A stretch of DNA of 64,000 bases from Spirodela intermedia. Its lineage: Eukaryota; Streptophyta; Magnoliopsida; Alismatales; Araceae. The notes beneath the pieces are model-generated. The model did no database searches, was not told where the DNA came from, and saw only the letters and a program-made list of their open reading frames with translations. Positions within the stretch are counted from its first letter, which is position 1, and each line of letters opens with the position of its first letter. A program made the position numbers and the translations under genes. Below are positions 1 through 64,000 of this stretch, one piece after another. The stretch is from the NCBI GenBank assembly GCA_902729315.2, contig LR746274.1, positions 9,177,440-9,241,439 on the forward strand, in the 5' to 3' direction.

Positions 1-250
1 AACTAATACGTTCAATTGTCTTAATCTCTATGGTATTATCGAGGTTCAGACCCAGCTGATTGCTCCCAGAGATCACAATACTGATTATTCTCGAGGTCAT
101 ACCGCACTCATTAATTATTTTCCACCAGGTCCAAGAACCTCTTGATCTCGGCCACATTACATCAACCCATGACTATTCTCAAGTGAAGATATGCTGGACA
201 TTTTCCAAAAAGAAGAAAATGGTTTCTGCAGGTAAAATCAACCCACTAAC

Positions 251-1396
251 CCAATGGAGTCCTCCGATTTGGCAAGCTCCATCTTCAGTTCCTTGACTCT
301 CTGCCTCCGAAGCGCTTCAAACCAATCGCTGGAAAACATGGGGGAGAAGAGTTAGCAGAACTCTGCTCTGTAGCAGGCCTCAAGAACAAAAAAACTTAGA
401 ACATATGACTTTTAAACAAAAATTCAACGCACCAAAAATCTAAATTAAGGTCCAGAAAAATCCGTAGATTTGCCGCCTCATCAATATTTTCCAGAGGGGA
501 AAATGACAACGGAATCACCGACCATAACAGTGATCACACGAGAACATGACAACATGATCATAAAATAAAACCAAGCAACCACAGACACCACTTTAAAATA
601 CCCCATTCAACTCTTGTCTTGCGTATTGGGCCTCAAGGTGAGAATCCGCACAGGGGAGGTGGGGTTCATCAGGTCAACTGAGGAACTCACTCAAAGTCGG
701 AGAATCGCTCCTGGACATCCTCGTACTTGGCTTCGCATTCCTGCCAACCAAACCCCGCCGTGCGGGCCCCACGAAAGGCGTCAGTCAACTCCTCATCGAT
801 CGAGTAGATTAAAGTCAACACGCCCCCCCCCCGCCCCCCCGCCCCCCAAACAGTCCAAGGAGACTTCCAGGAGGCTTACAGACTTCCCCGAGTGTCGTTA
901 TCTACTACTCGTGATCATCTCTCACTCTCTGTGCCCCGAAGAGGAAAGAAAAAAATCATCCTTTCTCATCAAACACGGGGGCCTCGACGCCGTGGAAAAC
1001 TTTTCTGGCGCGTTGACGGGGACTCTGACAAGAAAGTCGAGGGTGCCATTGTAATAATCGGCGCAAACGGTGGCAAATCTCCGTAGGCCTCCGCAAAGAA
1101 AAACTTTTCCCAAAAGGGTTTGATGTAGGGTCGTGTAGTAAGAGAAAAAAGTATATACAGGACTGTTTCACAAAAAAGTAGCAGCCAAGGGTTTAATGCA
1201 ATAAATATCCGCCTCGATTGGACAGTTGAGGAGCGCAGGCGTTGTCTCTTTAAAAAAAAAAAAAAATCCCCTGAGACAGGCGGCGGCGGAGAAAACGGAA
1301 GGGCAGGAAAGACATTTCTCAAACGCCCTGTCGCCATTTGTGAAAGGAAGTTTTTCCCCGGACCATCGGGAAAAAAAAAGAACAACCGCGGGCGAG

Positions 1397-1432
<36 letters not shown>

Positions 1433-1756
1433 CGGGGCCGGCGCCGCTCGCCGCCGAGAACCGCCAACTCTCCCCCGCCGCTCCTCAGGAATGCTTTGAA
1501 AAATAGATGCTGATAATTGGAAGATGCTACGGGAGGGAGGACGGAGGCGAAGGAGGGAGGCTCCGGCACAGACCTGAGGGGTGAAGGGATGGGAGAACCG
1601 CCTGCGCAGCTCGGCGGCGATAGAGCTCCAGTCGGCGGCGCCGAGTCGCAGCACCGCCCCGCCGAGCACCAGCTCCTGCCAGGTCCCCCACAGCCCCGCC
1701 GCCGCCGCCGCCGCCAACTCCGCCGAGGCCGTCGAGTCCCCCGTCATCTCCTCCAT
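251..1756 (-). CDS. Myb-like/bromodomain-family protein, 5' part (gene continues off the left edge)
   Basis: Three exons can be joined on the minus strand: 1574-1756 (61 codons, phase 0), 691-740 and 251-328, all with GT-AG borders and matching phases. Exon 1 starts with ATG at 1756 and, after an alanine run, encodes a SANT/Myb-like helix block (residues about 22-58, with W-G-T-W-Q-E-L and D-W-S-S-I-A-A-E-L). Exon 2 gives E-C-E-A-K-Y-E-D and exon 3 gives W-F-E-A-L-R-R-Q-R-V-K-E-L, a basic coiled segment. This order is typical of plant Myb-like proteins with a C-terminal bromodomain, which are nuclear and thought to read acetylated chromatin. The bromodomain itself is not in the window, so the family assignment rests on the N-terminus. 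I see no convincing exon in 1-250, which is probably intron. The gene is divergent from the methyltransferase gene at 3443. Confidence 0.72.
1399..1427. repeat. (GA)n microsatellite in intron 1 of the Myb/bromodomain gene
   Basis: About 14 GA units in the intron between the exons at 1574-1756 and 691-740. Similar tracts recur in leaders and introns across the left arm. Confidence 0.9.
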
Positions 1757-3442
1757 TGCCGAGTCCCCCGGGAAAGGTAGAAAGAGAGAGAGAGAGGATA
1801 GGCGAAACCGTCTTTCCGATGGACGAGGAGGCGGGGGAAGAGGAGTTTTGGTTTTCGAAGGGGGAATTTTATTTGTTTTCTCAAGGACTTTCTCTCCTCT
1901 CTTTCTCTATCTATCTATGCTATCTATCTATATGTTGGGAAACGTGCGACGTCCTTCTTGTTAAGATCTGCCCGCGTCGCCCTGGAATTGACAGACAGAG
2001 AGAGAAAGAGATGGAGGGAGATTATCATTATTGACGGATGGATGTGGGCAGAGAAATCATGGCTCAGGCCTCCGCGCAGAGAGATAAAAAACTAAGAGAG
2101 AGAAAGAGAGAGAAAGAGAGAGAAAGAGAGGACCAACCCCCCAGCACTCTCTCTCTCTCCCCCACTCTCCCCTGTGAGAGCGAGAGAGAGAGAAAGGGAG
2201 GGAAATATGCCTTGACAGGAAGTGGAGCCTCCGCAAAGCGAGGGGCCGCCGCCGCAGTTGGCACTTATCAGCATATCTCTACACGTTCATTCATACATTC
2301 ATTCGCCATTAGATTTATCTCTTCCCCGCTGCAAAAATGTGGCCTCACAGGGCGCCAACCAGCGAGGAATATTCTCGAATACTCTGCACGCTCGGTGGTG
2401 CCCTGGTGGCTGGTCACGTGACCAACCACGGGGAAGAGGAAACACAGAGAAGAGGAAGAAATCCTGAGCTGCGTTTTTTTATAAAAAAAAAATATATATA
2501 TTTGAGGAGACCAGCGGGATGAAAAGAAAACGAGCATAAACACGCGCGCATCTATGCATTCATAAGCTCCGCCGTGCCCTCCCCTTTTTAAAAATAAATA
2601 AATAAATAAATAAAATAGAACGGATGCATGTGTGCCCGCCCGTCTCCTTGCAGGGATAGGGAATCAATCCTCGGGGTGGAAGAGTCAATGCCCAAGATGA
2701 AACGTCGTGGACAGCTAGGAAGAGCCAAACGTCAACGACGTGGACGGGGCTAGGTCAGCGGAGATGATCCACCACCCCGATTACCCCCCCGCCTCCAACG
2801 CAATCAAATAATCTGGATGGAGCGAATACCCCGGTTTTACATTATTTTTTATTCTTCGTATCATCCGGATTATTCTTATTATTATTATTGAGTATTACTA
2901 TTATTATTATTAATGCGTCGGATGTGGGGTCGCTGTGCGTGGATTGATGAGATAGAGAGTAGACGACCTAAACCGGCCCATTTAAAAAAACCAACACGAT
3001 CCTAGGACGCCCGAAACTGTGAAAGGGGAGATCCGAAAAGACGACTCCCGGGGGAGGGAAGATCTGAGCGCTCCGAGGGATCCGAAATGGTCGATCGCAC
3101 GGCTGAGAGGCGCCCACGAGTGGCGCGATCGGGGATTTTACGGCGCCAGCTGGCGGGCACAAGTTACTTAGCCGTCGACGCGGTGTTCTTCACCGCCTAC
3201 GGCCGGTGGGAGCACGGGCGATCGCCGGTGTCAGTCTTCTTCTTCCTCCCCCCCCCCCCCAAGGCCGATTTCCACGCCACCGTACCGGCCGCCTCCGCCG
3301 AGGCGCTATTTAGCTCCTCCGCTGCCACCGGTACGGTCAATTTCCTACTCAGTCGCCGCCAAATGGCCGTGACAAGAGCAGAAGCGGAGGAAGAAGAACG
3401 AGGAGAGTAAGAGGAGGTGGAGGAGCAGTCTTCCAGTGGAGG
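1757..3442. other. Divergent intergenic region with GA, AAAT and ATT microsatellites
   Basis: Space between two divergent genes. It holds several (GA)n stretches (about 1780-1795, 2096-2130, 2145-2200), an (AAAT)n run at about 2590-2616, an ATT-rich tract at about 2870-2915, and a palindromic G-box at 2411-2424. Short ORFs here are low-complexity readings of GA/CT repeats. An ORF at 3087-3410 lies in the probable leader of the downstream gene and looks non-coding. Confidence 0.6.
2411..2424. promoter_or_regulatory. 14-bp perfect palindrome with G-box core CACGTG
   Basis: TGGTCACGTGACCA is a perfect palindrome centred on the G-box CACGTG, and the symmetry extends imperfectly on both sides. 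It lies between two divergent genes, 655 bp upstream of one start and about 1 kb upstream of the other. G-boxes bind plant bZIP and bHLH factors; use of this one is inferred. Confidence 0.5.
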
Positions 3443-4414
3443 ATGGCGGATCGGGTGTTCAGATCTGGCCGTCGGCGGTGCTCGATCGACCACTCGCTGG
3501 CGGGGAAGTCGTGCGGCGGAGGGAGGGACTGGAGGCAAATCTACGCCGTCTACGGCACCGGCGAGGGGCAGACGCTGGCTTTCCTCCTCGTCCACGCCGC
3601 TCTCTTCGCGGCGCTCTCTCTCTCGCTGCTGCTCTATTTCTCCGCCGTGCTCGAGGGCCTCGAGGGGGCCAGGGCTCGGCTGGTGCCGGCGCTCCTCGTG
3701 CCGTTTCCGGTGGTGAGATTCCTTGTCGGATTCGTCGGCTCGGTGGCGGCCTTCTTCTCCGTCTGCCTCCTCTTCGCGGCCGGTAATGTGCTCTACTCTT
3801 CGGTGGCGCTTCACTGGGAGATGGCCCAGCGCATGCTCCAGGCGGTCCCGGACTGGTCCACTGTGCGCTCCGTCCTCGACGTCGGCTGCGGGCGCGGGAT
3901 CCTCCTCAACGCCGTGGCGGCTCGGCTGAAGAAGGAGGGGAGCTGCGGCCGTGTGGTCGGCCTGGCACTGCGGCGCGAGGCCGCGGTGGCGGCGCTGCGG
4001 AGGGCCTGGGCGGAGGGCGTCGGCGAGTACGTCACCTGCCGGGACGGCGACGCCCGCCGCCTGCCCTTTGCGGACGGATACTTCGACGTGGTTGTCTCCG
4101 CCGTGCATCTGAGCGCGGTGGGGAGGGAGCGGCGGGGATCCTCGTCGGCGTCGGCGGCGGCTGCGGAGCGGGGGAGGGGGCTGGGGGAGGTGGTGAGGGT
4201 GCTGAAGCCCGGCGGGGTGGGCGTGGTGTGGGACCTGGTCTGCGTGCCCGAGTACGCGCAGCGGCTGCGGGAGATGCGCATGGAGGACGTCCGGGTCTCC
4301 GAGAGGGTAACCGCGTACATGGTCAGCAGCCACATCGTCTCCTTCCGGAAGCCCGCCGCCGCCACCGACGGCGCCACCACCGCGCCGCCTGACTGGAGGG
4401 CCAACATCGGCTGA
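3443..4414 (+). CDS. Membrane-anchored class I SAM-dependent methyltransferase
   Basis: Single-exon ORF of 323 residues. Two hydrophobic segments (about residues 45-70 and 83-114) suggest a membrane anchor ahead of the catalytic part. A Rossmann-fold methyltransferase domain follows: glycine-rich motif I L-D-V-G-C-G-R-G at residues 145-152, a D-G-D-A-R-R-L-P-F motif near 201-209 with F-D-V-V-V-S following, and the post-motif L-K-P-G-G at about 254-258. These are the SAM-binding landmarks of the UbiE/methyltransf_11 type. Substrate is not predictable. The start is the first ATG of the frame; the codons are extremely GC-rich, as in many monocot genes, and no frame break is seen. A long ORF exists on the opposite strand (3197-4720) but is a GC-driven shadow without recognisable domains. 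Confidence 0.82.
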   Translation: MADRVFRSGRRRCSIDHSLAGKSCGGGRDWRQIYAVYGTGEGQTLAFLLVHAALFAALSLSLLLYFSAVLEGLEGARARLVPALLVPFPVVRFLVGFVGSVAAFFSVCLLFAAGNVLYSSVALHWEMAQRMLQAVPDWSTVRSVLDVGCGRGILLNAVAARLKKEGSCGRVVGLALRREAAVAALRRAWAEGVGEYVTCRDGDARRLPFADGYFDVVVSAVHLSAVGRERRGSSSASAAAAERGRGLGEVVRVLKPGGVGVVWDLVCVPEYAQRLREMRMEDVRVSERVTAYMVSSHIVSFRKPAAATDGATTAPPDWRANIG

Positions 4415-4503
4415 GCCCAGCCACCGGCGATCCGCCGCAGCTCCTCCCGCGGCGCCGCCTCCTTCCTTTGTCTTTCGCTTGACCTGTAAAGGCGGTAGGT
4501 AAT

Positions 4504-4530
4504 TAGAAGAAGAAGAAGAAGAAGAAGCTG
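4504..4530 (+). repeat. (GAA)n microsatellite downstream of the methyltransferase gene
   Basis: About nine GAA units 90 bp past the stop codon, probably in the 3' UTR. Confidence 0.85.
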
Positions 4531-4959
4531 AGCCTCCACCACCGCCGGTGGTGGCGGCGGCGGCGAAGGGGCCGCCGTCGGCCTCCCCAGGCGGGAGGCG
4601 GGTGAGGTGTCTCTCGTCTGTACCGTTTGGGCCCGGGCCTTGAAGATAAGGCTTACTGGGCCGAATTGTCGGGTAATTATTAAAGCTTGAGTCGGGCCCG
4701 CCGCAACGTGGTGGGGCCATCTAAATCTTGTTCTTCGCGCCGTTTCATTTGATCGCACTCGGTCACCACATGCCGTTTGTTGTTCCCAGTCAACGTGTAG
4801 GACCGACCGGCGGTGGACCCGCCCATGCGGCCGAATTGTATAGAAAATGCAGTCGCCGCAAGAGAGAGAGAGAGATGGATTCAGATCTTGGTCAAAACGT
4901 CGCTCTCTTCTCTTCCCTTCCTTCCTGCACAGATAGCGATAGAAAAGAGAGAGAGAACG

Positions 4960-4978
4960 ATAGACAGAGACGGAGAGA

Positions 4979-5028
<50 letters not shown>

Positions 5029-5032
5029 GCTG
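4960..5032 (+). repeat. (GA)n tract in the 5' leader of the MGSC-protein gene
   Basis: Nearly continuous GA dinucleotides, interrupted by CA and CG, ending about 20 bp before the ATG at 5052. GA tracts in plant leaders can be bound by BPC/GAGA-binding factors. This tract also creates a long upstream in-frame extension (from 4728) that I do not accept as coding. Confidence 0.85.
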
Positions 5033-5051
5033 CTTCGGAGCTCGCCGGAGA

Positions 5052-5906
5052 ATGGGGAGCTGCCTCAGCAAGAAGCGAGTCTCCGCCAACAGCAGGAAGA
5101 ACAAGGAGAACAACGGGTCTAAGCTTGAGCAGGACGCGGCGGTCACTCTCGGCCGCGGATCTGCCGCCGCCGCCCCTCCGCATTCTTCTCTGCCTCCGCC
5201 GCCGCCGGAGGAGGAGGCCGTGGTGAAGGAGGTGCTCACGGAGACGCCCTCAGTCCTGCCGAATCCTAAATCTCGGGTAGGCGGCGAGATTGCCACCGTG
5301 AAGCCGCCCGACGCCGCTGAAGGGACGGCGGCGGCGGCGGCGGCACCTGTAGGCGGCGGCACCGAGGATAAATCCGACGCAGCGTCGGAGAACTGGAGCT
5401 TTAGCGAGAGCTTCGTCTCCGCCACGCCGACGGAGAGGGAAGAGGCGGATGAAATTTCCTCGTCGGCCCCACCTCCGACGAAGCGGAGGTCTCCGGCGGA
5501 GAAGACCCACCACCACCGCTACCACCACCAACAGCGGAACGATGTTAGGGCCGGCGGTGGCGGCTGGGGCACGCCGTCGACGCGGAATGGGGACAGGTCC
5601 ACTCCGAGAAGACAGCCGGCGGCGGCAATAGGAACGGACCACGGCGAGAGGTCCGGCCGAAGGTCCGCCTCACCGATGGCGAAGGGGGCGGAGGACCGTC
5701 ACTCTCCCGGCTCAGGCGGCGGCGGCGGAGGAGGAGCAGTCAGCAGAAGCTCGTCGATGAGGAAGGCGGGGACGGGGTCGCCGCGGCGGGCAGCCCCGCC
5801 GGCGGGGGGTGGCGCGACCCGGAAGATGGCGGCGCCGCCGAGGGCGGCGCTCGAGGACTCGGTGGAGAATCCTCTCGTCTCCCTGGAGTGCTTCATCTTC
5901 CTCTGA
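5052..5906 (+). CDS. N-myristoylated basic low-complexity protein (plant SRRM1-like, MGSC...SLECFIFL family)
   Basis: 284 residues from the ATG at 5052. I chose this start because it gives M-G-S-C-L-S-K-K, a canonical N-myristoylation signal (Gly2, Ser at position 6) with a palmitoylatable Cys4; the frame is open upstream only through a GA repeat. The rest is rich in Ser, Arg, Pro, Ala and Gly, with a His/Tyr-rich stretch near residue 155 and repeated R-S-S/R-R-S motifs toward the C-terminus. The last residues V-E-N-P-L-V-S-L-E-C-F-I-F-L are the recurring C-terminal signature of plant proteins labelled 'serine/arginine repetitive matrix protein 1-like'. Those have no established biochemical role. 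Membrane association through the N-terminal acyl groups is inferred. It is convergent with the CYP37 gene, 241 bp between stops. Confidence 0.75.
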   Translation: MGSCLSKKRVSANSRKNKENNGSKLEQDAAVTLGRGSAAAAPPHSSLPPPPPEEEAVVKEVLTETPSVLPNPKSRVGGEIATVKPPDAAEGTAAAAAAPVGGGTEDKSDAASENWSFSESFVSATPTEREEADEISSSAPPPTKRRSPAEKTHHHRYHHQQRNDVRAGGGGWGTPSTRNGDRSTPRRQPAAAIGTDHGERSGRRSASPMAKGAEDRHSPGSGGGGGGGAVSRSSSMRKAGTGSPRRAAPPAGGGATRKMAAPPRAALEDSVENPLVSLECFIFL

Positions 5907-5933
5907 AAGAATGGAGGCTGCTCTCGCCATCCG

Positions 5934-5969
5934 CACCAGTCACCAGTCACTAGTCACTAGTCACTAGTC
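5934..5969 (+). repeat. Tandem 7-bp repeat (CACTAGT)n between convergent genes
   Basis: About four copies of CACTAGT (the first is CACCAGT) just after the stop of the MGSC-protein gene, in the short gap before the CYP37 stop codon. Confidence 0.8.
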
Positions 5970-6147
5970 AGGTGGTCTGATGATTCATTGATCCATACAT
6001 ACATCCATACCATACAAGAAGAGCTCGCCGGTCAGACAGACGGCGGCGAGAGCTCCTCCCCTCAGCCTCTGGAGCAAGAGAAACGACGCTGCCGGAAAGA
6101 ATCGGAGAAAGGTCAACGCTCGACGACTGACGGTGGTGGTGGTGGGG

Positions 6148-6309
6148 TCAGCTCTCACTCGGGAGCACCAGGCGGTCCCGCCCTTGCACCAGCTTCGCGG
6201 ACCGTATCACGTCTCCCGTCTTTATCTCCGCCAGCACCTCCCTCCCCGCCGCCGTCGTGTATCTGCGAAGATTCCCACCAAAACCATGAGACGACGACGA
6301 TATGGAATC

Positions 6310-6350
<41 letters not shown>

Positions 6351-9300
6351 GCTTAACACACAGAGGTTTCCATGGAGGGGTGATATCAGAAATACCGTAC
6401 CCAAAGACGGAAAACTGGCCTTCGTCAAAGGACAGCCCTCCCAGGCCCGACTGCAGGAGGAGGAAGATGAGCCTAGCTTAGTGGCGCTGCCGCTGCGGTC
6501 CATGAAAATCACAGAGCGAGCTTAGTTCGCACGACGGTTTTTCTTACGTTTCTCTTGTCGTAGAGGTAGACGAAGAACTGCGACGGCGACGAGTACTCGT
6601 CCGAGTCCGCGTTGTGCGCCATCGCCACCGCCCCGTACACAGACAGCGGCAGCACCGGCAGCTCTCCGTCCTACGCCGCCGGCGAGAGGGTGGTGGAACA
6701 TCACCAAATCAATCAAATCAAATCAGATCAATCTGGTCAATCAATCAATCACGAACGACCCGCTCTGCGGTGGGTGTGTGGGTGGGTGGGTTACCTGGAT
6801 GCTAAGCTTCGTCTTGTAGAGGGGCTCGAACTGCCCGGAAGGCATCACCTCCAGGGGAACGCTGTAGCCGCGGCCATCGTCGGCCTCATTGTCGGAGAGA
6901 ATCGCCTGGCTGGCGCACTTCAGCCGCACCCCGTCGTAGGCGCCGTCCACGACCAACTTGGCGAAGTTCCCCGCCGTCAGCGGCGCGGAATACCCATCGA
7001 TGACCACCTGAAAGTAAAAAGGCTCCCCCACGCAGAAAACGACTGATCACGTCAATCCGCCGCCATTCCAAGAGATGAGAACCTCGGGGAGAGCACGAGG
7101 CGATGATGACGGCTCCGACAAACCTGGACTGTGGCCGTGCTCTTGGGTTCGCCGCCGGTGGAGGGGAAGAAGGTGGAGCCATTGCCCTTCTCCAAGGTGA
7201 ACTCGACGAGTCCTCTTCCCGTGAGCCTGGAAAACGCCGCGGTGCGCGGTCAAGCAAGGAAGATCTGCTCGAATGAATGAGAACACGGGAGCACCATGAT
7301 CGGCTGCAAATCAAGCCGACCTGTAGAAACTTTCCACGCCCACAATGATCAAACCAAAGAGAAGGTCGTACCTGGGGTATCTCAGATACTGCTCAGGCAA
7401 CAGAAAAGACAAACCAGGAGCCTGCCACAATCATGGAGATTAAAAGAAAAAGCTTGTGAGGTTAAGCAGCAGATAAACCTATGGGAGATAATGGTTCCGA
7501 CTTTGCCTTTGGCAAGAAGGCAACACCATGGCTACATAACCAACTGGTAGCCAAACTCCTCGCATGTCAATTAAGTCAAAGAGGCCACCAGCCATGGGGG
7601 GGGGCAGCATCCTCCGTGCTAAACAAGACTTACCTGTACCAACTCCAGTTCTGCAACAGTGTCCAGAGAAGATGCAAGACTGACGGAAACCTTATCTGGG
7701 TCCTTTTCTTTTACAAATTGTAACAGGTCCTTCAAGCCCCCCTGAAACCACAGAAACTTGCATTTAGTAATGAGCGGTGAATACCTGATAGCTTACGGTT
7801 ATATATACACATACACAACTCTATGCTAAGAGCCCTTCCATGTTCTCGTTCTCATGATTCGAGGGAGAGAGTCAGTTTCTCATGTGTTCTGTGATCCGAA
7901 ACATACCATGAATTCGATACATCAACTATTTCAATGCCTGAGAAAACAAAATTGCCGGCCATGCGGCTCCAGCATAACAGGCGAGCTCCTCAAGTCTATA
8001 ATATAACTTAATAGGAGAAAAAAAACATAAGGGTAAGCCTTTACAACTTATCAGCTACCCATTCACCCCCAGACAAGTGATGTGATTATGTAAAAACTTG
8101 CCAACCATGGAATCTTAGGAAAATGGTCTTCCGTGAAATTGTTCCACTCATTGACAGCTTTGCTCAAGTATTTTGCCCAATTAGATCAACAGAAGATTTG
8201 TTTGGATGGAAGGTACATCGGTGCCCTCTCTGTGATCGGTTGAAGAATCTAAACACAATTAAGATTTTGTCCTTCTTCTTCGGCCTAATTTCAAACAGTG
8301 AAAAGGAACAAGAACCACCGAAACAATTGATTGATGATAATACGATATAATGGATCCTTTGATTATTAAGCCAATAATGTGTAAGCTATGTTGAAACAAT
8401 TTAACAGGTGGCGAATTTCTGAAATCTAGCATACCTTGCCATCTAACAGAGATGCATATAACAGCGAACCTTTCTCCTGAAGGTCGGCTGGTATACCGGC
8501 CAAGATGGATGCCCTTTCATCTGTTGCAATCTGGGAAGAAAATGATCCAGTCAGGGCATGGGCATTGGAATAAATTACAGAAATAGTTATAGAAAAAGGG
8601 TCATTTTAGGATATTGCCAATAGGTTTCAACTTATAGTTGATCCCTATTTAGTGGAGATACTGAAAAAAAAAATGAATTGGACCCGAGAAAAGCTAAAAA
8701 ATAACGAATAGGTTTGGCGTACATTAGGAGCATCTCGACCAATATAATATAATTGGCGCGAGGGACTCAAGATATCTAGCAGTATGACAAAGGACTACAA
8801 GAAGTGGACGTACAATTTTCATGAAAGATGGTTTGTACTGCACATTCGTGTAACCTTTGTCTACACTAAAGCAGGCGCCATCTGCTTCCTAAGCAGAGAA
8901 ACTTGAGCACTATTAAAAAGTCAACCTGATCCAAACCTTGGATTGTGGGCTTCTTTTCAGTGAGCCGATGTATAGAATGGATAGTTTATGCTAAAACTAA
9001 CGATGACATCTGCAGTCCTCTGCAATGATGCATCCAACATCCGAGGCTATTCATGAACCTACAGACCGGTGGAAGTTATTGGAAATGTTTGCCAAGGATT
9101 AGGGAAAAAATTTCGGTCCCTAGATCATTTTTCAGTCCGGATGCCCCGATAGGGTGCATGTTACAATCAACGATATATGTATTCTCAATGCTCATTCAAC
9201 CAGAAAAACAGAGCCAACGACGTCAAATTCTTGGAGGCATTCTCACTGGGCAGTCTACAGCTGCGTTGAGTTGGGAGATGAGATCATGTGTGTCAAAAAA

Positions 9301-11219
9301 ATAAATTCCAAGAGGCAGAAAGAAGTAAAAACTGCAAATTCTTGGAGATTTAAACTGCAAAATCAATGCTGAAAAGATTTATGCATCGGGGTGTTTAAGT
9401 CTGGACTAGTGTAGACCCATGGGATGTAGATTACTTGCATTAATAAGGTGAAGCGTAAATCAGTTGTACCAAAAGGCATAGCACCAAGGGTGTAATGATC
9501 AAAGCAGGTGCCACAAGGTGTCGACAGAACCTTCAAAGCTTTCTTCACGTCGCCCTCCATTGTACCAAAAGGCTTTCTCTGAGGAATGCGCAACAAGTAC
9601 GAAATGTCCTCCAAAGACTCCTGAAGAAAGATACCACAGAGCCATGGTTCTATCAGAAGCAGAACAACCGACATTCTCGGCGATGCTGGGCCAAAGAAAG
9701 AAAAAGCCTGACCTGAATGGCCTTCATGTTTGTATTGGCTGGGATTGCCCTCCTCAAAGCCAGCTCCCCATTTCTTGGAACTTTGGTATCTGGTGAATAA
9801 AGAACAGCCTCTGATGAAGAAATAAACCCCGAGTCCAATCCCGCCAGGGGAAGTGGAATCGAGATTTGGACAAAGACGAGGAAGGCTGCAATTATATTTT
9901 CCAATATCTGCATCCCACGCTGTGGCACTAAGTTTGGTGCTGATGGATTGTTGCAAGGCCCAGGAATCTCCTGCACAAGGTTATAATCGACATTCAGTTC
10001 CCTCTTCCAACTGATCAAAATCATGCTCAGGCATACACCAACTTGCTCATATAAGATCGAATGCGCCGTGGACATACATAATGGTAATCTTGGTGACCCT
10101 GGGCATTAAAGAACGTGTGCAAGCCGTTCATTTTCTCAACCTTCATATCCTTTACGCCAACTTTTGTCTGATATTTCTACTCTGTGGCTTTGCCTCGTTG
10201 GATTTAATTTTTTTTTAAATTCGTGTGGAAGTATTGAAAATGTCAAAATTTTATACAGTCTGTGCAAACCGGCGAGCGACGCTGAATCTCATTCTCCCAT
10301 TCACAAGGGACGCCGAGAGCATGCACATCAGAGGGAGATGCATGGATGTATGTCGGATTACACCATTTCATCCATGTCTACAAAAGGAGGGGACTTCTCT
10401 GCAGGAAGACTTGAAAAGTCTCAAGAAAGCTCCTTTTCGTTCTGATCACTATTTTTCCTCTTCCCAAGAAACTTTTGCAGGGTGGGCTCTCTCTCCTAAG
10501 CCCGAGGAAGTCTGGAAGCGGCATCCACGTCCGGGGTCTAGATTCAAGAGCCCTTTCTGTCTCTCTAACCGGGGCGAGTCGCTCGTATCTCACCCCTAAG
10601 CTGCTGGGCTTCCCCAGGAACGTATCCCCCTCAGTATCCTAATCATAGAATTGTCTCCAGCTCGGGCAAAACCTTTCCACAACCTACGCTTTCTCGCCGA
10701 CCCACGTTTGGCCTGTAGAATCGTCAATGTTCCCAATGTTCTTCCATTCCACGAACATGCCAGAGCACACCCTCGAGAAGCACGGGATACGACACGCTGG
10801 CATTCTTCAGGATATTTCTACCGGCAGACAGGAAGGAAATCGCATTATCCACAAGGACATCGCCATCGTATTATCCACAAATCAATATCGCAGCGGCCGT
10901 AGCCTGCAGCGCCTCCGTCCACGGCGCTAGCTCTCCACAGAGATTCCCTCGCCCAGAGATGGAGATAAATTGAGCAGAGGAGAGAGAGGAAGGAACCACT
11001 GACCGCGGAAGGACGACCCTCGGAGGCGTCGGCCCGAGGAGCCACGGGGGCCATCCCCCACCGCCGCTCCCGGCCCACGTAGGGAAGAGGAAAGAGAGCG
11101 ACGGAAGGCCGGCACCCCCGCGTCCTCCCCCCGAAGGCCCCCCGGTGGAACGAGGTGGCGCCGGGGGGGAGATACGTGGAGGAAAGCAGCGACGACGACG
11201 CCATCATCGCCAGAAGCAT
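6148..11219 (-). CDS. CYP37: Chloroplast/thylakoid-lumen cyclophilin-type PPIase CYP37, complete 11-exon gene
   Basis: Exons (minus strand): 11004-11219, 9713-9970, 9531-9620, 8435-8530, 7634-7741, 7372-7421, 7124-7226, 6795-7007, 6548-6670, 6401-6450 and 6148-6262. They total 1422 nt (473 residues), close to the length I recall for Arabidopsis CYP37. Every junction is GT-AG and the phases agree. Residues 1-72 form a Ser/Arg-rich chloroplast transit peptide. A hydrophobic stretch (about 92-115) before S-S-S-E-A-V-L-Y-S-P looks like the thylakoid transfer region. A helical lumenal part follows (for example E-D-I-S-Y-L-L-R-I-P-Q-R-K-P), then the cyclophilin barrel (D-G-Y-S-A-P-L-T-A-G-N-F-A-K-L, P-L-E-V-M-P-S-G-Q-F-E-P-L-Y and the C-terminal K-T-G-D-V-I-R-S-A-K-L). 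CYP37/CYP38 proteins are lumenal immunophilins tied to photosystem assembly and electron transport, with degenerate PPIase active sites. The 6401-6450 exon ends in a phase-2 GG|gtacgg donor; a nearby alternative donor breaks the frame. Confidence 0.93.
6313..6349 (+). repeat. (CT)n microsatellite in the last intron of CYP37
   Basis: About 18 CT units on the plus strand, that is GA on the sense strand, in the 138-bp intron between the last two exons. Confidence 0.9.
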
Positions 11220-11810
11220 TTTCAGCGGCCCTCGCGTCACCTCTCCCCTCCCCTATTTTCATTAAAACTTCATGGGTGGGGAGGGGGGGCTGGTGTCGAA
11301 GCGATCTGGGCCCAGCCCACTATCATCCTATTGTTCTTTTTACTTCCTCGGTGCTCGACCGATTCGGGACTCTGCGAACAAGGTGAGCGTTGATCGCTGA
11401 ATAGGCCAGCCTCTTGTTGACTCTTGACCTAGTCATGAGCCTCTTCTAGGATCAAGTCGTGGGGCTGACTTCGAGGTACCAAATGTATGAATAGTTTTGG
11501 ACATTTCCTTCATGGAAGCACAATGTTTGACTTGGGTTGGGGTAAATATCACTCTCCTTCACAACTAACAAGTAGACGAAAAGACTGTTAGACTAGAGCA
11601 TTCATACTCACTACCTCGGATGTTGCCGATGTTCTTCTATTTATATGGGTATATGGGGAGAGTTAGGTACGTGAGCCTGGCATGTGCCCATGCCTGTTGG
11701 CTCCGTGTGCGCTTGTTATGCACGCCCATGTCGACTGACCTCACGCAATTATCACGAGTTTGTGCCAACTAATCTCCCATGGGTCCATTAAGCCTGCACT
11801 AGCGGGCGCT
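11220..11810. other. CYP37 upstream region passing into repeat DNA
   Basis: No gene is recognisable. Within the first 110 bp upstream of the CYP37 ATG the sequence GGGCCCAGCCCA (about 11307-11318) resembles TCP-binding site II elements (TGGGCY) common in promoters of organelle-protein genes. Beyond about 11.4 kb the sequence is moderately AT-rich and without open frames. Confidence 0.4.
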
Positions 11811-12160
11811 CATTGTGTCTCTGCCGTGCACACTGTGCATGTACGCACCACTGCATCTTATGCCATCTTACCTGCCACACATTGTCGCACACCATTTTGC
11901 TTCAGGTCGCGCTAACCTGCACATACCTGTGTGGCCACGCCGCATCATTAATATGCTGCTATCACGCTGCATCATGTCACCATGTGCTGTTGAGTGTGTG
12001 ACGCCAATTCCTACGAGCTTTCTCGTGCTGTCTTGTGTTAACTCTGAGTACGTCCTTCATGCTGACATAGACTACTACCCCAAGTTACAATCGAGAGTGA
12101 ATTTCTATGACAAGGATCATGATTTTCCATGTTGAAGGTGCGGCATCATCTCCCATACTG
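11796..12160 (+). repeat. Diverged dispersed repeat, copy 1 (partner near 24.3-24.8 kb)
   Basis: A CA/TG-rich segment full of 'catgtgc/ccgtgc' words. It ends with a stretch of about 50 bp (GAGTGAATTTCTATGACA, then ATGTTGAAGGTGCG) that recurs at about 24733-24783. The ORFs in it have Cys/His-rich translations but the two copies are not conserved at protein level, so I treat it as non-coding repeat, probably a retrotransposon remnant. Confidence 0.5.
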
Positions 12161-15100
12161 AATTTCAACGTCTTTGTCAGAGGATGTGCCTTGAGGTACT
12201 TGACGATAAAGTTAGATCAATGTAGTATTCCCAAGTCACGTTCTCTTCTGATTAGCTTCTCCATTTGACGACAAGGTAAACGTGATAAGTTTGTTAAACC
12301 ACCCACTTTGATTCACCTCCATGTGATATAAGATTACATCAACTTTGTTTGTGTATTTGGTGTGTACTCTCAATGGTGTCTACTGAAGATAATTACGTGT
12401 TGCGTCCTTCTCATCAATATGATACGACCTAAAAAAAGAAACATGACGAATCAGATGGATTATTAGTCTTCATGGCAAGTTTAGTTGGTAGGAAAGTTTG
12501 CCTACCTTTGCCACTACTTCAAATAGCCTGTCAAAGTAGGGCATCAACCCATGAAGGCACTTGGTTGGTTTCACCTTCTCACAGTAGTTAAGGTTGATTC
12601 AAACCAGCACGTGGTTGCCACATTGAATTTTGTTCTGAAGTGGTGCCAATCTACATTCTCTTTCATCCATTTTTGTCACATGTAAATGCCTCACATATCT
12701 CTATTGCATGTGATAATTGTTATGATATAAAATAGTGCAATAGTTTGATCTATACTGTGAATCTTGTGGGTTTAAAGTTAGTCATCTTGTCACAAGATTG
12801 AATGACAATTGACCCATTGTGGAGCTCTGATAGAGATTTATATGAGAATTAGATAATTTTACATTGCTAACAAAGGGGAATCACTACTCTTAGATGGTCC
12901 ACATGCTAGAAATGGAGAAAGCCATGCTGACAAATATGTACTTATCAAGCAATGTCAATCTTTGATCATGTCCACATATAAAGGACCAAGCACATGCCCA
13001 CATTAATACTTAAGAGGACTTTGTGTTTGAGAACTTGAAAAGCAGTTCTTGCCAACCAACAATGCTTAAATGACATGGAATCCACTTTGATGGTGAAAAT
13101 GCTCAAGTTTAGTATATAAATACATGAAATAATTCACTTCATTGTTACTTAGCTATGTATGATGAATATGTATATAGCTTACATCATTACATAATCAATC
13201 ACACAAATTTATTTATTTTTAAATTAGAAAATATTAATTTTTAGATTTTTAAAATATTTTACCACAAATATATCAACTATAATTTAATAAAAAACTCCAA
13301 AAATAGTGAACATTTTTCAAGTTGATCACGGTGATGTAATCAAGTAAATTTGATATTAAGTAATTTTTTATTTTTCTCAAAGAATATGACTTTTTTATGA
13401 TTTGTAAATTAAATGATGAAGAGAAAATCTATTTAAAATTCATGAAAAAAATTAGGTGCTATAGTTCAAATGACATCAACACCCTAATTAACGTGATTCA
13501 AGTAGAAATAGAGTTGCACCTAATGATTCTTATGTAAATAATTAAAAATAATTTAATTGATCAAATTAAGATTTATAAATGTCAAAAGAATAATAATTGA
13601 TTAAAGAAAAGTTTTAAAACTTAACATCACACAAAATGACATTAAATTAAGAACTAAACAAATTTAAAATAGGTAAGAGTTTTCTAGAATAGGATGCAAG
13701 CTGCATCTACCATTCATAAAATAAGTTTATCAAATTTAATTTTAGCAATAATCCTAACCTATAATATGATTCTCACAATGATATGCAAATAAAATAGAAA
13801 ATCAATTTATAAAATAAATTTATAAAATCAATTTATAAACTCAATTTCAAATATAAATAGTCAATTAAAAGACCCTAATTTTGCAGAATTTAAATTCAAA
13901 TCTCTAAATTTCAAACAATATAAATAAAAATTAAACAACATTAAAATTATGTTAATTTTTATATGAATTATCTAATGGCTATTTAACTAAAATAAAATCG
14001 AAAATGATTAATATATATAGATAGATATATACATATATATATATATATCTACTAAAATTGCTGAAATGTTAAAAACTAAAGCAATTAACACTGATTAAAA
14101 ATTGATCTCCCCAACAATAGCACCAAAAAGATGATGAGTATTTGTTGTTGAGTTTAAATACCTAGTTTCTAGTTAGATTTATAACCAAAACTTTACGTGA
14201 TTTTTAATAGAAATGTAAGTTTCAAGTCGAATGCAAGGAGAAAGAATAATCTATCATGAGAATTATTTTCACTTTTAATGTAAAGCAATTTTAGTGTTTT
14301 ATCACAAATTAAAGAAAAAGATAAATTATTAAAATGGTAAGGGAGCTTAACAAGATGAGAGATTTAAGAGAAAGGAATAGAGTGAGAATGTAGGTGGATT
14401 TAGAGGGAATTTCAGACAAAAAAGAGAGAGAAAAAAAGATAATGAGAGAGAGAAATGTGGATGAATAACGAGAGGGAAATGCCAATCAACTTATTTTACA
14501 GTGATTTAGTTTCACTCATAACTCTAGTTGACCACATTTATTAGATGAAGTATGATCTAGAAATTTGACACAAGAGATACAAAATTATTTGTAAATATCA
14601 ACTGATTTTTTTTGAGAATGCATTGAAGCAGTATTTTGTAGATAACCCTATTATCATGCATTAAACATAAGAAAGTATCTTGACTATCTTAATTGTACTT
14701 GTGGAATGATAGAAACTCGATATTTCAAAAATTAATGGTGAATAATAATAGAAAACAAATGAGAGATGTTTATAATGATCTTGGAAGAATAATAGAAGAT
14801 TTCAAGAGAGGAAAGGAGTTCATTCATTCAAAACTCAATTCATGTTTTATATTGTAAAACTAATTGTTACATCTAAAAAAAAGGAAATAAACTATTTAAA
14901 AGTTAAAAAAAATGCCCATTTGATGAGTCACCTCCTGAACAGCTACACCAGCAGCTTTGAATCATTTGGACATGCCACATCGAACTAAAAGTCATAGAAG
15001 TTTTGTCCAGAAGTTCTACGTCACTCACTAGAGAAATCTGCTAAGAAGAAGATTAATGACACTATCACTACTATCTAGGATGGAAGAGGCTGAGCTGACC

Positions 15101-18100
15101 ACTCATCAAAGGCCTTGAGTGTGTAGAAGCGAGGAAGAAACAAGCTTGTTGATTGTTAGAGACTTTGATTACACAAAGGAAAGAAAGAATAGATCATGTG
15201 TCAACAACTTTCTTCAACTTTTTATGTCACTAATGATGATAATCAATATTGTCTATTTTACCAAATAATGATCGAGAATATTGCTTATGTCCCGATGATA
15301 GTCACTTATCCTCTATGTCATGTGACACTCCAAGCATTGTTAGATTGAATCACCATGCACTACCAAATATAAAACATGTGACAAAGAATTTAGTCTCATA
15401 TAAAAAATTATCGTAGAGAAAATGGGTATCAATGATCGCTGAAATTCTGTGTGTTTGGAATGATTATCATATAATATTCATGGCCTCAAGGGTTCTCCTT
15501 AGACGAAAACGACTTGGACATTTGTTCGATTTCATTTTGAAGTTTAAAAAATAATAATGAAAGTTAAATTAATTAAAAAATAATAAAATAAAGTTCCGAC
15601 CTCGTGGTAGTAATGTATGAATAATGTGTTGAAATCTTGATCATTCGAAAAGATTGTCATGTAATGTCCAAGGTCTCAAAGGCTTTTCTTAGACAAGAAA
15701 ATTATTAACAATCTTTATACCTTCTTGTGAAGTTTAGAAATCAATGAAGAGGGTTATCAAATCATCTCAGACAAAGTGAAAAAATGAGAACTTTATAATT
15801 CTCTAATAGGTGTCACCCGACGGAGATGAACTAAATGATGGTAGGGTGTGTCGTAGGAAGCTTCATCTTCAAGTGTGCACGGTAAAATGAGTGGTGGCAA
15901 ATAGGAGCCATCTCCACCACTACATGAGCTCGAGATGACAGAGAAGACCCAACCCTCATGTATCCAACCAGATCCAAGAGCACGAGCAAAAATGAAGGAC
16001 CCTAGGTTCTAATATATAGCTTGAGGTGCCTTTATGTTTTCCACATCTTATGTTTCCCTTCACTCGTTCCCATCATCTGTGAATTGTGTGGGTTCTAGTT
16101 TTTCTCTGTGTGGCACCTTCTATCCCTAGGGTCCATGTTGGGCCAATGGCAAGGATGGGAAGACCCATATGTGCTTGGGCCCAATTGGAGAGGAGGGCCC
16201 ATTTTGGACTCTCTGTGTTCCTTTTTGGGGCTTTGGCGTCTTGGGCCTCAAGCGTGGCCCTCCACCCTTAGCCCATTTGGGGTCCTTTATTAGGGTGGAG
16301 AGCCACCCTCAAGAGCAGAGCCGTCATCTTTAGGAGAAAGTGTGTTTTGGTTGAGAGTCTCATTCCAAGAGGATAAAGAGATGAAGGGGATCACCACTAG
16401 GTCGCCGCTGCTGCTTCTAGGCCGTCAGCAGCCCATCGAGCCGCTGCCAGGATGCCGTCGTCGTTACCGGGCTAGCAGTACACGCCGTGCCTTCGCTAGC
16501 GCGCCAACCCCGCTCGCCCGCTAGCTGCGCGCTCAACCGTGCATTCGTCTCGCGATCGTTATGGCACCTCCGCGCGTGCGCTGCAAGCCCACCCGCGTGC
16601 CACCGCGTCTGCCCCTTGGAACTCGCCACTGCGCCTGACCTCGGGCGTCTACCTGAGCGCCCCAGCCACTTGGTCGTGCCCCTTCCTCCGACCCAGTCCG
16701 AGCCCATACTACTGAGCCCAGCCGAGCCCAGCCGATATGCACCACTGGAACGCCTATCCACGGTGACAGCCATTGTGCCTATCAGCTTATTGTAAATATT
16801 TACTTAATTGAAAAAGTAGACTACCACAAATAAACTATTATTTCCTCACTAGAAATTTAGACATTTATAAATCATGGGATTACTATCTAAGTAATAAATT
16901 TTTACCACAAGAAGACAACTAGAACTCGCATCCCTTAAATAGAATTTGCCAATTCAACTTTAGTTTGAGATTAAACAAGCCTCATGTCTATGAGAAGACT
17001 TATAGTAACATTTTTTTTCTCTCTTCTATTCTTAATTGATAAGATATTTTATATTCTAATAGTGATTGTCAAGTCTTCAAATAGCTCACATTCCACTTGA
17101 CAATTTCAATGTCATAGAAAAGAATCTTAATTTATTTCAGTAGAGAAATCTATTAAATAAATACAAATTGTTGTATGGCAACACCAGTGGGGAATCTTAG
17201 AGTTAGATATGACCAAAATCCTCCAATTAATGGTTGTTTGACCAACCATAATTTGTGGAGGATGCCCAATAAATGCGCATCCTTGTAATGCATGCCCAAT
17301 AAATGAGTGGTTTGATATCTTCACATTAATTCTTGCCATTCTATTTTCTTTTGTTCCTTGGATTCAAATGATTAAGCTTGCCACCTACCTATTATCTAGA
17401 TGAAAAAGAAAGCTAAAAGGAAAAATAAATCAACTCAAAACAGAAATCAAATTTGCAAACACCACTCATCACCCTACTTGTATGTCACTCAAAAATAGAG
17501 TATTGGAAAATGAATGTGAAATCATCTAAAAAGTAGTAAAAAAGTTGGAATCAAAGCCTTAATCTCATCATATGCCTTTCACTCAGATGACAAATATGAA
17601 CGAATGAAACTAAAATGCAATGAGAAGAAAAATTGAACTCAAGTGCCCAATGACACTCCACTCGTCTCTACCTATCACCTAGAGAGAACTTGTCCCTAAA
17701 AGCTTACAAATTCCTCCAATCTTCTATTTCATCTCTTTCCACACAAGCCCTCTTTCAATTTTCATGCAATAATATCTCAACAACTATCATGAAATTCGGA
17801 AATATCTCCTTCCATTTCACCATCTAAAAAGAAACATGGAAGATGACATGGACATGAATGATGTGGCATAACCTGTTGATGCAACCTAAAAATGTTGGCT
17901 TGGCCTATGAACGCTTAACATGTACTCATGGTGATGTGGCCATGAATCGCTGCATTGTATTCTCATTATTATGATAATTTCTAAATTACTAACAAATGGC
18001 TGAAAAATTCATAAATTTCCTAAAAAATCCAAGATAATTCTATTTTCTAATTTTAAATTTATGAGTAATATATTCTGACTTATAAAGTATTCTTCAAAAC

Positions 18101-18529
18101 CATTAACCTTAGATAATCATGGCAAGAAATGGATTAAAAATTAGAAATATATTCACTTTACATAAATCATATAATTAGCAAAATTAAATTAAATTCATAA
18201 CATCACTCTAAAACCAATAGTAAATGTTTTTAATTTAAATAATTCACATTTTATGTTAATTCATGTGACAAATTTCTTTATTTCAAGAAAAACTGATAAA
18301 TTATTAAATATAACTAAAGCATCATCAATGAGACAACTTGATTATTTTCTAGTATTAAAAATAAAAAAAACTAGAAGATAAAATATTTATCTATTGATTA
18401 AATTATTTTAAGGAAAATTTGGAAAAATAGGATCTTGTAAAAGGAAAGAAAAGAAAACACCCATGGACAGCACGATCAAAATTGATCTAAAATATCAATA
18501 GAAATCTACTGATCAAAAAACCTATAAGA
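12161..18529. repeat. AT-rich decayed retrotransposon DNA, including segments repeated at 24.2 and 32.7-33.5 kb
   Basis: No intact ORF. About 13121-13182 matches 24158-24222 at roughly 85-90%. About 13187-13560 resembles 32693-33060 (with ATTTTTAGAT and TTTCAAGTTGATCA-type words). About 15596-15890 resembles 33179-33490 (shared TCACCCGAC, GAGCTAAATGAT and AAGTTTCATC-type words). Within copy 1 the motif 'TGTTTGGAATGATTATCATATAAT...CTCAAGG' is partly repeated at about 15455 and 15640. Around 16090-16790 the sequence becomes GC-rich (GGGCCCAA words) without a credible gene; several ORFs there overlap on both strands. Around 14028-14050 is a short (TA)n run. Confidence 0.5.
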
Positions 18530-19257
18530 AATGATAGGATCCATCTTATATTTGAGTGCAATTAGACCTAATATTATTTCCAATATTTATTTCTATGAGA
18601 TTCGAAGTGAAATTTGAGTTGTTAAACTATTAAAGTAATTTCCCTCTATGAAATTTAACTCGACCAGTGACAAATTGCTTATTTTCATCCTCTAAATTTC
18701 AACTTCTCACCTGAAAGTATCTCCCTCTAGGTACATTTTGACCCATTTTAAGGCCATATGAGTTTTTTTCATTGATCTTTCCAAGTGCAGTATAAGACTT
18801 TTGTTATGAAATCATTAATTCATCAAATGAATTCAAAAATTCTTCTTCAGGGAAATTAGATTCATATAATAATGTACCTCAGTAACTTGTGGTGTAAAAT
18901 ATAAATTTTATTAATTTGCTTCAAACAAGTTGTCTTTACTTGTTAGCGTTTCTTTATATGTACTCTAGAACTTGTTAAATTCATTAAGATCAAGAACACA
19001 CTTTTGAAAACTTATCAAAAAGGAAAATCTTATATTGGTTTGTATATGGGTTGTATTCAGTTACACTTTAAGCATCAACATTAAATATTTGAGTAAATTC
19101 TCTCTATTTTTTTTCTAATGTCTATAATTTGTGACATCTTATGAGGAAGGTGCAAATACACAATGAATTTGGACCCATGAACTTTATGAAGTAACAGAAA
19201 TGAGGATCTACCTCTAAAGGATAGTTCTTGCTATTTGAGTTAGGCTCTAATACCAGG
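18530..19257 (-). repeat. LTR-retrotransposon internal remnant with initiator-tRNA-Met PBS, inverted relative to 33.57-34.27 kb
   Basis: Read on the minus strand, this begins at a primer-binding site (TGGTATTAGAGCC, plus-strand positions about 19243-19255), complementary to the 3' end of plant initiator Met-tRNA with one mismatch to the usual consensus. About 620 bp follow that match, in opposite orientation, the segment at about 33585-34270 (for example GGGTCAAAATGTACC, AATTACTTTAATAG and AGACAACTTGTTTGAAG are shared). Frames are broken everywhere. The likely LTR lies to the right, starting TGTTGCTCAG at 19258; I cannot find its partner. Confidence 0.55.
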
Positions 19258-19385
19258 TGTTGCTCAGATTGTTAGTCACACATATCAAGAGGAGGAAGTG
19301 AATTGATCCTTTATATATCAATTATCCTTTCTTTTTCTTTTCAGTCTTTAATCCATTCTCTTAAGTTAAATTCAATGAGGATAAT

Positions 19386-19416
<31 letters not shown>

Positions 19417-20000
19417 CATGATTTTACAATGGCCCAACCAAACCGTTTTGGCTTTTGTCTACTTTTGGAATCACAATTTTGGTTCCAACACTCTTCCTAA
19501 AAATATAGATAATTTCATCCTTAAGACAAATACTTTGTAGCTCTATATAACCCTCTACATTTCAAGGCTCTCTAAAAATCATGATACATTTGACTACATG
19601 AATCTGTCAATCCACTAGACTTATGACTCTAGTCATCCTCAATAACTTGCAATAGGTGTGATAATATGCATACATTCATGATTATATGAATCATTTATCT
19701 AAAAATTATTACATAAATTTAGTAAAAAAATACATATTCTCATTATTATTGATATGTTCATACATTCCAATACAATTACCTATGTTCTATTTTTTTCATT
19801 TAGTACTAATTGGATTCTATAGATTAATCCCACTTGACTACTTTGAAGTCAAGAGGATTATCTATAGTAACATTTATTTCTTTTTGAGTTATCAGTTGTG
19901 CAGAACTTAGCTAGATTCTATGGAGCAAAAATATTTTAGAACCAGGTCATGGAGAGCCCAAAAACGTGTGCACAGCCAAAGAGAGTAATGGGCTGCTCAT
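19258..20000 (-). repeat. Possible LTR and adjoining sequence of the 18.5-19.26 kb element
   Basis: The boundary TG|TTGCTCAG directly next to the inverted PBS is where an LTR should end. A (GA)n tract sits at 19386-19417. The far end of the LTR is not clear and no terminal repeat partner was seen. Confidence 0.3.
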
Positions 20001-20002
20001 AG

Positions 20003-20375
20003 CCCCAGGGTCCATAGGCCGGAGTGACAAGGTGGTAACGACACCACAAGGTCTGTTCACCGAAGCAAGTGGGAACCACATTCGAGGGTCCGCAGGCTAG
20101 AGTGACCAGGCAATAACCACACCCCAAGCTCTGCTCACCTAAGCAATCAGGCAGGAACCAGAGTTCAGGTCTGCAGGCCAGAGTAACTAGGTGGTAACCA
20201 CACTCCAAGATCCGCTCACCTAAGCAACCAAGCAGAAACCACAATTCAGGGTCCGCAGGTTGGACTCGGTGGGAACCACAGTCTAGGGTCCGCAGGCCAG
20301 GTAGGAACCACACCCCTAAGGTCTGCTCACTGAAGCAACCAGGTGGGAACCACACCGGAGGCCCACAAGTCAGCA
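20003..20375 (-). repeat. Minisatellite with unit of about 79-84 bp (4-5 diverged copies)
   Basis: Words such as GGTCCGCAGGCCAGAGTGAC, GGTAACCACAC and CTGCTCACCTAAGCAA recur at spacings near 79, 79, 84 and 37 bp. The open frame on the minus strand (19936-20376, 146 codons) is produced by this periodicity (repeating Gly-Tyr-His-Leu-Val-type blocks) and shows no sign of being a gene. Confidence 0.7.
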
Positions 20376-20399
20376 CCTTCAGGCAAAACCTCCTAGAAC

Positions 20400-21879
20400 C
20401 TCGAGTGTTGAAATCAAAGATTTAAATGTCTAAAAAGACCTTGGAAAAAGGTGATGATGTTGAGCTTGAGAAGAGTAAAAAAAGAAAAATGCTAGGGGCA
20501 TTTATTGTACCTCACTCATCTTATTTTAGGCATTCTTCAAGGACCCGGATGAGGGCCGGCCACATGACAAACCCTCAAGGATCTCTCTCCCCTTCTTCTT
20601 CGAGATTGAATGAGGTTTTCTTCAACAAGTCTTGATTGATCGAGTAAAGAGTGTATGGAGCAAGTTAGGCTTGCTAAAAAAGGAGGTGCACTCATCTACA
20701 GATGATTAGAGCCCTAGGTTGGCAAAGAAGACCGTACAGTGAGTGTTGAATCCTAGTGCAGCACAATTATCTCTCACCTTCAAGATTAGATAGGAGTAGA
20801 AGTTAAATGTTAGTGTAGGAGTTAGTTCTTTTACTACACAAACCCATCACCTCACATTTCTCCTAAATTTCTACCCCTTGATTTCGAGATTTTCTCAAGA
20901 TCTAGAAACTCTTCTATCTCCCTACCTCATACCTTCATTTCTTATCATCTCACACCTATTCATCACCAATGGAATCAATTCTCAACCTTATTTTAAAGCC
21001 CAATCCTAGTGGATACGACCTTATCTGATTGCATATACTCGAAACTAATTAGAAGTTTGGTTTATAAATGTTTTGATTAGTACCAACTTAAAGGCCTATG
21101 ACACTTTAAGTTTAAGGATTATCAAGGTGCTACAAAAATTCATTCATGTCTCTATTCCAAGTCAAAATGAATAATAACAAATATTTGGCTCAAGAAGACT
21201 ACTATCTTTTAGGATAGATAATTTTTTCTTAAACAAAATAGGAGTAGCAAAGTTTCTCAATGGGCCAAATATCAAGAGATCTTCTAGTGTTAAAGTTCTT
21301 GGGAACATGAGATACAATAGTGTCACAAGCTGGACCATATTATGCTTGAAGATGCTTGAAAGATGTGAAGAATAGTGGATCTTGAGGCCCTCTCTTCATT
21401 ATAGATGATCCGCTTTTGATTTTTCTTGTCCTTGGCCTGATTTTGGTTAAAGCCCATAAGCCCATTTTTGTCATGGGCTTATGAAGCCAAACAATTGGCT
21501 TAACAATTAGGTGAGTAGACCTTTCCCTCTAGTGTCTATTCAACCAAGTAAGATTAGAGTGGTGTTTTGAAGCCATGATGTGGACAACTCTACTAATGGT
21601 GTTTTTTGTGATGTTGTGGTTATTTAAATAAACTTTTTTTTCTATGTTGAAATTTCAATTAGAATCTCAATGTTATTCATCACTCTATGTAATAAGTCAT
21701 GGTGAAGATTTCTAGATGAGATGTCTAGTATTATTTAAATAGGTATAGAGCATATAGGAAGAATTTCAAAGGTAGAAATGTTTAACGGTTGTTTATATTT
21801 GAACAGAATATTAGTAAGTTTATGATAAAAGTAAAAAGCATATGAAGAAAAAAAATTAATTAGTTGACAATGGTGTAGA
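20400..21879. other. Intergenic, no gene seen
   Basis: AT-rich sequence without convincing ORFs. It looks like leader or internal remnants of LTR elements and is not further assignable. Confidence 0.4.
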
Positions 21880-22330
21880 GGGATAACAAGTATTTATTAT
21901 CATGGGTTAATAATTAATTAATAATATATTTTAAGTCTTAATTCATGATAAATAAACTTATATTTATGTTAAATTGAGAAATTGATTTTCAATTGATTAA
22001 TGTAAATGCTTCACTAATTATGTGATTTTATGTAATTTATATAAAATTTTCTAATCATATTTTTGAGATCAAATAAAAATAAAATAAATAAAAAATGAAA
22101 AAAGGGGGGACCATTGGCCAGCTAGGTCCAAACACAAGCTAGAGGCATGGTTGGGGTACCTACTAGCCAGCTAGAACCTACATGCAAGTTCAAGGCACAA
22201 TCAGGGGAGCCATGAGCTATGGACTTGAGTGGCTGACTAGTTGGGGAACACGTGCGTCATGTTTGTTTTATGTCACTAGTGGCCAGCTAAGTGTGGGGCA
22301 AGGAGTGGTCATACACATGTGGCATCTAAA
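21880..22330 (+). repeat. Dispersed repeat family, copy 1 (others at 23.70-24.08 and 36.98-37.08 kb)
   Basis: Shares with 23700-24080, in direct orientation, the order TTATCATGGGTTAATAA..., CATGATAAATA(A/G)ACTTATATTTAT, GATTAATGTAAA, TATGTGATTTTAT, TTTTTGAGAT, an A-rich tract and then ATTGG(C/T)CAGC. Both end in a conserved block with CACTAGTGGCCAG and GTGTGGGGCAA. The last block is seen a third time at about 36995-37065. Identity by eye is roughly 75-80%. Confidence 0.6.
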
Positions 22331-23699
22331 GATGTTGATGAGGAAATGAGGTATTGATATATATTTGTCTCAAACATCAGAAAATAGGCAATGTGGGACT
22401 TGTTAAAGTTAGTTTTTTTATGTTCAAATAGTTGTATTCTTTTATTTTTGTGTGTTAACTTGTATAATATATACAATAATATATTGCTAATTTTGAAAGT
22501 TTGAAGTTAAAGGACTTAGCATAATTTTTTATTCAAAAATTGAAGAAAAAATGAAAAAAGTTGACACATGTTAGCAAGCCAAAACTTGGCAGCTAACCCA
22601 AAGCATCATACACATGTATGTGCACAAGGATAAATCACTTATTCCCTTCTCCTAAGATGGTCATGGGTATTATTTTTTTGGGAGAAGATATCTCTCAACT
22701 CAAAACTTAGCTTTGATATATATTCAGCTCAATCGCTAAAAAACTTTTGATGTGGGACTAAATTTTCTCATTTGTTTTAAGGTAGTAGTTTGGGTTAGTT
22801 TGATCTAGTGATGCTCAACAAGCCATATTATCAGATAAGATAGATCTTATAGTGGGTAAACCCTCATGATACCTAAAGCGTAAAGCATTCAGTTGGGAGT
22901 TCATAAACTTAGCATGCACGTGACCAGAAAGGATGATCCAACAATGAGTGAAACGCTATAGTACTAAGGACTTAAGTTCCTAGTTGGTAGTAGTTTGTGG
23001 TAGGTTAATCCTATGTTGTTCAAGGGTATAAAGATAATTCTTAATTATTATTTGGTAAAATAGATATTATCGATCATCTTTAAATTTTTGATGGTAGTCA
23101 CAATTACAACATCTATTCTTTCCTCATTTCACTCAATCAACGCTTCCAACAATTAGTGAGCACGATGGTGACAATGTGGTCAACCTCTCTTTTAGGCAGA
23201 TTTCTCTTGCAAACAGAGCAACACTTCTAAATGATACTTTTGTGACTTCCTACATCGTGTGGCATGTCCAGACAAAATCAAGCTGTCACATCAATGTCTC
23301 TAGTTCCCATACTAAATTTGGATAATAATTTATTTACTTCTTAAATATTTACTTACATTTTTTATTTACATTTTACAACAAGTTACTTATGTTTCATTCA
23401 TATTTTGATTTAAATGAGTAGAATTGATTCAAATCCCGATCAAAGATCTTCATTCATTTTCTAAATCCTTCAAAACTCATATGAGATCAAGCTAAGATCA
23501 TGTCTAACTTTTTTTCTATTTATTTTTACAGTTAAATCTTAATGTATTCATGTTCTTGATGTTTTATGAATAATGAGTATTTTTTTATTTTTGAATACAA
23601 AATCAATGAGATTAAAGATTGATTAATGAGCATTAAAGTATTAAAACAAGATGAAGACATTCATGCCTGACCTTATGTCATGTATATAAATTCTTGAAT
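22331..23699. other. Intergenic AT-rich remnant, no gene seen
   Basis: No open frame longer than chance and no recognisable domain; probably internal sequence of the flanking repeat family. Confidence 0.4.
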
Positions 23700-24080
23700 A
23701 CATATTCATTTGAGAATCATGATGATAAGTCTTCATTATCATAAGTTAATAACATAGTTTTTGCCTTGACTCATGATAAATAGACTTATATTTATATTAA
23801 AATTTTTAAAGTGGCTTTTAGTTGATTAATGTAAATTTTTGATCAATTATGTGATTTTATATGAATTCATATAATTTTTATAATACTATTTTTGAGATAA
23901 GTGAAGAAAAATAAAATAAAATAAAAAGATAAAAAAAAAGAAACTCATTGGTCAGCCAAGTTGATAATCAACTCACAAAAGTGACTAAGGACGGACCAGT
24001 AAGAGACATGTGTGCATCACTCACCTTCCACATCACTAGTGGCCAGTAAAGTGTGGGGCAAAGAGTGGTCGTACACATAC
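23700..24080 (+). repeat. Dispersed repeat family, copy 2
   Basis: Direct diverged copy of 21880-22330. It is followed at about 24158-24222 by a segment also present at 13121-13182. Confidence 0.6.
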
Positions 24081-24289
24081 ACAAAAGGAACTCATTACTT
24101 ATAAAATGTCATATTACAACATATTCATCTCATATTACAAAATCTCACAAAATCTCATATTACATGAAACAATTCACTTCGTTGTTACTCAACTATGTAT
24201 GATGAATATGTACATAGCTGAATATGTTAAATACTTGAAGAATATGTATGATGAAGACAAGCTCCCACACACTCATTACATACATTTGT

Positions 24290-24785
24290 GCTGGCTGATG
24301 CATGATTGTGCTGGTTGGCCACCTATGTGCCCATTCTACGTAGGCAGGTTGACCTTATGTGTGTCCATTATGTTCCCGCTAGCGGACAATTTTCTCTCTC
24401 TGCGCTGAGCGCCCACAGTGCCCCGTGCCATGTTACATTATGCCTCACGTACCATACACACCCCCACATGCCGTGACATATCGTGCTGTGCCCGCCGTGC
24501 GCACATATGGATGCACGCCATCGTGCACCCTACGAGACTACAGCATTATGCTATCCGTGCTTGTGTGACCATGCCGTATTGCTGCTGTGCTGCTACCGTG
24601 CCGCACCACGCCACCATGCACTGGTACGTGTGTGTGTGGTGTTTGTTCGTGCTTGGCGCGCCGTGCAATCCCGGGCCAGATGTGCGTACACCGTGCACGC
24701 CCACAGAAACTACCGTTCCGACCTACGCTGGGAGTGAAGTTCTATGACAGGAATCTGGATCCTCTATGTTGAGGGTGCGATAATC
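24290..24785 (+). repeat. Diverged dispersed repeat, copy 2 (partner 11796-12160)
   Basis: Rich in 'ccgtgc/catgc' words, with a terminal block (GAGTGAAGTTCTATGACAGG and ATGTTGAGGGTGCG) that matches the end of copy 1. Overlapping Cys/His-rich ORFs in two frames are not conserved between copies. Confidence 0.5.
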
Positions 24786-25497
24786 ATGCCTACGATTAAA
24801 TGGCAATTGTATTTCCTTCTGTTCGAGGAGGGACGTTGTCTTGCGGCGGATAGATTTCTCTGGGCCTCTCAAGATTCCAAAATGCCGCCCCACCACCTTC
24901 TCAAAGCTTGACCTGCGATGAGCTTGCTAGAAGGATTGTGCGGCTGACTCGGTGAACGCCGGCAGGAGAGTCGGGTCCATGCTCAGGTCGGACATCTGGA
25001 AAATCTTCTTCGGATCTTCTCTCCAACGCATTTACGCAGCGCCCCTCTCATGTGGGGCTCAATGTCACGTCTAGCAGACGCGAAACCTGGTTACGCTCGC
25101 AAGCTAAGTTACTATGACGGATGAGAGCATTCATTCGACGCATTACCATTAATATGGCCAAGTTTGGAACCCTCGGGGAACCCACGGCCCGTCTGAATCA
25201 TGGAAACACATCAGACAGAGACATTCTCCTCCTTAGGGATGCTCTTCGAATCCGCCAGGGGACTGGGGGAGCATTAACGAGGATCACGATGCTCGCCCTC
25301 TGTGACGGCGGAGGAGCAGGCGGCGCCCGGCTTCATTAAATAACAAGCGGGCGGCGGGGGGCGACCGAGCTCCGCTGGGCTCAGTTAATGGCCCCGGGGA
25401 GGATCTCCGTGAAGCCACGGCGACGTCGACCGTCTCCCGTGTGACCTCCCCTCCCTAACCTGTGACGTGCGTCAATGAAGAACCCCCTCTCTTCTCT
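24786..25497. other. EPF1 upstream region, no gene seen
   Basis: GC content rises toward the EPF1 gene. The ORF at 25121-25339 lacks recognisable features. Confidence 0.4.
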
Positions 25498-25498
25498 G

Positions 25499-25507
25499 TT
25501 ATATACA
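25499..25507 (+). promoter_or_regulatory. Putative TATA box of the EPF1 gene
   Basis: TTATATACA lies about 90-100 bp upstream of the ATG at 25598, in a GC-rich context, at a spacing fitting a short leader. Confidence 0.5.
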
Positions 25508-25597
25508 GCGGCGGCTCCGCGGGGAGACCACTGCCCATTACCCGTCCGAGCTCGAGTTCCGATCTCTCTCTCGCCTGCCTACCGGAAACAACCCCTC

Positions 25598-25702
25598 ATG
25601 GCGTCCGCTGCCGCCGTGGCTGCACTCGTCCTCGCTCTCTCCCTCTCGCTGGTATCCCTCTCGCTGGCGAGGCGCATAGATCTCTCTCCTCACTCAGGTT
25701 TG

Positions 25703-25741
<39 letters not shown>

Positions 25742-26134
25742 CTCTCCCTGACGTTGACGACAGCGAGCCAAGTCCGCCGTCCTCGTCTCTACTGATGAGA
25801 CGTCTTCTCTCTCTCTCTCTTTCGCTAAGGCATTTTCTCCGTTCACTTGGCGATTGCAGGCGTCATTACTATTCCCAGAAGCCATCATCATCTCGAGGGG
25901 GCGGGGCCCTCGGAGGAGAGGACGACAGAGGGGTGGACCCAGCGGGGCCGTAGTGGCCCGGAGACGGTGCAGATAGCGGGGTCGAGCCTGCCTGACTGCT
26001 CCCACGCGTGCGGGTCGTGCTCGCCGTGCCGGCTGGTAATGGTGAGCTTCGTTTGTGCGTCACTGGAGGAGGCGGAGACCTGCCCCATGGCCTACAAGTG
26101 CATGTGCAACAGCAAGTCCTATCCCGTCCCCTGA
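25598..26134 (+). CDS. EPF1: EPIDERMAL PATTERNING FACTOR 1-type secreted cysteine-rich peptide
   Basis: Two exons, 25598-25697 and 25860-26134, with GT-AG borders and phase 1 give 124 residues. Residues 1-24 are an Ala/Leu/Ser-rich signal peptide followed by A-R-R. The propeptide is short and contains a His triplet. The C-terminal mature domain begins near I-A-G-S-S-L-P-D-C and has eight cysteines in the EPF pattern: C-x3-C-x2-C-x2-C, then V-C-A, T-C-P-M-A-Y, K-C-M-C and the terminal S-Y-P-V-P. This wording is closest to EPF1 rather than STOMAGEN. EPF1 is secreted by stomatal lineage cells and restrains further stomatal divisions through ERECTA-family receptors and TMM in the apoplast. The start is the first ATG in a frame giving a signal peptide; an alternative ORF upstream (25475) is out of register with the splice. 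A (CT)n tract fills the start of the intron. Confidence 0.92.
25707..25742 (+). repeat. (CT)n microsatellite in the EPF1 intron
   Basis: About 16 CT units starting 10 bp after the donor site; a second short CT run is at about 25807-25822. Confidence 0.9.
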
Positions 26135-27354
26135 GCGCGCACTGTCTTCCTCACGAGGAACAGCCTATTCTTCGTCCTCACGGCTGTCACAGATGCCCCC
26201 CCTTCTCTCTTTCTCTCTCATCTTGTACACTTGTCCTGGCTAGAAAGGAAGTAGATGTAAGTTTATTTCTCTCGCTCACTCCACCCTTATTTTCTCATTG
26301 ATTCTCCCGTCATGTACACAACCTTTAGTCGAATTCCAGAGAAGATAGCTCTCCGATTCTCACTCACCGAGGAGATCGTTTATATAATCAAAGAAATCAT
26401 TAATTTTTTCGGAGGGCAAGTGAGGGGGATCACCGAGCTCAAATGTATTCGTCTAAAAGATGTTATCCTTAAAATCCTAAAAAAAGAGGAATGAAAGCCG
26501 GGCGTATTTTGGGCTGGAGGGAACTGGCTGGCGGCGATTGGTTTGCGGGGGAGACGCCTTCACCGCCGTGGAGTCCGCCCCCGCCCGATGGTCGTGGTGC
26601 TCATTGGACTGCTGGACGCGATGGTGAGGAGAAGGCGGAGGAACGAGGTCGCTGCAGAGAAGAGGCCACGATCGAGGCTCGGGGACGCCGGCTGCTGGCG
26701 CGCCAACTTTGAGGAAGACGACGAGGAGGGGATACTGGCATCCCACACTAACCCATCGGTGCATTCATCCGCGCCGTCGCTGGCGATGCTTGTTAACGTT
26801 CGAGGATGATTTCAGCGACGGGATATCCACGGCGTCTTTGCCCACGATACAGACGCATCCCAGGTTCTCTCTCTCCCCCCTCCCAACTGCATCTCTCTCG
26901 GCCACCTCTCTACTCCCTCGGACAGACGTAATCAACGGAGGTCGACGCCCTTCGACTGCCATCTCCAGGCAGATGGTCGGCAATGAGATTCAGGTGCCGA
27001 CGCCACGGCATCAGCCACCGCGGTTGTCGCTGCATCCGCCCCTTCCTTTCCTCTCTACTCCACTTATTAATGGTCCCCTTTTATTCTATTCGTTACTCTG
27101 AGCCGTTGATTCTCGCCTTGGTCCGAGTTCTTTTGACATCCTCCTTGCTATGCCGTGTCTGCTCTGTCCACAGATTTGGTGCTGTCATATTGTGCTGCAG
27201 ACCGGACAACAGAGTTCTAATCTCGGTCCGCCATTACATTAAGAAATCGGCTATCCAACTTGATCTTATTTTCTCCCTCTCGTTTACACAGGCACACGCG
27301 TACAGAGAGATATTTACAGAAAATTCTGTCCAAGTACTTAAACCTACAAACAAG
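26135..27354. other. EPF1 3' region and probable unresolved 5' exon(s) of the ELMO gene
   Basis: The EPF1 3' UTR probably ends within the first few hundred bases. From about 26540 the sequence turns GC-rich and contains a candidate start at about 26620 followed by an Arg-rich stretch (V-R-R-R-R-R-N-E) and an acidic run near 26710-26730. Such an R-R-R N-terminus occurs in some plant ELMO proteins. I could not find a donor whose phase fits the next exon, so I leave it unassigned. Confidence 0.4.
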
Positions 27355-30300
27355 TCGACGAGGACGACGACCATCGCTCCGGGGATGCGAGGGGGTCCGA
27401 AGAACCTGCGTGGCCGGGTAGTTTTACCACTGTGAATCCGCACTTTGCCCAATGTTTCGGTGAGTTGCCTAAATCTCCTAGGGAAAAGTCACATCAGGGA
27501 TGCTCTCGGTCAACCATGTATTGGCCAGAGTAGGAACTCATGGCCAATTCATTTCGGTGGTCACCCACTCTCACTCCTGTTGCAGCTAATGCTATGGTTG
27601 GATCGAGGTCATGGCTTGGGGGATTCTTTAACCGTGCGGGTTATAGACGCCATGGGGTTGGTGAAAAGTTTCTTGATTATGTTTTGACTCCTCTTCAGGT
27701 GAGTTGATCTCCTCCTGCTGCCCGCGTCCTACAAGCTCGGTTTTTTCCTCGCTCGAGGGCTTTTCTCATGCTACGCATGCATTTTCAATGACACTAAGTA
27801 AGCATGGCCATGGTTGCCCTTACTTATTGAATCATGTTTTTTGTGTACTTCCTGGAAAAGTTATCTCACCAACTGACTCTATTTTATTCTCCGCATCTTG
27901 TTCTTTGGAATGTGGTGTTACTTTTTCTGTCCTTATCTGCTAGTCAGTTCTTATAATGTTTCAATGCTTTACGAAAGGACCATAAATGTTGAAAGGTTGT
28001 AAAAACTCATTGAGTACTGATTTTTTTTCCTCCTAAAGGTGAATCATTTTATATATCGCTTAAAGGGCACCTAGAGCTGGGTGTAAAACCCTTTTATGAG
28101 TAGAAGACCATGGGCAATACGGAGTACGTTTTTCTACCGTTGGTTTAATGCCACTGGATCATCCCTTAGCTGTTTGATAAAATAACTCATTTTCCACTTG
28201 TTTTGCCTTGGTCAACGATTACTTTATGAACCACATCTTTCGCTAATGTTATCAATAGAAACTCTGCTTCTCTAGTATTATTCTGACTTTTCTTTTTAAA
28301 TTGTGCGAAGCTTGCTTGTTCTTATTTGAGATTCTTTATTTGAATATTGAGATAAGAGTAACCCATTAAGCAACGTTTAGTAATTTCCTTGTCACTTGTG
28401 ATGGATCACGAAGAATCTTCTACCCTTTGAACTCGAGTCAGTTAATTGTCAAACCAACTAGATGTAACTAACGGCCCTGTAAATGCAGTAGAGGCCTGAA
28501 ATCTACATTTATGCGATTTGAATTGCTTAGGCTAGAGCATGTGGCCTACAGTTGATCCACCACACAACGGGCTTTGTTGGTTTTTTTTTTTTTTTTTTTT
28601 TTGTTCTTCAGAAAAGGTATACATGTATCCAAAACCATGACTTCCACGTTTTGTTATCGTTTTCATGGGCTTTCTATACTCACATGAAAACAAACTTTGC
28701 GAAAAAAGTACCTAAATTTTTTCTGATTTTGAAATAGCTGAGTTTAGAATCTCAGCATCACCATAATCAAGCTGTCCAAATTTCTCAATATGGCTTTTTG
28801 CCGAGGACCAATTCTGTCTTCTTTGAGGAAAGCTTTGCTTCACACGTAACTAATTGAAAGCCTTCAGTTGCAGTATGACAGGAAGGCTCTTCTGGCAGTG
28901 TCAACATTGGCCAGTTTTCTTAAATATAATTGAATAAAATACGATGTTTTTTTTTGGTTTAATAATTCCCCACAGGCGCCCTAAATCATCTCATAAATGA
29001 CTACTGATGACCTTTTTGTCTTTCTTAATTGTTTTTAGGAACAGAGGTTACAAAGGCTCAAAGATAGATTGCAAGTATCATTTGATGAAACACGACCTGA
29101 TCATCAAGTATATGTCCATCTCTTCTCCAGGTTCATTCATTTTTCAAATACATTACTGTGCCAGTTTGATGGACAGTTCCTGCAAATTTTCCTGATGCAA
29201 GTCATGATTTCAGTGGGGATTGCAATCTATATAAAATATCGTTGGACAGAATAAATGAAACCCATGCATTGTAAAATCCGTTGAGTGGCATATTAAAACT
29301 GCTGAAATCATATTTGAATCTGGTTTTAAGGGACATGGAAGGAATAACAGGGGTGGGGGTCATATGTGGATTTTCCATGGTTCATCTGAAAATCAACTAT
29401 ATTTATGTGTATGCTTATGTGCCAAAATTCTATTTATTTCAGTAACCTCTTTTATTATTGATCACTTTTTTTCTGATCTTAGATTTGCAACGTATTAAGA
29501 TGATTCATAATTGACATTAATTTCCTATAAATCAGATTTTTTTTTGGTTGTATGCAATTTCTGTTCATTCATGCTTTGGTTTTTTGATGGCAGAGAAAAA
29601 TAATATTTGGCATCAACATCCTTTCTATGTACTCTTTCATTTCAAAAAAAAAATTGCAAATTCTTTTCTTGTATGGGCAGGATGCTCTTAAAGCGTTGTG
29701 GAGAGTTTCCTTTCCTGGTACTGATCTTATAGGCCTGGTCTCTGACCAATGGAAGGATATGGGTTGGCAGGGTCCTAACCCATCTACCGATTTTAGGTAT
29801 TCCCCATCCACTGATTTCACTCTACCATTCGTTCTGGTTGAACCATGATATGCTGGGATTGATAACAGTCGTGCTACATCAAAGCCTACTGTTTCTATCT
29901 TGTTCTGATCGACTGTTATTTGAAATATTCAATTAATGGGAAGAACTCAAAGGAAAAAGGATGACGGAAAATAAGAGGCCATCAGAAGAAACGGATTTGC
30001 TCTTCCATTCTTATTGGGGATATTGGCTAAGAGGCTGCAACCTTGTTTTGGACAGAAATGAATGTATGCTATTTGTTGGTTCTCTGATGGCTGAAATTGT
30101 TTAAGTGGGACTACGGAGAAAAAGGGTTGGCAAGAGTTCTAAGTTCGAAGCCAAAGCTACATCTCCAAGTCAGTACAGAGGAAAACACTAGGCTTACAAT
30201 GGTGCTCTATTCATCTAAGCAATGAGTTAGGCATAAATCTCATGTGGAATTGCAGCGGGTTCCTAAAGATCTGTTGCTCGATTTTATAACATGAGGATTT

Positions 30301-31363
30301 CATTTGCTCAGGAATATCCCCACCGAAGGTCTTAATGGAATGAACCTACAAACAGTAATGCTAATAAATAACAACAGTCATTTAACAGTTAGCTGATATC
30401 GTATCTAGAAATGACGTGTGAATAATCCATGTGAAGCTAAAGTGCCCATGGCCCCACCATCTCTCGATCTCCATAGGAATAATGAGTATGTTTTAATGAA
30501 TTCTTAATCTATTAGATGTTTGATAGGAGGTGGTCATTCTATAACATCCGTCTTTAATCTTAGGGGCTGTGGATTTGTCTCACTGGAGAACCTCCTATTT
30601 CTTGCGAGGACATACCCGGTATGAAGGTCAAAACTTATCTCTGCAGGGACACGTGTTCACTCCCACGAATGGTCTCTCTTGATATATTTGATTGCTTGTT
30701 CTTCTCTGAAACTCCAAGTGAAGGCTTCCTACCGAAGACTACTGTTCAAGCAAGGTGGTGTTCGAGCCACTTGGGAGTACCCATTTGCGGTTGCAGGCAT
30801 CAATGTTTCCTTCATGCTGATTCAGATGTTGGATCTGTACTCTGGTGCGTAATTTGAAGGCACAGTGCGTCAAGAGATGCTCACGTTCTGTTATCAGTCT
30901 GCTGAATATTATCTTGTTGCCATTGACAGTGAGACCCAAATCTCCGCCGGGACTCAACTTCATAAGGATTCTGTCTGGTTAGTCAACACTTGGGATTTTT
31001 GAGGGTAAATTGAGAGAATGAATGGAGCTGATTCTAAAAATATGCTCTCCACCACGATCGTACGTCATTCTGGTTGCAGAAGATGAAGAAGCCTTTGATG
31101 TGCTGTACTGTATAGCGTTTGAGATGATGGATGCTCAATGGCTTGCCCTCGGTGCTTCCTACATGCAATTCAATGTATTAGCCCGCCTACCTACCTTGGG
31201 GAAAATATTTAACAGTATCGTCTTTCCCTCTATGCAATGCCATTTTTACTTTCCTTTTCAGGAGGTGTTACTGGCGACCAGAACGCAATTGGAGCGAGAA
31301 CTCTGTTTGGAAGATGTACGCAGAATACAAGATCTCCCAGCTTACAATCTCCTCTACCAGTAA
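27355..31363 (+). CDS. ELMO domain-containing protein (5' end incomplete)
   Basis: Nine exons: about 27355-27459, 27586-27698, 29039-29107, 29681-29796, 30564-30618, 30724-30844, 30930-30977, 31080-31174 and 31262-31363 (stop). Phases agree at every junction and all donors and acceptors are GT-AG. The product carries a plant N-terminal region (W-L-G-G-F-F), a coiled segment (E-Q-R-L-Q-R-L-K-D-R-L) and the ELMO domain: A-L-K-A-L-W-R, D-Q-W-K-D-M-G-W-Q-G, P-S-T-D-F-R, G-F-V-S-L-E-N-L-L-F, W-E-Y-P-F-A-V-A-G-I-N and D-V-L-Y-C-I-A-F-E-M-M-D. It ends D-L-P-A-Y-N-L-L-Y-Q. In animals ELMO proteins act with DOCK proteins on Rac and ELMODs are Arf-family GAPs; plants have a small ELMO family whose roles are little known. 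The first accepted exon needs one base from an unseen upstream exon. Confidence 0.88.
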
Positions 31364-32690
31364 TCTTCTCTTCTTGCTTTCTGGTTGTAAATCTATTTCC
31401 ACCTTGCACAATGTATATTGTATAAATGGATTCGTCATCTGGGAGTAGGTGATAGGAGATTGGAATGAAGAATATTCTAGTAAACCTAACCGTCATCAAT
31501 TGTGGTTGAGATCAATACTTTCCAGCTATCCTCTTCACATGAGAGAGTCAGTTCCCTAAACCAGTCGATAATATTTTCCTAGCGATTTCTCTGCCTTGTA
31601 TAACAACTTTTTCCTTGAGCAATACTTTGCCTTTTCTAATACTACGACCATCAAATATAAGGCCATAGATAACTATTAACACTATATCCACAATTCTCGT
31701 TTACTTTATACAAGAGATTCATTCTCCTAATCTATTAACCACTGTATCAACAATTCTAATTGACTTTTAGACTTGTCCTTGACAAGAATTTAATGTTGCA
31801 ACATAAATATGTAGTTGGAAATAGTAGGATGACAATTTTTGTTGGTAGAGTAATGATCTTCAATATTGGATGTCAAATTGATTGTGAATTGGTGTAATCA
31901 ATATGAAGGGTTTGAAAGCTTGGCCAAATAGCCTACAAAAAGAAATAATGATGAGCAATTGGCTTTATACTATGTTTTTTTTCTTTTGTTGCTAGAGTAA
32001 ATTTCTTACATGGAGAGCTGAATTTTTGTCTTATAATTTTCTTTTAAGCTTTTTGAGTTAGAGCTCACTTCTAAGGTTACTCTTACCCATCTTTTATAAA
32101 AATGTAGATAAATGAAAATCTCAATAAAAGTATGCTTAAAGAAGTTTTACATTGAAAGAATAGGAGAAGAACTAGAGAAATACTATAAAATTGAAATAAT
32201 ATAATGATCAAATATTGAATAGATTATCTAATTGGTAGCCTTTAAATCTATGACCAAAGAAGTACTAGATAAAAATATAATGAACCTAGGAATTGCCTTG
32301 GTTGTATTGTCACATAATGGTCAATCTAGGCTTATTTAGTTCACTCTACTAATGTTGGCCTTGGTCATCCTTAGTGACACCAAGAACATTGTTGTAGAAG
32401 CACAAAATTAAAGGGATGTGTATTCCATTCACTACAACATAAGACAAAAAACATAGATAAATAAAGAAAGAGAGAGAAAATTAGACTCCCTATGAATTTT
32501 CTTATTTTAGCCTGATATTAGCTCACCTTAATCCTTAATGTGGTAGCTTGACATTATAGAAAACAAGAGTTGGTAGTATACTTACCTCTATAATAGATAG
32601 TGCAACCATTCCTTTTGATAAGATTGATTAAATGATGTAATTTCTCAAGCTGAGATCTATTAATGAAGTTAAGATGACTGACGTGACTTA
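31364..32690. other. Intergenic, no gene seen
   Basis: The ELMO 3' UTR passes into AT-rich DNA. The minus-strand ORF over 31230-31499 is an antisense shadow of the last ELMO exon. Confidence 0.4.
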
Positions 32691-32692
32691 AT

Positions 32693-33490
32693 CATTATAT
32701 AGTAAATCACATAAATTTAAAATTTATAAAACTAGAAAATACTAATTTTTAGATATTTAGAAATATTTCTGAATAAATATATAAATTATAATTCAATAAA
32801 AGTTTCAAAAATAATAAAAAATTTTCAAGTCAATCATAGTGAGATAATATAATATCAGGTAATGTTTTAGAATTTTTTTTTAAAAAATATGATTTTTTAT
32901 AAATTTTATATTAAGAAATAAAAATAAAATATATTGAAAATTCACAATAAAGGGAAATAAGGGTGTAAACATTAGGATGACATCAGTATTGACGAACACG
33001 AATCAGATAAGAATAGAGTTTCACTTGATAATTCTTACATAAGTGATTACAAATAATTTAATTGATCAAATTAAGATATGTAAAAGCTAGAAGAATTGTA
33101 ATTAAATGAAGAATAATTCAGTAAATTCACAAAAATTATCACTATATAAAATAAAAACTAAGTTGAAAGTAAGAAAATAGAGTTCCAATATCACGACGGC
33201 AATGCATCGATAATGAACCAAAATCCTAAGTGTTTGGAAGGATTATTGTGTAGTGTCTACAGTCTCAAAAGCTCTCTTTCAATAAGGCTCACATGAATAA
33301 TCTCTATATTTTTTTACAAAATCTAAAAATCAATAAAATAGGTCATCGAATTATCTTTGACAGTTGTCACCTAGTAGAGTAAAAAAATGACAACTTTGTA
33401 TCTCTCTAGTGGCTATCACCCGACATAGAAGAGCTAAATGATAGGGTGCATGTTAAAAAGTTTCATCCTCAAGTATACATAGAGGAGGCT
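32693..33490 (+). repeat. AT-rich dispersed repeat, copy 2 of the segments at 13.19 and 15.60 kb
   Basis: About 32693-33060 parallels 13187-13560, and 33179-33490 parallels 15596-15890. Here the two parts are almost contiguous, while in the other copy about 2 kb separate them; that copy may be interrupted by another insertion. Confidence 0.5.
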
Positions 33491-33569
33491 CTTCATTACA
33501 TCTGGTATGTTTTCAAGATAATGAAGACTTATTAGTCCTCATTGCTATAACTTTAGAAGGTTCATGAGA

Positions 33570-34270
33570 CAAAAGTCATTATTTATTTGCACCTCCCTCA
33601 ATTGATGTCACAAGTTATATACATTAAAAAATTTGTTAGAGAGCATTTACTCACACTTTTGACTTTGATGCCTAAAGTGTAATTGAATACAATCCATATA
33701 AAGATGAATATAAGGCTTTATTTTCAACAAATTCTAAGTTGACAAGTTTTTAGAAATGTGCTCTTAATTGTATGAATTTAACAACGTTTTAAGTTGTAAT
33801 TCAACAATAAAAAAATGGGACAAGGTCGAGAACACATATGAAGAAAAGCCAATGAGCAAAGACAACTTGTTTGAAGAAAATAAATAAAATTTATATTTTA
33901 CAGCACAAATTACTTAGGTACATTCTTCTATGAATCTTATTTCTCCAAAGAAGAACTTTTGGATTCATTCAATGAAATAATGATTTGATATAAAAAATCA
34001 TATACTTCACTAGGAAAGATTAGTGAGAAAAATTCATATGGCTTCAAAATGGGTCAAAATGTACCATGAGGGAGACAACTTCAGATGAGAACTTGAATTT
34101 TAGAGGATGAAAATTAGTAATTTGTAATTTGAGTTAAATTTCATAGAGGGAAATTACTTTAATAGTTTAGCTAATCAAATTTCACTTTTAATGTTGCATT
34201 ATATAAATATTAGAAATAATATTAGGTTTATTAGCAATCAAATATAAGAGGGATCTTATCATTTCTTTAT
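33570..34270 (+). repeat. Inverted partner of the 18.5-19.26 kb LTR-retrotransposon remnant
   Basis: Plus-strand sequence matches the minus strand of 18540-19160 over about 650 bp with many substitutions and indels. Shared words include TTTGCACCT, AATTTATATTTTACA, GGGTCAAAATGTACC and GGGAAATTACTTTAATAG. No open frame is conserved between the copies. Confidence 0.55.
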
Positions 34271-34304
34271 AGATTTTTTCATCAATGGATTTTATATTTT
34301 TGGT

Positions 34305-34460
34305 CTTCATCACTTAGGTCGAATTTCTCAAGGGGTCATTCCTCTCAATACTTCACACACTCTAGTACTTCTGCCAAATAATTGGCTTGGGCCAAATTTC
34401 CTAAGAACAAATACCTCACAACACAATGATGGAGCGGGTGCCTCACGACACATTGGGGTA
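34305..34460 (-). repeat. Old, degenerate copy of the 5S-like composite element
   Basis: The order CTTAGGTCGAATTTCTCAAG, then GGTCATTCCTCTCAATACTTCACAC, then GTGCCTCACGACACA parallels the intact elements near 39.15, 41.28, 42.02 and 55.31 kb (CTTGGGCCGAACTTCTCAAG, GAGGTCACCCATCC, GTACTTCACACGC, GTGCCTCTCGGCAC). It is more diverged than those and has no clear poly(A). A second faint trace (GTGCCTTGTGGCACA, GTGCCTCACAACACATGCA) is at about 38637-38735. Confidence 0.45.
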
Positions 34461-34769
34461 GGGGGTATGATAATTATTTGAATTATATGACTAAGATGTC
34501 AATTTTTATCTATCTTTATGATTTATTTTGGTGAAAAATACATGTGTTGATATAATTTTCAAAATAACAAAGTTTCATGGATAAACATTGATTTATTGAT
34601 TTTTTTAAAGACAAAATTTAAATGTGATCACGAATTATGATGATTAAATAAGAAATTTAATATTTAAAATTCCAAGATGATATGAGTTTGATTCTAAATT
34701 TTCTGTATTTTTTTGGATTTTATTCTGAATTTTAAGAAAAAAATAAGATTTTTTTTAGTTTTGGTGAAT

Positions 34770-34842
34770 TTATTATAAAAAAAGAAAAAATAAAAAAATA
34801 AAAAAATAAAAAAATAAAAAAATAATAAAATAATAAAAGGGG
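34770..34842 (+). repeat. A-rich (AAAAAAT)n tract
   Basis: Runs of (A6T) and (AATA) ending in GGGGGAGACC, resembling the A-rich tract before the GGCCAG block in the repeats at 22.1 and 23.9 kb. Confidence 0.7.
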
Positions 34843-36310
34843 GAGACCTAGTGGCCAGTTGATGTAGGACGGGACGAGAACCCCTTGTACCTGATCAATG
34901 AAACTCGAGTCCCAAGATGGGGTAGTCGGACCGATCTAATAAGAATGTTTGGACCCTAGACTCTAGGTTTGACCTCGTAACCTAAGCATATGCAGGCGTA
35001 CCAATATGCGTGATCAACCCAGGACAGCCTAGGGAAACACTCGACGATGGTAAGTGAGAGGCTCTCTCGATCCACGTTCAGACAGATGGTAGAACTATTG
35101 TCGTGAAGTAGCCTAGGGCTGCAGCTCACGAATTGTGACGAGTCTGGCACAGCGTCGGAAGTCACGATCAGATAACCTGTCCTATCCTGTCTACATGCTC
35201 CTGATGGCGGTAGAGATGAGCCGAGAAAACCCTTCGAAAGATAATTAAACTTTAAGAAGGGGTACGGAGCTAACCTTCAGGGCTGTGTAGCCCGGCGGGT
35301 TGTGACGGAGTGGAGATCCGACAAAGGCAGGGACGTCTGGTGAAGAGCGATGCTCAGCGTCGATGGTCGGTCCTGGTCGAGAGTCGCCGTAGCCGTCGTC
35401 GTAAGGCGTGGCACGGTCGGCGCGGGCGTGGGCCCGCTGGTGGGCCGAAGGGCAAGCTAGCGGGCGCGGGAGGCAAGCCGCGCGGAGGCCTTAGGGCATG
35501 CAGGAGCTGGCGCGGGGTGCGCGCGGCGGCAGCACTTCGGCGGGAAGGCCGAGCGTCTGCGGCGCTTCGGCGGGAATGCCGAGCGTCTGCGGCGCTTCGG
35601 CGGGAATGCCGAGCGTCAGCGGCGCTTCGGCGGGAAGGCCGAGCGTCGGCGGTTGGGGCGGAAACCCAACCGTCGCCGGAAGGATTGGCCTCTCTGGCGG
35701 CGCCGGGAAGCGGAGCAGAGAGGAGACAATCCGGCCGACGATACCAGGGAGGGTTGAGCTCTCCTCGTCTAAGCAGCACCCGAAACGGCGCGACGGCGGC
35801 GGAGCGTCGGGAAACTCTGGCGGGGGCCTGTGAGGAGCTGGGACTGATTCTGGCTCGTCGGCACGGCTGCAGGGTCTCTTCCGACGTCGGCGGCAGGTCG
35901 ACGTTCATCGGCGAACGGCCAGGGACTAGGTGGAGCGGTGGAGGGCGGCTCCGGCATGTTTATGGTGGAGTTCTGGAGGAAGAGGCGGCAGACGAACCAG
36001 AAGTCGAGAGACTCCGACAGAGTGCTCGGCGATGGCTTGTAGGGAGGCGAAGCGAGCCCCTTTCGTCACGATGGCATGACGGGGTTCCAGCAGAGGCGGT
36101 GGCGGTTGCAGCGGCGACCGCGACCGTTTCGTCCGGTGACGGCGGCGAACTCCTGGGCGGCAATGAGATGGCCGGCGGCGGCAGTGGTCTCAGGCGGCAG
36201 CGGGACTTCTCGGGCAGCAGCGTCACAAGGAACGAAGTCCTCGAAGGGGGTATCGACGGCCTTCCTCTTCCTCCTTCCCTCCCTATCCTAGATCACAGAT
36301 AAGGTACTCA
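34843..36310. repeat. GC-rich repeat-like block with overlapping ORFs on both strands
   Basis: A sharp island of high GC inside AT-rich DNA. It has a 330-codon frame on the plus strand (35310-36302) and a 184-codon frame on the minus strand (35354-35908) that overlap. Both are Arg/Ser/Ala/Gly-rich, show no domain, and are shaped by the tandem repeat at 35529-35652. I consider it part of a retroelement (long GC-rich LTR or leader), not a gene, though I cannot exclude transcription. Confidence 0.4.
35529..35652 (+). repeat. 30-bp tandem repeat, about four copies
   Basis: Unit GGCGCTTCGGCGGGAATGCC followed by GAGCGTCTGC, repeated with one or two substitutions per unit. Because the period is a multiple of three it extends the frames on both strands (repeating A-S-A-A-L-R-R-E-C-R on the plus strand). 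Confidence 0.9.
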
Positions 36311-38773
36311 CAAAACGATAATTTCTCTCAAAAGTACGGCGCTCCTTCGAGGGGGGGTCCTACCTCCCCTTATATGGGGGCCCACAAGTGGGCTAAGGGG
36401 AGGTAGGCCCACTTTAGACCCTCAAGCCCATAAGCCACAAAGGCTACAAAAGGGGCGTATTGAGCCTCTTAAAGAGAGACCCAATAAGCTACCCTAAAAG
36501 GAGAAAGAGGAGGGCCCTCTTATGGTGCTTAAGTGGGCCTCAAATGAAGACCTAAATAAGTCCCAAAAGAGGCCCAAAAAAGAAAGACACCTAGGTCCCC
36601 CCCCTTAGAGTTTTAATTGGCCCTCAAAGAGAGACCTAATAAAACCCTAAAGAAAGGGAGACACAAACAACAACACACACACACACACATAGAATTGGGC
36701 CCGCTAACACACAAACGCGAGGCCCAACAAGTCAACGTGAAAATACAAAGAAAGATATGGGTGAGCTCGAGCTCGTCGTCGTCGCGGAGGTGGAATGTCG
36801 TCGTCCCGAAGGGCTAGGCCGTGTAATGTCGCGGAGGTGGAATGTCGTTGATCAGGCTGAACTCAGACTGTCGGTGTCTCTTGAGCTGATGGAGACGGGT
36901 CCCGCTCGCCATCACCAGTCAACACTCAATGGTTGACTGCTAGAGTGGGTGGACCCATATCGAGGGAGAACATGAGTTGGGCACATGTGGATTAAAGATC
37001 CACGTAGAACATGTGTGTCACCCCTCTTCCACATCACTAGTGGGAGCCAATGCATGGGGCAAGGTAAGATCTCGTCACACCTATTATGTGGGGACAGACC
37101 AACGATTGTCTCTTCTCCTCAAGTGGTCTTGGCCATTTTGTTTTGGAGAAAAATCCAAACTTATATGCTTGCAAAAATTATTGGAAAAACTGATGTAAAA
37201 CTAAATCTTTGCGAACATTGGCCTGGTGGAGCGCTAGTTGACCATTGACCCACTTGTCATGTAGGTGACCAGCGTTTGAATCCTATGTCTTAATAGGTTA
37301 AAATGATTGGAAAAGTCAAGAAACAAATCAAGGAAAAATCAAGAAAAAATTGAGAAAGATCAAAACTATACGATTGATGATTTGAAAATTATGATTTCTT
37401 TGTCAATACTTGTCTGATTGATATTAAATTTGAAATGAAGCCCTATTACTCATGAATAAATGATTTTATATATAAAAAATACCATTTTTGATAGAACTGA
37501 ATTAGAAAATGAGAATGAAAGATTGAAGATGGAAAATAAAGAAAAATAGTTAAATCAATACAAAATGAGAGATTTTATGTTTTGAGGAATAGGAAAGGAG
37601 GCTCCTCACTTCTCTAGGGGACAAAGGAGGATGGTTGTCTAGAGGGTAGGAGGCTGGAAGGTAGGGAATGAGGCTGGAGAGCAAGGGAATAAAGGGGATC
37701 TCAAAACAAGGTGGCTGGTAATCAATAAAATTCTTTACGATTTTAGTTTTAATTATTTTTTATTTCATTTCTCTTTCCATTCTTTGGGTGATAGACATTG
37801 ATAAAAGATAACTTATTTTTGAATTTATCTAATTTACACATTTCTTTCTTCTCATTTTCTTGGGTGATAGATAAGGAGATGAGAGAGGTTTGGTTTTTTT
37901 TCAGAGTCTTCATCATTATGAGTTTAGTTAAATTCTTTATTATAATTGCTTGCAATCTCTTTTATCATCTTTGGGTGACAAACAAGGAAAGAAAAAGAGT
38001 TATACTTGAATTTACAAGGTTTAATTTAGCTTTTATATTTTAATTTAAAACTTTCTTAGTTCTATAGGACTTTGGTATGTGATGAATAGCAAAGTCCAAT
38101 TTTAGTTTTAGAATTCATTTTTTGATCACGAATTTAGTTAGTTTAGTTATTTGATTGAAAAATAAGGTATTTATGTATTATATTTAATTTAATGTATTTT
38201 ATATTTTACTTTTAATTATTTCAAATAATTCTTCACAATAATAGAAGTCATTTTATTGACAATCACTATTCTCATATTTCTACATCATAATCTCTAATCT
38301 ATTTTTCTCTATTTGTGATTTAATCATCTCATCATTTAAACCCCATTTCTTATTATCTAGAGCTGACGAGAGAATTAAAACATGAAATTAATTGCAGAAG
38401 AAATATATGAAGTATTGAAGAACATTTTTTATTACTTATCTCATCATATTTCATTTTGTTCTTTTCTTTTTAGTTAATGTTTGCATTAGAAAAATTAGAA
38501 ATTCATCAAAACTAGTTTTCACCATCCTTGAGGATCAACCTGAACTTGCCCTAATAATATACTTTATTTAGAGAGTTGAGTTATAAATGTTGTTAAATAT
38601 GCATGCATTAAAACTAACAACTAATACATGATTAGGGTGCCTTGTGGTGTGTTAGTGCAAGGGTGCCTTGTGGCACATACGGACAAATAGAGTAGGTGCC
38701 TCACAACACATGCATAGAGCAGGTGCCTTCTGGCTTTTTTGGTGGAGCAACTTAACTTGGAAGTTTTTTCCTT
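36311..38773. other. Repeat-derived intergenic DNA, no gene seen
   Basis: 36340-36620 is rich in GGGCCCAC/TAAGGGGAGG words with partly palindromic pairs (CCTACCTCCCCTTA and TAAGGGGAGGTAGG at about 36360-36410). A (CA)n run is at 36673-36689. About 36995-37065 is a third copy of the CACTAGTGG...GGGGCAAG block. 37270-38620 is AT-rich with short chance ORFs. About 37855-37885 and 37960-37985 share a TTGGGTGAYAGA/ACAAGGA motif, a small local repeat. Confidence 0.45.
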
Positions 38774-39121
38774 TAGCCAAGAGACTGTGCTAGTTCATGT
38801 ACTAGCATGATGTTACCTTGAATGTACCGTCCCTTGACAAATCTGCACTGCTCTGGAGATATAAGTCTATCATGGAAACTACTCAATCTATGTGTAATGA
38901 TCTTAGATACAACTTTATAACATAAAGTTACATAAATTGATAGGTCGAAAGTCTCTAAATGAGGTTGGGGTAGTCACCTTTGATATAAGTGCAAGAAAGG
39001 TGGCCTTCCAACTTTGTGTAAGGACTTTACGACGAAAGATTTCCTTGATAGCCTAGATGAGATCAGTGCCAACGATATCCCAATATGAAATGTAAAAATC
39101 AACTAGAAAACCATCGGGCCT
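38774..39121 (-). pseudogene. LINE ORF2 fragment (reverse transcriptase N-part), truncated at both ends
   Basis: About 345 bp nearly colinear with 59670-60003 of the large LINE at 56-64 kb. It encodes the start of the reverse transcriptase (R-P-I-S-like region) with changes. It lacks the LINE 3' end and any poly(A), so it is an internal fragment left by deletion or rearrangement. It carries the same in-frame TAG as the large copy (GCCTAGATGAGATC at about 39051-39064). At 39121 it passes within 17 bp into the poly(T) of a 5S-like element. Confidence 0.75.
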
Positions 39122-39138
39122 GTGTAAAGACTTACAAC

Positions 39139-39380
39139 TTTTTTTGGATAATTGTCTTGGGTCGAACTTCTCGAGAGGTCACCCATCCTGATACTTCACA
39201 CGCCCAAGCACTTTGGTGCCTCTCAGGCACATTCTTTGAAGATAGATGCCACTTGTGGCTCTCATGCACACGTACTCGAGGACTTCCCAAGGAGGTCACC
39301 ATCCAAGGATTGCTCCCACCCGAGCACGCTTAACTCTAGAGTTCTTATGAGATCTGATGGCAACTCTCCCACTAATGGGG
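39139..39380 (-). mobile_element. 5S-like composite retroposon, short form without VNTR
   Basis: Sense strand is minus. It starts with 5S-rRNA-like sequence (about 39271-39362; the plus strand shows GAGGACTTCC, AAGGAGGTCACC, CCCGAGCACGCTTAACTC and GAGTTCTTATGAGATC, the complement of plant 5S nt about 25-110). A short linker follows, then a second partial 5S-like segment (39158-39214; GAGGTCACCCATCC and ACACGCCCAAGCAC), CCCAAGACAATTATCC and a short A tail (39139-39145). The VNTR present in the other copies is reduced to about one partial unit. Confidence 0.7.
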
Positions 39381-39395
39381 GTTTAAGATTTAGGG
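39377..39395 (+). repeat. Degenerate telomere-type motif between two retroelements
   Basis: GGGGGTTTAAGATTTAGGG between the 5' end of the 5S-like element and the poly(A) of LINE D; a mutated two-unit TTTAGGG stretch. Confidence 0.6.
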
Positions 39396-40112
39396 TTTTT
39401 TTTTTTTTAAGAAAGAAAATTTGATTTAGTGATAAAAGTTTGACCTCATTCAGAGGTTACATAAGTGAGATCTCATTTGCACAAGGGGCGAGGATGACAT
39501 GGAGAATTAAAGACCTCTTTTGAAGAGGGGATGTGATAATACTAGAGATAGACTCTAGTGTGCTCATCATATTTGAAGAAGGCGGTTGATTTGTATTGGG
39601 CTGAAGGAGCCTTTGAGTTCATGAAAGTTGAAAGATCTGCTCAACAATAGTAGGACGTGTAGACCTCCATGTTGTGTGCCATGAGGTGTTCCTGTAAGAC
39701 AAGAATTTGATGTAGTAAGTGGTTCTAAGAAATAAATAAAAATGATATAAAGTAGTGAGAAAAGAGTGGTTAGGGTAGTGAGGAGGATAAAACTATGCTG
39801 CAGCATGACAATAAGCTCAAATATGAACTTGCCTTCCTAGTGTTGCACGTGTCTAATCCCTCTGGCCAAGATCTTGTTAGTACCATCAGTTGCCGTACTT
39901 CCTCTAAGTAGGTAAGAGACCTTTCACCCCACAAGGAATGACTTGGTCTTTGTTTCTAACTCTTTTCTTTTCTCTTATTTTCTCTCTCTTCTTTCTCTCT
40001 CCTTGAGAGCCGCTTCTTTTACCCTCCACTAATGCCCATTATTTGGTGTACAAGGGTAATTCCTTTTGGAGTATTAGGTTAGTGATTAGGGCAAGGGAAG
40101 AAGGTTGCCCAC

Positions 40113-40143
<31 letters not shown>

Positions 40144-41238
40144 TTCCCTCACCTTCCACTAATTGTCTATGATGGGCTAGTGATTCTAGAAAAAGAAGTA
40201 GGCTGTCTCTTTTTTTTTTTTTTTCAAGAGAGAGAAAAGGAGGGAGAAAGAAATAGAGAATCGAGAGAAAGAGAGAGAGGAGAGAGGGTCAATCTTATGG
40301 ATATAGATCCTTACCTTCTCATGGGTTCAAGCTGGCTGATGGTACTAATGAGATCTTGAGAGAGGTGCTAGGTTGGCGATTCACAACTAGTTTGGCAGGT
40401 TTGATGTGCTATAGACCTATAGTTCAAAAGTGGACAAATGCCAACATGTGCTAATAGTTCTATGTCCTCACTGCTTGAGGGTGATAGATAGTAGATGTGA
40501 GGTGATTATGAGGAGAGTAATGATTGGAAGTAGTGTACCCGAGTGGATTACGATGTGCCTTGTTGTCTGTCTTGTGCTATATCTCCATTGTGGTCTTCAG
40601 CGGCCAATAGTAACCACCCCTAATCTCCTCCAAGCAATACACAACTACCGTGGAAGGGCTGGTAGTGGAGTGCGGTGTATGCGTAAAGAGGGTATGCCGA
40701 GTTGCTTAAGTCTATGAGCACCTCGGGCTTTGAGAGGCATGTCCTGCCAAAAAGAGAAGACTATCCTCCGACGCGATCTGACTCCATGCATAGCAAGGGC
40801 GTCAATTGTCTGATTCCCTTCTCAGAACTGATGCGTAATGGTTGTGATGCATCCTCGACATTGCATGATTCTGCCCACATATTCTTGAGCCTCCAATAAG
40901 GACAAGAGTCTACACGTAACATGTCTACTAACACTTTGGAATCAGATTCTAAGATAATATTAGTAATATTTTGCTCCTCACAAAGAAGCAAATCATCCCG
41001 TATTACCATAGCCTCTGCCATAGTATTAATTTGTATATTATAAAAGTTCGAAAAAGCAAAGAGAATGCATCTTGTACTATCACGTAAGATACCTCCTCCT
41101 CCAGATGGTCTTGAGTTATCTTGAGATGTTCCGTCGACGTTGAGTTTCCACTGTCCAGCCCTCGGTGGTGTCCATCTAACAGATCGAATAGTAGTCCAGG
41201 TCTATGTAAATATGATATGGAGTCCCCAAAGCCCAAAA
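39396..41238 (-). mobile_element. LINE D: 5'-truncated L1-type LINE 3' end (RNase H remnant, 3' UTR, poly(A))
   Basis: The sense strand is minus. Poly(A) at 39396-39408 is followed (sense) by CCCTAAATC. 40440-41225 is colinear with 56990-57785 of LINE C and encodes pieces of the RNase H domain (A-E-A-M-V-I-R-D and E-S-D-S-K-V-L-V-D-M-L), broken by frameshifts. The 3' UTR has internal A-tracts (poly(T) at about 40113-40134 and 40211-40224). It ends at 41238 exactly where GGGTTTAGGG begins, as expected for 5' truncation during target-primed reverse transcription into a telomere-type target. Its 3' end extends about 140 bp beyond that of LINE C. Confidence 0.78.
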
Positions 41239-41255
41239 GGGTTTAGGGTTTAGGG
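41239..41255 (+). repeat. Telomere-type motif, about 2.4 units
   Basis: GGGTTTAGGGTTTAGGG exactly between the truncated 5' end of LINE D and the poly(A) of the next 5S-like element. Confidence 0.85.
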
Positions 41256-41827
41256 TTTTTTTTTTTTTTGATAATTGTCTTGGGCCGAACTTCTCAAGAG
41301 GTCACCCATCCCGGTACTTTACACGCACAAACACTTTGGTGCCTCTCAGGCACATTCTTCGGAGATAGATGCCACTTGCACCTCTTGACATCGTGGTAGG
41401 GGTGCCTCTCGGCACGTTTCTTTGGAGCTGGGGGCATCTTGGCATGGTGAGATGGATGCCACATATATGCCTCTTGGCATGGTGGCAGGGGTGCCTCTCA
41501 GCACATTCTTCACAATTGGGGGCATCTTGGCATAGTGAGATGGATGCCACATATGCCTCTCGGCATGGTGGCAGGGGTGCCTCTCGGCACGTTCTTTAGA
41601 GAAGGGGCATCTTGGCATGGTGACATAAAGGTTTGCAACACGTGTTGGGCAGCACGATCATGCAGCGGTGCCTTTCAGCACATGCACAGCAAGCGTCTCG
41701 CAACGCATGCACACGTACTCGAGGACTTCCTAGGGAGGTCACCCATCTGGGAACTACTCCCACCCAAGCACACTTAACTCCGGAGTTCTTATGGGATCTG
41801 GTGGCAACTCTCCCACTAAGGGGGGTT
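41256..41827 (-). mobile_element. 5S-like composite retroposon with VNTR (three units)
   Basis: On the sense (minus) strand: a 5S-like head (41717-41805; the plus strand has CACCCAAGCACACTTAACTC and GGAGTTCTTATGGGATC), a linker, about three tandem units of 86-88 bp (41366-41637; each with GATGCCACATATGCCTCTCGG and GGCATCTTGGCATGGTGAGATG), a partial 5S-like tail (41281-41338), CCAAGACAATTATC and poly(A) (41256-41269). The head retains the region of the 5S internal promoter (box A, IE and box C). Several frames are open through the VNTR but only because of its periodicity. Confidence 0.75.
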
Positions 41828-41849
41828 ATTAGGGTTTAGGGTTTAGGAG
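41828..41849 (+). repeat. Telomere-type motif, about three degenerate units
   Basis: TTAGGGTTTAGGGTTTAGG plus flanking bases between two 5S-like elements. Confidence 0.8.
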
Positions 41850-41985
41850 TTTTTTTTTTTTTTGGAATATAACTCTCTTGGGCCGATGCCACATATATGC
41901 CTCTCGGCATGGTGGCAAAGGTGCCTCTCGGCACACTCCAGAGTTCTTATGAGATCCGGTGGCAACTCTCCCACTAAGGGGGGTT
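41850..41985 (-). mobile_element. 5S-like composite retroposon, internally deleted copy
   Basis: Only about 120 bp plus the A tail: a piece of the 3' segment (CTCTTGGGCCGATGCCACAT), one VNTR piece and the first 40 bp of the 5S-like head (CCAGAGTTCTTATGAGATCC). Poly(A) is at 41850-41863. The deletion removes most of both 5S-like parts. Confidence 0.65.
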
Positions 41986-41995
41986 GGGTTTAGGG
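41986..41995 (+). repeat. Single telomere-type motif
   Basis: GGGTTTAGGG between two 5S-like elements. Confidence 0.75.
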
Positions 41996-42686
41996 TTTTT
42001 TTTTTTTTGATAACTGTCTTGGGCCGAACTTCTTGGGAGGTCACCCATCCCGGTACTTCACACGCCCAAGCACTTTGGTGCCTCTCAGGCACATTCTTCG
42101 GAGATAGATGCCACTTGCGCCTCTCAACATCATGGCAGCGGTGCCTCTCGGCATGTTCTTTGGAGCTGGGGGCACCTTGGTATGGTGAGATGGATGCCAC
42201 ATATATGCCTCTCGGCACGTTCTTCGCAGCTGAAGGCGTTTTGACATGGTGAGATGGATGCCACATATATGCCTCTCGGCACGTTCTTCGCAGCTGGAGG
42301 CGTCTAGACATGGTGAGATGGATGCCACATATGCCTCTCGACGTGGTGGCAAGGGTGCCTCTCGGTACTTTCTTCAGAGCTGGGGGCATCTTGACATGGT
42401 GAGATGGATGCCACATATGCCTCTCGACGTGGTGGCAAAGGTGCCTCTTGGCACATTCTTTGATGCACAAAGCATCTTGACATGGTGACGGAGGGGTTCG
42501 TAACACGTGCTAGGCAGCACGATCATGCAGTGGTGCCTTTCAACACATGCACAACAAGTGTTTCGCAACACATGCACATGGGACTTCACAAGGAGGTCAC
42601 CCATTCAGGGACTACTCCCACCCGAGCACACTTAACTCCAGAGTTCTTATGGGATCCGGTGGCAACTCTCCCACTAAGGGGGGTTG
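41996..42686 (-). mobile_element. 5S-like composite retroposon with VNTR (about five units of 64 or 86 bp)
   Basis: Sense strand minus. The 5S-like head is at 42578-42664, the partial 5S-like tail at 42019-42078, and poly(A) at 41996-42008. The VNTR between about 42105 and 42480 has units of 86, 64, 64, 86 and about 86 bp, each starting GATGCCACATATGCCTCTCG. The two 64-bp units lack the GTGGTGGCAAGGGTGCCTCT part, so repeat number and unit structure differ from the neighbouring copy. Confidence 0.75.
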
Positions 42687-42700
42687 TTTAGGGTTTAGGG
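42687..42700 (+). repeat. Telomere-type motif, two units
   Basis: TTTAGGGTTTAGGG between the 5S-like element and the poly(A) of LINE A. Confidence 0.85.
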
Positions 42701-42949
42701 TTTTTTTTTTTAAAAAAAAATGAAGATTCGATTATATTAATGTTGAGATAATGTTTATCCCTAGGCCTCATACATGAGATCTAGGAAAGATAAGAGATAG
42801 CTCTCTTTGAAAAGTGGTAAGTCAAAGATGAAGTGGTAGATGCGACCGAGGTTGATCATCTCGGTTGAAACTTTTGCGAAATCTTCCGATCCACAATGGG
42901 AGGATAGATGTGTGGGTTGTGGTGCTGTGTACGCCAGGTCGTGTGCTGG

Positions 42950-45900
42950 CTAGGGGTTGGCCCAAGTGATCCGCCACTGTCGGGGGGCGACAGGTCTTCG
43001 TGTTTGCCGTATACGAAGTGCTGGCATACCGATCTGCTCCAAGTGATGTTGACCTCGAGCTTCAGGTGACATCTCTTGCCAAGAGGAGAATACATAGCAC
43101 AAATGAGTGCATACTGCATGTGTAATAAGCGTGTTTGCTGTTTGGTTCCCTTCTTGTAACTGGTGTGTAATGGCGGTGATCCTTGCTCTACAATGCATGA
43201 TGTCGATCCAAGTACTCTGAAGCTACCAATGTGAACAAGAACCTGCACGTAGCATCTGAACAAGCACTCGTGAGTCAGATTCTATGACGATATCATGGAG
43301 ATTGCGTTCCTCACAGAGGAGCAAACCATCACGTATCGCCATAGCCTCTGCTGCAGTGTTAGTTTGAATGTTATAAAAATAAGAAAAGGCAAAGATAATA
43401 CTCCCCGTAGGATCCCGTAAGATGCCTCTTCCTCCTACAGGTTCAGGGTTCCCTCGGGCTGCTCCATCGACGTTCAACTTTAGGTGTCCAACTGGTGGCA
43501 GTCTCTATCGGATGACTCGAGTGGAGATTTCTATATGCGTAGGCGTGGCTTGGACTCCCCAGGTCCTAAGGGCCTCACAGATTGAGGCCGAACATGTCGC
43601 TGAAGGCGACACCAAAGGATGGGTACTTCTCAGCCATTGTGTGACGTGTCTCATGATCTTTGGTGCGCGCATCTATTGACCTGCAAAATAAGAGAGATTT
43701 TGCCCTTTCTATATCTCCCATAACATATATGCTATGGAAATACGTAGGTAGGGGCTGCCCCTAGAGCTTTGCGGCGAATCAAAGACTCTCCTGAAAATCT
43801 CTAGTGGTGTAAGAAGGAGAAATATGAAATGCTAGGGACCAATTCAATAAGAGTTGGTTCCAACATTTCGTAGCAATAACACTATGAAAAAATAATTGGC
43901 CCATAGTTTCATTTCTCGGAGTGATGGGACAATAATGACACTTAGAGCAGATGTTATGTCCTGTGATGGATATACGATCATTTGTAGAAAGTCCACAGTG
44001 TGTCAATTTCCACATAAAAAAAGAGACTCGAGGTACGATAGTAGGGTGCCAAATGAGATCTCCCCAAAACTATTTTGTAGAGTGATTTCTAAAGTAATTT
44101 TAAGAAGAACTATAAGAAAAACGTCCATCTAAGGTAAGAGTCCAGATCGAATAATCATCACTAGGGCCCAACTCTATTAACGAGATCTCTGGTAGTAAAT
44201 CTAATGAGAGTCCGTGCCTCTCGAGGAATACATTAGTATCTCCATCAAGAAGTTGAGCCACCGTAAGATGAGGCCAGGATGGCATAAAAGAGGTAGAGGA
44301 GGCCAAGGGAGTATCTGCATGCCAAGTGTCATACCAAGCACTGATAGTGCCTCGTCCCACTCGCCATCGGATTAAAGGCCTCATCTGCAACCAATGTCTT
44401 TGCCAATCTACCCATCGTTTTCCTCCTTTTATGTCGGTAAGTTGGCTAGCCCAATTCTCGTATTTGGCCAGTACAAAGGTCCCTAAGGGTGATCTCGTCG
44501 TCCTCATCCGCCGTACGAGTTTCTTTTGAAGCATATCAAGGATATCCTTAGGGCGTCTAATCCCTAGGCCACCCTCATCCATCGGTCAACATGCTTTTTC
44601 TCAGGAAACTAGACATTGACAATGAGGCCCGTCGAGTTGACCATCCCATAAGAAGGAGGTATAAATCCGCCTCACAGATCGTCCGAGGAAGATGGGGCAT
44701 CCAAGGTAATCAAAGGGTAGATGACCACGCGAGAACCCTATTAGGTTTTGTATGCGTCGTATGGTGCTAATGGTGGCAGAAGATGTAACCATAAAGCTAC
44801 TCTTCGAGGCATTGACGAGTTGACCTACGGCCCGCTCGTAGCTCGAGATGATAGTCACGAGTCCCTTGATAGATGCTTCACACCCATTAAGGAAAAGTAT
44901 CGCATCATCAACAAACAAAGAATGCGATATCATTGGGCAACCCCTCTTCGAATGATATGGTTGGATAAGCCCACGTGTCACCACTCGGGAGAGGGTTCGA
45001 CTAAGGACTTCTTCAACCAATATAAAGAGAGTGGGTGATAGGGGATCACCATGCTGTAACCCTCTCGTGGCTGTGAAGAAAGGTGTGGAAGTGTTGTTCA
45101 CCAATAGGGAGAAATAGTTCTCCCTAATGCATGCATCGATCAGGTCAATGAATTCGTCAGTGAATCCGAAGCGTCAAAGCACTTTGGTAAGAAAATTCCA
45201 CTCGATCTTATCAAAAGCCTTTTTCATGTCTAATTTGATGATGACATTAGAACCACGGATGTCCTGGTCAAGGGATTGTGCTAATTCATGAACTAACATG
45301 ATGTTATCATGAATGTGCTGTCCCTTAACAAATTTGTACTGCTCTGGAGATATGAGACTATCAAGAAAAATACTTAGTCGTGCTGTAATGATCTTGGATA
45401 CAACTTTATAACACACATTACAAAGATTGATGGGCCGAAAATCTCTAAAAGAAGTTGGGTTGACTACCTTTGATATGAGTGCAATAAAGGTGGCTTTCCA
45501 ACTTCGTGGGAAGATTTTGCGGCGGAAGAATTCTTTGATGGCATGAACTAAATCGGTTCCGACGATGTCCCAACATGTTGAATAGAAATCTGCTGGAAAA
45601 CCATCAGGCCCAAGTGCTCAGTTTCTACTCATTGAGAAGATCACATCTTTGATCTCCTCCCTAATAGGTATGGTCATAATGGATGAGATCTCCTGGTGGG
45701 TAATTAAGAATGGAATCGATGAGAGTATATCCTCCGAGATCTCAATCGGCTGGGAAGAAAGAAGGGTACAAAGGTATGCAATTCCTACCTCTTGCATACG
45801 AGATGTGTCCTGATCATACATCTCTAGAAGAGATATATAATCAGAGTGAGATCGGTGTGCGATCGAGGCATGAAAGAAACGTGTGTTCCTATCACCCTCG

Positions 45901-46930
45901 CGTAGCCACTAGATGTGCGATTTTTGGAGATAATATATCTCCTGTCGTCGTGCAGCCTCTTCTAATTGCTCACTCACTCGAACTCGTCTGGCCCAAGTGT
46001 CGTTAGTCCATCGAGCCTGCAGTTGTCTCTCGACCCCAGTTAGCTCTTTCTTCAACTCTTCTACCTGGGTGTGGATATTCTCGTATACATGCCAGTTCCA
46101 CCATTTAAGGTGAAGTTTGAGATTCCTTAATTTGTAACTGAGGTTCTCTATAGGAAAGTTTGAGATATCTCCATGCCAATGACTCCGCACGAAGCTTTGG
46201 AAGCCTTCGTGTCGAGTCCACATATTCTGAAACCTAAAAAGAGGTCTAGGGGTACTAGCTCTCGAGTCAGGGAGAATAAGAATCGGCGTGTGATCTGACC
46301 TATAGTGAGGTAGGAGTGTGACTAATATGAGACATTGCACTATTGCAATGTTATTAGTGAAGCAACGATTAATGCGCTCATATATCCTTGCACCTCCTTG
46401 TCTCTCATTGCACTACGTCCAAACCTCGCCAAAAGTAGGAGGTTCAATGAGGGCCGCGCGAAAAATAAAATCATTGAACGTCTCCATGTGACGAGCTTGA
46501 GGAACTCGTTCCCCTTGACGTTCAGCGATTCTATGTACACTGTTGAAATCTTCGACTACGAACCAAGGAGAATCAACTAGTATAGGATAATCCTGCATAT
46601 ATCGTACTAGGTCTTCCCAAAGAGTCTCACGATCTTGGTGTCTATGTGAAGCATAAATGATTGAGAATATAAGCTCTTGGCCAGAGCCTAATACCCTCAT
46701 CGTAACATGTTGTGGCCCCTCAACTAATAGTTGTAGAGAATATGATCTCTTCCAGAACAACCAGATGTGGTTCGTAGGGTTAGAATGAAAGTGATCCATA
46801 CTTATGCGTCTAAGTAATGGGTGAATGTGATCTGATGGTATCATAGGTTCAATAAGCCCGACGAGGCCTAGTTGGTGCTTATTGATGAGTTCAATAGTGT
46901 GAGACAGTTCCAAATAAGATTAGGTATCAT
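42950..46930 (-). pseudogene. LINE A ORF2 remnant (AP endonuclease, reverse transcriptase, RNase H)
   Basis: In sense order: ORF2 ATG at 46930, with a 28-bp deletion after W-N-C compared with copy B, which shifts the frame. Endonuclease pieces follow at 46413-46913 and 45909-46340 (S-D-H-T-P-I-L-I-L-P). Reverse transcriptase pieces are at 45174-45600 and 44601-45104 (F-V-D-D-A-I-L-F, where the family has F-A-D-D), then a connection region at 44100-44582. The RNase H part is at 43223-43477 (N-V-D-G-A, A-E-A-M-A and E-S-D-S, the first three catalytic acidic residues). It is inactive. Confidence 0.8.
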
Positions 46931-46932
46931 GA

Positions 46933-49337
46933 GTATAAGTCACATTTGCTCAACTTTTTTCTCTCTCCTCGCGGGAGCTTCTCTCTCATCAACGTCACAT
47001 TCAAACGGCGAGATCTCTCCCATCTGACCTCAGATCCTGCTGAAACTTGTTTCATTCGATTCGCAAGGTCAGAAACCATCATCATCGAGTCGTCACACGT
47101 GGAAAATGGTTGATTGGTGCTCTCGGTCTCGCAATTTCTCCCTCGAGAGGTATTTTTCAAAATGTTATATTCTCGGGGTAATATCTACTGATTTACTTGG
47201 CTGAAATATTATATCCTTATATCAGTAGAATCGTATTTTCTTGATTTACAGCTTTTCCTTCTTGATCATTTTATTTTGATGCTTCGTTGATGAGTAAATC
47301 ATCGTTTTCATTGGTGGACCAGTGTCCGGCCGATGAGAAATTGAGGGAAGAAGCATGCTTTGGGCCTGGCAACGGTCCGAAAATCGGAACCGTCGATCGC
47401 CTGAATGGTCGAATGACGGACGGTCAGGATTTTCTGTCGGCTGGAGATCCCCCGGTCCCAGATATCGCGTCGATGCCAGCCGGCCCTGCTATTTCAACTA
47501 TTGATTTACAGATCACCGGACTAGATTTACTAGAGGAAAAGGTGCCGCAAGCGGCTGACGCCGTTTCCTCGGTTACGGTGTCCGTGCTTGCGTCAGCGAG
47601 AGCTGACACGGAGGGCACCAACGGGAGCTTAAATCCATCCGTTGAAATTGAAATCAACAGAATGGATTCAGTGCCGCAACTTTTTGCGGGCGCCGTTCTC
47701 TCGTGTGCGACGCCCATGACGTCATCTACGTAAGAAAGGGCGGGCGCAGCAACCTAGACAACCGGAGGCCAGACCGCGCCGGCTCACGGCGTCCTGGCCC
47801 AGATCAGGGCTGAGCCGGAGCAGGCCCCAGTAGCCGAAGCCACGCTGGCCGTGGCGGCTCAGTCTCAGGCCCAGCCGGCCGAGGTTGTGCGGAGCACGGT
47901 CGTGCCGGACAAGACCGCATAGCCCAAGGGTCTGAAGGCCAAAGCTTCTAGGATCCAGCCACCGGCCCAGACTAAACCGGCCCAGGCCCCACCGACCCAG
48001 GACCCAACGGCCCAGGCTGCTCAGGCCCGGACCGCTCAGGTCCAGGCCGCTTAGGCCCAGACCGAGCTGGCCCAGCACACCCAAGCACAGCCCACCCAGG
48101 CCCCAGACCTACTGGCCCAAACCGCTGAAACCAGAGCTGCTCAAGCCCACGCCAAGCTAACCCAGCCCACCTAGGCCCAAGCCAAGTCTTGGGCCCAACG
48201 ACTAGTAGGACAACAGCCCACTCCTACAGTGGAAAATACACCGAGACGCGAGTTACACCCCACTTATGTTGATGGAATACCGTCACAGGGTTACACTGAT
48301 GAAGGGGGAATGAGAATAGTCTCATTTTCTTCGAAGTAGGTCTCCCAACTGGCGGAGGCCTTCCAATTTTCATTGATAGGGCGCTTCTCTACGAAATGTC
48401 CCCACCTAGATGATATTTATAGGATCTATTTGGCCCTAGGACATTTTCAAGGTAAGGTAGTCATCGGTGCCCATGATTATTAGAACGTCTTTATCCATTT
48501 TGAGCTCGAGGCTGACTATCAGAAAGCTTAGAGTAGGACCACATGAGAGATTCAAGATACCATTATGCATACATATAGATGGACCCCATTGACAGACAGT
48601 CTTTCTCGAGGAAAACAACCGCACTCCATCCCAATTTGGATAGGTTTTCCTAGTCTACTAGCACATTTATTCACGCCTAAGGCACTTGAGTCTTTGGTGA
48701 ATGCCGTCGATACATTTATACGCCTAGATCCAGACGTTAAAATGTTTAACCGCCCAGGTTATGCACGAGTATGTGTAGAGATAGACCTCTTGGCCCCACT
48801 TCAACGCATGATCATTGTGCAGAATGGGGATGAGAAGATCTATTAAACAGTTATATATGAGAGACTACCTCATTTTTGTATCCATTGCATAGTGTTTGGA
48901 CACACTATCCACACTTGTCGACATAAGACCACCTCGTCATCTTTAGAGTCTACTGTGATTTATTTATCACCTATGTCATATGATGATTATATCACTGAGG
49001 CAGGAAAGACTATACCTAGCCGCCCTCCCATACAGAGCTCGCGTGCTCCCTCTCGACCACTACCGGTCCAGATTAGTGTCCCTCTAGCTGGTCTTGGGAG
49101 AACAACCCCACTTACATCGGTATCACATCTTATCTCCTGAGCATCCACATCCACCCGAAAGAGAAGGAAGATGGTAGTAGGCCAAACTCCCCCCATACCA
49201 ACAGGTAAGGGAAAGACAATCAAGACATCGAATGTTTTTGAGGCTTTAGGTACCTTGATTGAGGAGGCGGACAATGTTCCCATCACAGGGAACAATATCA
49301 GCCCACGAGTTCGACGACACTCCCCCAAGCACTGATA
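46933..49337 (+). pseudogene. LINE A 5' UTR and ORF1 remnant, inverted relative to its ORF2
   Basis: ORF1 starts at ATG 47290 and is open to a TAA at 47731-47733, where LINE C has TCA. The downstream Ala/Gln/Pro-rich linker (47740-48200, many GCCCAGGCC words) contains further stops. The conserved DUF4283-like region is at about 48320-48850 (F-T-P-K-A-L-E-S-L and M-F-N-R-P-G-Y-A-R-V) and the zinc knuckle (C-x2-C-x4-H-x4-C) at about 48878-48925. It ends within the low-complexity C-terminal part. Confidence 0.78.
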
Positions 49338-49414
49338 CTAATGAGATACTAATGTAGATACATTAGTATCTCGAGGAATACATTAGTATCTATTAATGTG
49401 ATCTGATGGTATCT
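49338..49414. other. Patchwork junction between LINE A and LINE B
   Basis: About 77 bp made of short pieces found elsewhere in the LINEs: TCGAGGAATACATTAGTATC (also at 44221-44240), AATGTGATCTGATGGTATC (also at about 46823-46842) and a 13-bp inverted repeat (49344-49356 and 49359-49371, spacer 2 bp) built from the complement of the first piece. This is typical of templated insertion during end joining or microhomology-mediated template switching. Confidence 0.75.
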
Positions 49415-52299
49415 CCATCAAGAAGTTGAGCCACCATAAGATGAGGCCAGGATGGCATAAAAGAGGTAGAGGAGGCCAAGGGAGTATCTGCATGCCAAGT
49501 GTCATACCAAGCACTGATAGTGTCTCGTTCCACTCACTATCGGATTAAAGGCCTCATCTGCAACCAATGTCTTTGCCAATCTGCTCATCGCTTTCCTCCT
49601 TTTATGTCGGTAAGTTGGCTAGCCCAATTCCCGTATTTGACTAGTACAAAGGTCCTTAAGGGTGATCTTGTCATCCTCATCCACCATACGAGTTTCTTTT
49701 GAAGCATATCAAGGATATCTTCAGGGTGTCTAATCCCTAGGCCACCCTCGTCCATCGGTCGACATGCTTTTTTCCAATAAACTCGGCGTTGACGATGAGG
49801 CCCGTCGAGTTGTCCATCCCATAAGGAGGTACAAATCTACCTCACAGTTCGTAAGACAGTGTCTAGTACCCCATGTACAGCAAGTAGGTGCAAGGGCATA
49901 CTCATGAGGACATAGCATATCAATTGGATGCGTCCGCTTGAAGATAGAAGCTGAAGCTTCCACCCGTCAAGTTTCTTCCTCAACTTGCACAAAAGGGAAT
50001 CAAAGTAATGAACCCTAGTGCATCTGAGGAAGATGGGGCATCCAAGGTAGTCAAAGGGTAGATGACCACGCGAGAACCCTGTTAGGTTTTGTATGTGTCG
50101 TATGGTGCTAATGGTGGCAGAAGATGTAACCATAAAGCTACTCTTTGAGGCATTGACGAGTTTACCTACAGCCCGCTCGTAGCTCGAGATGATAGTCATG
50201 AGTCCCTTGATGAATGTTTCACACCTATTAAGAAAAAGTATCGCATCATCAGCAAACAAAGAATGCAATATGATTGGGCAACCCCTCTTCGAGTGATATG
50301 GTTGGATAAGCCCACATGTCACCACTCGGGAAGGGGTTCGACTAAGGACTTCTTCAACCAATATGAAGAGAGTGAGTGATAGGAGATCACCTTGTCGTAA
50401 CCCTCTCGTGACTGTGAAGAAAGGTGTGGAAGTGTTGTTCACCAATAGAGAGAAATGGTTCTCCCTAATGCATGCATCAACCAGGTCAATGAACTCATCG
50501 GTGAATCCGAAGCGTCGAAGCACTTCGGTAAGAAAATTCCACTCGATCTTATCAAAAGCCTTTTCCATGTCTAATTTGATGATGACATTAGAACCACAGA
50601 TGTCCTGGTCAAGGGATTGTGCTAATTCATGAACTAACATGATGTTATTATGAATGTGCCATCCCTTAACAAATTTGTACTGCTCTGGAGATATGAGCCT
50701 ATCAAGAAAAATACTCAGTCGTGCTATAATGATCTTAGATACAACTTTATAGCACACATTACAAAGATTGATGGGCTTAAAATTTCTAAAAGAAGTTGGG
50801 TTGACCACCTTTGGTATGAGTGCAATAAAGGTGGCTTTCCAACTTCATGAGAAGACTTTGTGGTGGAAGAATTCTTTGATGGCATGAACTAAATCGGTTC
50901 CGACGATGTCCCAACATGTTGAATAGAAATCCGCTGGAAAACCATCAGGCCTAGGTGCTCGGTTTCTACTCATTGAGAAGATCACATCTTTGATCTCCTC
51001 CCTAGTAGGTATGGTCATAATGGATGAGATCTCCTGGTGGGTAATTAAGAATGGAATCGATGAGAGTATATCCTCCGAGATCTCAATCGGCTGGGAAGAA
51101 AGAAGGGTACAAAGGTATGCAATTCCTACCTCTTGCATACGAGATGTGTCCTGATCATACATCTCTAGAAGAGATATATAATCAGAGTGAGATCGGTGTG
51201 CGATCGAGGCATGAAAGAAACGTGTGTTCCTATCACCCTCGCGTAGCCACTAGATGTGCGATTTTTGGAGATAATATATCTCCTGTCGTCGTGCAGCCTC
51301 TTCTAATTGCTCACTCACTCGAACTCGTCTGGCCCAAGTGTCGTTAGTCCATCGAGCCTGCAGTTGTCTCTCGACCCCAGCTAGCTCTTTCTTCAACTCT
51401 TTTACCTGGGTGTGGATATTCTCGTATACATGCCAGTTCCACCATTTAAGGTGAAGTTTGAGATTCCTTAATTTGTAACTGAGGTTCTCTATAGGAAAGT
51501 TTGAGATATCTCCATGCCAATGACTCCGCACGAAGCTTTGGAAGCCTTCGTGTCGAGTCCACATATTCTGAAACCTAAAAAGAGGTCTAGGGGTACTAGC
51601 TCTCGAGTCAGGGAGAATAAGAATCGGCGTGTGATCTGACCTATAGTGAGGTAGGAGTGTGACTAATATGAGACATTGCACTATTGCAATGTTATTAGTG
51701 AAGCAACGATCAATGCGCTCATATATCCTTGCGCCTCCTTGTCTCTCGTTGCACCACGTCCAGACCTCACCAAAAGTAAGAGGTTCAATAAGGGCCGCGC
51801 GAAAAATAAAATCATTGAACATTTCCATGTGATGGGCTCGAGGGACCTGTCTCCCTTGACGTTCAGTGATTCTACATACACAGTTGAAATCTTCGACTAC
51901 GAACCAAGGAGAATCAACTAGTATAGGATAATCCTGCATATATCGTACTAGGTCTTCCCAAAGAGTCTCACAATCTTGGTGTCTATGTGAAACATAAACG
52001 ATTGAGAATATAAGCTCTTGGCGAAAGCCTAATACCCTCATCGTAACATGTTGTGGTCCCTCAACTAATAGTTGTATAGAATATGATCTCTTCCAGAACA
52101 ACCAAATGTGGTTCATAGGGTTATAATAAAAGTGATCCATGCTTATGCGTCTAAGTAATGGGTGAATGTGATCTGATGATATCATAGGTTCAATAAGCCC
52201 GATGAGGCCTAGTCAGTGCTTATTGATGAGTTCAATAATGTGGGACTGTGTTTCGAGGTTGCCCAATCTTTGACAGTTCCAAATAAGGCTAGGTATCAT
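49415..52299 (-). pseudogene. LINE B ORF2 remnant (endonuclease and reverse transcriptase, RNase H missing)
   Basis: ORF2 ATG is at 52299. The endonuclease is largely open over 51250-52185 (V-E-D-F-N-C-V and S-D-H-T-P-I-L). The reverse transcriptase is open over 49837-50808 (D-M-E-K-A-F-D-K-I-E-W, L-R-Q-G-D and H-S-L-F-A-D-D-A-I-L-F). A stop at about 51250 and frameshifts elsewhere interrupt it. In the position of the amber codon of LINE C this copy reads a His codon. Confidence 0.8.
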
Positions 52300-54932
52300 A
52301 AGTAGTGGTGGCTATTGCCACGAGCCCTAGATTTTGTGACATATGGAGAGCATCGTCGTGAAGTCCTATCTACCATCTTTTTCTAGTATCCTCTTTGAAG
52401 GTCAATGCCCTCAATGGGAAGATCTAATGAGGACTCAGATCTAGAGTCCTCAGCACTTGATGTAGAGCGCCTGCTAGTGTCTTCCACTAAAGAGGAAAGA
52501 GAGATTACTCGACGATTTGTCAAGCATTCTCTCCCGCTAGGGCTCTCACGCTCCCTTGAGCTCTCTAAGGGTGTGCTCAATGGTGGATCCGAAGGTTGAG
52601 GTAGTAGGGAGGAAGAAAGAGAAAGAGAAGGAGGATCGAATAGGGATGTACCTAGTGGGCTCCTATTGGAGACCCTATTGGGTGATAGAGGGGGGTGGGA
52701 GGGTGGGTGAGGTGTGGTGTGGGAGGGGGAAGACCTAGGTGATGGGGAGCTAATAGGTAATGGAAGATGTGTGAGTGTAGAGGGTCTAACGGATGAAGGG
52801 GAGCTAGTTGGTGATAGAGAGGTAGTAAGAGCTAAAGGCCTGACAAGTGGAGAGGAACAGATTAAAGGTGAAGTAGTAGTAGGCCCCCCATGTTTGGGGG
52901 AGTGTCGTCGAACTCGTGGGCTGATACTGTTCCCTATGATGGGAACATTGTCCGCCTCCTCAATCAAGGTACTTAGAGCCTCAAAAACATTCGATGTCTC
53001 GACTGTCTTCCCCTTACCTATTGGTATGGGGGGAGTTGGGCCTACTACCATCTTCCTTCCCTTTTGGGTGGATGTGGATGCTTGGGAGATAAGATGTGAT
53101 ACCGATGTAGGTGGGGTTATTCTCCTAGGACCGGCTGGAGGGACACTAATCTAGACCGGTAGTGGTCGAGAGGGAGCACACGAGCTCTATATGGGAGGGT
53201 GGCTAGGTGTAGTCTTCCCTGCCTTAGTGATATAATCATCATATGACATAGGTGATAAATAAATCGCAGTAGACTCTAAAGATGACAAGGTGGTCTTATG
53301 TCGACAAGTGTGGATAGTGTGTCCAAACACTATGCAATGGATACAAAAATGAGGTAGTCTCTCATATATAACTGTTTAATAGATCTTCTCATCCCCATTC
53401 TGCACAATGATCATGCGTTGAAGTGGGGCCAAGAGGTCTATCTCTACACATACTCGTGCATAACTTGGGCGGTTAAACATTTTAACGTGTGGATCTAGGC
53501 CTATAAATGTACCGACGACATTCACCAAAGACTCAAGTGCCTTAGGCGTGAATAAATGTGCTGGTAGACTAGGAAAACTTATCCAAATTGGGATGGAGTG
53601 CGGTTGTTTTCCTCAAGAAAGACCGTCTGTTTATGGGGTCCATCTATATGTATGCATAATGGTATCTTGAATCTCCCATGTGGTCCTACTCTAAGCTTTC
53701 TGATAGTCAGCCTCGAGCTCAAAATGGATAAAGACGCTCCGATAATCACGGGCACCGATGACTACCTTACCTTGATAATGTCCTAGGGCCAAATAGATCC
53801 TATAAATATCATCTAGGTGGGGACGTTTCATAGAGAAGTGCCCTATCAATGAAAATTGGAAGGCCTCTGCCAGTTGGGAGACCTACTTCGAAGAAAATGA
53901 GATTGTTCTCATTCCCCCTTCATCAGTGTAACCCCGTGACGGTATTCCATCAGCATAAGTGGGGTGTAACTCGCGTCTCGGTGTATTTTCCATTGTAGGA
54001 GTGGGCTGTTGTCCTACTAGTCGTTGGGCCCAAGACTTGGCTTGGGCCTAGGTGGGCTGGGTTAGCTTGGCGTGGGCTTGAGCAGCTCTGGTTTCAGCGG
54101 TTTGGGCCAGTAGGTCTGGGGCCTGAGTGGGCTGTGCTTGGGTGTGCTGGGCCAGCTCGGTCTGGGCCTAAGAGGCCTGGACCTGAGCGGTCCGGGCCTG
54201 AGCAGCCTGGGCCGTTGGGTCCTGGGTCGGTGGGGCCTGGGCCGGTTTAGTCTGGGCCGGTGGCTGGATCCTAGAAGCTTTGGCCTTCAGACCCTTGGGC
54301 TGTGCGGTCTTGTCCGGCACGACCGTGCTCTGCGCAACCTCGGCCGGCTGGGCCTGAGACTGAGCCGCCACGGCCAGCGTGGCTTCGGCTACTGGGGCCT
54401 GCTCCGGCTCAGCCCTGATCTGGGCCAGGACGCCGTGAGCCGGCGCGGTCTGGCCTCCGGTTGTCTAGGTTGCTGCGCCCGCCCTTTCTTACGTAGATGA
54501 CGTCATGGGCGTCGCACACGAGAGAACGACGCCCGCAAAAAGTTGCGGCATCGAATCCGTTCCGTTGATTTCAATTTCAACGGACGGATTTAAGCTCCCG
54601 TTGGTGCCCTCCGTGTCAGCTCTCGCTGACGCAAGCACGGACACCGTAACCGAGGAAACGGCGTCAGCCGCTTGCGGCACCTTTTCCTCTAGTGAATCTA
54701 GTCCGGTGATCTGTAGATCAACAGTTGAAATAGCAGCGCCGGCTGGCATCGACGCGATCTCTGGGACCGGGGGATCTCCAGCCGACGGAAAATCCTGACT
54801 GTCCGTCATTCGACCGTTCAGGCGATCGACGGTTCTGATTTTCGGACCATTGCCAGGCCCAAAGCATGCTTCTTCCCTCAGTTTCTCATCGGCCGAACAT
54901 TGGTCCGCCGATGAAAACGATGATTTACTCAT
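52300..54932 (-). pseudogene. LINE B ORF1 remnant (zinc-knuckle nucleic-acid-binding protein)
   Basis: Starts at ATG 54932; the N-terminal frame (to 54489) ends in the same TAA as LINE A. The Ala/Gln/Pro linker is at 54000-54480, the DUF4283-like region at about 53390-53910, the zinc knuckle near 53315-53360, and a Ser/Pro-rich C-terminal frame runs over 52383-53051, ending about 85 bp before the ORF2 ATG. ORF1p of L1-type LINEs binds the element RNA. Confidence 0.78.
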
Positions 54933-55284
54933 CAACGAAGCATCAAAATAAAATGATCAAGAAGGAAAAGCTGTAAATCAAGAAAATACGATTCTACTGA
55001 TATAAGGATATAATATTTCAGCCAAGTAAATCAGTAGATATTACCCCGAGAATATAACGTTCTGAAAAATACCTCTCGAGGGAGAAATCGCGAGACCGAG
55101 AGCATCAGTCAACCATTTTCCACGTGTGACGGCTCGACGATGATGCTTTCCGACCTTGCGAATCGAATGAAACAAGTTTCAGCGGGATCTGAGGTCAGAT
55201 GGGAGAGATCTCGCTGTTTGAATGTGACGTTGATGAGAGAGAAGCTCTCGCGAGGAGAGAGAAAAAAGTTGAGCAAATGTGACT

Positions 55285-55293
55285 GGTTTAGGG
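55285..55293 (+). repeat. Single telomere-type motif at the LINE B 5' end
   Basis: GGTTTAGGG between LINE B and the poly(A) of the next 5S-like element. Confidence 0.7.
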
Positions 55294-55888
55294 TTTTTTT
55301 TTTTTTTTTCGATAATTGTCTTGGGCTGAACTTCTCAAGAGGTCACCCATCCTGATACTTCACACGCCTAATCACTTTGGTGCCTCTCAGGCACATTCTT
55401 TGGAGATAGATGCCACTTGTGCCTCTCGACATCGTGGCAGGGGTGACTCTCAGCACGTTCTTTGGAGCTAGGGGCATCTTGGCATGGTGAGATGAATGCC
55501 ATATATATGCCTCTCGGCATAGTAAGATGAATACTACATATGACTCTCGGCATAGTGAGATGAATACCACATATGCCTCTCGGCATGGTTGCAAGATGGC
55601 CTCTCAGCACATTCTTCAAAGCTGGAAGCATTTTGGCATGGTGAGATAGATGCCACATATACCTTTTGGCATAATGGCAAGGGTGCCTCTCGGCACATGC
55701 TTCGATGCTCAAGACATCTTGACATGGTGACAGAGGGGTTCATAACACGTGCTGGGCAGCACAATCATACATCAGTGCCTTTCAGCACATGCAAAGCAAG
55801 CGCCTCACAACGCATGCACACATAATCGGGGACTTCCTAGAGAGGTCACCAATCTAGAGACTGCTCCCACCCGAGCACGCTCAACTTC
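55294..55888 (-). mobile_element. 5S-like composite retroposon with VNTR, 5'-truncated
   Basis: Poly(A) at 55294-55308, partial 5S-like tail at 55320-55376, VNTR at 55400-55740 with diverged and shortened units (ATGCCATATATGCCTCTCGG and CATAGTGAGATGAAT), then a 5S-like head cut off at 55888 after CCGAGCACGCTCAACTTC. The missing head end is replaced directly by the TTTAGGG array, consistent with 5' truncation at insertion. Confidence 0.72.
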
Positions 55889-55890
55889 AG

Positions 55891-56086
55891 GTTTAGGGTT
55901 TAGGGTTTAGGGTTTAGGGTTTAGGGTTTAGGGTTTAGGGTTTAGGGGTTTAGGGTTTAGGGTTTAGGGTTTAGGGTTTAGGGTTTAGGGTTTAGGGTTT
56001 AGGGTTTAGGGTTTAGGGTTTAGGGTTTAGGGTTTAGGGTTTAGGGTTTAGGGTTTAGGGTTTAGGGTTTAGGGTTTAGGGTTTAG

Positions 56087-56088
<2 letters not shown>
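55891..56088 (+). repeat. (TTTAGGG)n array, about 28 units
   Basis: 198 bp of almost perfect Arabidopsis-type telomere repeat with one GGGG variant at about 55942. The G-rich strand reads 5'->3' to the right. It abuts the poly(A) tail of LINE C on its right and the truncated 5S-like head on its left. Confidence 0.97.
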
Positions 56089-56122
<34 letters not shown>

Positions 56123-56123
<1 letters not shown>

Positions 56124-57152
56124 ACTCCATGACGTTCATCATATTTGAGGAAGGTGATTGATTTGCAGTGGGTTGAAAAAGCCTTTGAGTTTATGAAAGT
56201 TGGAAGATCTGCTCAACAGGAGTAGGACGAGAGCTCCATGTTGTGCGCCATGCAATGTTCCTGCAAGACAAGAGTTTGCTGCAGTAAGTGGTTCTAAGAG
56301 ATAAATACATTGATATAAAGTGGTGAGAAAAGAGTGATTAGGGCAGTGAGGAGGATAGAACTATGCTGAAGCATGACAATAAGCCCAAATATGAACTTGC
56401 CTTGCTAGTGTTGCACGCGCCTAATCCCTCTGGCCAAGATCTTGTTAGTATCATCAGTTGCCGTACTTCCTCTAAGTAGGTAAAGGACCTTTCACCCCAC
56501 GAGGAATGACTTGGTCTCTGGTTCTAACTCTTTTCTTTTCTCTTATTCTCTCTCTCTTCTTTCTCTCTCCTTGAGGGCCTCTTCTTTTACCCTCCACTAA
56601 TGCCCATTATTTGGTGTACATTAGGCTAGTGATTAAGGGAAGGGAAAAAGGTTGCCCTTTTTTTTTTTTTTTTTTTTTTGGTTTTAGGGCCCTTTCCCTC
56701 ACCCTCCACTAATTGTCTATGATGGGCTAGTGATTCCGGGAAAAGAAGTAGGCTGTCTTTTTTTTTTTTTTTTTTTTTTTTTCCTAGAGAGAGAAAGGGA
56801 GGGAGAAAGAAATAGAGAATCGAGAGAGAGAGAGAGGAGAGAGGGTCAATCCTATGGATATAGATCTTTACCTTCTCATGGGTTCAAGCTGGCTGATGAT
56901 ACTAATAAGATCTTGAGAGAGGTGCTAGGTTGCCGATTCACAACTAGTTAGCAGGTCTGATGTGCTATAGACCTATAGTTCAAAAGTGGGCCGATGCCAA
57001 CATATGCTGATAGTTCTATGTCCTCACTACTTGAGCATGATAGATAGTAGATGTGATGTGATTATGAGGAGAGTAATGATTGGAAGTAATGTACCCGAGT
57101 GGATTACGATGTGCCTTGTTGTCCGTGTTGTGCTGTATCTCCATTGTGGTCT
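56123..57152 (-). other. LINE C 3' UTR with internal A-tracts and GA-rich segment
   Basis: Colinear with the 3' part of LINE D (39540-40720). On the sense strand it contains a CT-rich stretch immediately followed by an A-tract (56758-56830), a second A-tract at 56658-56680, and then unique sequence to the terminal A tail. Relative to LINE D the LINE C end is about 140 bp shorter, so the two used different polyadenylation points. Confidence 0.7.
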
Positions 57153-60100
57153 TCAGCGGCCAATAGTAACCACCCCTGATCTCCTCCAAGCAATACGCCA
57201 CTGTCGTGGAGAGGCCGGTAGTGGAGTGCGGTGTATGCGTAAAGAGGGTATGCCGAGTCGCTCAAGTCTATGAGCACCTCGGGCTTCTAGGGGCATGTCC
57301 TGCCAAAAAGAGAAGACTGTCCTCCGACGCGATCTGACTCCATGCGCAGCAAGGGCGTCAGCTGTCTGATTCCCTTCTCGGAATTGATGCGTAATAGTTG
57401 TGATGCGTCCTCGACATCGCATGATGTCTGCCCAGATATTCTTGAGCCTCCAATGAGGACAAGAGTCTGCACGTAACATGTCCACTAACACTTTGAAATC
57501 AGATTCTAAGACAATGTTAGTAATATTTTGCTCCTCACAAAGAAACAAACCATCCCGTATTGCCATAGCCTCTGCCACAGTATTAGTTTGTATATTATAA
57601 AAGTTCGAAAAGGCAAAGAGAATGCATCCTGTACTATCGCGTAAGATACCTCCTCCTCCAGACGGTCCTGGGTTGCCTTGAGATGCTCCGTCGACGTTGA
57701 GTTTCCACCGTCCAGCCCTCGGTGGTGTCCATCTAACAGATCGGATAATAGTCCAGGTCTGTGTAGGTATGATATGGAGTCCCCAAAGCCCAAAAGCCTC
57801 ACAAACAGAACGCGAGCGTTTCGTTTTGTTTGGCACTAAGGAATGAGTACTCCGAAGCCATTGTGTCACGTGCCTCATAATCTCTGTGGCACGCATCACT
57901 TGGCCTGCAAATCGAGATGAGTTACGTCCCTTCCATATTTCCCATAACATATATGCTATGGAGATACGGATGAAAGGACAAACATTGACACTCGTCGGTG
58001 AGTCAAAGACTCTCCTAAAGACCTCTAGTGGTGGTCTCGTAGGTCTGTACGAGAGCATTGGAAGCCAATTCGCTAGAAGTTGACGCCAACACTCGACAGC
58101 GATATCACTATGGAAAAATAAATGTTCCATACTTTCGTCTGTCGTGATGGAGCAACAATGACATTTCCTTTCCACCTCCTGATCGGTGACAATCACTCGA
58201 TCGTCGGTGGGTAGTCCTCGGTGCATGAACTTCCACAAGAAGAACGAAACACGAGGTGTGATGGCCGGATGCCATATGAGATTTCCCCAAAATGTCTTTG
58301 GGGAGCGGTTTCTAAAGTGCTCCCAAGAGGAGCTACAAGAGAAACTACCATCTATGGTAAGTGTCCAGATGGGTTGGTCCTCAATAAAACTCATCTCAGT
58401 CATGGTGATGGCTGGTAACAAGTCCGACGGTAGTCCATGCCTCTCAATAAGTAGACGAGTGTCTCCTTGGAGAAGCTGGGCTACCGTCAAGCGAGGCCAA
58501 GAAGATGTGAAAGTGGTAAAACAGGCCAATGGTATGTCATCTAGCCAAGTGTCGTACCAGGCACTGATCTCGCCTCTCCCCACTCGCCAACGAATAAGAG
58601 GCATCATCTCTAACCAATGTCGCTGCCAGTCTGCCCATCGTTTGACTCCTTTGATGTCGGCCGGCTGTCGAGCCCACTCACCATATTTGGCTGTCACAAA
58701 AGTACCTAGCACCGATGGTGTGGTCCTCATCCTCCAAACGAGTTTCTTTTGAAGCATGTTAAGTACATCTTGAGGGCGCCTAATACCTAGGCCACCCTCA
58801 TCCGTAGGTCGACATGCTTTCTCCCAAGAAACTCGGCGTTGACGACGAGGTCCCTCAAGTTGTCCATCCCAAAGGAAGGACGTACATATCCGTCTAATAG
58901 TCTGTAAGACGGTGTCTGGTACCTCATGGACTGCCAAAAGGTGTAATGGCATACTCATGAGGACATGACGTATCAACTGGATCCGTCCTCTAGGGGATAG
59001 AAGTTGTAACTTCCATCCTGCTAGTTTCTTCCTCAACTTGCCCACTAGGGCGTCAAAATAGTGTATGCGCCTACGGCCGAGGAAGATAGGACATCCTAGA
59101 TAGTCAAAAGGTAAGTGTCCACGAGAGAACCCTGTTAGGCCCTGGATACGTCGTATGGTCCCTATGGGGGTAGAAGGGCCTACTATGAAGCTACTCTTCG
59201 AGGCATTTACGAGTTGACCTGTAGCTCGCTCATACCTCGAGATAATACTCATGAGCCCTCTAATGGATGTCTCACATCCATTGAGGAAGAGTATCGCATC
59301 ATCAGCAAAGAGGGAGTGTGAGATGATCGGGCAACCCCTCTTCGAGTAGTATGGTCGGATAAGTCCTTGATTGATCGCTCGGGTGAGGGATCGACTGAGG
59401 ACTTCTTCAACTAAGATGAAGAGGGTGGGTGATAGTGGATCGCCCTGTCGTAGACCTCTCGTGGCCGTGAAGAATGGTGTGGAGCTACCGTTCACTAATA
59501 AAGAGAAGTGATTCTCCCTAACACATGCATCGACTAAGTCAATGAAGTCATCGGTGAACCCAAAGCGTCTAAGAACCTTAATGAGGAAACTCCACTCTAT
59601 CCTATCAAAGGCCTTCTCCATGTCTAATTTGATGATGATGTTAGAGCCTCGACAATCATGGCCAAGGGACTGTGCTAGTTCATGTACTAGCATGATGTTA
59701 TCGTGAATGTACCGTCCCTTGACAAATCCGCATTGTTCTGGAGATATAAGTCTATCAAGGAAACTACTCAATCTACGTGTAACGATCTTAGATACAACTT
59801 TATAACACACGTTACACAAACTGATAGGTCGAAAGTCTCTAAATGAGGTTGGGGTAGTCACCTTCGGTATAAGTGCAAGGAAGGTGGCCTTCCAACTTCG
59901 TGTAAAGAGTTTACGACGAAAGATTTCCTTGATGGCCTAGATGAGATCAGTGCCAACAATATCCCAACATGAAATGTAAAAATCAACTGGGAAACCATCT
60001 GGCCCGGGTGCACGATGTCTACTCATAGAAAAAACTACTTCCTTGATCTCTTCTCCCGTGGGTATGGCTGTTATGAGAGAATTCTCACGGTGAGTGACCA

Positions 60101-61349
60101 ATGACGGGATCGAAGTGAGCATATCATCAGAAATCTCAATCGACTGAGAGGTTAAGAGAGTACGAAAGTACTCAACCCCTGCCTCCTGCATGCGGGAAAG
60201 GTTATGATCATATGTCTCTAAAAGAGAGGTATAATCTGAACGTGAGCGATGAGCGACCGAGGCATGAAAGAAACGAGTGTTTCTATCACCCTCTTGTAAC
60301 CACTTGATGCGTGATTTCTGGAGATAGAATAACTCCTGTCGTCGCACAACCTCATCAAGCTGGTCACTCACTCTACTCCTCCTTTCCCAAGCAGCATCTG
60401 AATATCTAGCTTGCAGTAGTCTTTCAACTTCTGCTAACTCTTTTTGCAATGCATCAACTTGGGTATGGACATTCCCGTAGATATGTCGGTTCCACCATTT
60501 AAGGTGGAGTTTGAGATTCCTTAACCTATAGCTAAGGTTCTCCATAGGAGAATCTGAGATCTGTCCGTACCAGTGATTCCGTACGAAACTCTGAAAGTTT
60601 TCATGTTGGAGCCACATGGTTTGAAATCTGAAGGGGGGTCTGTGGGTGCTCATACTCTGTTTAGGGAGTATGAGGATCGGGGTGTGATCTGACCTATAAC
60701 GGGGTAATATCGTGACTAATATGGGATGTCGCATCATGGCGATGCTGTTGATGAAACAACGATCGATACGCTCATAAATCAAAGCGTCCCCTCGATTGTT
60801 GCTCCACGTCCATGCCTCGCCTGATGTAGGTGGCTCAATGAGAGCTAATCGAAAAATACAATCATTGAACATCTCCATATTACGGGCCCTAGGGATTCGC
60901 CCACCTTGACGTTCACTAGTATTACGGACACAGTTGAAGTCACCTGCTAGGTACCAAGGAGACTCAACTAGTGTAGGGTAATCCCTCACGTATTGAACTA
61001 GGTCCGCCCAAAGAGTTTCTCTTTCTTCGGATCTATGTGATGCATAGATGACCGAGAAGGTGAACTCTTGGGTGAGATCTCGAGCCGTCATAGTGATATG
61101 CTGGGGTCCCTCGACTAGCAACTCCATAGAGTATGGTCTAGTCCAAAAGATCCAAATATGATTCGTGGGGTTGGAGTGAAAATGATCCATACCTAACCTC
61201 CTAAGTAAGGGTTGGATACGATCTGGTGATATCATAGGCTCAATGAGGCCTACTATACCTAGTCGATACTGTCTGATAAGGCTAGCGATATAGAATTGGG
61301 TTTCGAGGTTGCCTATACCTCGACAATTCCATATGATGCTAGGTATCAT
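57153..61349 (-). pseudogene. LINE C ORF2: AP endonuclease, reverse transcriptase, RNase H; one in-frame TAG
   Basis: 1398 codons in one frame with a single TAG at 59937-59939 (after D-I-V-G-T-D-L-I), between the endonuclease and the conserved RT motifs. Endonuclease: W-N-C-R-G near residue 7, A-G-D-F-N-C-V near 133, S-D-H-T-P-I-L near 220. Reverse transcriptase: I-K-L-D-M-E-K-A-F-D-R, L-R-Q-G-D-P-L-S and F-A-D-D-A-I-L-F near residue 680. Toward the C-terminus is an RNase H fold with all four acidic positions visible (N-V-D-G-A, A-E-A-M-A, L-E-S-D, T-A-D-A-L-A). Plant L1-type LINEs with such an added RNase H are known. The product nicks target DNA and reverse-transcribes the element RNA onto it. 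With the stop read normally, the RT part would need an internal start (ATG at 59861). Confidence 0.88.
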
Positions 61350-61352
61350 GAT

Positions 61353-63971
61353 CTAGTGAGTGGCCCCACGAGTTTTAGATCTCGTGGAGTAAGGTGAGCG
61401 TCTAGTGAGTCGTGTGGTCCTAACCTCCGTCTGATATCCCTCCTCTAGGTAGGTAGTCTCAATGTCAGTCTCAGAGCTACCATCCTCATGGGTACTAGTC
61501 GTGTGGCCCGTAGTATCATGAGCACTAGATGAGGAGGATGGGTGTGGTGCTTGACGATTCGTTAAGCACTGTCCTCTATCGGGGCTCTCCCTAGAATCAA
61601 CGGGTGGTGGATCAAGTATAGGAAACTGATCTGACGGTTGTAATAGGGGAGAGGGGGGGAGGGTATAAGAATCAGAATGGGGGGCTACGTAAGATGTACT
61701 AATAGGAAGTATGCTGGGGGTAGACCCTCCTAATAGATCATCAACAGGGATTTGAGGGGGATGGATAGGGCCCAAGCCTATACCCTCAAAGAAAGGGGTA
61801 GACCTCGGTCGGTGGGGACTAAGAGGTGAAGGACTCCTACTACGTGGGGACGAGTGAATGGGCGGGGAGGAGTTGGGTGGTGGAGAGACACTAATGGGTG
61901 GAGTGGGGTGGGTGAGTATGGGGGGTCGGATAACCCGGGGGGATCTAGTATGGGGGGTTGGACTAGGTGAGTCCCTCGTAGTGGAGGATGCTAGCCCTTT
62001 GGAAGGCCTAGTTCCCCTTTGTGCAGGTCCCTCAACGTCTCTCTCATCTAAAGCCCCTAAGACCTCGAAGGTGTTTGAGGTTAGGGGTTGCTTTCCCTTG
62101 CTCAAGGGGGAAGGTGTAGCCTCTCGTGTTCCTTTCTTCCCCCCTGTGTAGGTGGAAGAAGGGCGTCCAGCTGCCGGCTTTCGCCGTGTATGCTGTGTCT
62201 CAATCAGTGAGCTAGGCTTCTCCTGTGCCTTCCGAGGTAAGGAAGGTGGAGCCGCCATAGGGGCAATCGACCTCTGAGGATGACGAGCACTCTGAGCATC
62301 CTTTCTCATTTCGACGAGGTAATCGTCATATGAGATCGGTACTAGAAAGGCTCGTGTAGTCGTCTGTGGTGTACATGCCTTCTGACGGCATGTGCTGACA
62401 GTGTGGCCCAAGATCGCACAGTGTGTGCAGAAATACGGTAGTCTCTCATAAATGATGGGCTGATAAAGTTCATCATCTCCACTACGTATAACGAGAGTCC
62501 TCTGGAGGGGAGCCATTAGGTCCACCTCTATACAAACTCGTGCATATCCGGGTCGGTTGAACATTTTTACGCCTGGATCAAGGCATATGAATGTTCCCAC
62601 CGCATTTGCCAAAGACTCAAGTGCCTTTGGCGTAAATAAATGAGCAGGTAGGCCAGGGAAGCCCACCCATAATGGAACCACATGAGACTGATGTGCTTGG
62701 TGCCCTATGTCATTTTGTGGTGTCCATCTGTGGGTATGGAGGGTAGACTCTCCCATTCTCCAAGTGGGTCGGCTCCATGCTCGGCGATAATCCGCTTCTA
62801 GCTCAAAGCGGATGTATATGCTACGATAGTCTCGAGCTCCGATGGAGACTCGGCCCTGAAAATTTCCAGGTGCCATGTAAATCTTCTCTATGTCACCTAT
62901 GGTTGGTCGTTTCGTAGTGAAACGACCAACTAAGGTATATTGGAATGCGGCTGCCATCTGGGAGACCTCCTCATAAGTAAAAGCTATTGTCCTCCTCCCA
63001 TCATCATCGCTATAGCTTCGCACTGGGACAGTGGTATCATAGATTGGGAATAGTACATGACGTAGCGGTTCCTGTGGTGTGACAGTCTCTGTGGAGGGGA
63101 CAAAGGGGTTAGACACTCGTTGCGCCCATGATAGGTGTCTAGTGGGTATAGTCGGGTTTGGCCTATGGGGCACAGTAGAGTCTAGCCCACTAGGTGTAAT
63201 AGTGTGCCCAATGGATGCGTTTGGGGTCAATATAGGGGTCTCAACTAGTGTTGGGATCCTAGTTGGTTCGATTTGTTGACTCGAGGTAGGCTTAGAGGAC
63301 GTGGCCGAGGGGGGACGTAAAAGTCGGCGTCCTATCTTCTTTTTGGGCCGCAGGCTCTTGCCCCTTGCCTGGGCAAGAGATTGGACCGGTGCAGCCTGAG
63401 CCGGCTGTTCAGGCTTGGCCTGGGTCACCTGGGCCTGTGCCTGTACGTCCTGAGCCAGCGCAGCCTCGCTGGGCTGGGCCGGCATGACCTGGGCTAAAGC
63501 GACCTCAGGTGGCGCTACGTCCACGGTGTCTGACGTTGATGACGTCACCAGCGTCCCAGCCGAGGCATCGGCGATCGCAAAAAGTTGCGGCGCCTTTATG
63601 GCCACGTGATCCCCTCCGTTGATCTCAAGATCAACGGTTGGATCTGGTTCGGCGTTATGGCCGTGGCCGTCCGAGGGCGGTGCCTCGGTAACGGCTGTTG
63701 ACGCCTTTATAGCCGGCTGATTCTGACCATTGATCATACGATCAATGGTTGGATCAGAGGGGGCCTCTTCGCCTGCCGTCGCCTCGTTCCCGGAAGGAGA
63801 GTGGACGGCGTCAACTGCTGTCCCCTCCGATTCGGGTCTCGGGAAGACGCCAGCTGATGGCGAATCACGGACGTCCGTGGTTCGACCGTTCAGCTCCTCG
63901 GTTACGGCCGTCTCCTCGGTTACATCAACCGGCGGAGAGAGAAGGCGAGGACAGGAGGCCGTTACTGCCAC
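61353..63971 (-). CDS. LINE C ORF1: zinc-knuckle RNA-binding protein (DUF4283-type), intact
   Basis: 872 residues. N-terminal acidic/Thr-rich part (1-150), an Ala/Gln/Pro-rich linker (about 155-200), a DUF4283-like domain (about 330-505; F-T-Y-E-E-V-S-Q-M, F-T-P-K-A-L-E-S-L-A, M-F-N-R-P-G-Y-A-R-V), a CCHC zinc knuckle C515-x2-C518-x4-H523-x4-C528 and a long Ser/Pro/Thr-rich C-terminal tail. It is comparable to ORF1 of plant L1-type LINEs, which packages the element RNA. The stop TAG is followed by ATC and then the ORF2 ATG, in the same frame. Confidence 0.88.
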   Translation of the reverse strand: MAVTASCPRLLSPPVDVTEETAVTEELNGRTTDVRDSPSAGVFPRPESEGTAVDAVHSPSGNEATAGEEAPSDPTIDRMINGQNQPAIKASTAVTEAPPSDGHGHNAEPDPTVDLEINGGDHVAIKAPQLFAIADASAGTLVTSSTSDTVDVAPPEVALAQVMPAQPSEAALAQDVQAQAQVTQAKPEQPAQAAPVQSLAQARGKSLRPKKKIGRRLLRPPSATSSKPTSSQQIEPTRIPTLVETPILTPNASIGHTITPSGLDSTVPHRPNPTIPTRHLSWAQRVSNPFVPSTETVTPQEPLRHVLFPIYDTTVPVRSYSDDDGRRTIAFTYEEVSQMAAAFQYTLVGRFTTKRPTIGDIEKIYMAPGNFQGRVSIGARDYRSIYIRFELEADYRRAWSRPTWRMGESTLHTHRWTPQNDIGHQAHQSHVVPLWVGFPGLPAHLFTPKALESLANAVGTFICLDPGVKMFNRPGYARVCIEVDLMAPLQRTLVIRSGDDELYQPIIYERLPYFCTHCAILGHTVSTCRQKACTPQTTTRAFLVPISYDDYLVEMRKDAQSARHPQRSIAPMAAPPSLPRKAQEKPSSLIETQHTRRKPAAGRPSSTYTGGKKGTREATPSPLSKGKQPLTSNTFEVLGALDERDVEGPAQRGTRPSKGLASSTTRDSPSPTPHTRSPRVIRPPILTHPTPPISVSPPPNSSPPIHSSPRSRSPSPLSPHRPRSTPFFEGIGLGPIHPPQIPVDDLLGGSTPSILPISTSYVAPHSDSYTLPPSPLLQPSDQFPILDPPPVDSRESPDRGQCLTNRQAPHPSSSSSAHDTTGHTTSTHEDGSSETDIETTYLEEGYQTEVRTTRLTRRSPYSTRSKTRGATH

Positions 63972-64000
63972 GTGTCGGCCTCCTGTTCGCTCGCATTCGT

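What the first reader, a model, noticed from the sequence alone, without database searches (positions are those of the whole stretch)
39139..56122. Chain of same-orientation non-LTR elements separated by telomere-type CCCTAAA motifs
Seen: six successive junctions (39.39, 41.25, 41.85, 42.00, 42.70 and 55.29 kb) plus the 198-bp array at 55.89-56.09 kb. Except for a degenerate case at 39.39 kb and a TTTAGGAG variant at 41.85 kb, all show sense-strand poly(A) directly followed by CCCTAAA repeats and then the 5' end of the next element. LINEs and 5S-like elements do this alike. Known: Bombyx TRAS and SART LINEs insert into telomeric repeats and Drosophila HeT-A/TART attach to ends; I do not recall this being established for plant L1-type LINEs. 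Inference: the endonuclease of this LINE family prefers (TTTAGGG)n, or the elements are added to telomere ends.
Basis: partly seen in the sequence, partly recalled or inferred. Interest (0 to 1): 0.92.

Follow-up and report, generated by a model that had tools for sequence, protein, structure and literature searches.

The report
Plant chromosome ends built from RNAs
At most chromosome ends of a small plant (probably the duckweed Spirodela intermedia), copies of mobile elements and even of ordinary cell RNAs such as tubulin mRNA and U6 RNA are joined one after another onto telomere repeats, which suggests that the ends are partly extended by copying whatever RNA is at hand.

Summary
The window is the last 64 kb of contig C11 in a plant assembly with 18 large contigs, probably Spirodela intermedia clone 8410. 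Poly(A)|CCCTAAA occurs 92 times genome-wide; of 89 on the large contigs, 77 lie within 60 kb of an end, 75 with one polarity (3' end inward), at 29 of 36 ends. Opposite-strand forms: 2 and 0.

Farther in, the same families mostly insert ordinarily: 0 of 12 interior LINE copies read have CCCTAAA; 5 of 6 interior SINE places lack it, four with target-site duplications (the sixth is an inner chain on C1). So "the endonuclease prefers TTTAGGG" is not needed.

The chains also hold processed cell RNAs between telomeric repeats: full-length alpha-tubulin mRNA (99-100% identical to its four-exon parent), U2B'' and RRM-protein mRNAs, an eL34 mRNA end, U6 snRNA, and U3 snoRNA beside a LINE. Arrays between elements are short (median 20 bp); inner SINEs are more often older (58 versus 25 pairs, p=0.002), though not in this window.

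Best reading: a chromosome end's GGGTTT-3' primes LINE-enzyme copying of RNAs offering AAA, and telomerase recaps. Nicking within telomeric arrays is not excluded.

The parts
38776..39120 (-). fragment of the LINE C family at the inner base of the chain
   Evidence: 92% identical to the LINE at 56.1-64 kb, same orientation
39148..39383 (-). 5S-derived SINE, internally deleted; its own 3' flank is not telomeric
   Evidence: blastn pieces at 39148-39264 and 39280-39383; flank read
39380..39399 (.). degenerate telomeric junction (TTTAAGATTTAGGG)
39409..41239 (-). 5'-truncated LINE C copy, poly(A) next to the 39.39 kb junction
   Evidence: blastn 90% to the LINE at 56.1 kb over 39564-41239; 3' end read
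41240..41256 (.). telomeric junction, two TTTAGGG units
41271..41827 (-). 5S-derived SINE
   Evidence: blastn; Rfam 5S_rRNA at 41718-41821, 32.9 bits, E=0.0004, below the gathering score of 38
41828..41850 (.). telomeric junction with the TTTAGGAG variant
41865..41986 (-). short 5S-derived SINE copy
   Evidence: blastn pieces
41987..42000 (.). telomeric junction, about one and a half units
42010..42686 (-). 5S-derived SINE, used as genome query
   Evidence: Rfam 5S_rRNA at 42577-42679, 38.9 bits over the gathering score of 38; 130 genome match pieces
42687..42702 (.). telomeric junction, two units
42711..46908 (-). 3' part of a LINE about 70-75% related to LINE C
46938..49331 (+). inverted LINE 5' segment, like a twin-priming inversion
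   Evidence: reverse complement of 52891-55284 at 96%
49409..55284 (-). second LINE copy, reaching the 55.29 kb junction with its 5' side, 3' truncated
   Evidence: RVT_1 in 49837-50844; no Pfam hit in 51250-52212 and 52383-53150
55285..55299 (.). telomeric junction, one unit, between a SINE 3' end and a LINE 5' side
55312..55890 (-). 5S-derived SINE, divergent
   Evidence: blastn 76%
55891..56089 (.). telomeric array, about 28 TTTAGGG units
56123..64000 (-). LINE C copy, 3'-shortened, reaching the contig end
   Evidence: RVT_1, zf-RVT and RNase H (RVT_3) in 57153-59936 and Exo_endo_phos in 59937-61352

Best explanation
These are terminal chains made by serial reverse transcription onto chromosome ends. 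A telomere terminating in ...GGGTTT-3' anneals to an RNA's poly(A), or to an AAA near the end of an RNA that has none. The reverse transcriptase of the resident plant L1-type LINE copies that RNA (LINE, 5S-SINE, host mRNA, U6) onto the end. The new end, which is the RNA's 5' side, is recapped with TTTAGGG repeats by telomerase, and later another RNA is added. Steps shown: polarity, junction form, end location, processed RNA copies, short arrays, partial age order, a telomerase RNA-binding domain encoded in the genome. Steps inferred: priming by the terminus rather than by a nick, the LINE enzyme as the copier, recapping by telomerase.
For: Poly(A)|CCCTAAA: 77 of 89 matches on C1-C18 within 60 kb of an end (1.6% of the sequence), 75 of 77 with one polarity, 29 of 36 ends. 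Reversed control pattern: 4 matches. Opposite-strand forms: 2 and 0. Interior LINE copies read: 0 of 12 with CCCTAAA; LINE copies at ends with normal polarity: 14 of 16 joined to telomeric sequence, 13 with CCCTAAA and one (L089) with AAACCCTAA. Host RNAs in the chains: tubulin mRNA, U2B'' (28, 71), RRM-protein mRNA (29, 70), eL34 (30, 72), U6 and U3 (27). U6 joins AAACCC without poly(A). Arrays: 64 of 80 are 35 bp or shorter, 8 are 70 bp or longer, while the C1 right telomere is about 8 kb. Inner SINE more diverged in 58 pairs, less in 25, p=0.0024. No target-site duplication signal at the ends. Telomerase RNA-binding domain encoded.
Against: The same polarity and the same GGGTTT junction would result if the LINE endonuclease, whose L1-type target is T-rich before A (recalled), nicked the G strand at TTT/AGGG inside arrays. 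The window's own chain breaks the age order: its outermost SINE is the most diverged of four (0.135, then 0.082, 0.079, 0.095 inward). Two end LINEs with normal polarity lack CCCTAAA (L088 has only AAACCC, L090 none). Two of 77 junctions near ends have the wrong polarity. Element junctions with CCCTAAA also occur 360-380 kb from the C1 end, where the U2B'' copy lies, and at C11:8.29 Mb and C6:5.65 Mb. The age, phase and array counts come from stretches chosen because they held SINE or junction hits, and some chains share segments by exchange. The ten-A junction matches near ends were not all read.
Confidence: 0.72

Rival explanations
1. Ordinary target-primed insertion into telomeric or short interstitial telomeric arrays: the L1-type endonuclease nicks the G strand at GGGTTT/AGGG, and repeated nested insertions into the same arrays build the chains, the short arrays being in part target-site duplications.
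For: 76 of 83 poly(A)-telomere junctions begin CCCTAAA, the phase such a nick would give. TTT/A resembles an L1 target (recalled). Many arrays (10-35 bp) are not far in length from the 9-18 bp duplications of interior SINEs. The free shuffle of flanks gave a weak excess of matching for true pairs (20 of 500 shuffles reached the mean).
Against: Compared only within chains and without self-comparison, an element's own flanks match no better than other flanks (26 against 26, p=0.58, n=59; low power because arrays are repeats). Nested insertion predicts no age order, but 58 against 25 pairs are ordered. Only 4 of 12 interior poly(A)|CCCTAAA matches are element junctions. Random insertion into kb-long arrays would not leave 64 of 80 arrays at 35 bp or less, unless arrays shrink later.
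Confidence: 0.2
2. Assembly artefact or spreading by exchange among subtelomeres: a few chains formed once and were copied between ends.
For: The C1 and C6 right ends share matches at one constant offset. The U2B'' copies on C1 and C18 share their outer junction. LINE 3' regions at C18, C4 and C11 are 100% identical over the 437-base query. If this is S. intermedia 8410 the assembly is a nanopore/Illumina hybrid (passages of PMC7645714).
Against: The chains differ in content and array length from end to end. The tubulin, RRM-protein and eL34 copies each gave one contiguous chain match in the genome besides the parent and weaker relatives. Exchange cannot create the junction form itself.
Confidence: 0.06
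3. The CCCTAAA is part of the transcript (a conserved 5' or 3' tail) and not target sequence.
For: It recurs at most end junctions in the fetched stretches.
Against: The 12 interior LINE 3' flanks and the five interior SINE copies read lack it, and tubulin mRNA and U6 RNA, which are not of these families, are flanked by it.
Confidence: 0.01

Closest known systems
Drosophila HeT-A/TART/TAHRE (details recalled; named in abstract starts seen in listings: PMC10088271, and PMC5537684)
   Same: Head-to-tail chains at chromosome ends, 3' oligo(A) inward, 5' end outward; serial terminal addition
   Different: Here telomerase-type repeats separate the copies, a telomerase domain is encoded, and the LINE is an endonuclease-bearing plant L1 with interior copies; unrelated RNAs are present too
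Bombyx SART/TRAS and Chlorella Zepp LINEs (listed in PMC10088271 passages; details recalled)
   Same: LINEs associated with telomerase repeats; Zepp is in the green lineage
   Different: SART/TRAS cut telomeric repeats by a sequence-specific endonuclease (recalled); here interior copies read show no such specificity, and host mRNAs and small RNAs are included
Endonuclease-independent human L1 insertion at dysfunctional telomeres (Morrish et al. 2007; seen only as a reference in PMC4700185; content recalled)
   Same: L1-type enzyme using a telomere end as primer; the closest mechanistic match
   Different: That was seen in mutant cultured cells; here the pattern is in an assembled plant genome, at 29 of 36 ends
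Athena and other endonuclease-deficient Penelope-like elements at telomeres (PMC10088271 passages; also in Selaginella, recalled)
   Same: Attachment to telomere repeats without an element endonuclease
   Different: A different element class; here L1-type with an EN domain, and other RNAs captured
Fungal MoTeR and FoTeR telomeric retrotransposons (passages of PMC12857005)
   Same: 3' ends joined to a few telomeric repeats
   Different: Restriction-like endonuclease; here an APE-type endonuclease and many interior copies
SINE3, 5S-rRNA-derived SINEs (passages of PMC10886601)
   Same: 5S-like head, poly(A) tail; target-site duplications at interior sites
   Different: In a plant, with a second 5S-like segment near the 3' end (by eye) and concentrated at chromosome ends

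Membership tests
Plant L1-type LINE | APE-type endonuclease and RT, plant-type RNase H | tested here: met
   PF03372, PF00078, PF13966, PF13456 in the 56.1-64 kb copy
Plant L1-type LINE | Poly(A) tail and no fixed target sequence at interior sites | tested here: met
   12 interior copies read of 15 interior listed: A-rich tails and varied flanks; target-site duplications of interior LINEs not tested
Telomere-sequence-specific LINE (SART/TRAS type) | Copies confined to telomeric repeats by endonuclease specificity | tested here: not met
   0 of 12 interior LINE copies read lie next to CCCTAAA
Drosophila-type telomeric element (HeT-A/TART) | Uniform polarity, 3' end inward, at chromosome ends | tested here: met
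   75 of 77 junctions near ends
Drosophila-type telomeric element (HeT-A/TART) | Element restricted to chromosome ends, telomerase absent | tested here: not met
   Interior copies; telomerase RNA-binding domain at C1:8638861
Endonuclease-independent L1 insertion at telomeres | Poly(A) joined directly to telomeric repeat, no target-site duplication | tested here: inconclusive
   Junction form met; no duplication signal but low power
Endonuclease-independent L1 insertion at telomeres | Independence of the endonuclease | not testable with these tools
   Needs a retrotransposition assay
SINE3 (5S-derived SINE) | 5S rRNA-like head | tested here: met
   RF00001 at 38.9 bits (gathering 38) for one window copy and 38 for one in L057; the other listed copies 32.9-37.7
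SINE3 (5S-derived SINE) | Poly(A) tail and target-site duplications of non-LTR type | tested here: met
   Duplications read by eye in L024-L027, about 9-18 bp; unclear in L029. L024 has no clear A tail
Cassandra-type TRIM | Two LTRs with short fixed duplications, no poly(A) | tested here: not met
   Poly(A) tails in most copies and longer, variable duplications; 5 bp is recalled for Cassandra and seen for other TRIMs

The most novel reading that the evidence does not exclude
In a flowering plant that also encodes telomerase, chromosome ends grow by indiscriminate RNA capture: the telomere 3' end acts as a standing primer at which an ordinary L1-type enzyme copies any RNA offering AAA, so that LINEs, SINEs, spliced mRNAs and snRNAs are laid down in order as a dated record, and intronless genes (an intact tubulin copy) arise at chromosome ends.
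Probability: 0.6. Interest if true: 0.93.

Novelty: new variant of a known kind. Interest (0 to 1): 0.86.

Why it matters
Telomere-associated LINEs are listed for insects, fungi, an anole and one green alga, and L1 at mammalian telomeres is known from mutant cells (recalled). A land plant with telomerase whose ends carry serial retro-additions of a non-specialised L1, its SINE and host RNAs would be a natural case of the proposed link between retrotransposition and telomerase. It makes several questions testable: whether telomere ends prime LINE reverse transcription in normal plants, whether this rescues short telomeres, and how intronless genes arise at chromosome ends. My ten searches of an open-access library listed no report of it in a land plant; I judged by titles and abstract starts, several lists were cut (for example 20 of 84, 12 of 59, 12 of 3,095), and subscription papers are mostly not held.

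Tried and rejected
Tried and rejected: (a) endonuclease specificity for TTTAGGG as a general rule, rejected by interior copies. (b) CCCTAAA as part of the transcript, rejected likewise. (c) A target-site duplication test within telomeric arrays (69 element pairs): the free shuffle gave a weak excess (of 500 shuffles 130, 41 and 20 reached the observed three measures); the within-chain shuffle the reverse (845, 971 and 992 of 1000), but it compared some arrays with themselves; the corrected comparison (59 pairs) gave no signal. (d) A BTB/POZ-like segment at C18:13109-13450 (name by my reading) looked like another mRNA copy, but its genome matches are rearranged pieces of a C11 cluster, so it is not counted. 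(e) Relatives in other genomes could not be searched: the tool holds none for this genome. (f) The Zepp and Penelope papers are not held. (g) Interior poly(A)|CCCTAAA matches: by eye, 8 of 12 (L065-L069, L071-L073) are not element junctions; L064, L070, L074 and the one in L030 are.
Full report
WHERE THE WINDOW LIES. The window is G000:C11:9177440-9241439 and the contig has 9,241,439 bases, so it is the terminal 64 kb of the contig. The genome has 136,496,439 bases in 32 contigs; C1-C18 sum to 135.7 Mb and the largest, C9, has 13,401,826 bases. Passages of PMC7645714 give for Spirodela intermedia clone 8410 an assembly of 136.6 Mb, 18 pseudomolecules of about 134 Mb and a largest scaffold of 13.4 Mb. 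The identification is my inference; no tool names the organism. In that paper's main text the words subtelomer, SINE and chromosome ends are counted 0 times.

OBSERVATION. The elements are an L1-type LINE (EN, RT, zf-RVT, RNase H) and a SINE with a 5S rRNA-like head (Rfam RF00001).

GENOME-WIDE PATTERN. AAAAAAAAAACCCTAAA occurs 92 times; the same letters read backwards occur 4 times. On C1-C18, 77 of 89 matches lie within 60 kb of a contig end (1.6% of the sequence): 38 plus at left ends, 37 minus at right ends and 2 of the wrong polarity, at 29 of 36 ends. The other 3 of 92 are on the small contig C30. The opposite-strand forms AAAAAAAAAAGGGTTTA and AAAAAAAAAATTTAGGG occur 2 and 0 times. The SINE search lists 130 pieces (39 of 110 candidates scored). 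Of the 62 best pieces, which I tallied, 46 are within 60 kb of an end with normal polarity, 6 with the other polarity and 10 farther in. The LINE 3' region search lists 40 copies (40 of 101 candidates scored), so both families are undercounted.

FLANKS AT ENDS AND INSIDE. Of the 40 LINE copies I read the 3' flank of 29. Interior: 0 of 12 with CCCTAAA (L031-L041, L092). Near ends or on C30 with normal polarity: 14 of 16 joined to telomeric sequence, 13 with CCCTAAA and L089 with AAACCCTAA; L088 has AAACCC only and L090 none. One wrong-polarity copy about 50 kb from an end (L091) has none. Eleven were not read, three of them interior. Among the 62 SINE pieces six places lie more than 100 kb from an end. 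Five of them (L024-L027, L029) have no CCCTAAA; four show target-site duplications of about 9-18 bp, read by eye, and in L029 it is unclear. The sixth, C1:11.106 Mb, is an inner chain with CCCTAAA (L030). Interior element junctions found through the junction pattern itself are L064, L070 and L074. At C8, a LINE with a five-A tail is joined to about seven and a half repeats that border DNA matching neither element (L042).

HOST RNAS IN THE CHAINS. (1) Tubulin mRNA: C4:20166-21879 is contiguous from the 5' UTR through a 450-codon open frame and 3' UTR to poly(A), with CCCTAAA repeats on both sides. The parent at C3:5384955-5387760 is split into four pieces, 99-100% identical (Pfam Tubulin; "alpha" is my reading). 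(2) U2B''-like mRNA, 5'-truncated: contiguous at C1:11105360-11106124, some 360 kb from the end, with another copy at C1:11382071; the parent at C1:8544038-8546659 is in four pieces at 93-96% (name by PDB sequence match). A part at C18:4491738 shares the outer junction with the C1 copy and looks like one event spread by exchange. (3) An RRM-protein mRNA (glycine-rich, by eye): C2:23720-24351; parent at C3:5282205-5283014 in two pieces at 94-97%. (4) eL34 mRNA 3' end: C12:4189854-4190184, with about 17 repeats; parent at C8:5891452 in one piece at 97%, so without intron evidence. (5) U6 snRNA, model positions 1-105 of 105, E=3e-23, joined to AAACCC through its own AAA without poly(A); the last eight or so matched bases overlap the telomeric tract. 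(6) Plant U3 snoRNA, positions 1-221 of 221, E=7e-51, beginning at a telomeric array and followed some 30 bp later by a LINE 5' region, which looks like a template switch.

MECHANISM TESTS. Junction phase: in the fetched stretches 83 of 120 telomeric tracts have an A run of five or more directly before them; of these 83, 76 begin CCCTAAA, as expected if ...GGGTTT-3' pairs with poly(A), four begin CCTAAAC and three are other variants. Array length: 80 closed arrays, median 20 bp, 64 at 35 bp or less, 8 at 70 bp or more, whereas the C1 right telomere is about 8 kb of mostly TTTAGGG. Age: 71 SINE copies, 62 of them in 19 chains; the inner copy is more diverged in 58 pairs and less in 25, permutation p=0.0024. 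On C4 the order from outside in is tubulin (99-100% to its parent), then SINEs at 0.063, 0.106, 0.091, 0.137, 0.203 and 0.186. The window's own chain does not follow the order (0.135, 0.082, 0.079, 0.095), nor do several others (L045, L049, L050, L053). Duplication test: no signal in the corrected form, low power (searches pointed in opposite directions). These stretches were chosen for SINE or junction hits, so the counts describe chains and not a random sample. A telomerase RNA-binding domain is encoded at C1:8638861 in an open frame of 474 codons.

READING. Terminal priming explains polarity, strand, short arrays, age order, lack of duplications, and the indifference to RNA type. A nick at GGGTTT/AGGG by the LINE endonuclease explains polarity and phase but not age order or array length without added assumptions such as array shrinkage. 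A mixture is possible: a nick near the base of a telomere followed by loss of the outer part and recapping.

NOVELTY. Telomere-associated retroelements are listed for insects, Chlorella, fungi, an anole, rotifers and Giardia (passages of PMC10088271; PMC12857005). The review PMC4700185 counts the word plant 0 times in its main text. None of the listings of my ten searches showed a land-plant LINE case (titles and abstract starts only, several lists cut). I therefore call it a new variant of a known kind, with host-RNA capture at the telomeres of a plant as the new part.

Noticed in passing
window 42711-55284: A LINE 3' part (minus) abuts an inverted LINE 5' segment (46938-49331, plus) and then a second LINE missing its 3' end; the first two look like a twin-priming inversion, joined to another LINE without telomeric repeats.
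   Followed up: partly
C1 right end and C6 right end: SINE and LINE matches recur at one constant offset equal to the difference in contig length, so the last 80 kb or so of C1 and C6 look alike: recent terminal exchange or an assembly duplicate.
   Followed up: no
C4:20166-21879 (L094): An intact, intronless tubulin copy, nearly identical to its parent, sits between telomeric repeats: a possible newborn retrogene.
   Followed up: partly
C1:11.086 and 11.105 Mb, C11:8.289 Mb, C6:5.654 Mb: Element|CCCTAAA junctions far from contig ends; the C1 ones keep the polarity of the right end, as if an old terminus had been covered.
   Followed up: partly
C9:29 kb (L075), C17:7.6 kb (L076), C1:12.1 kb (L013): Chain pieces of opposite orientation near left ends, perhaps local inversions or end-to-end joins.
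   Followed up: no
window 56123 and C18:12985 (L086): LINE copies ending at the same shortened 3' site (GGAGTC) before poly(A) and telomeric repeats: a shared event spread between ends or an early polyadenylation site.
   Followed up: no
C18:13109-14472: A BTB/POZ-like segment (by eye) follows a long telomeric array; its genome matches are rearranged pieces of a C11 cluster.
   Followed up: partly
L080 reverse strand, 409-664: U3 snoRNA next to a LINE 5' region, like the U6-L1 chimeras of mammals (recalled).
   Followed up: partly
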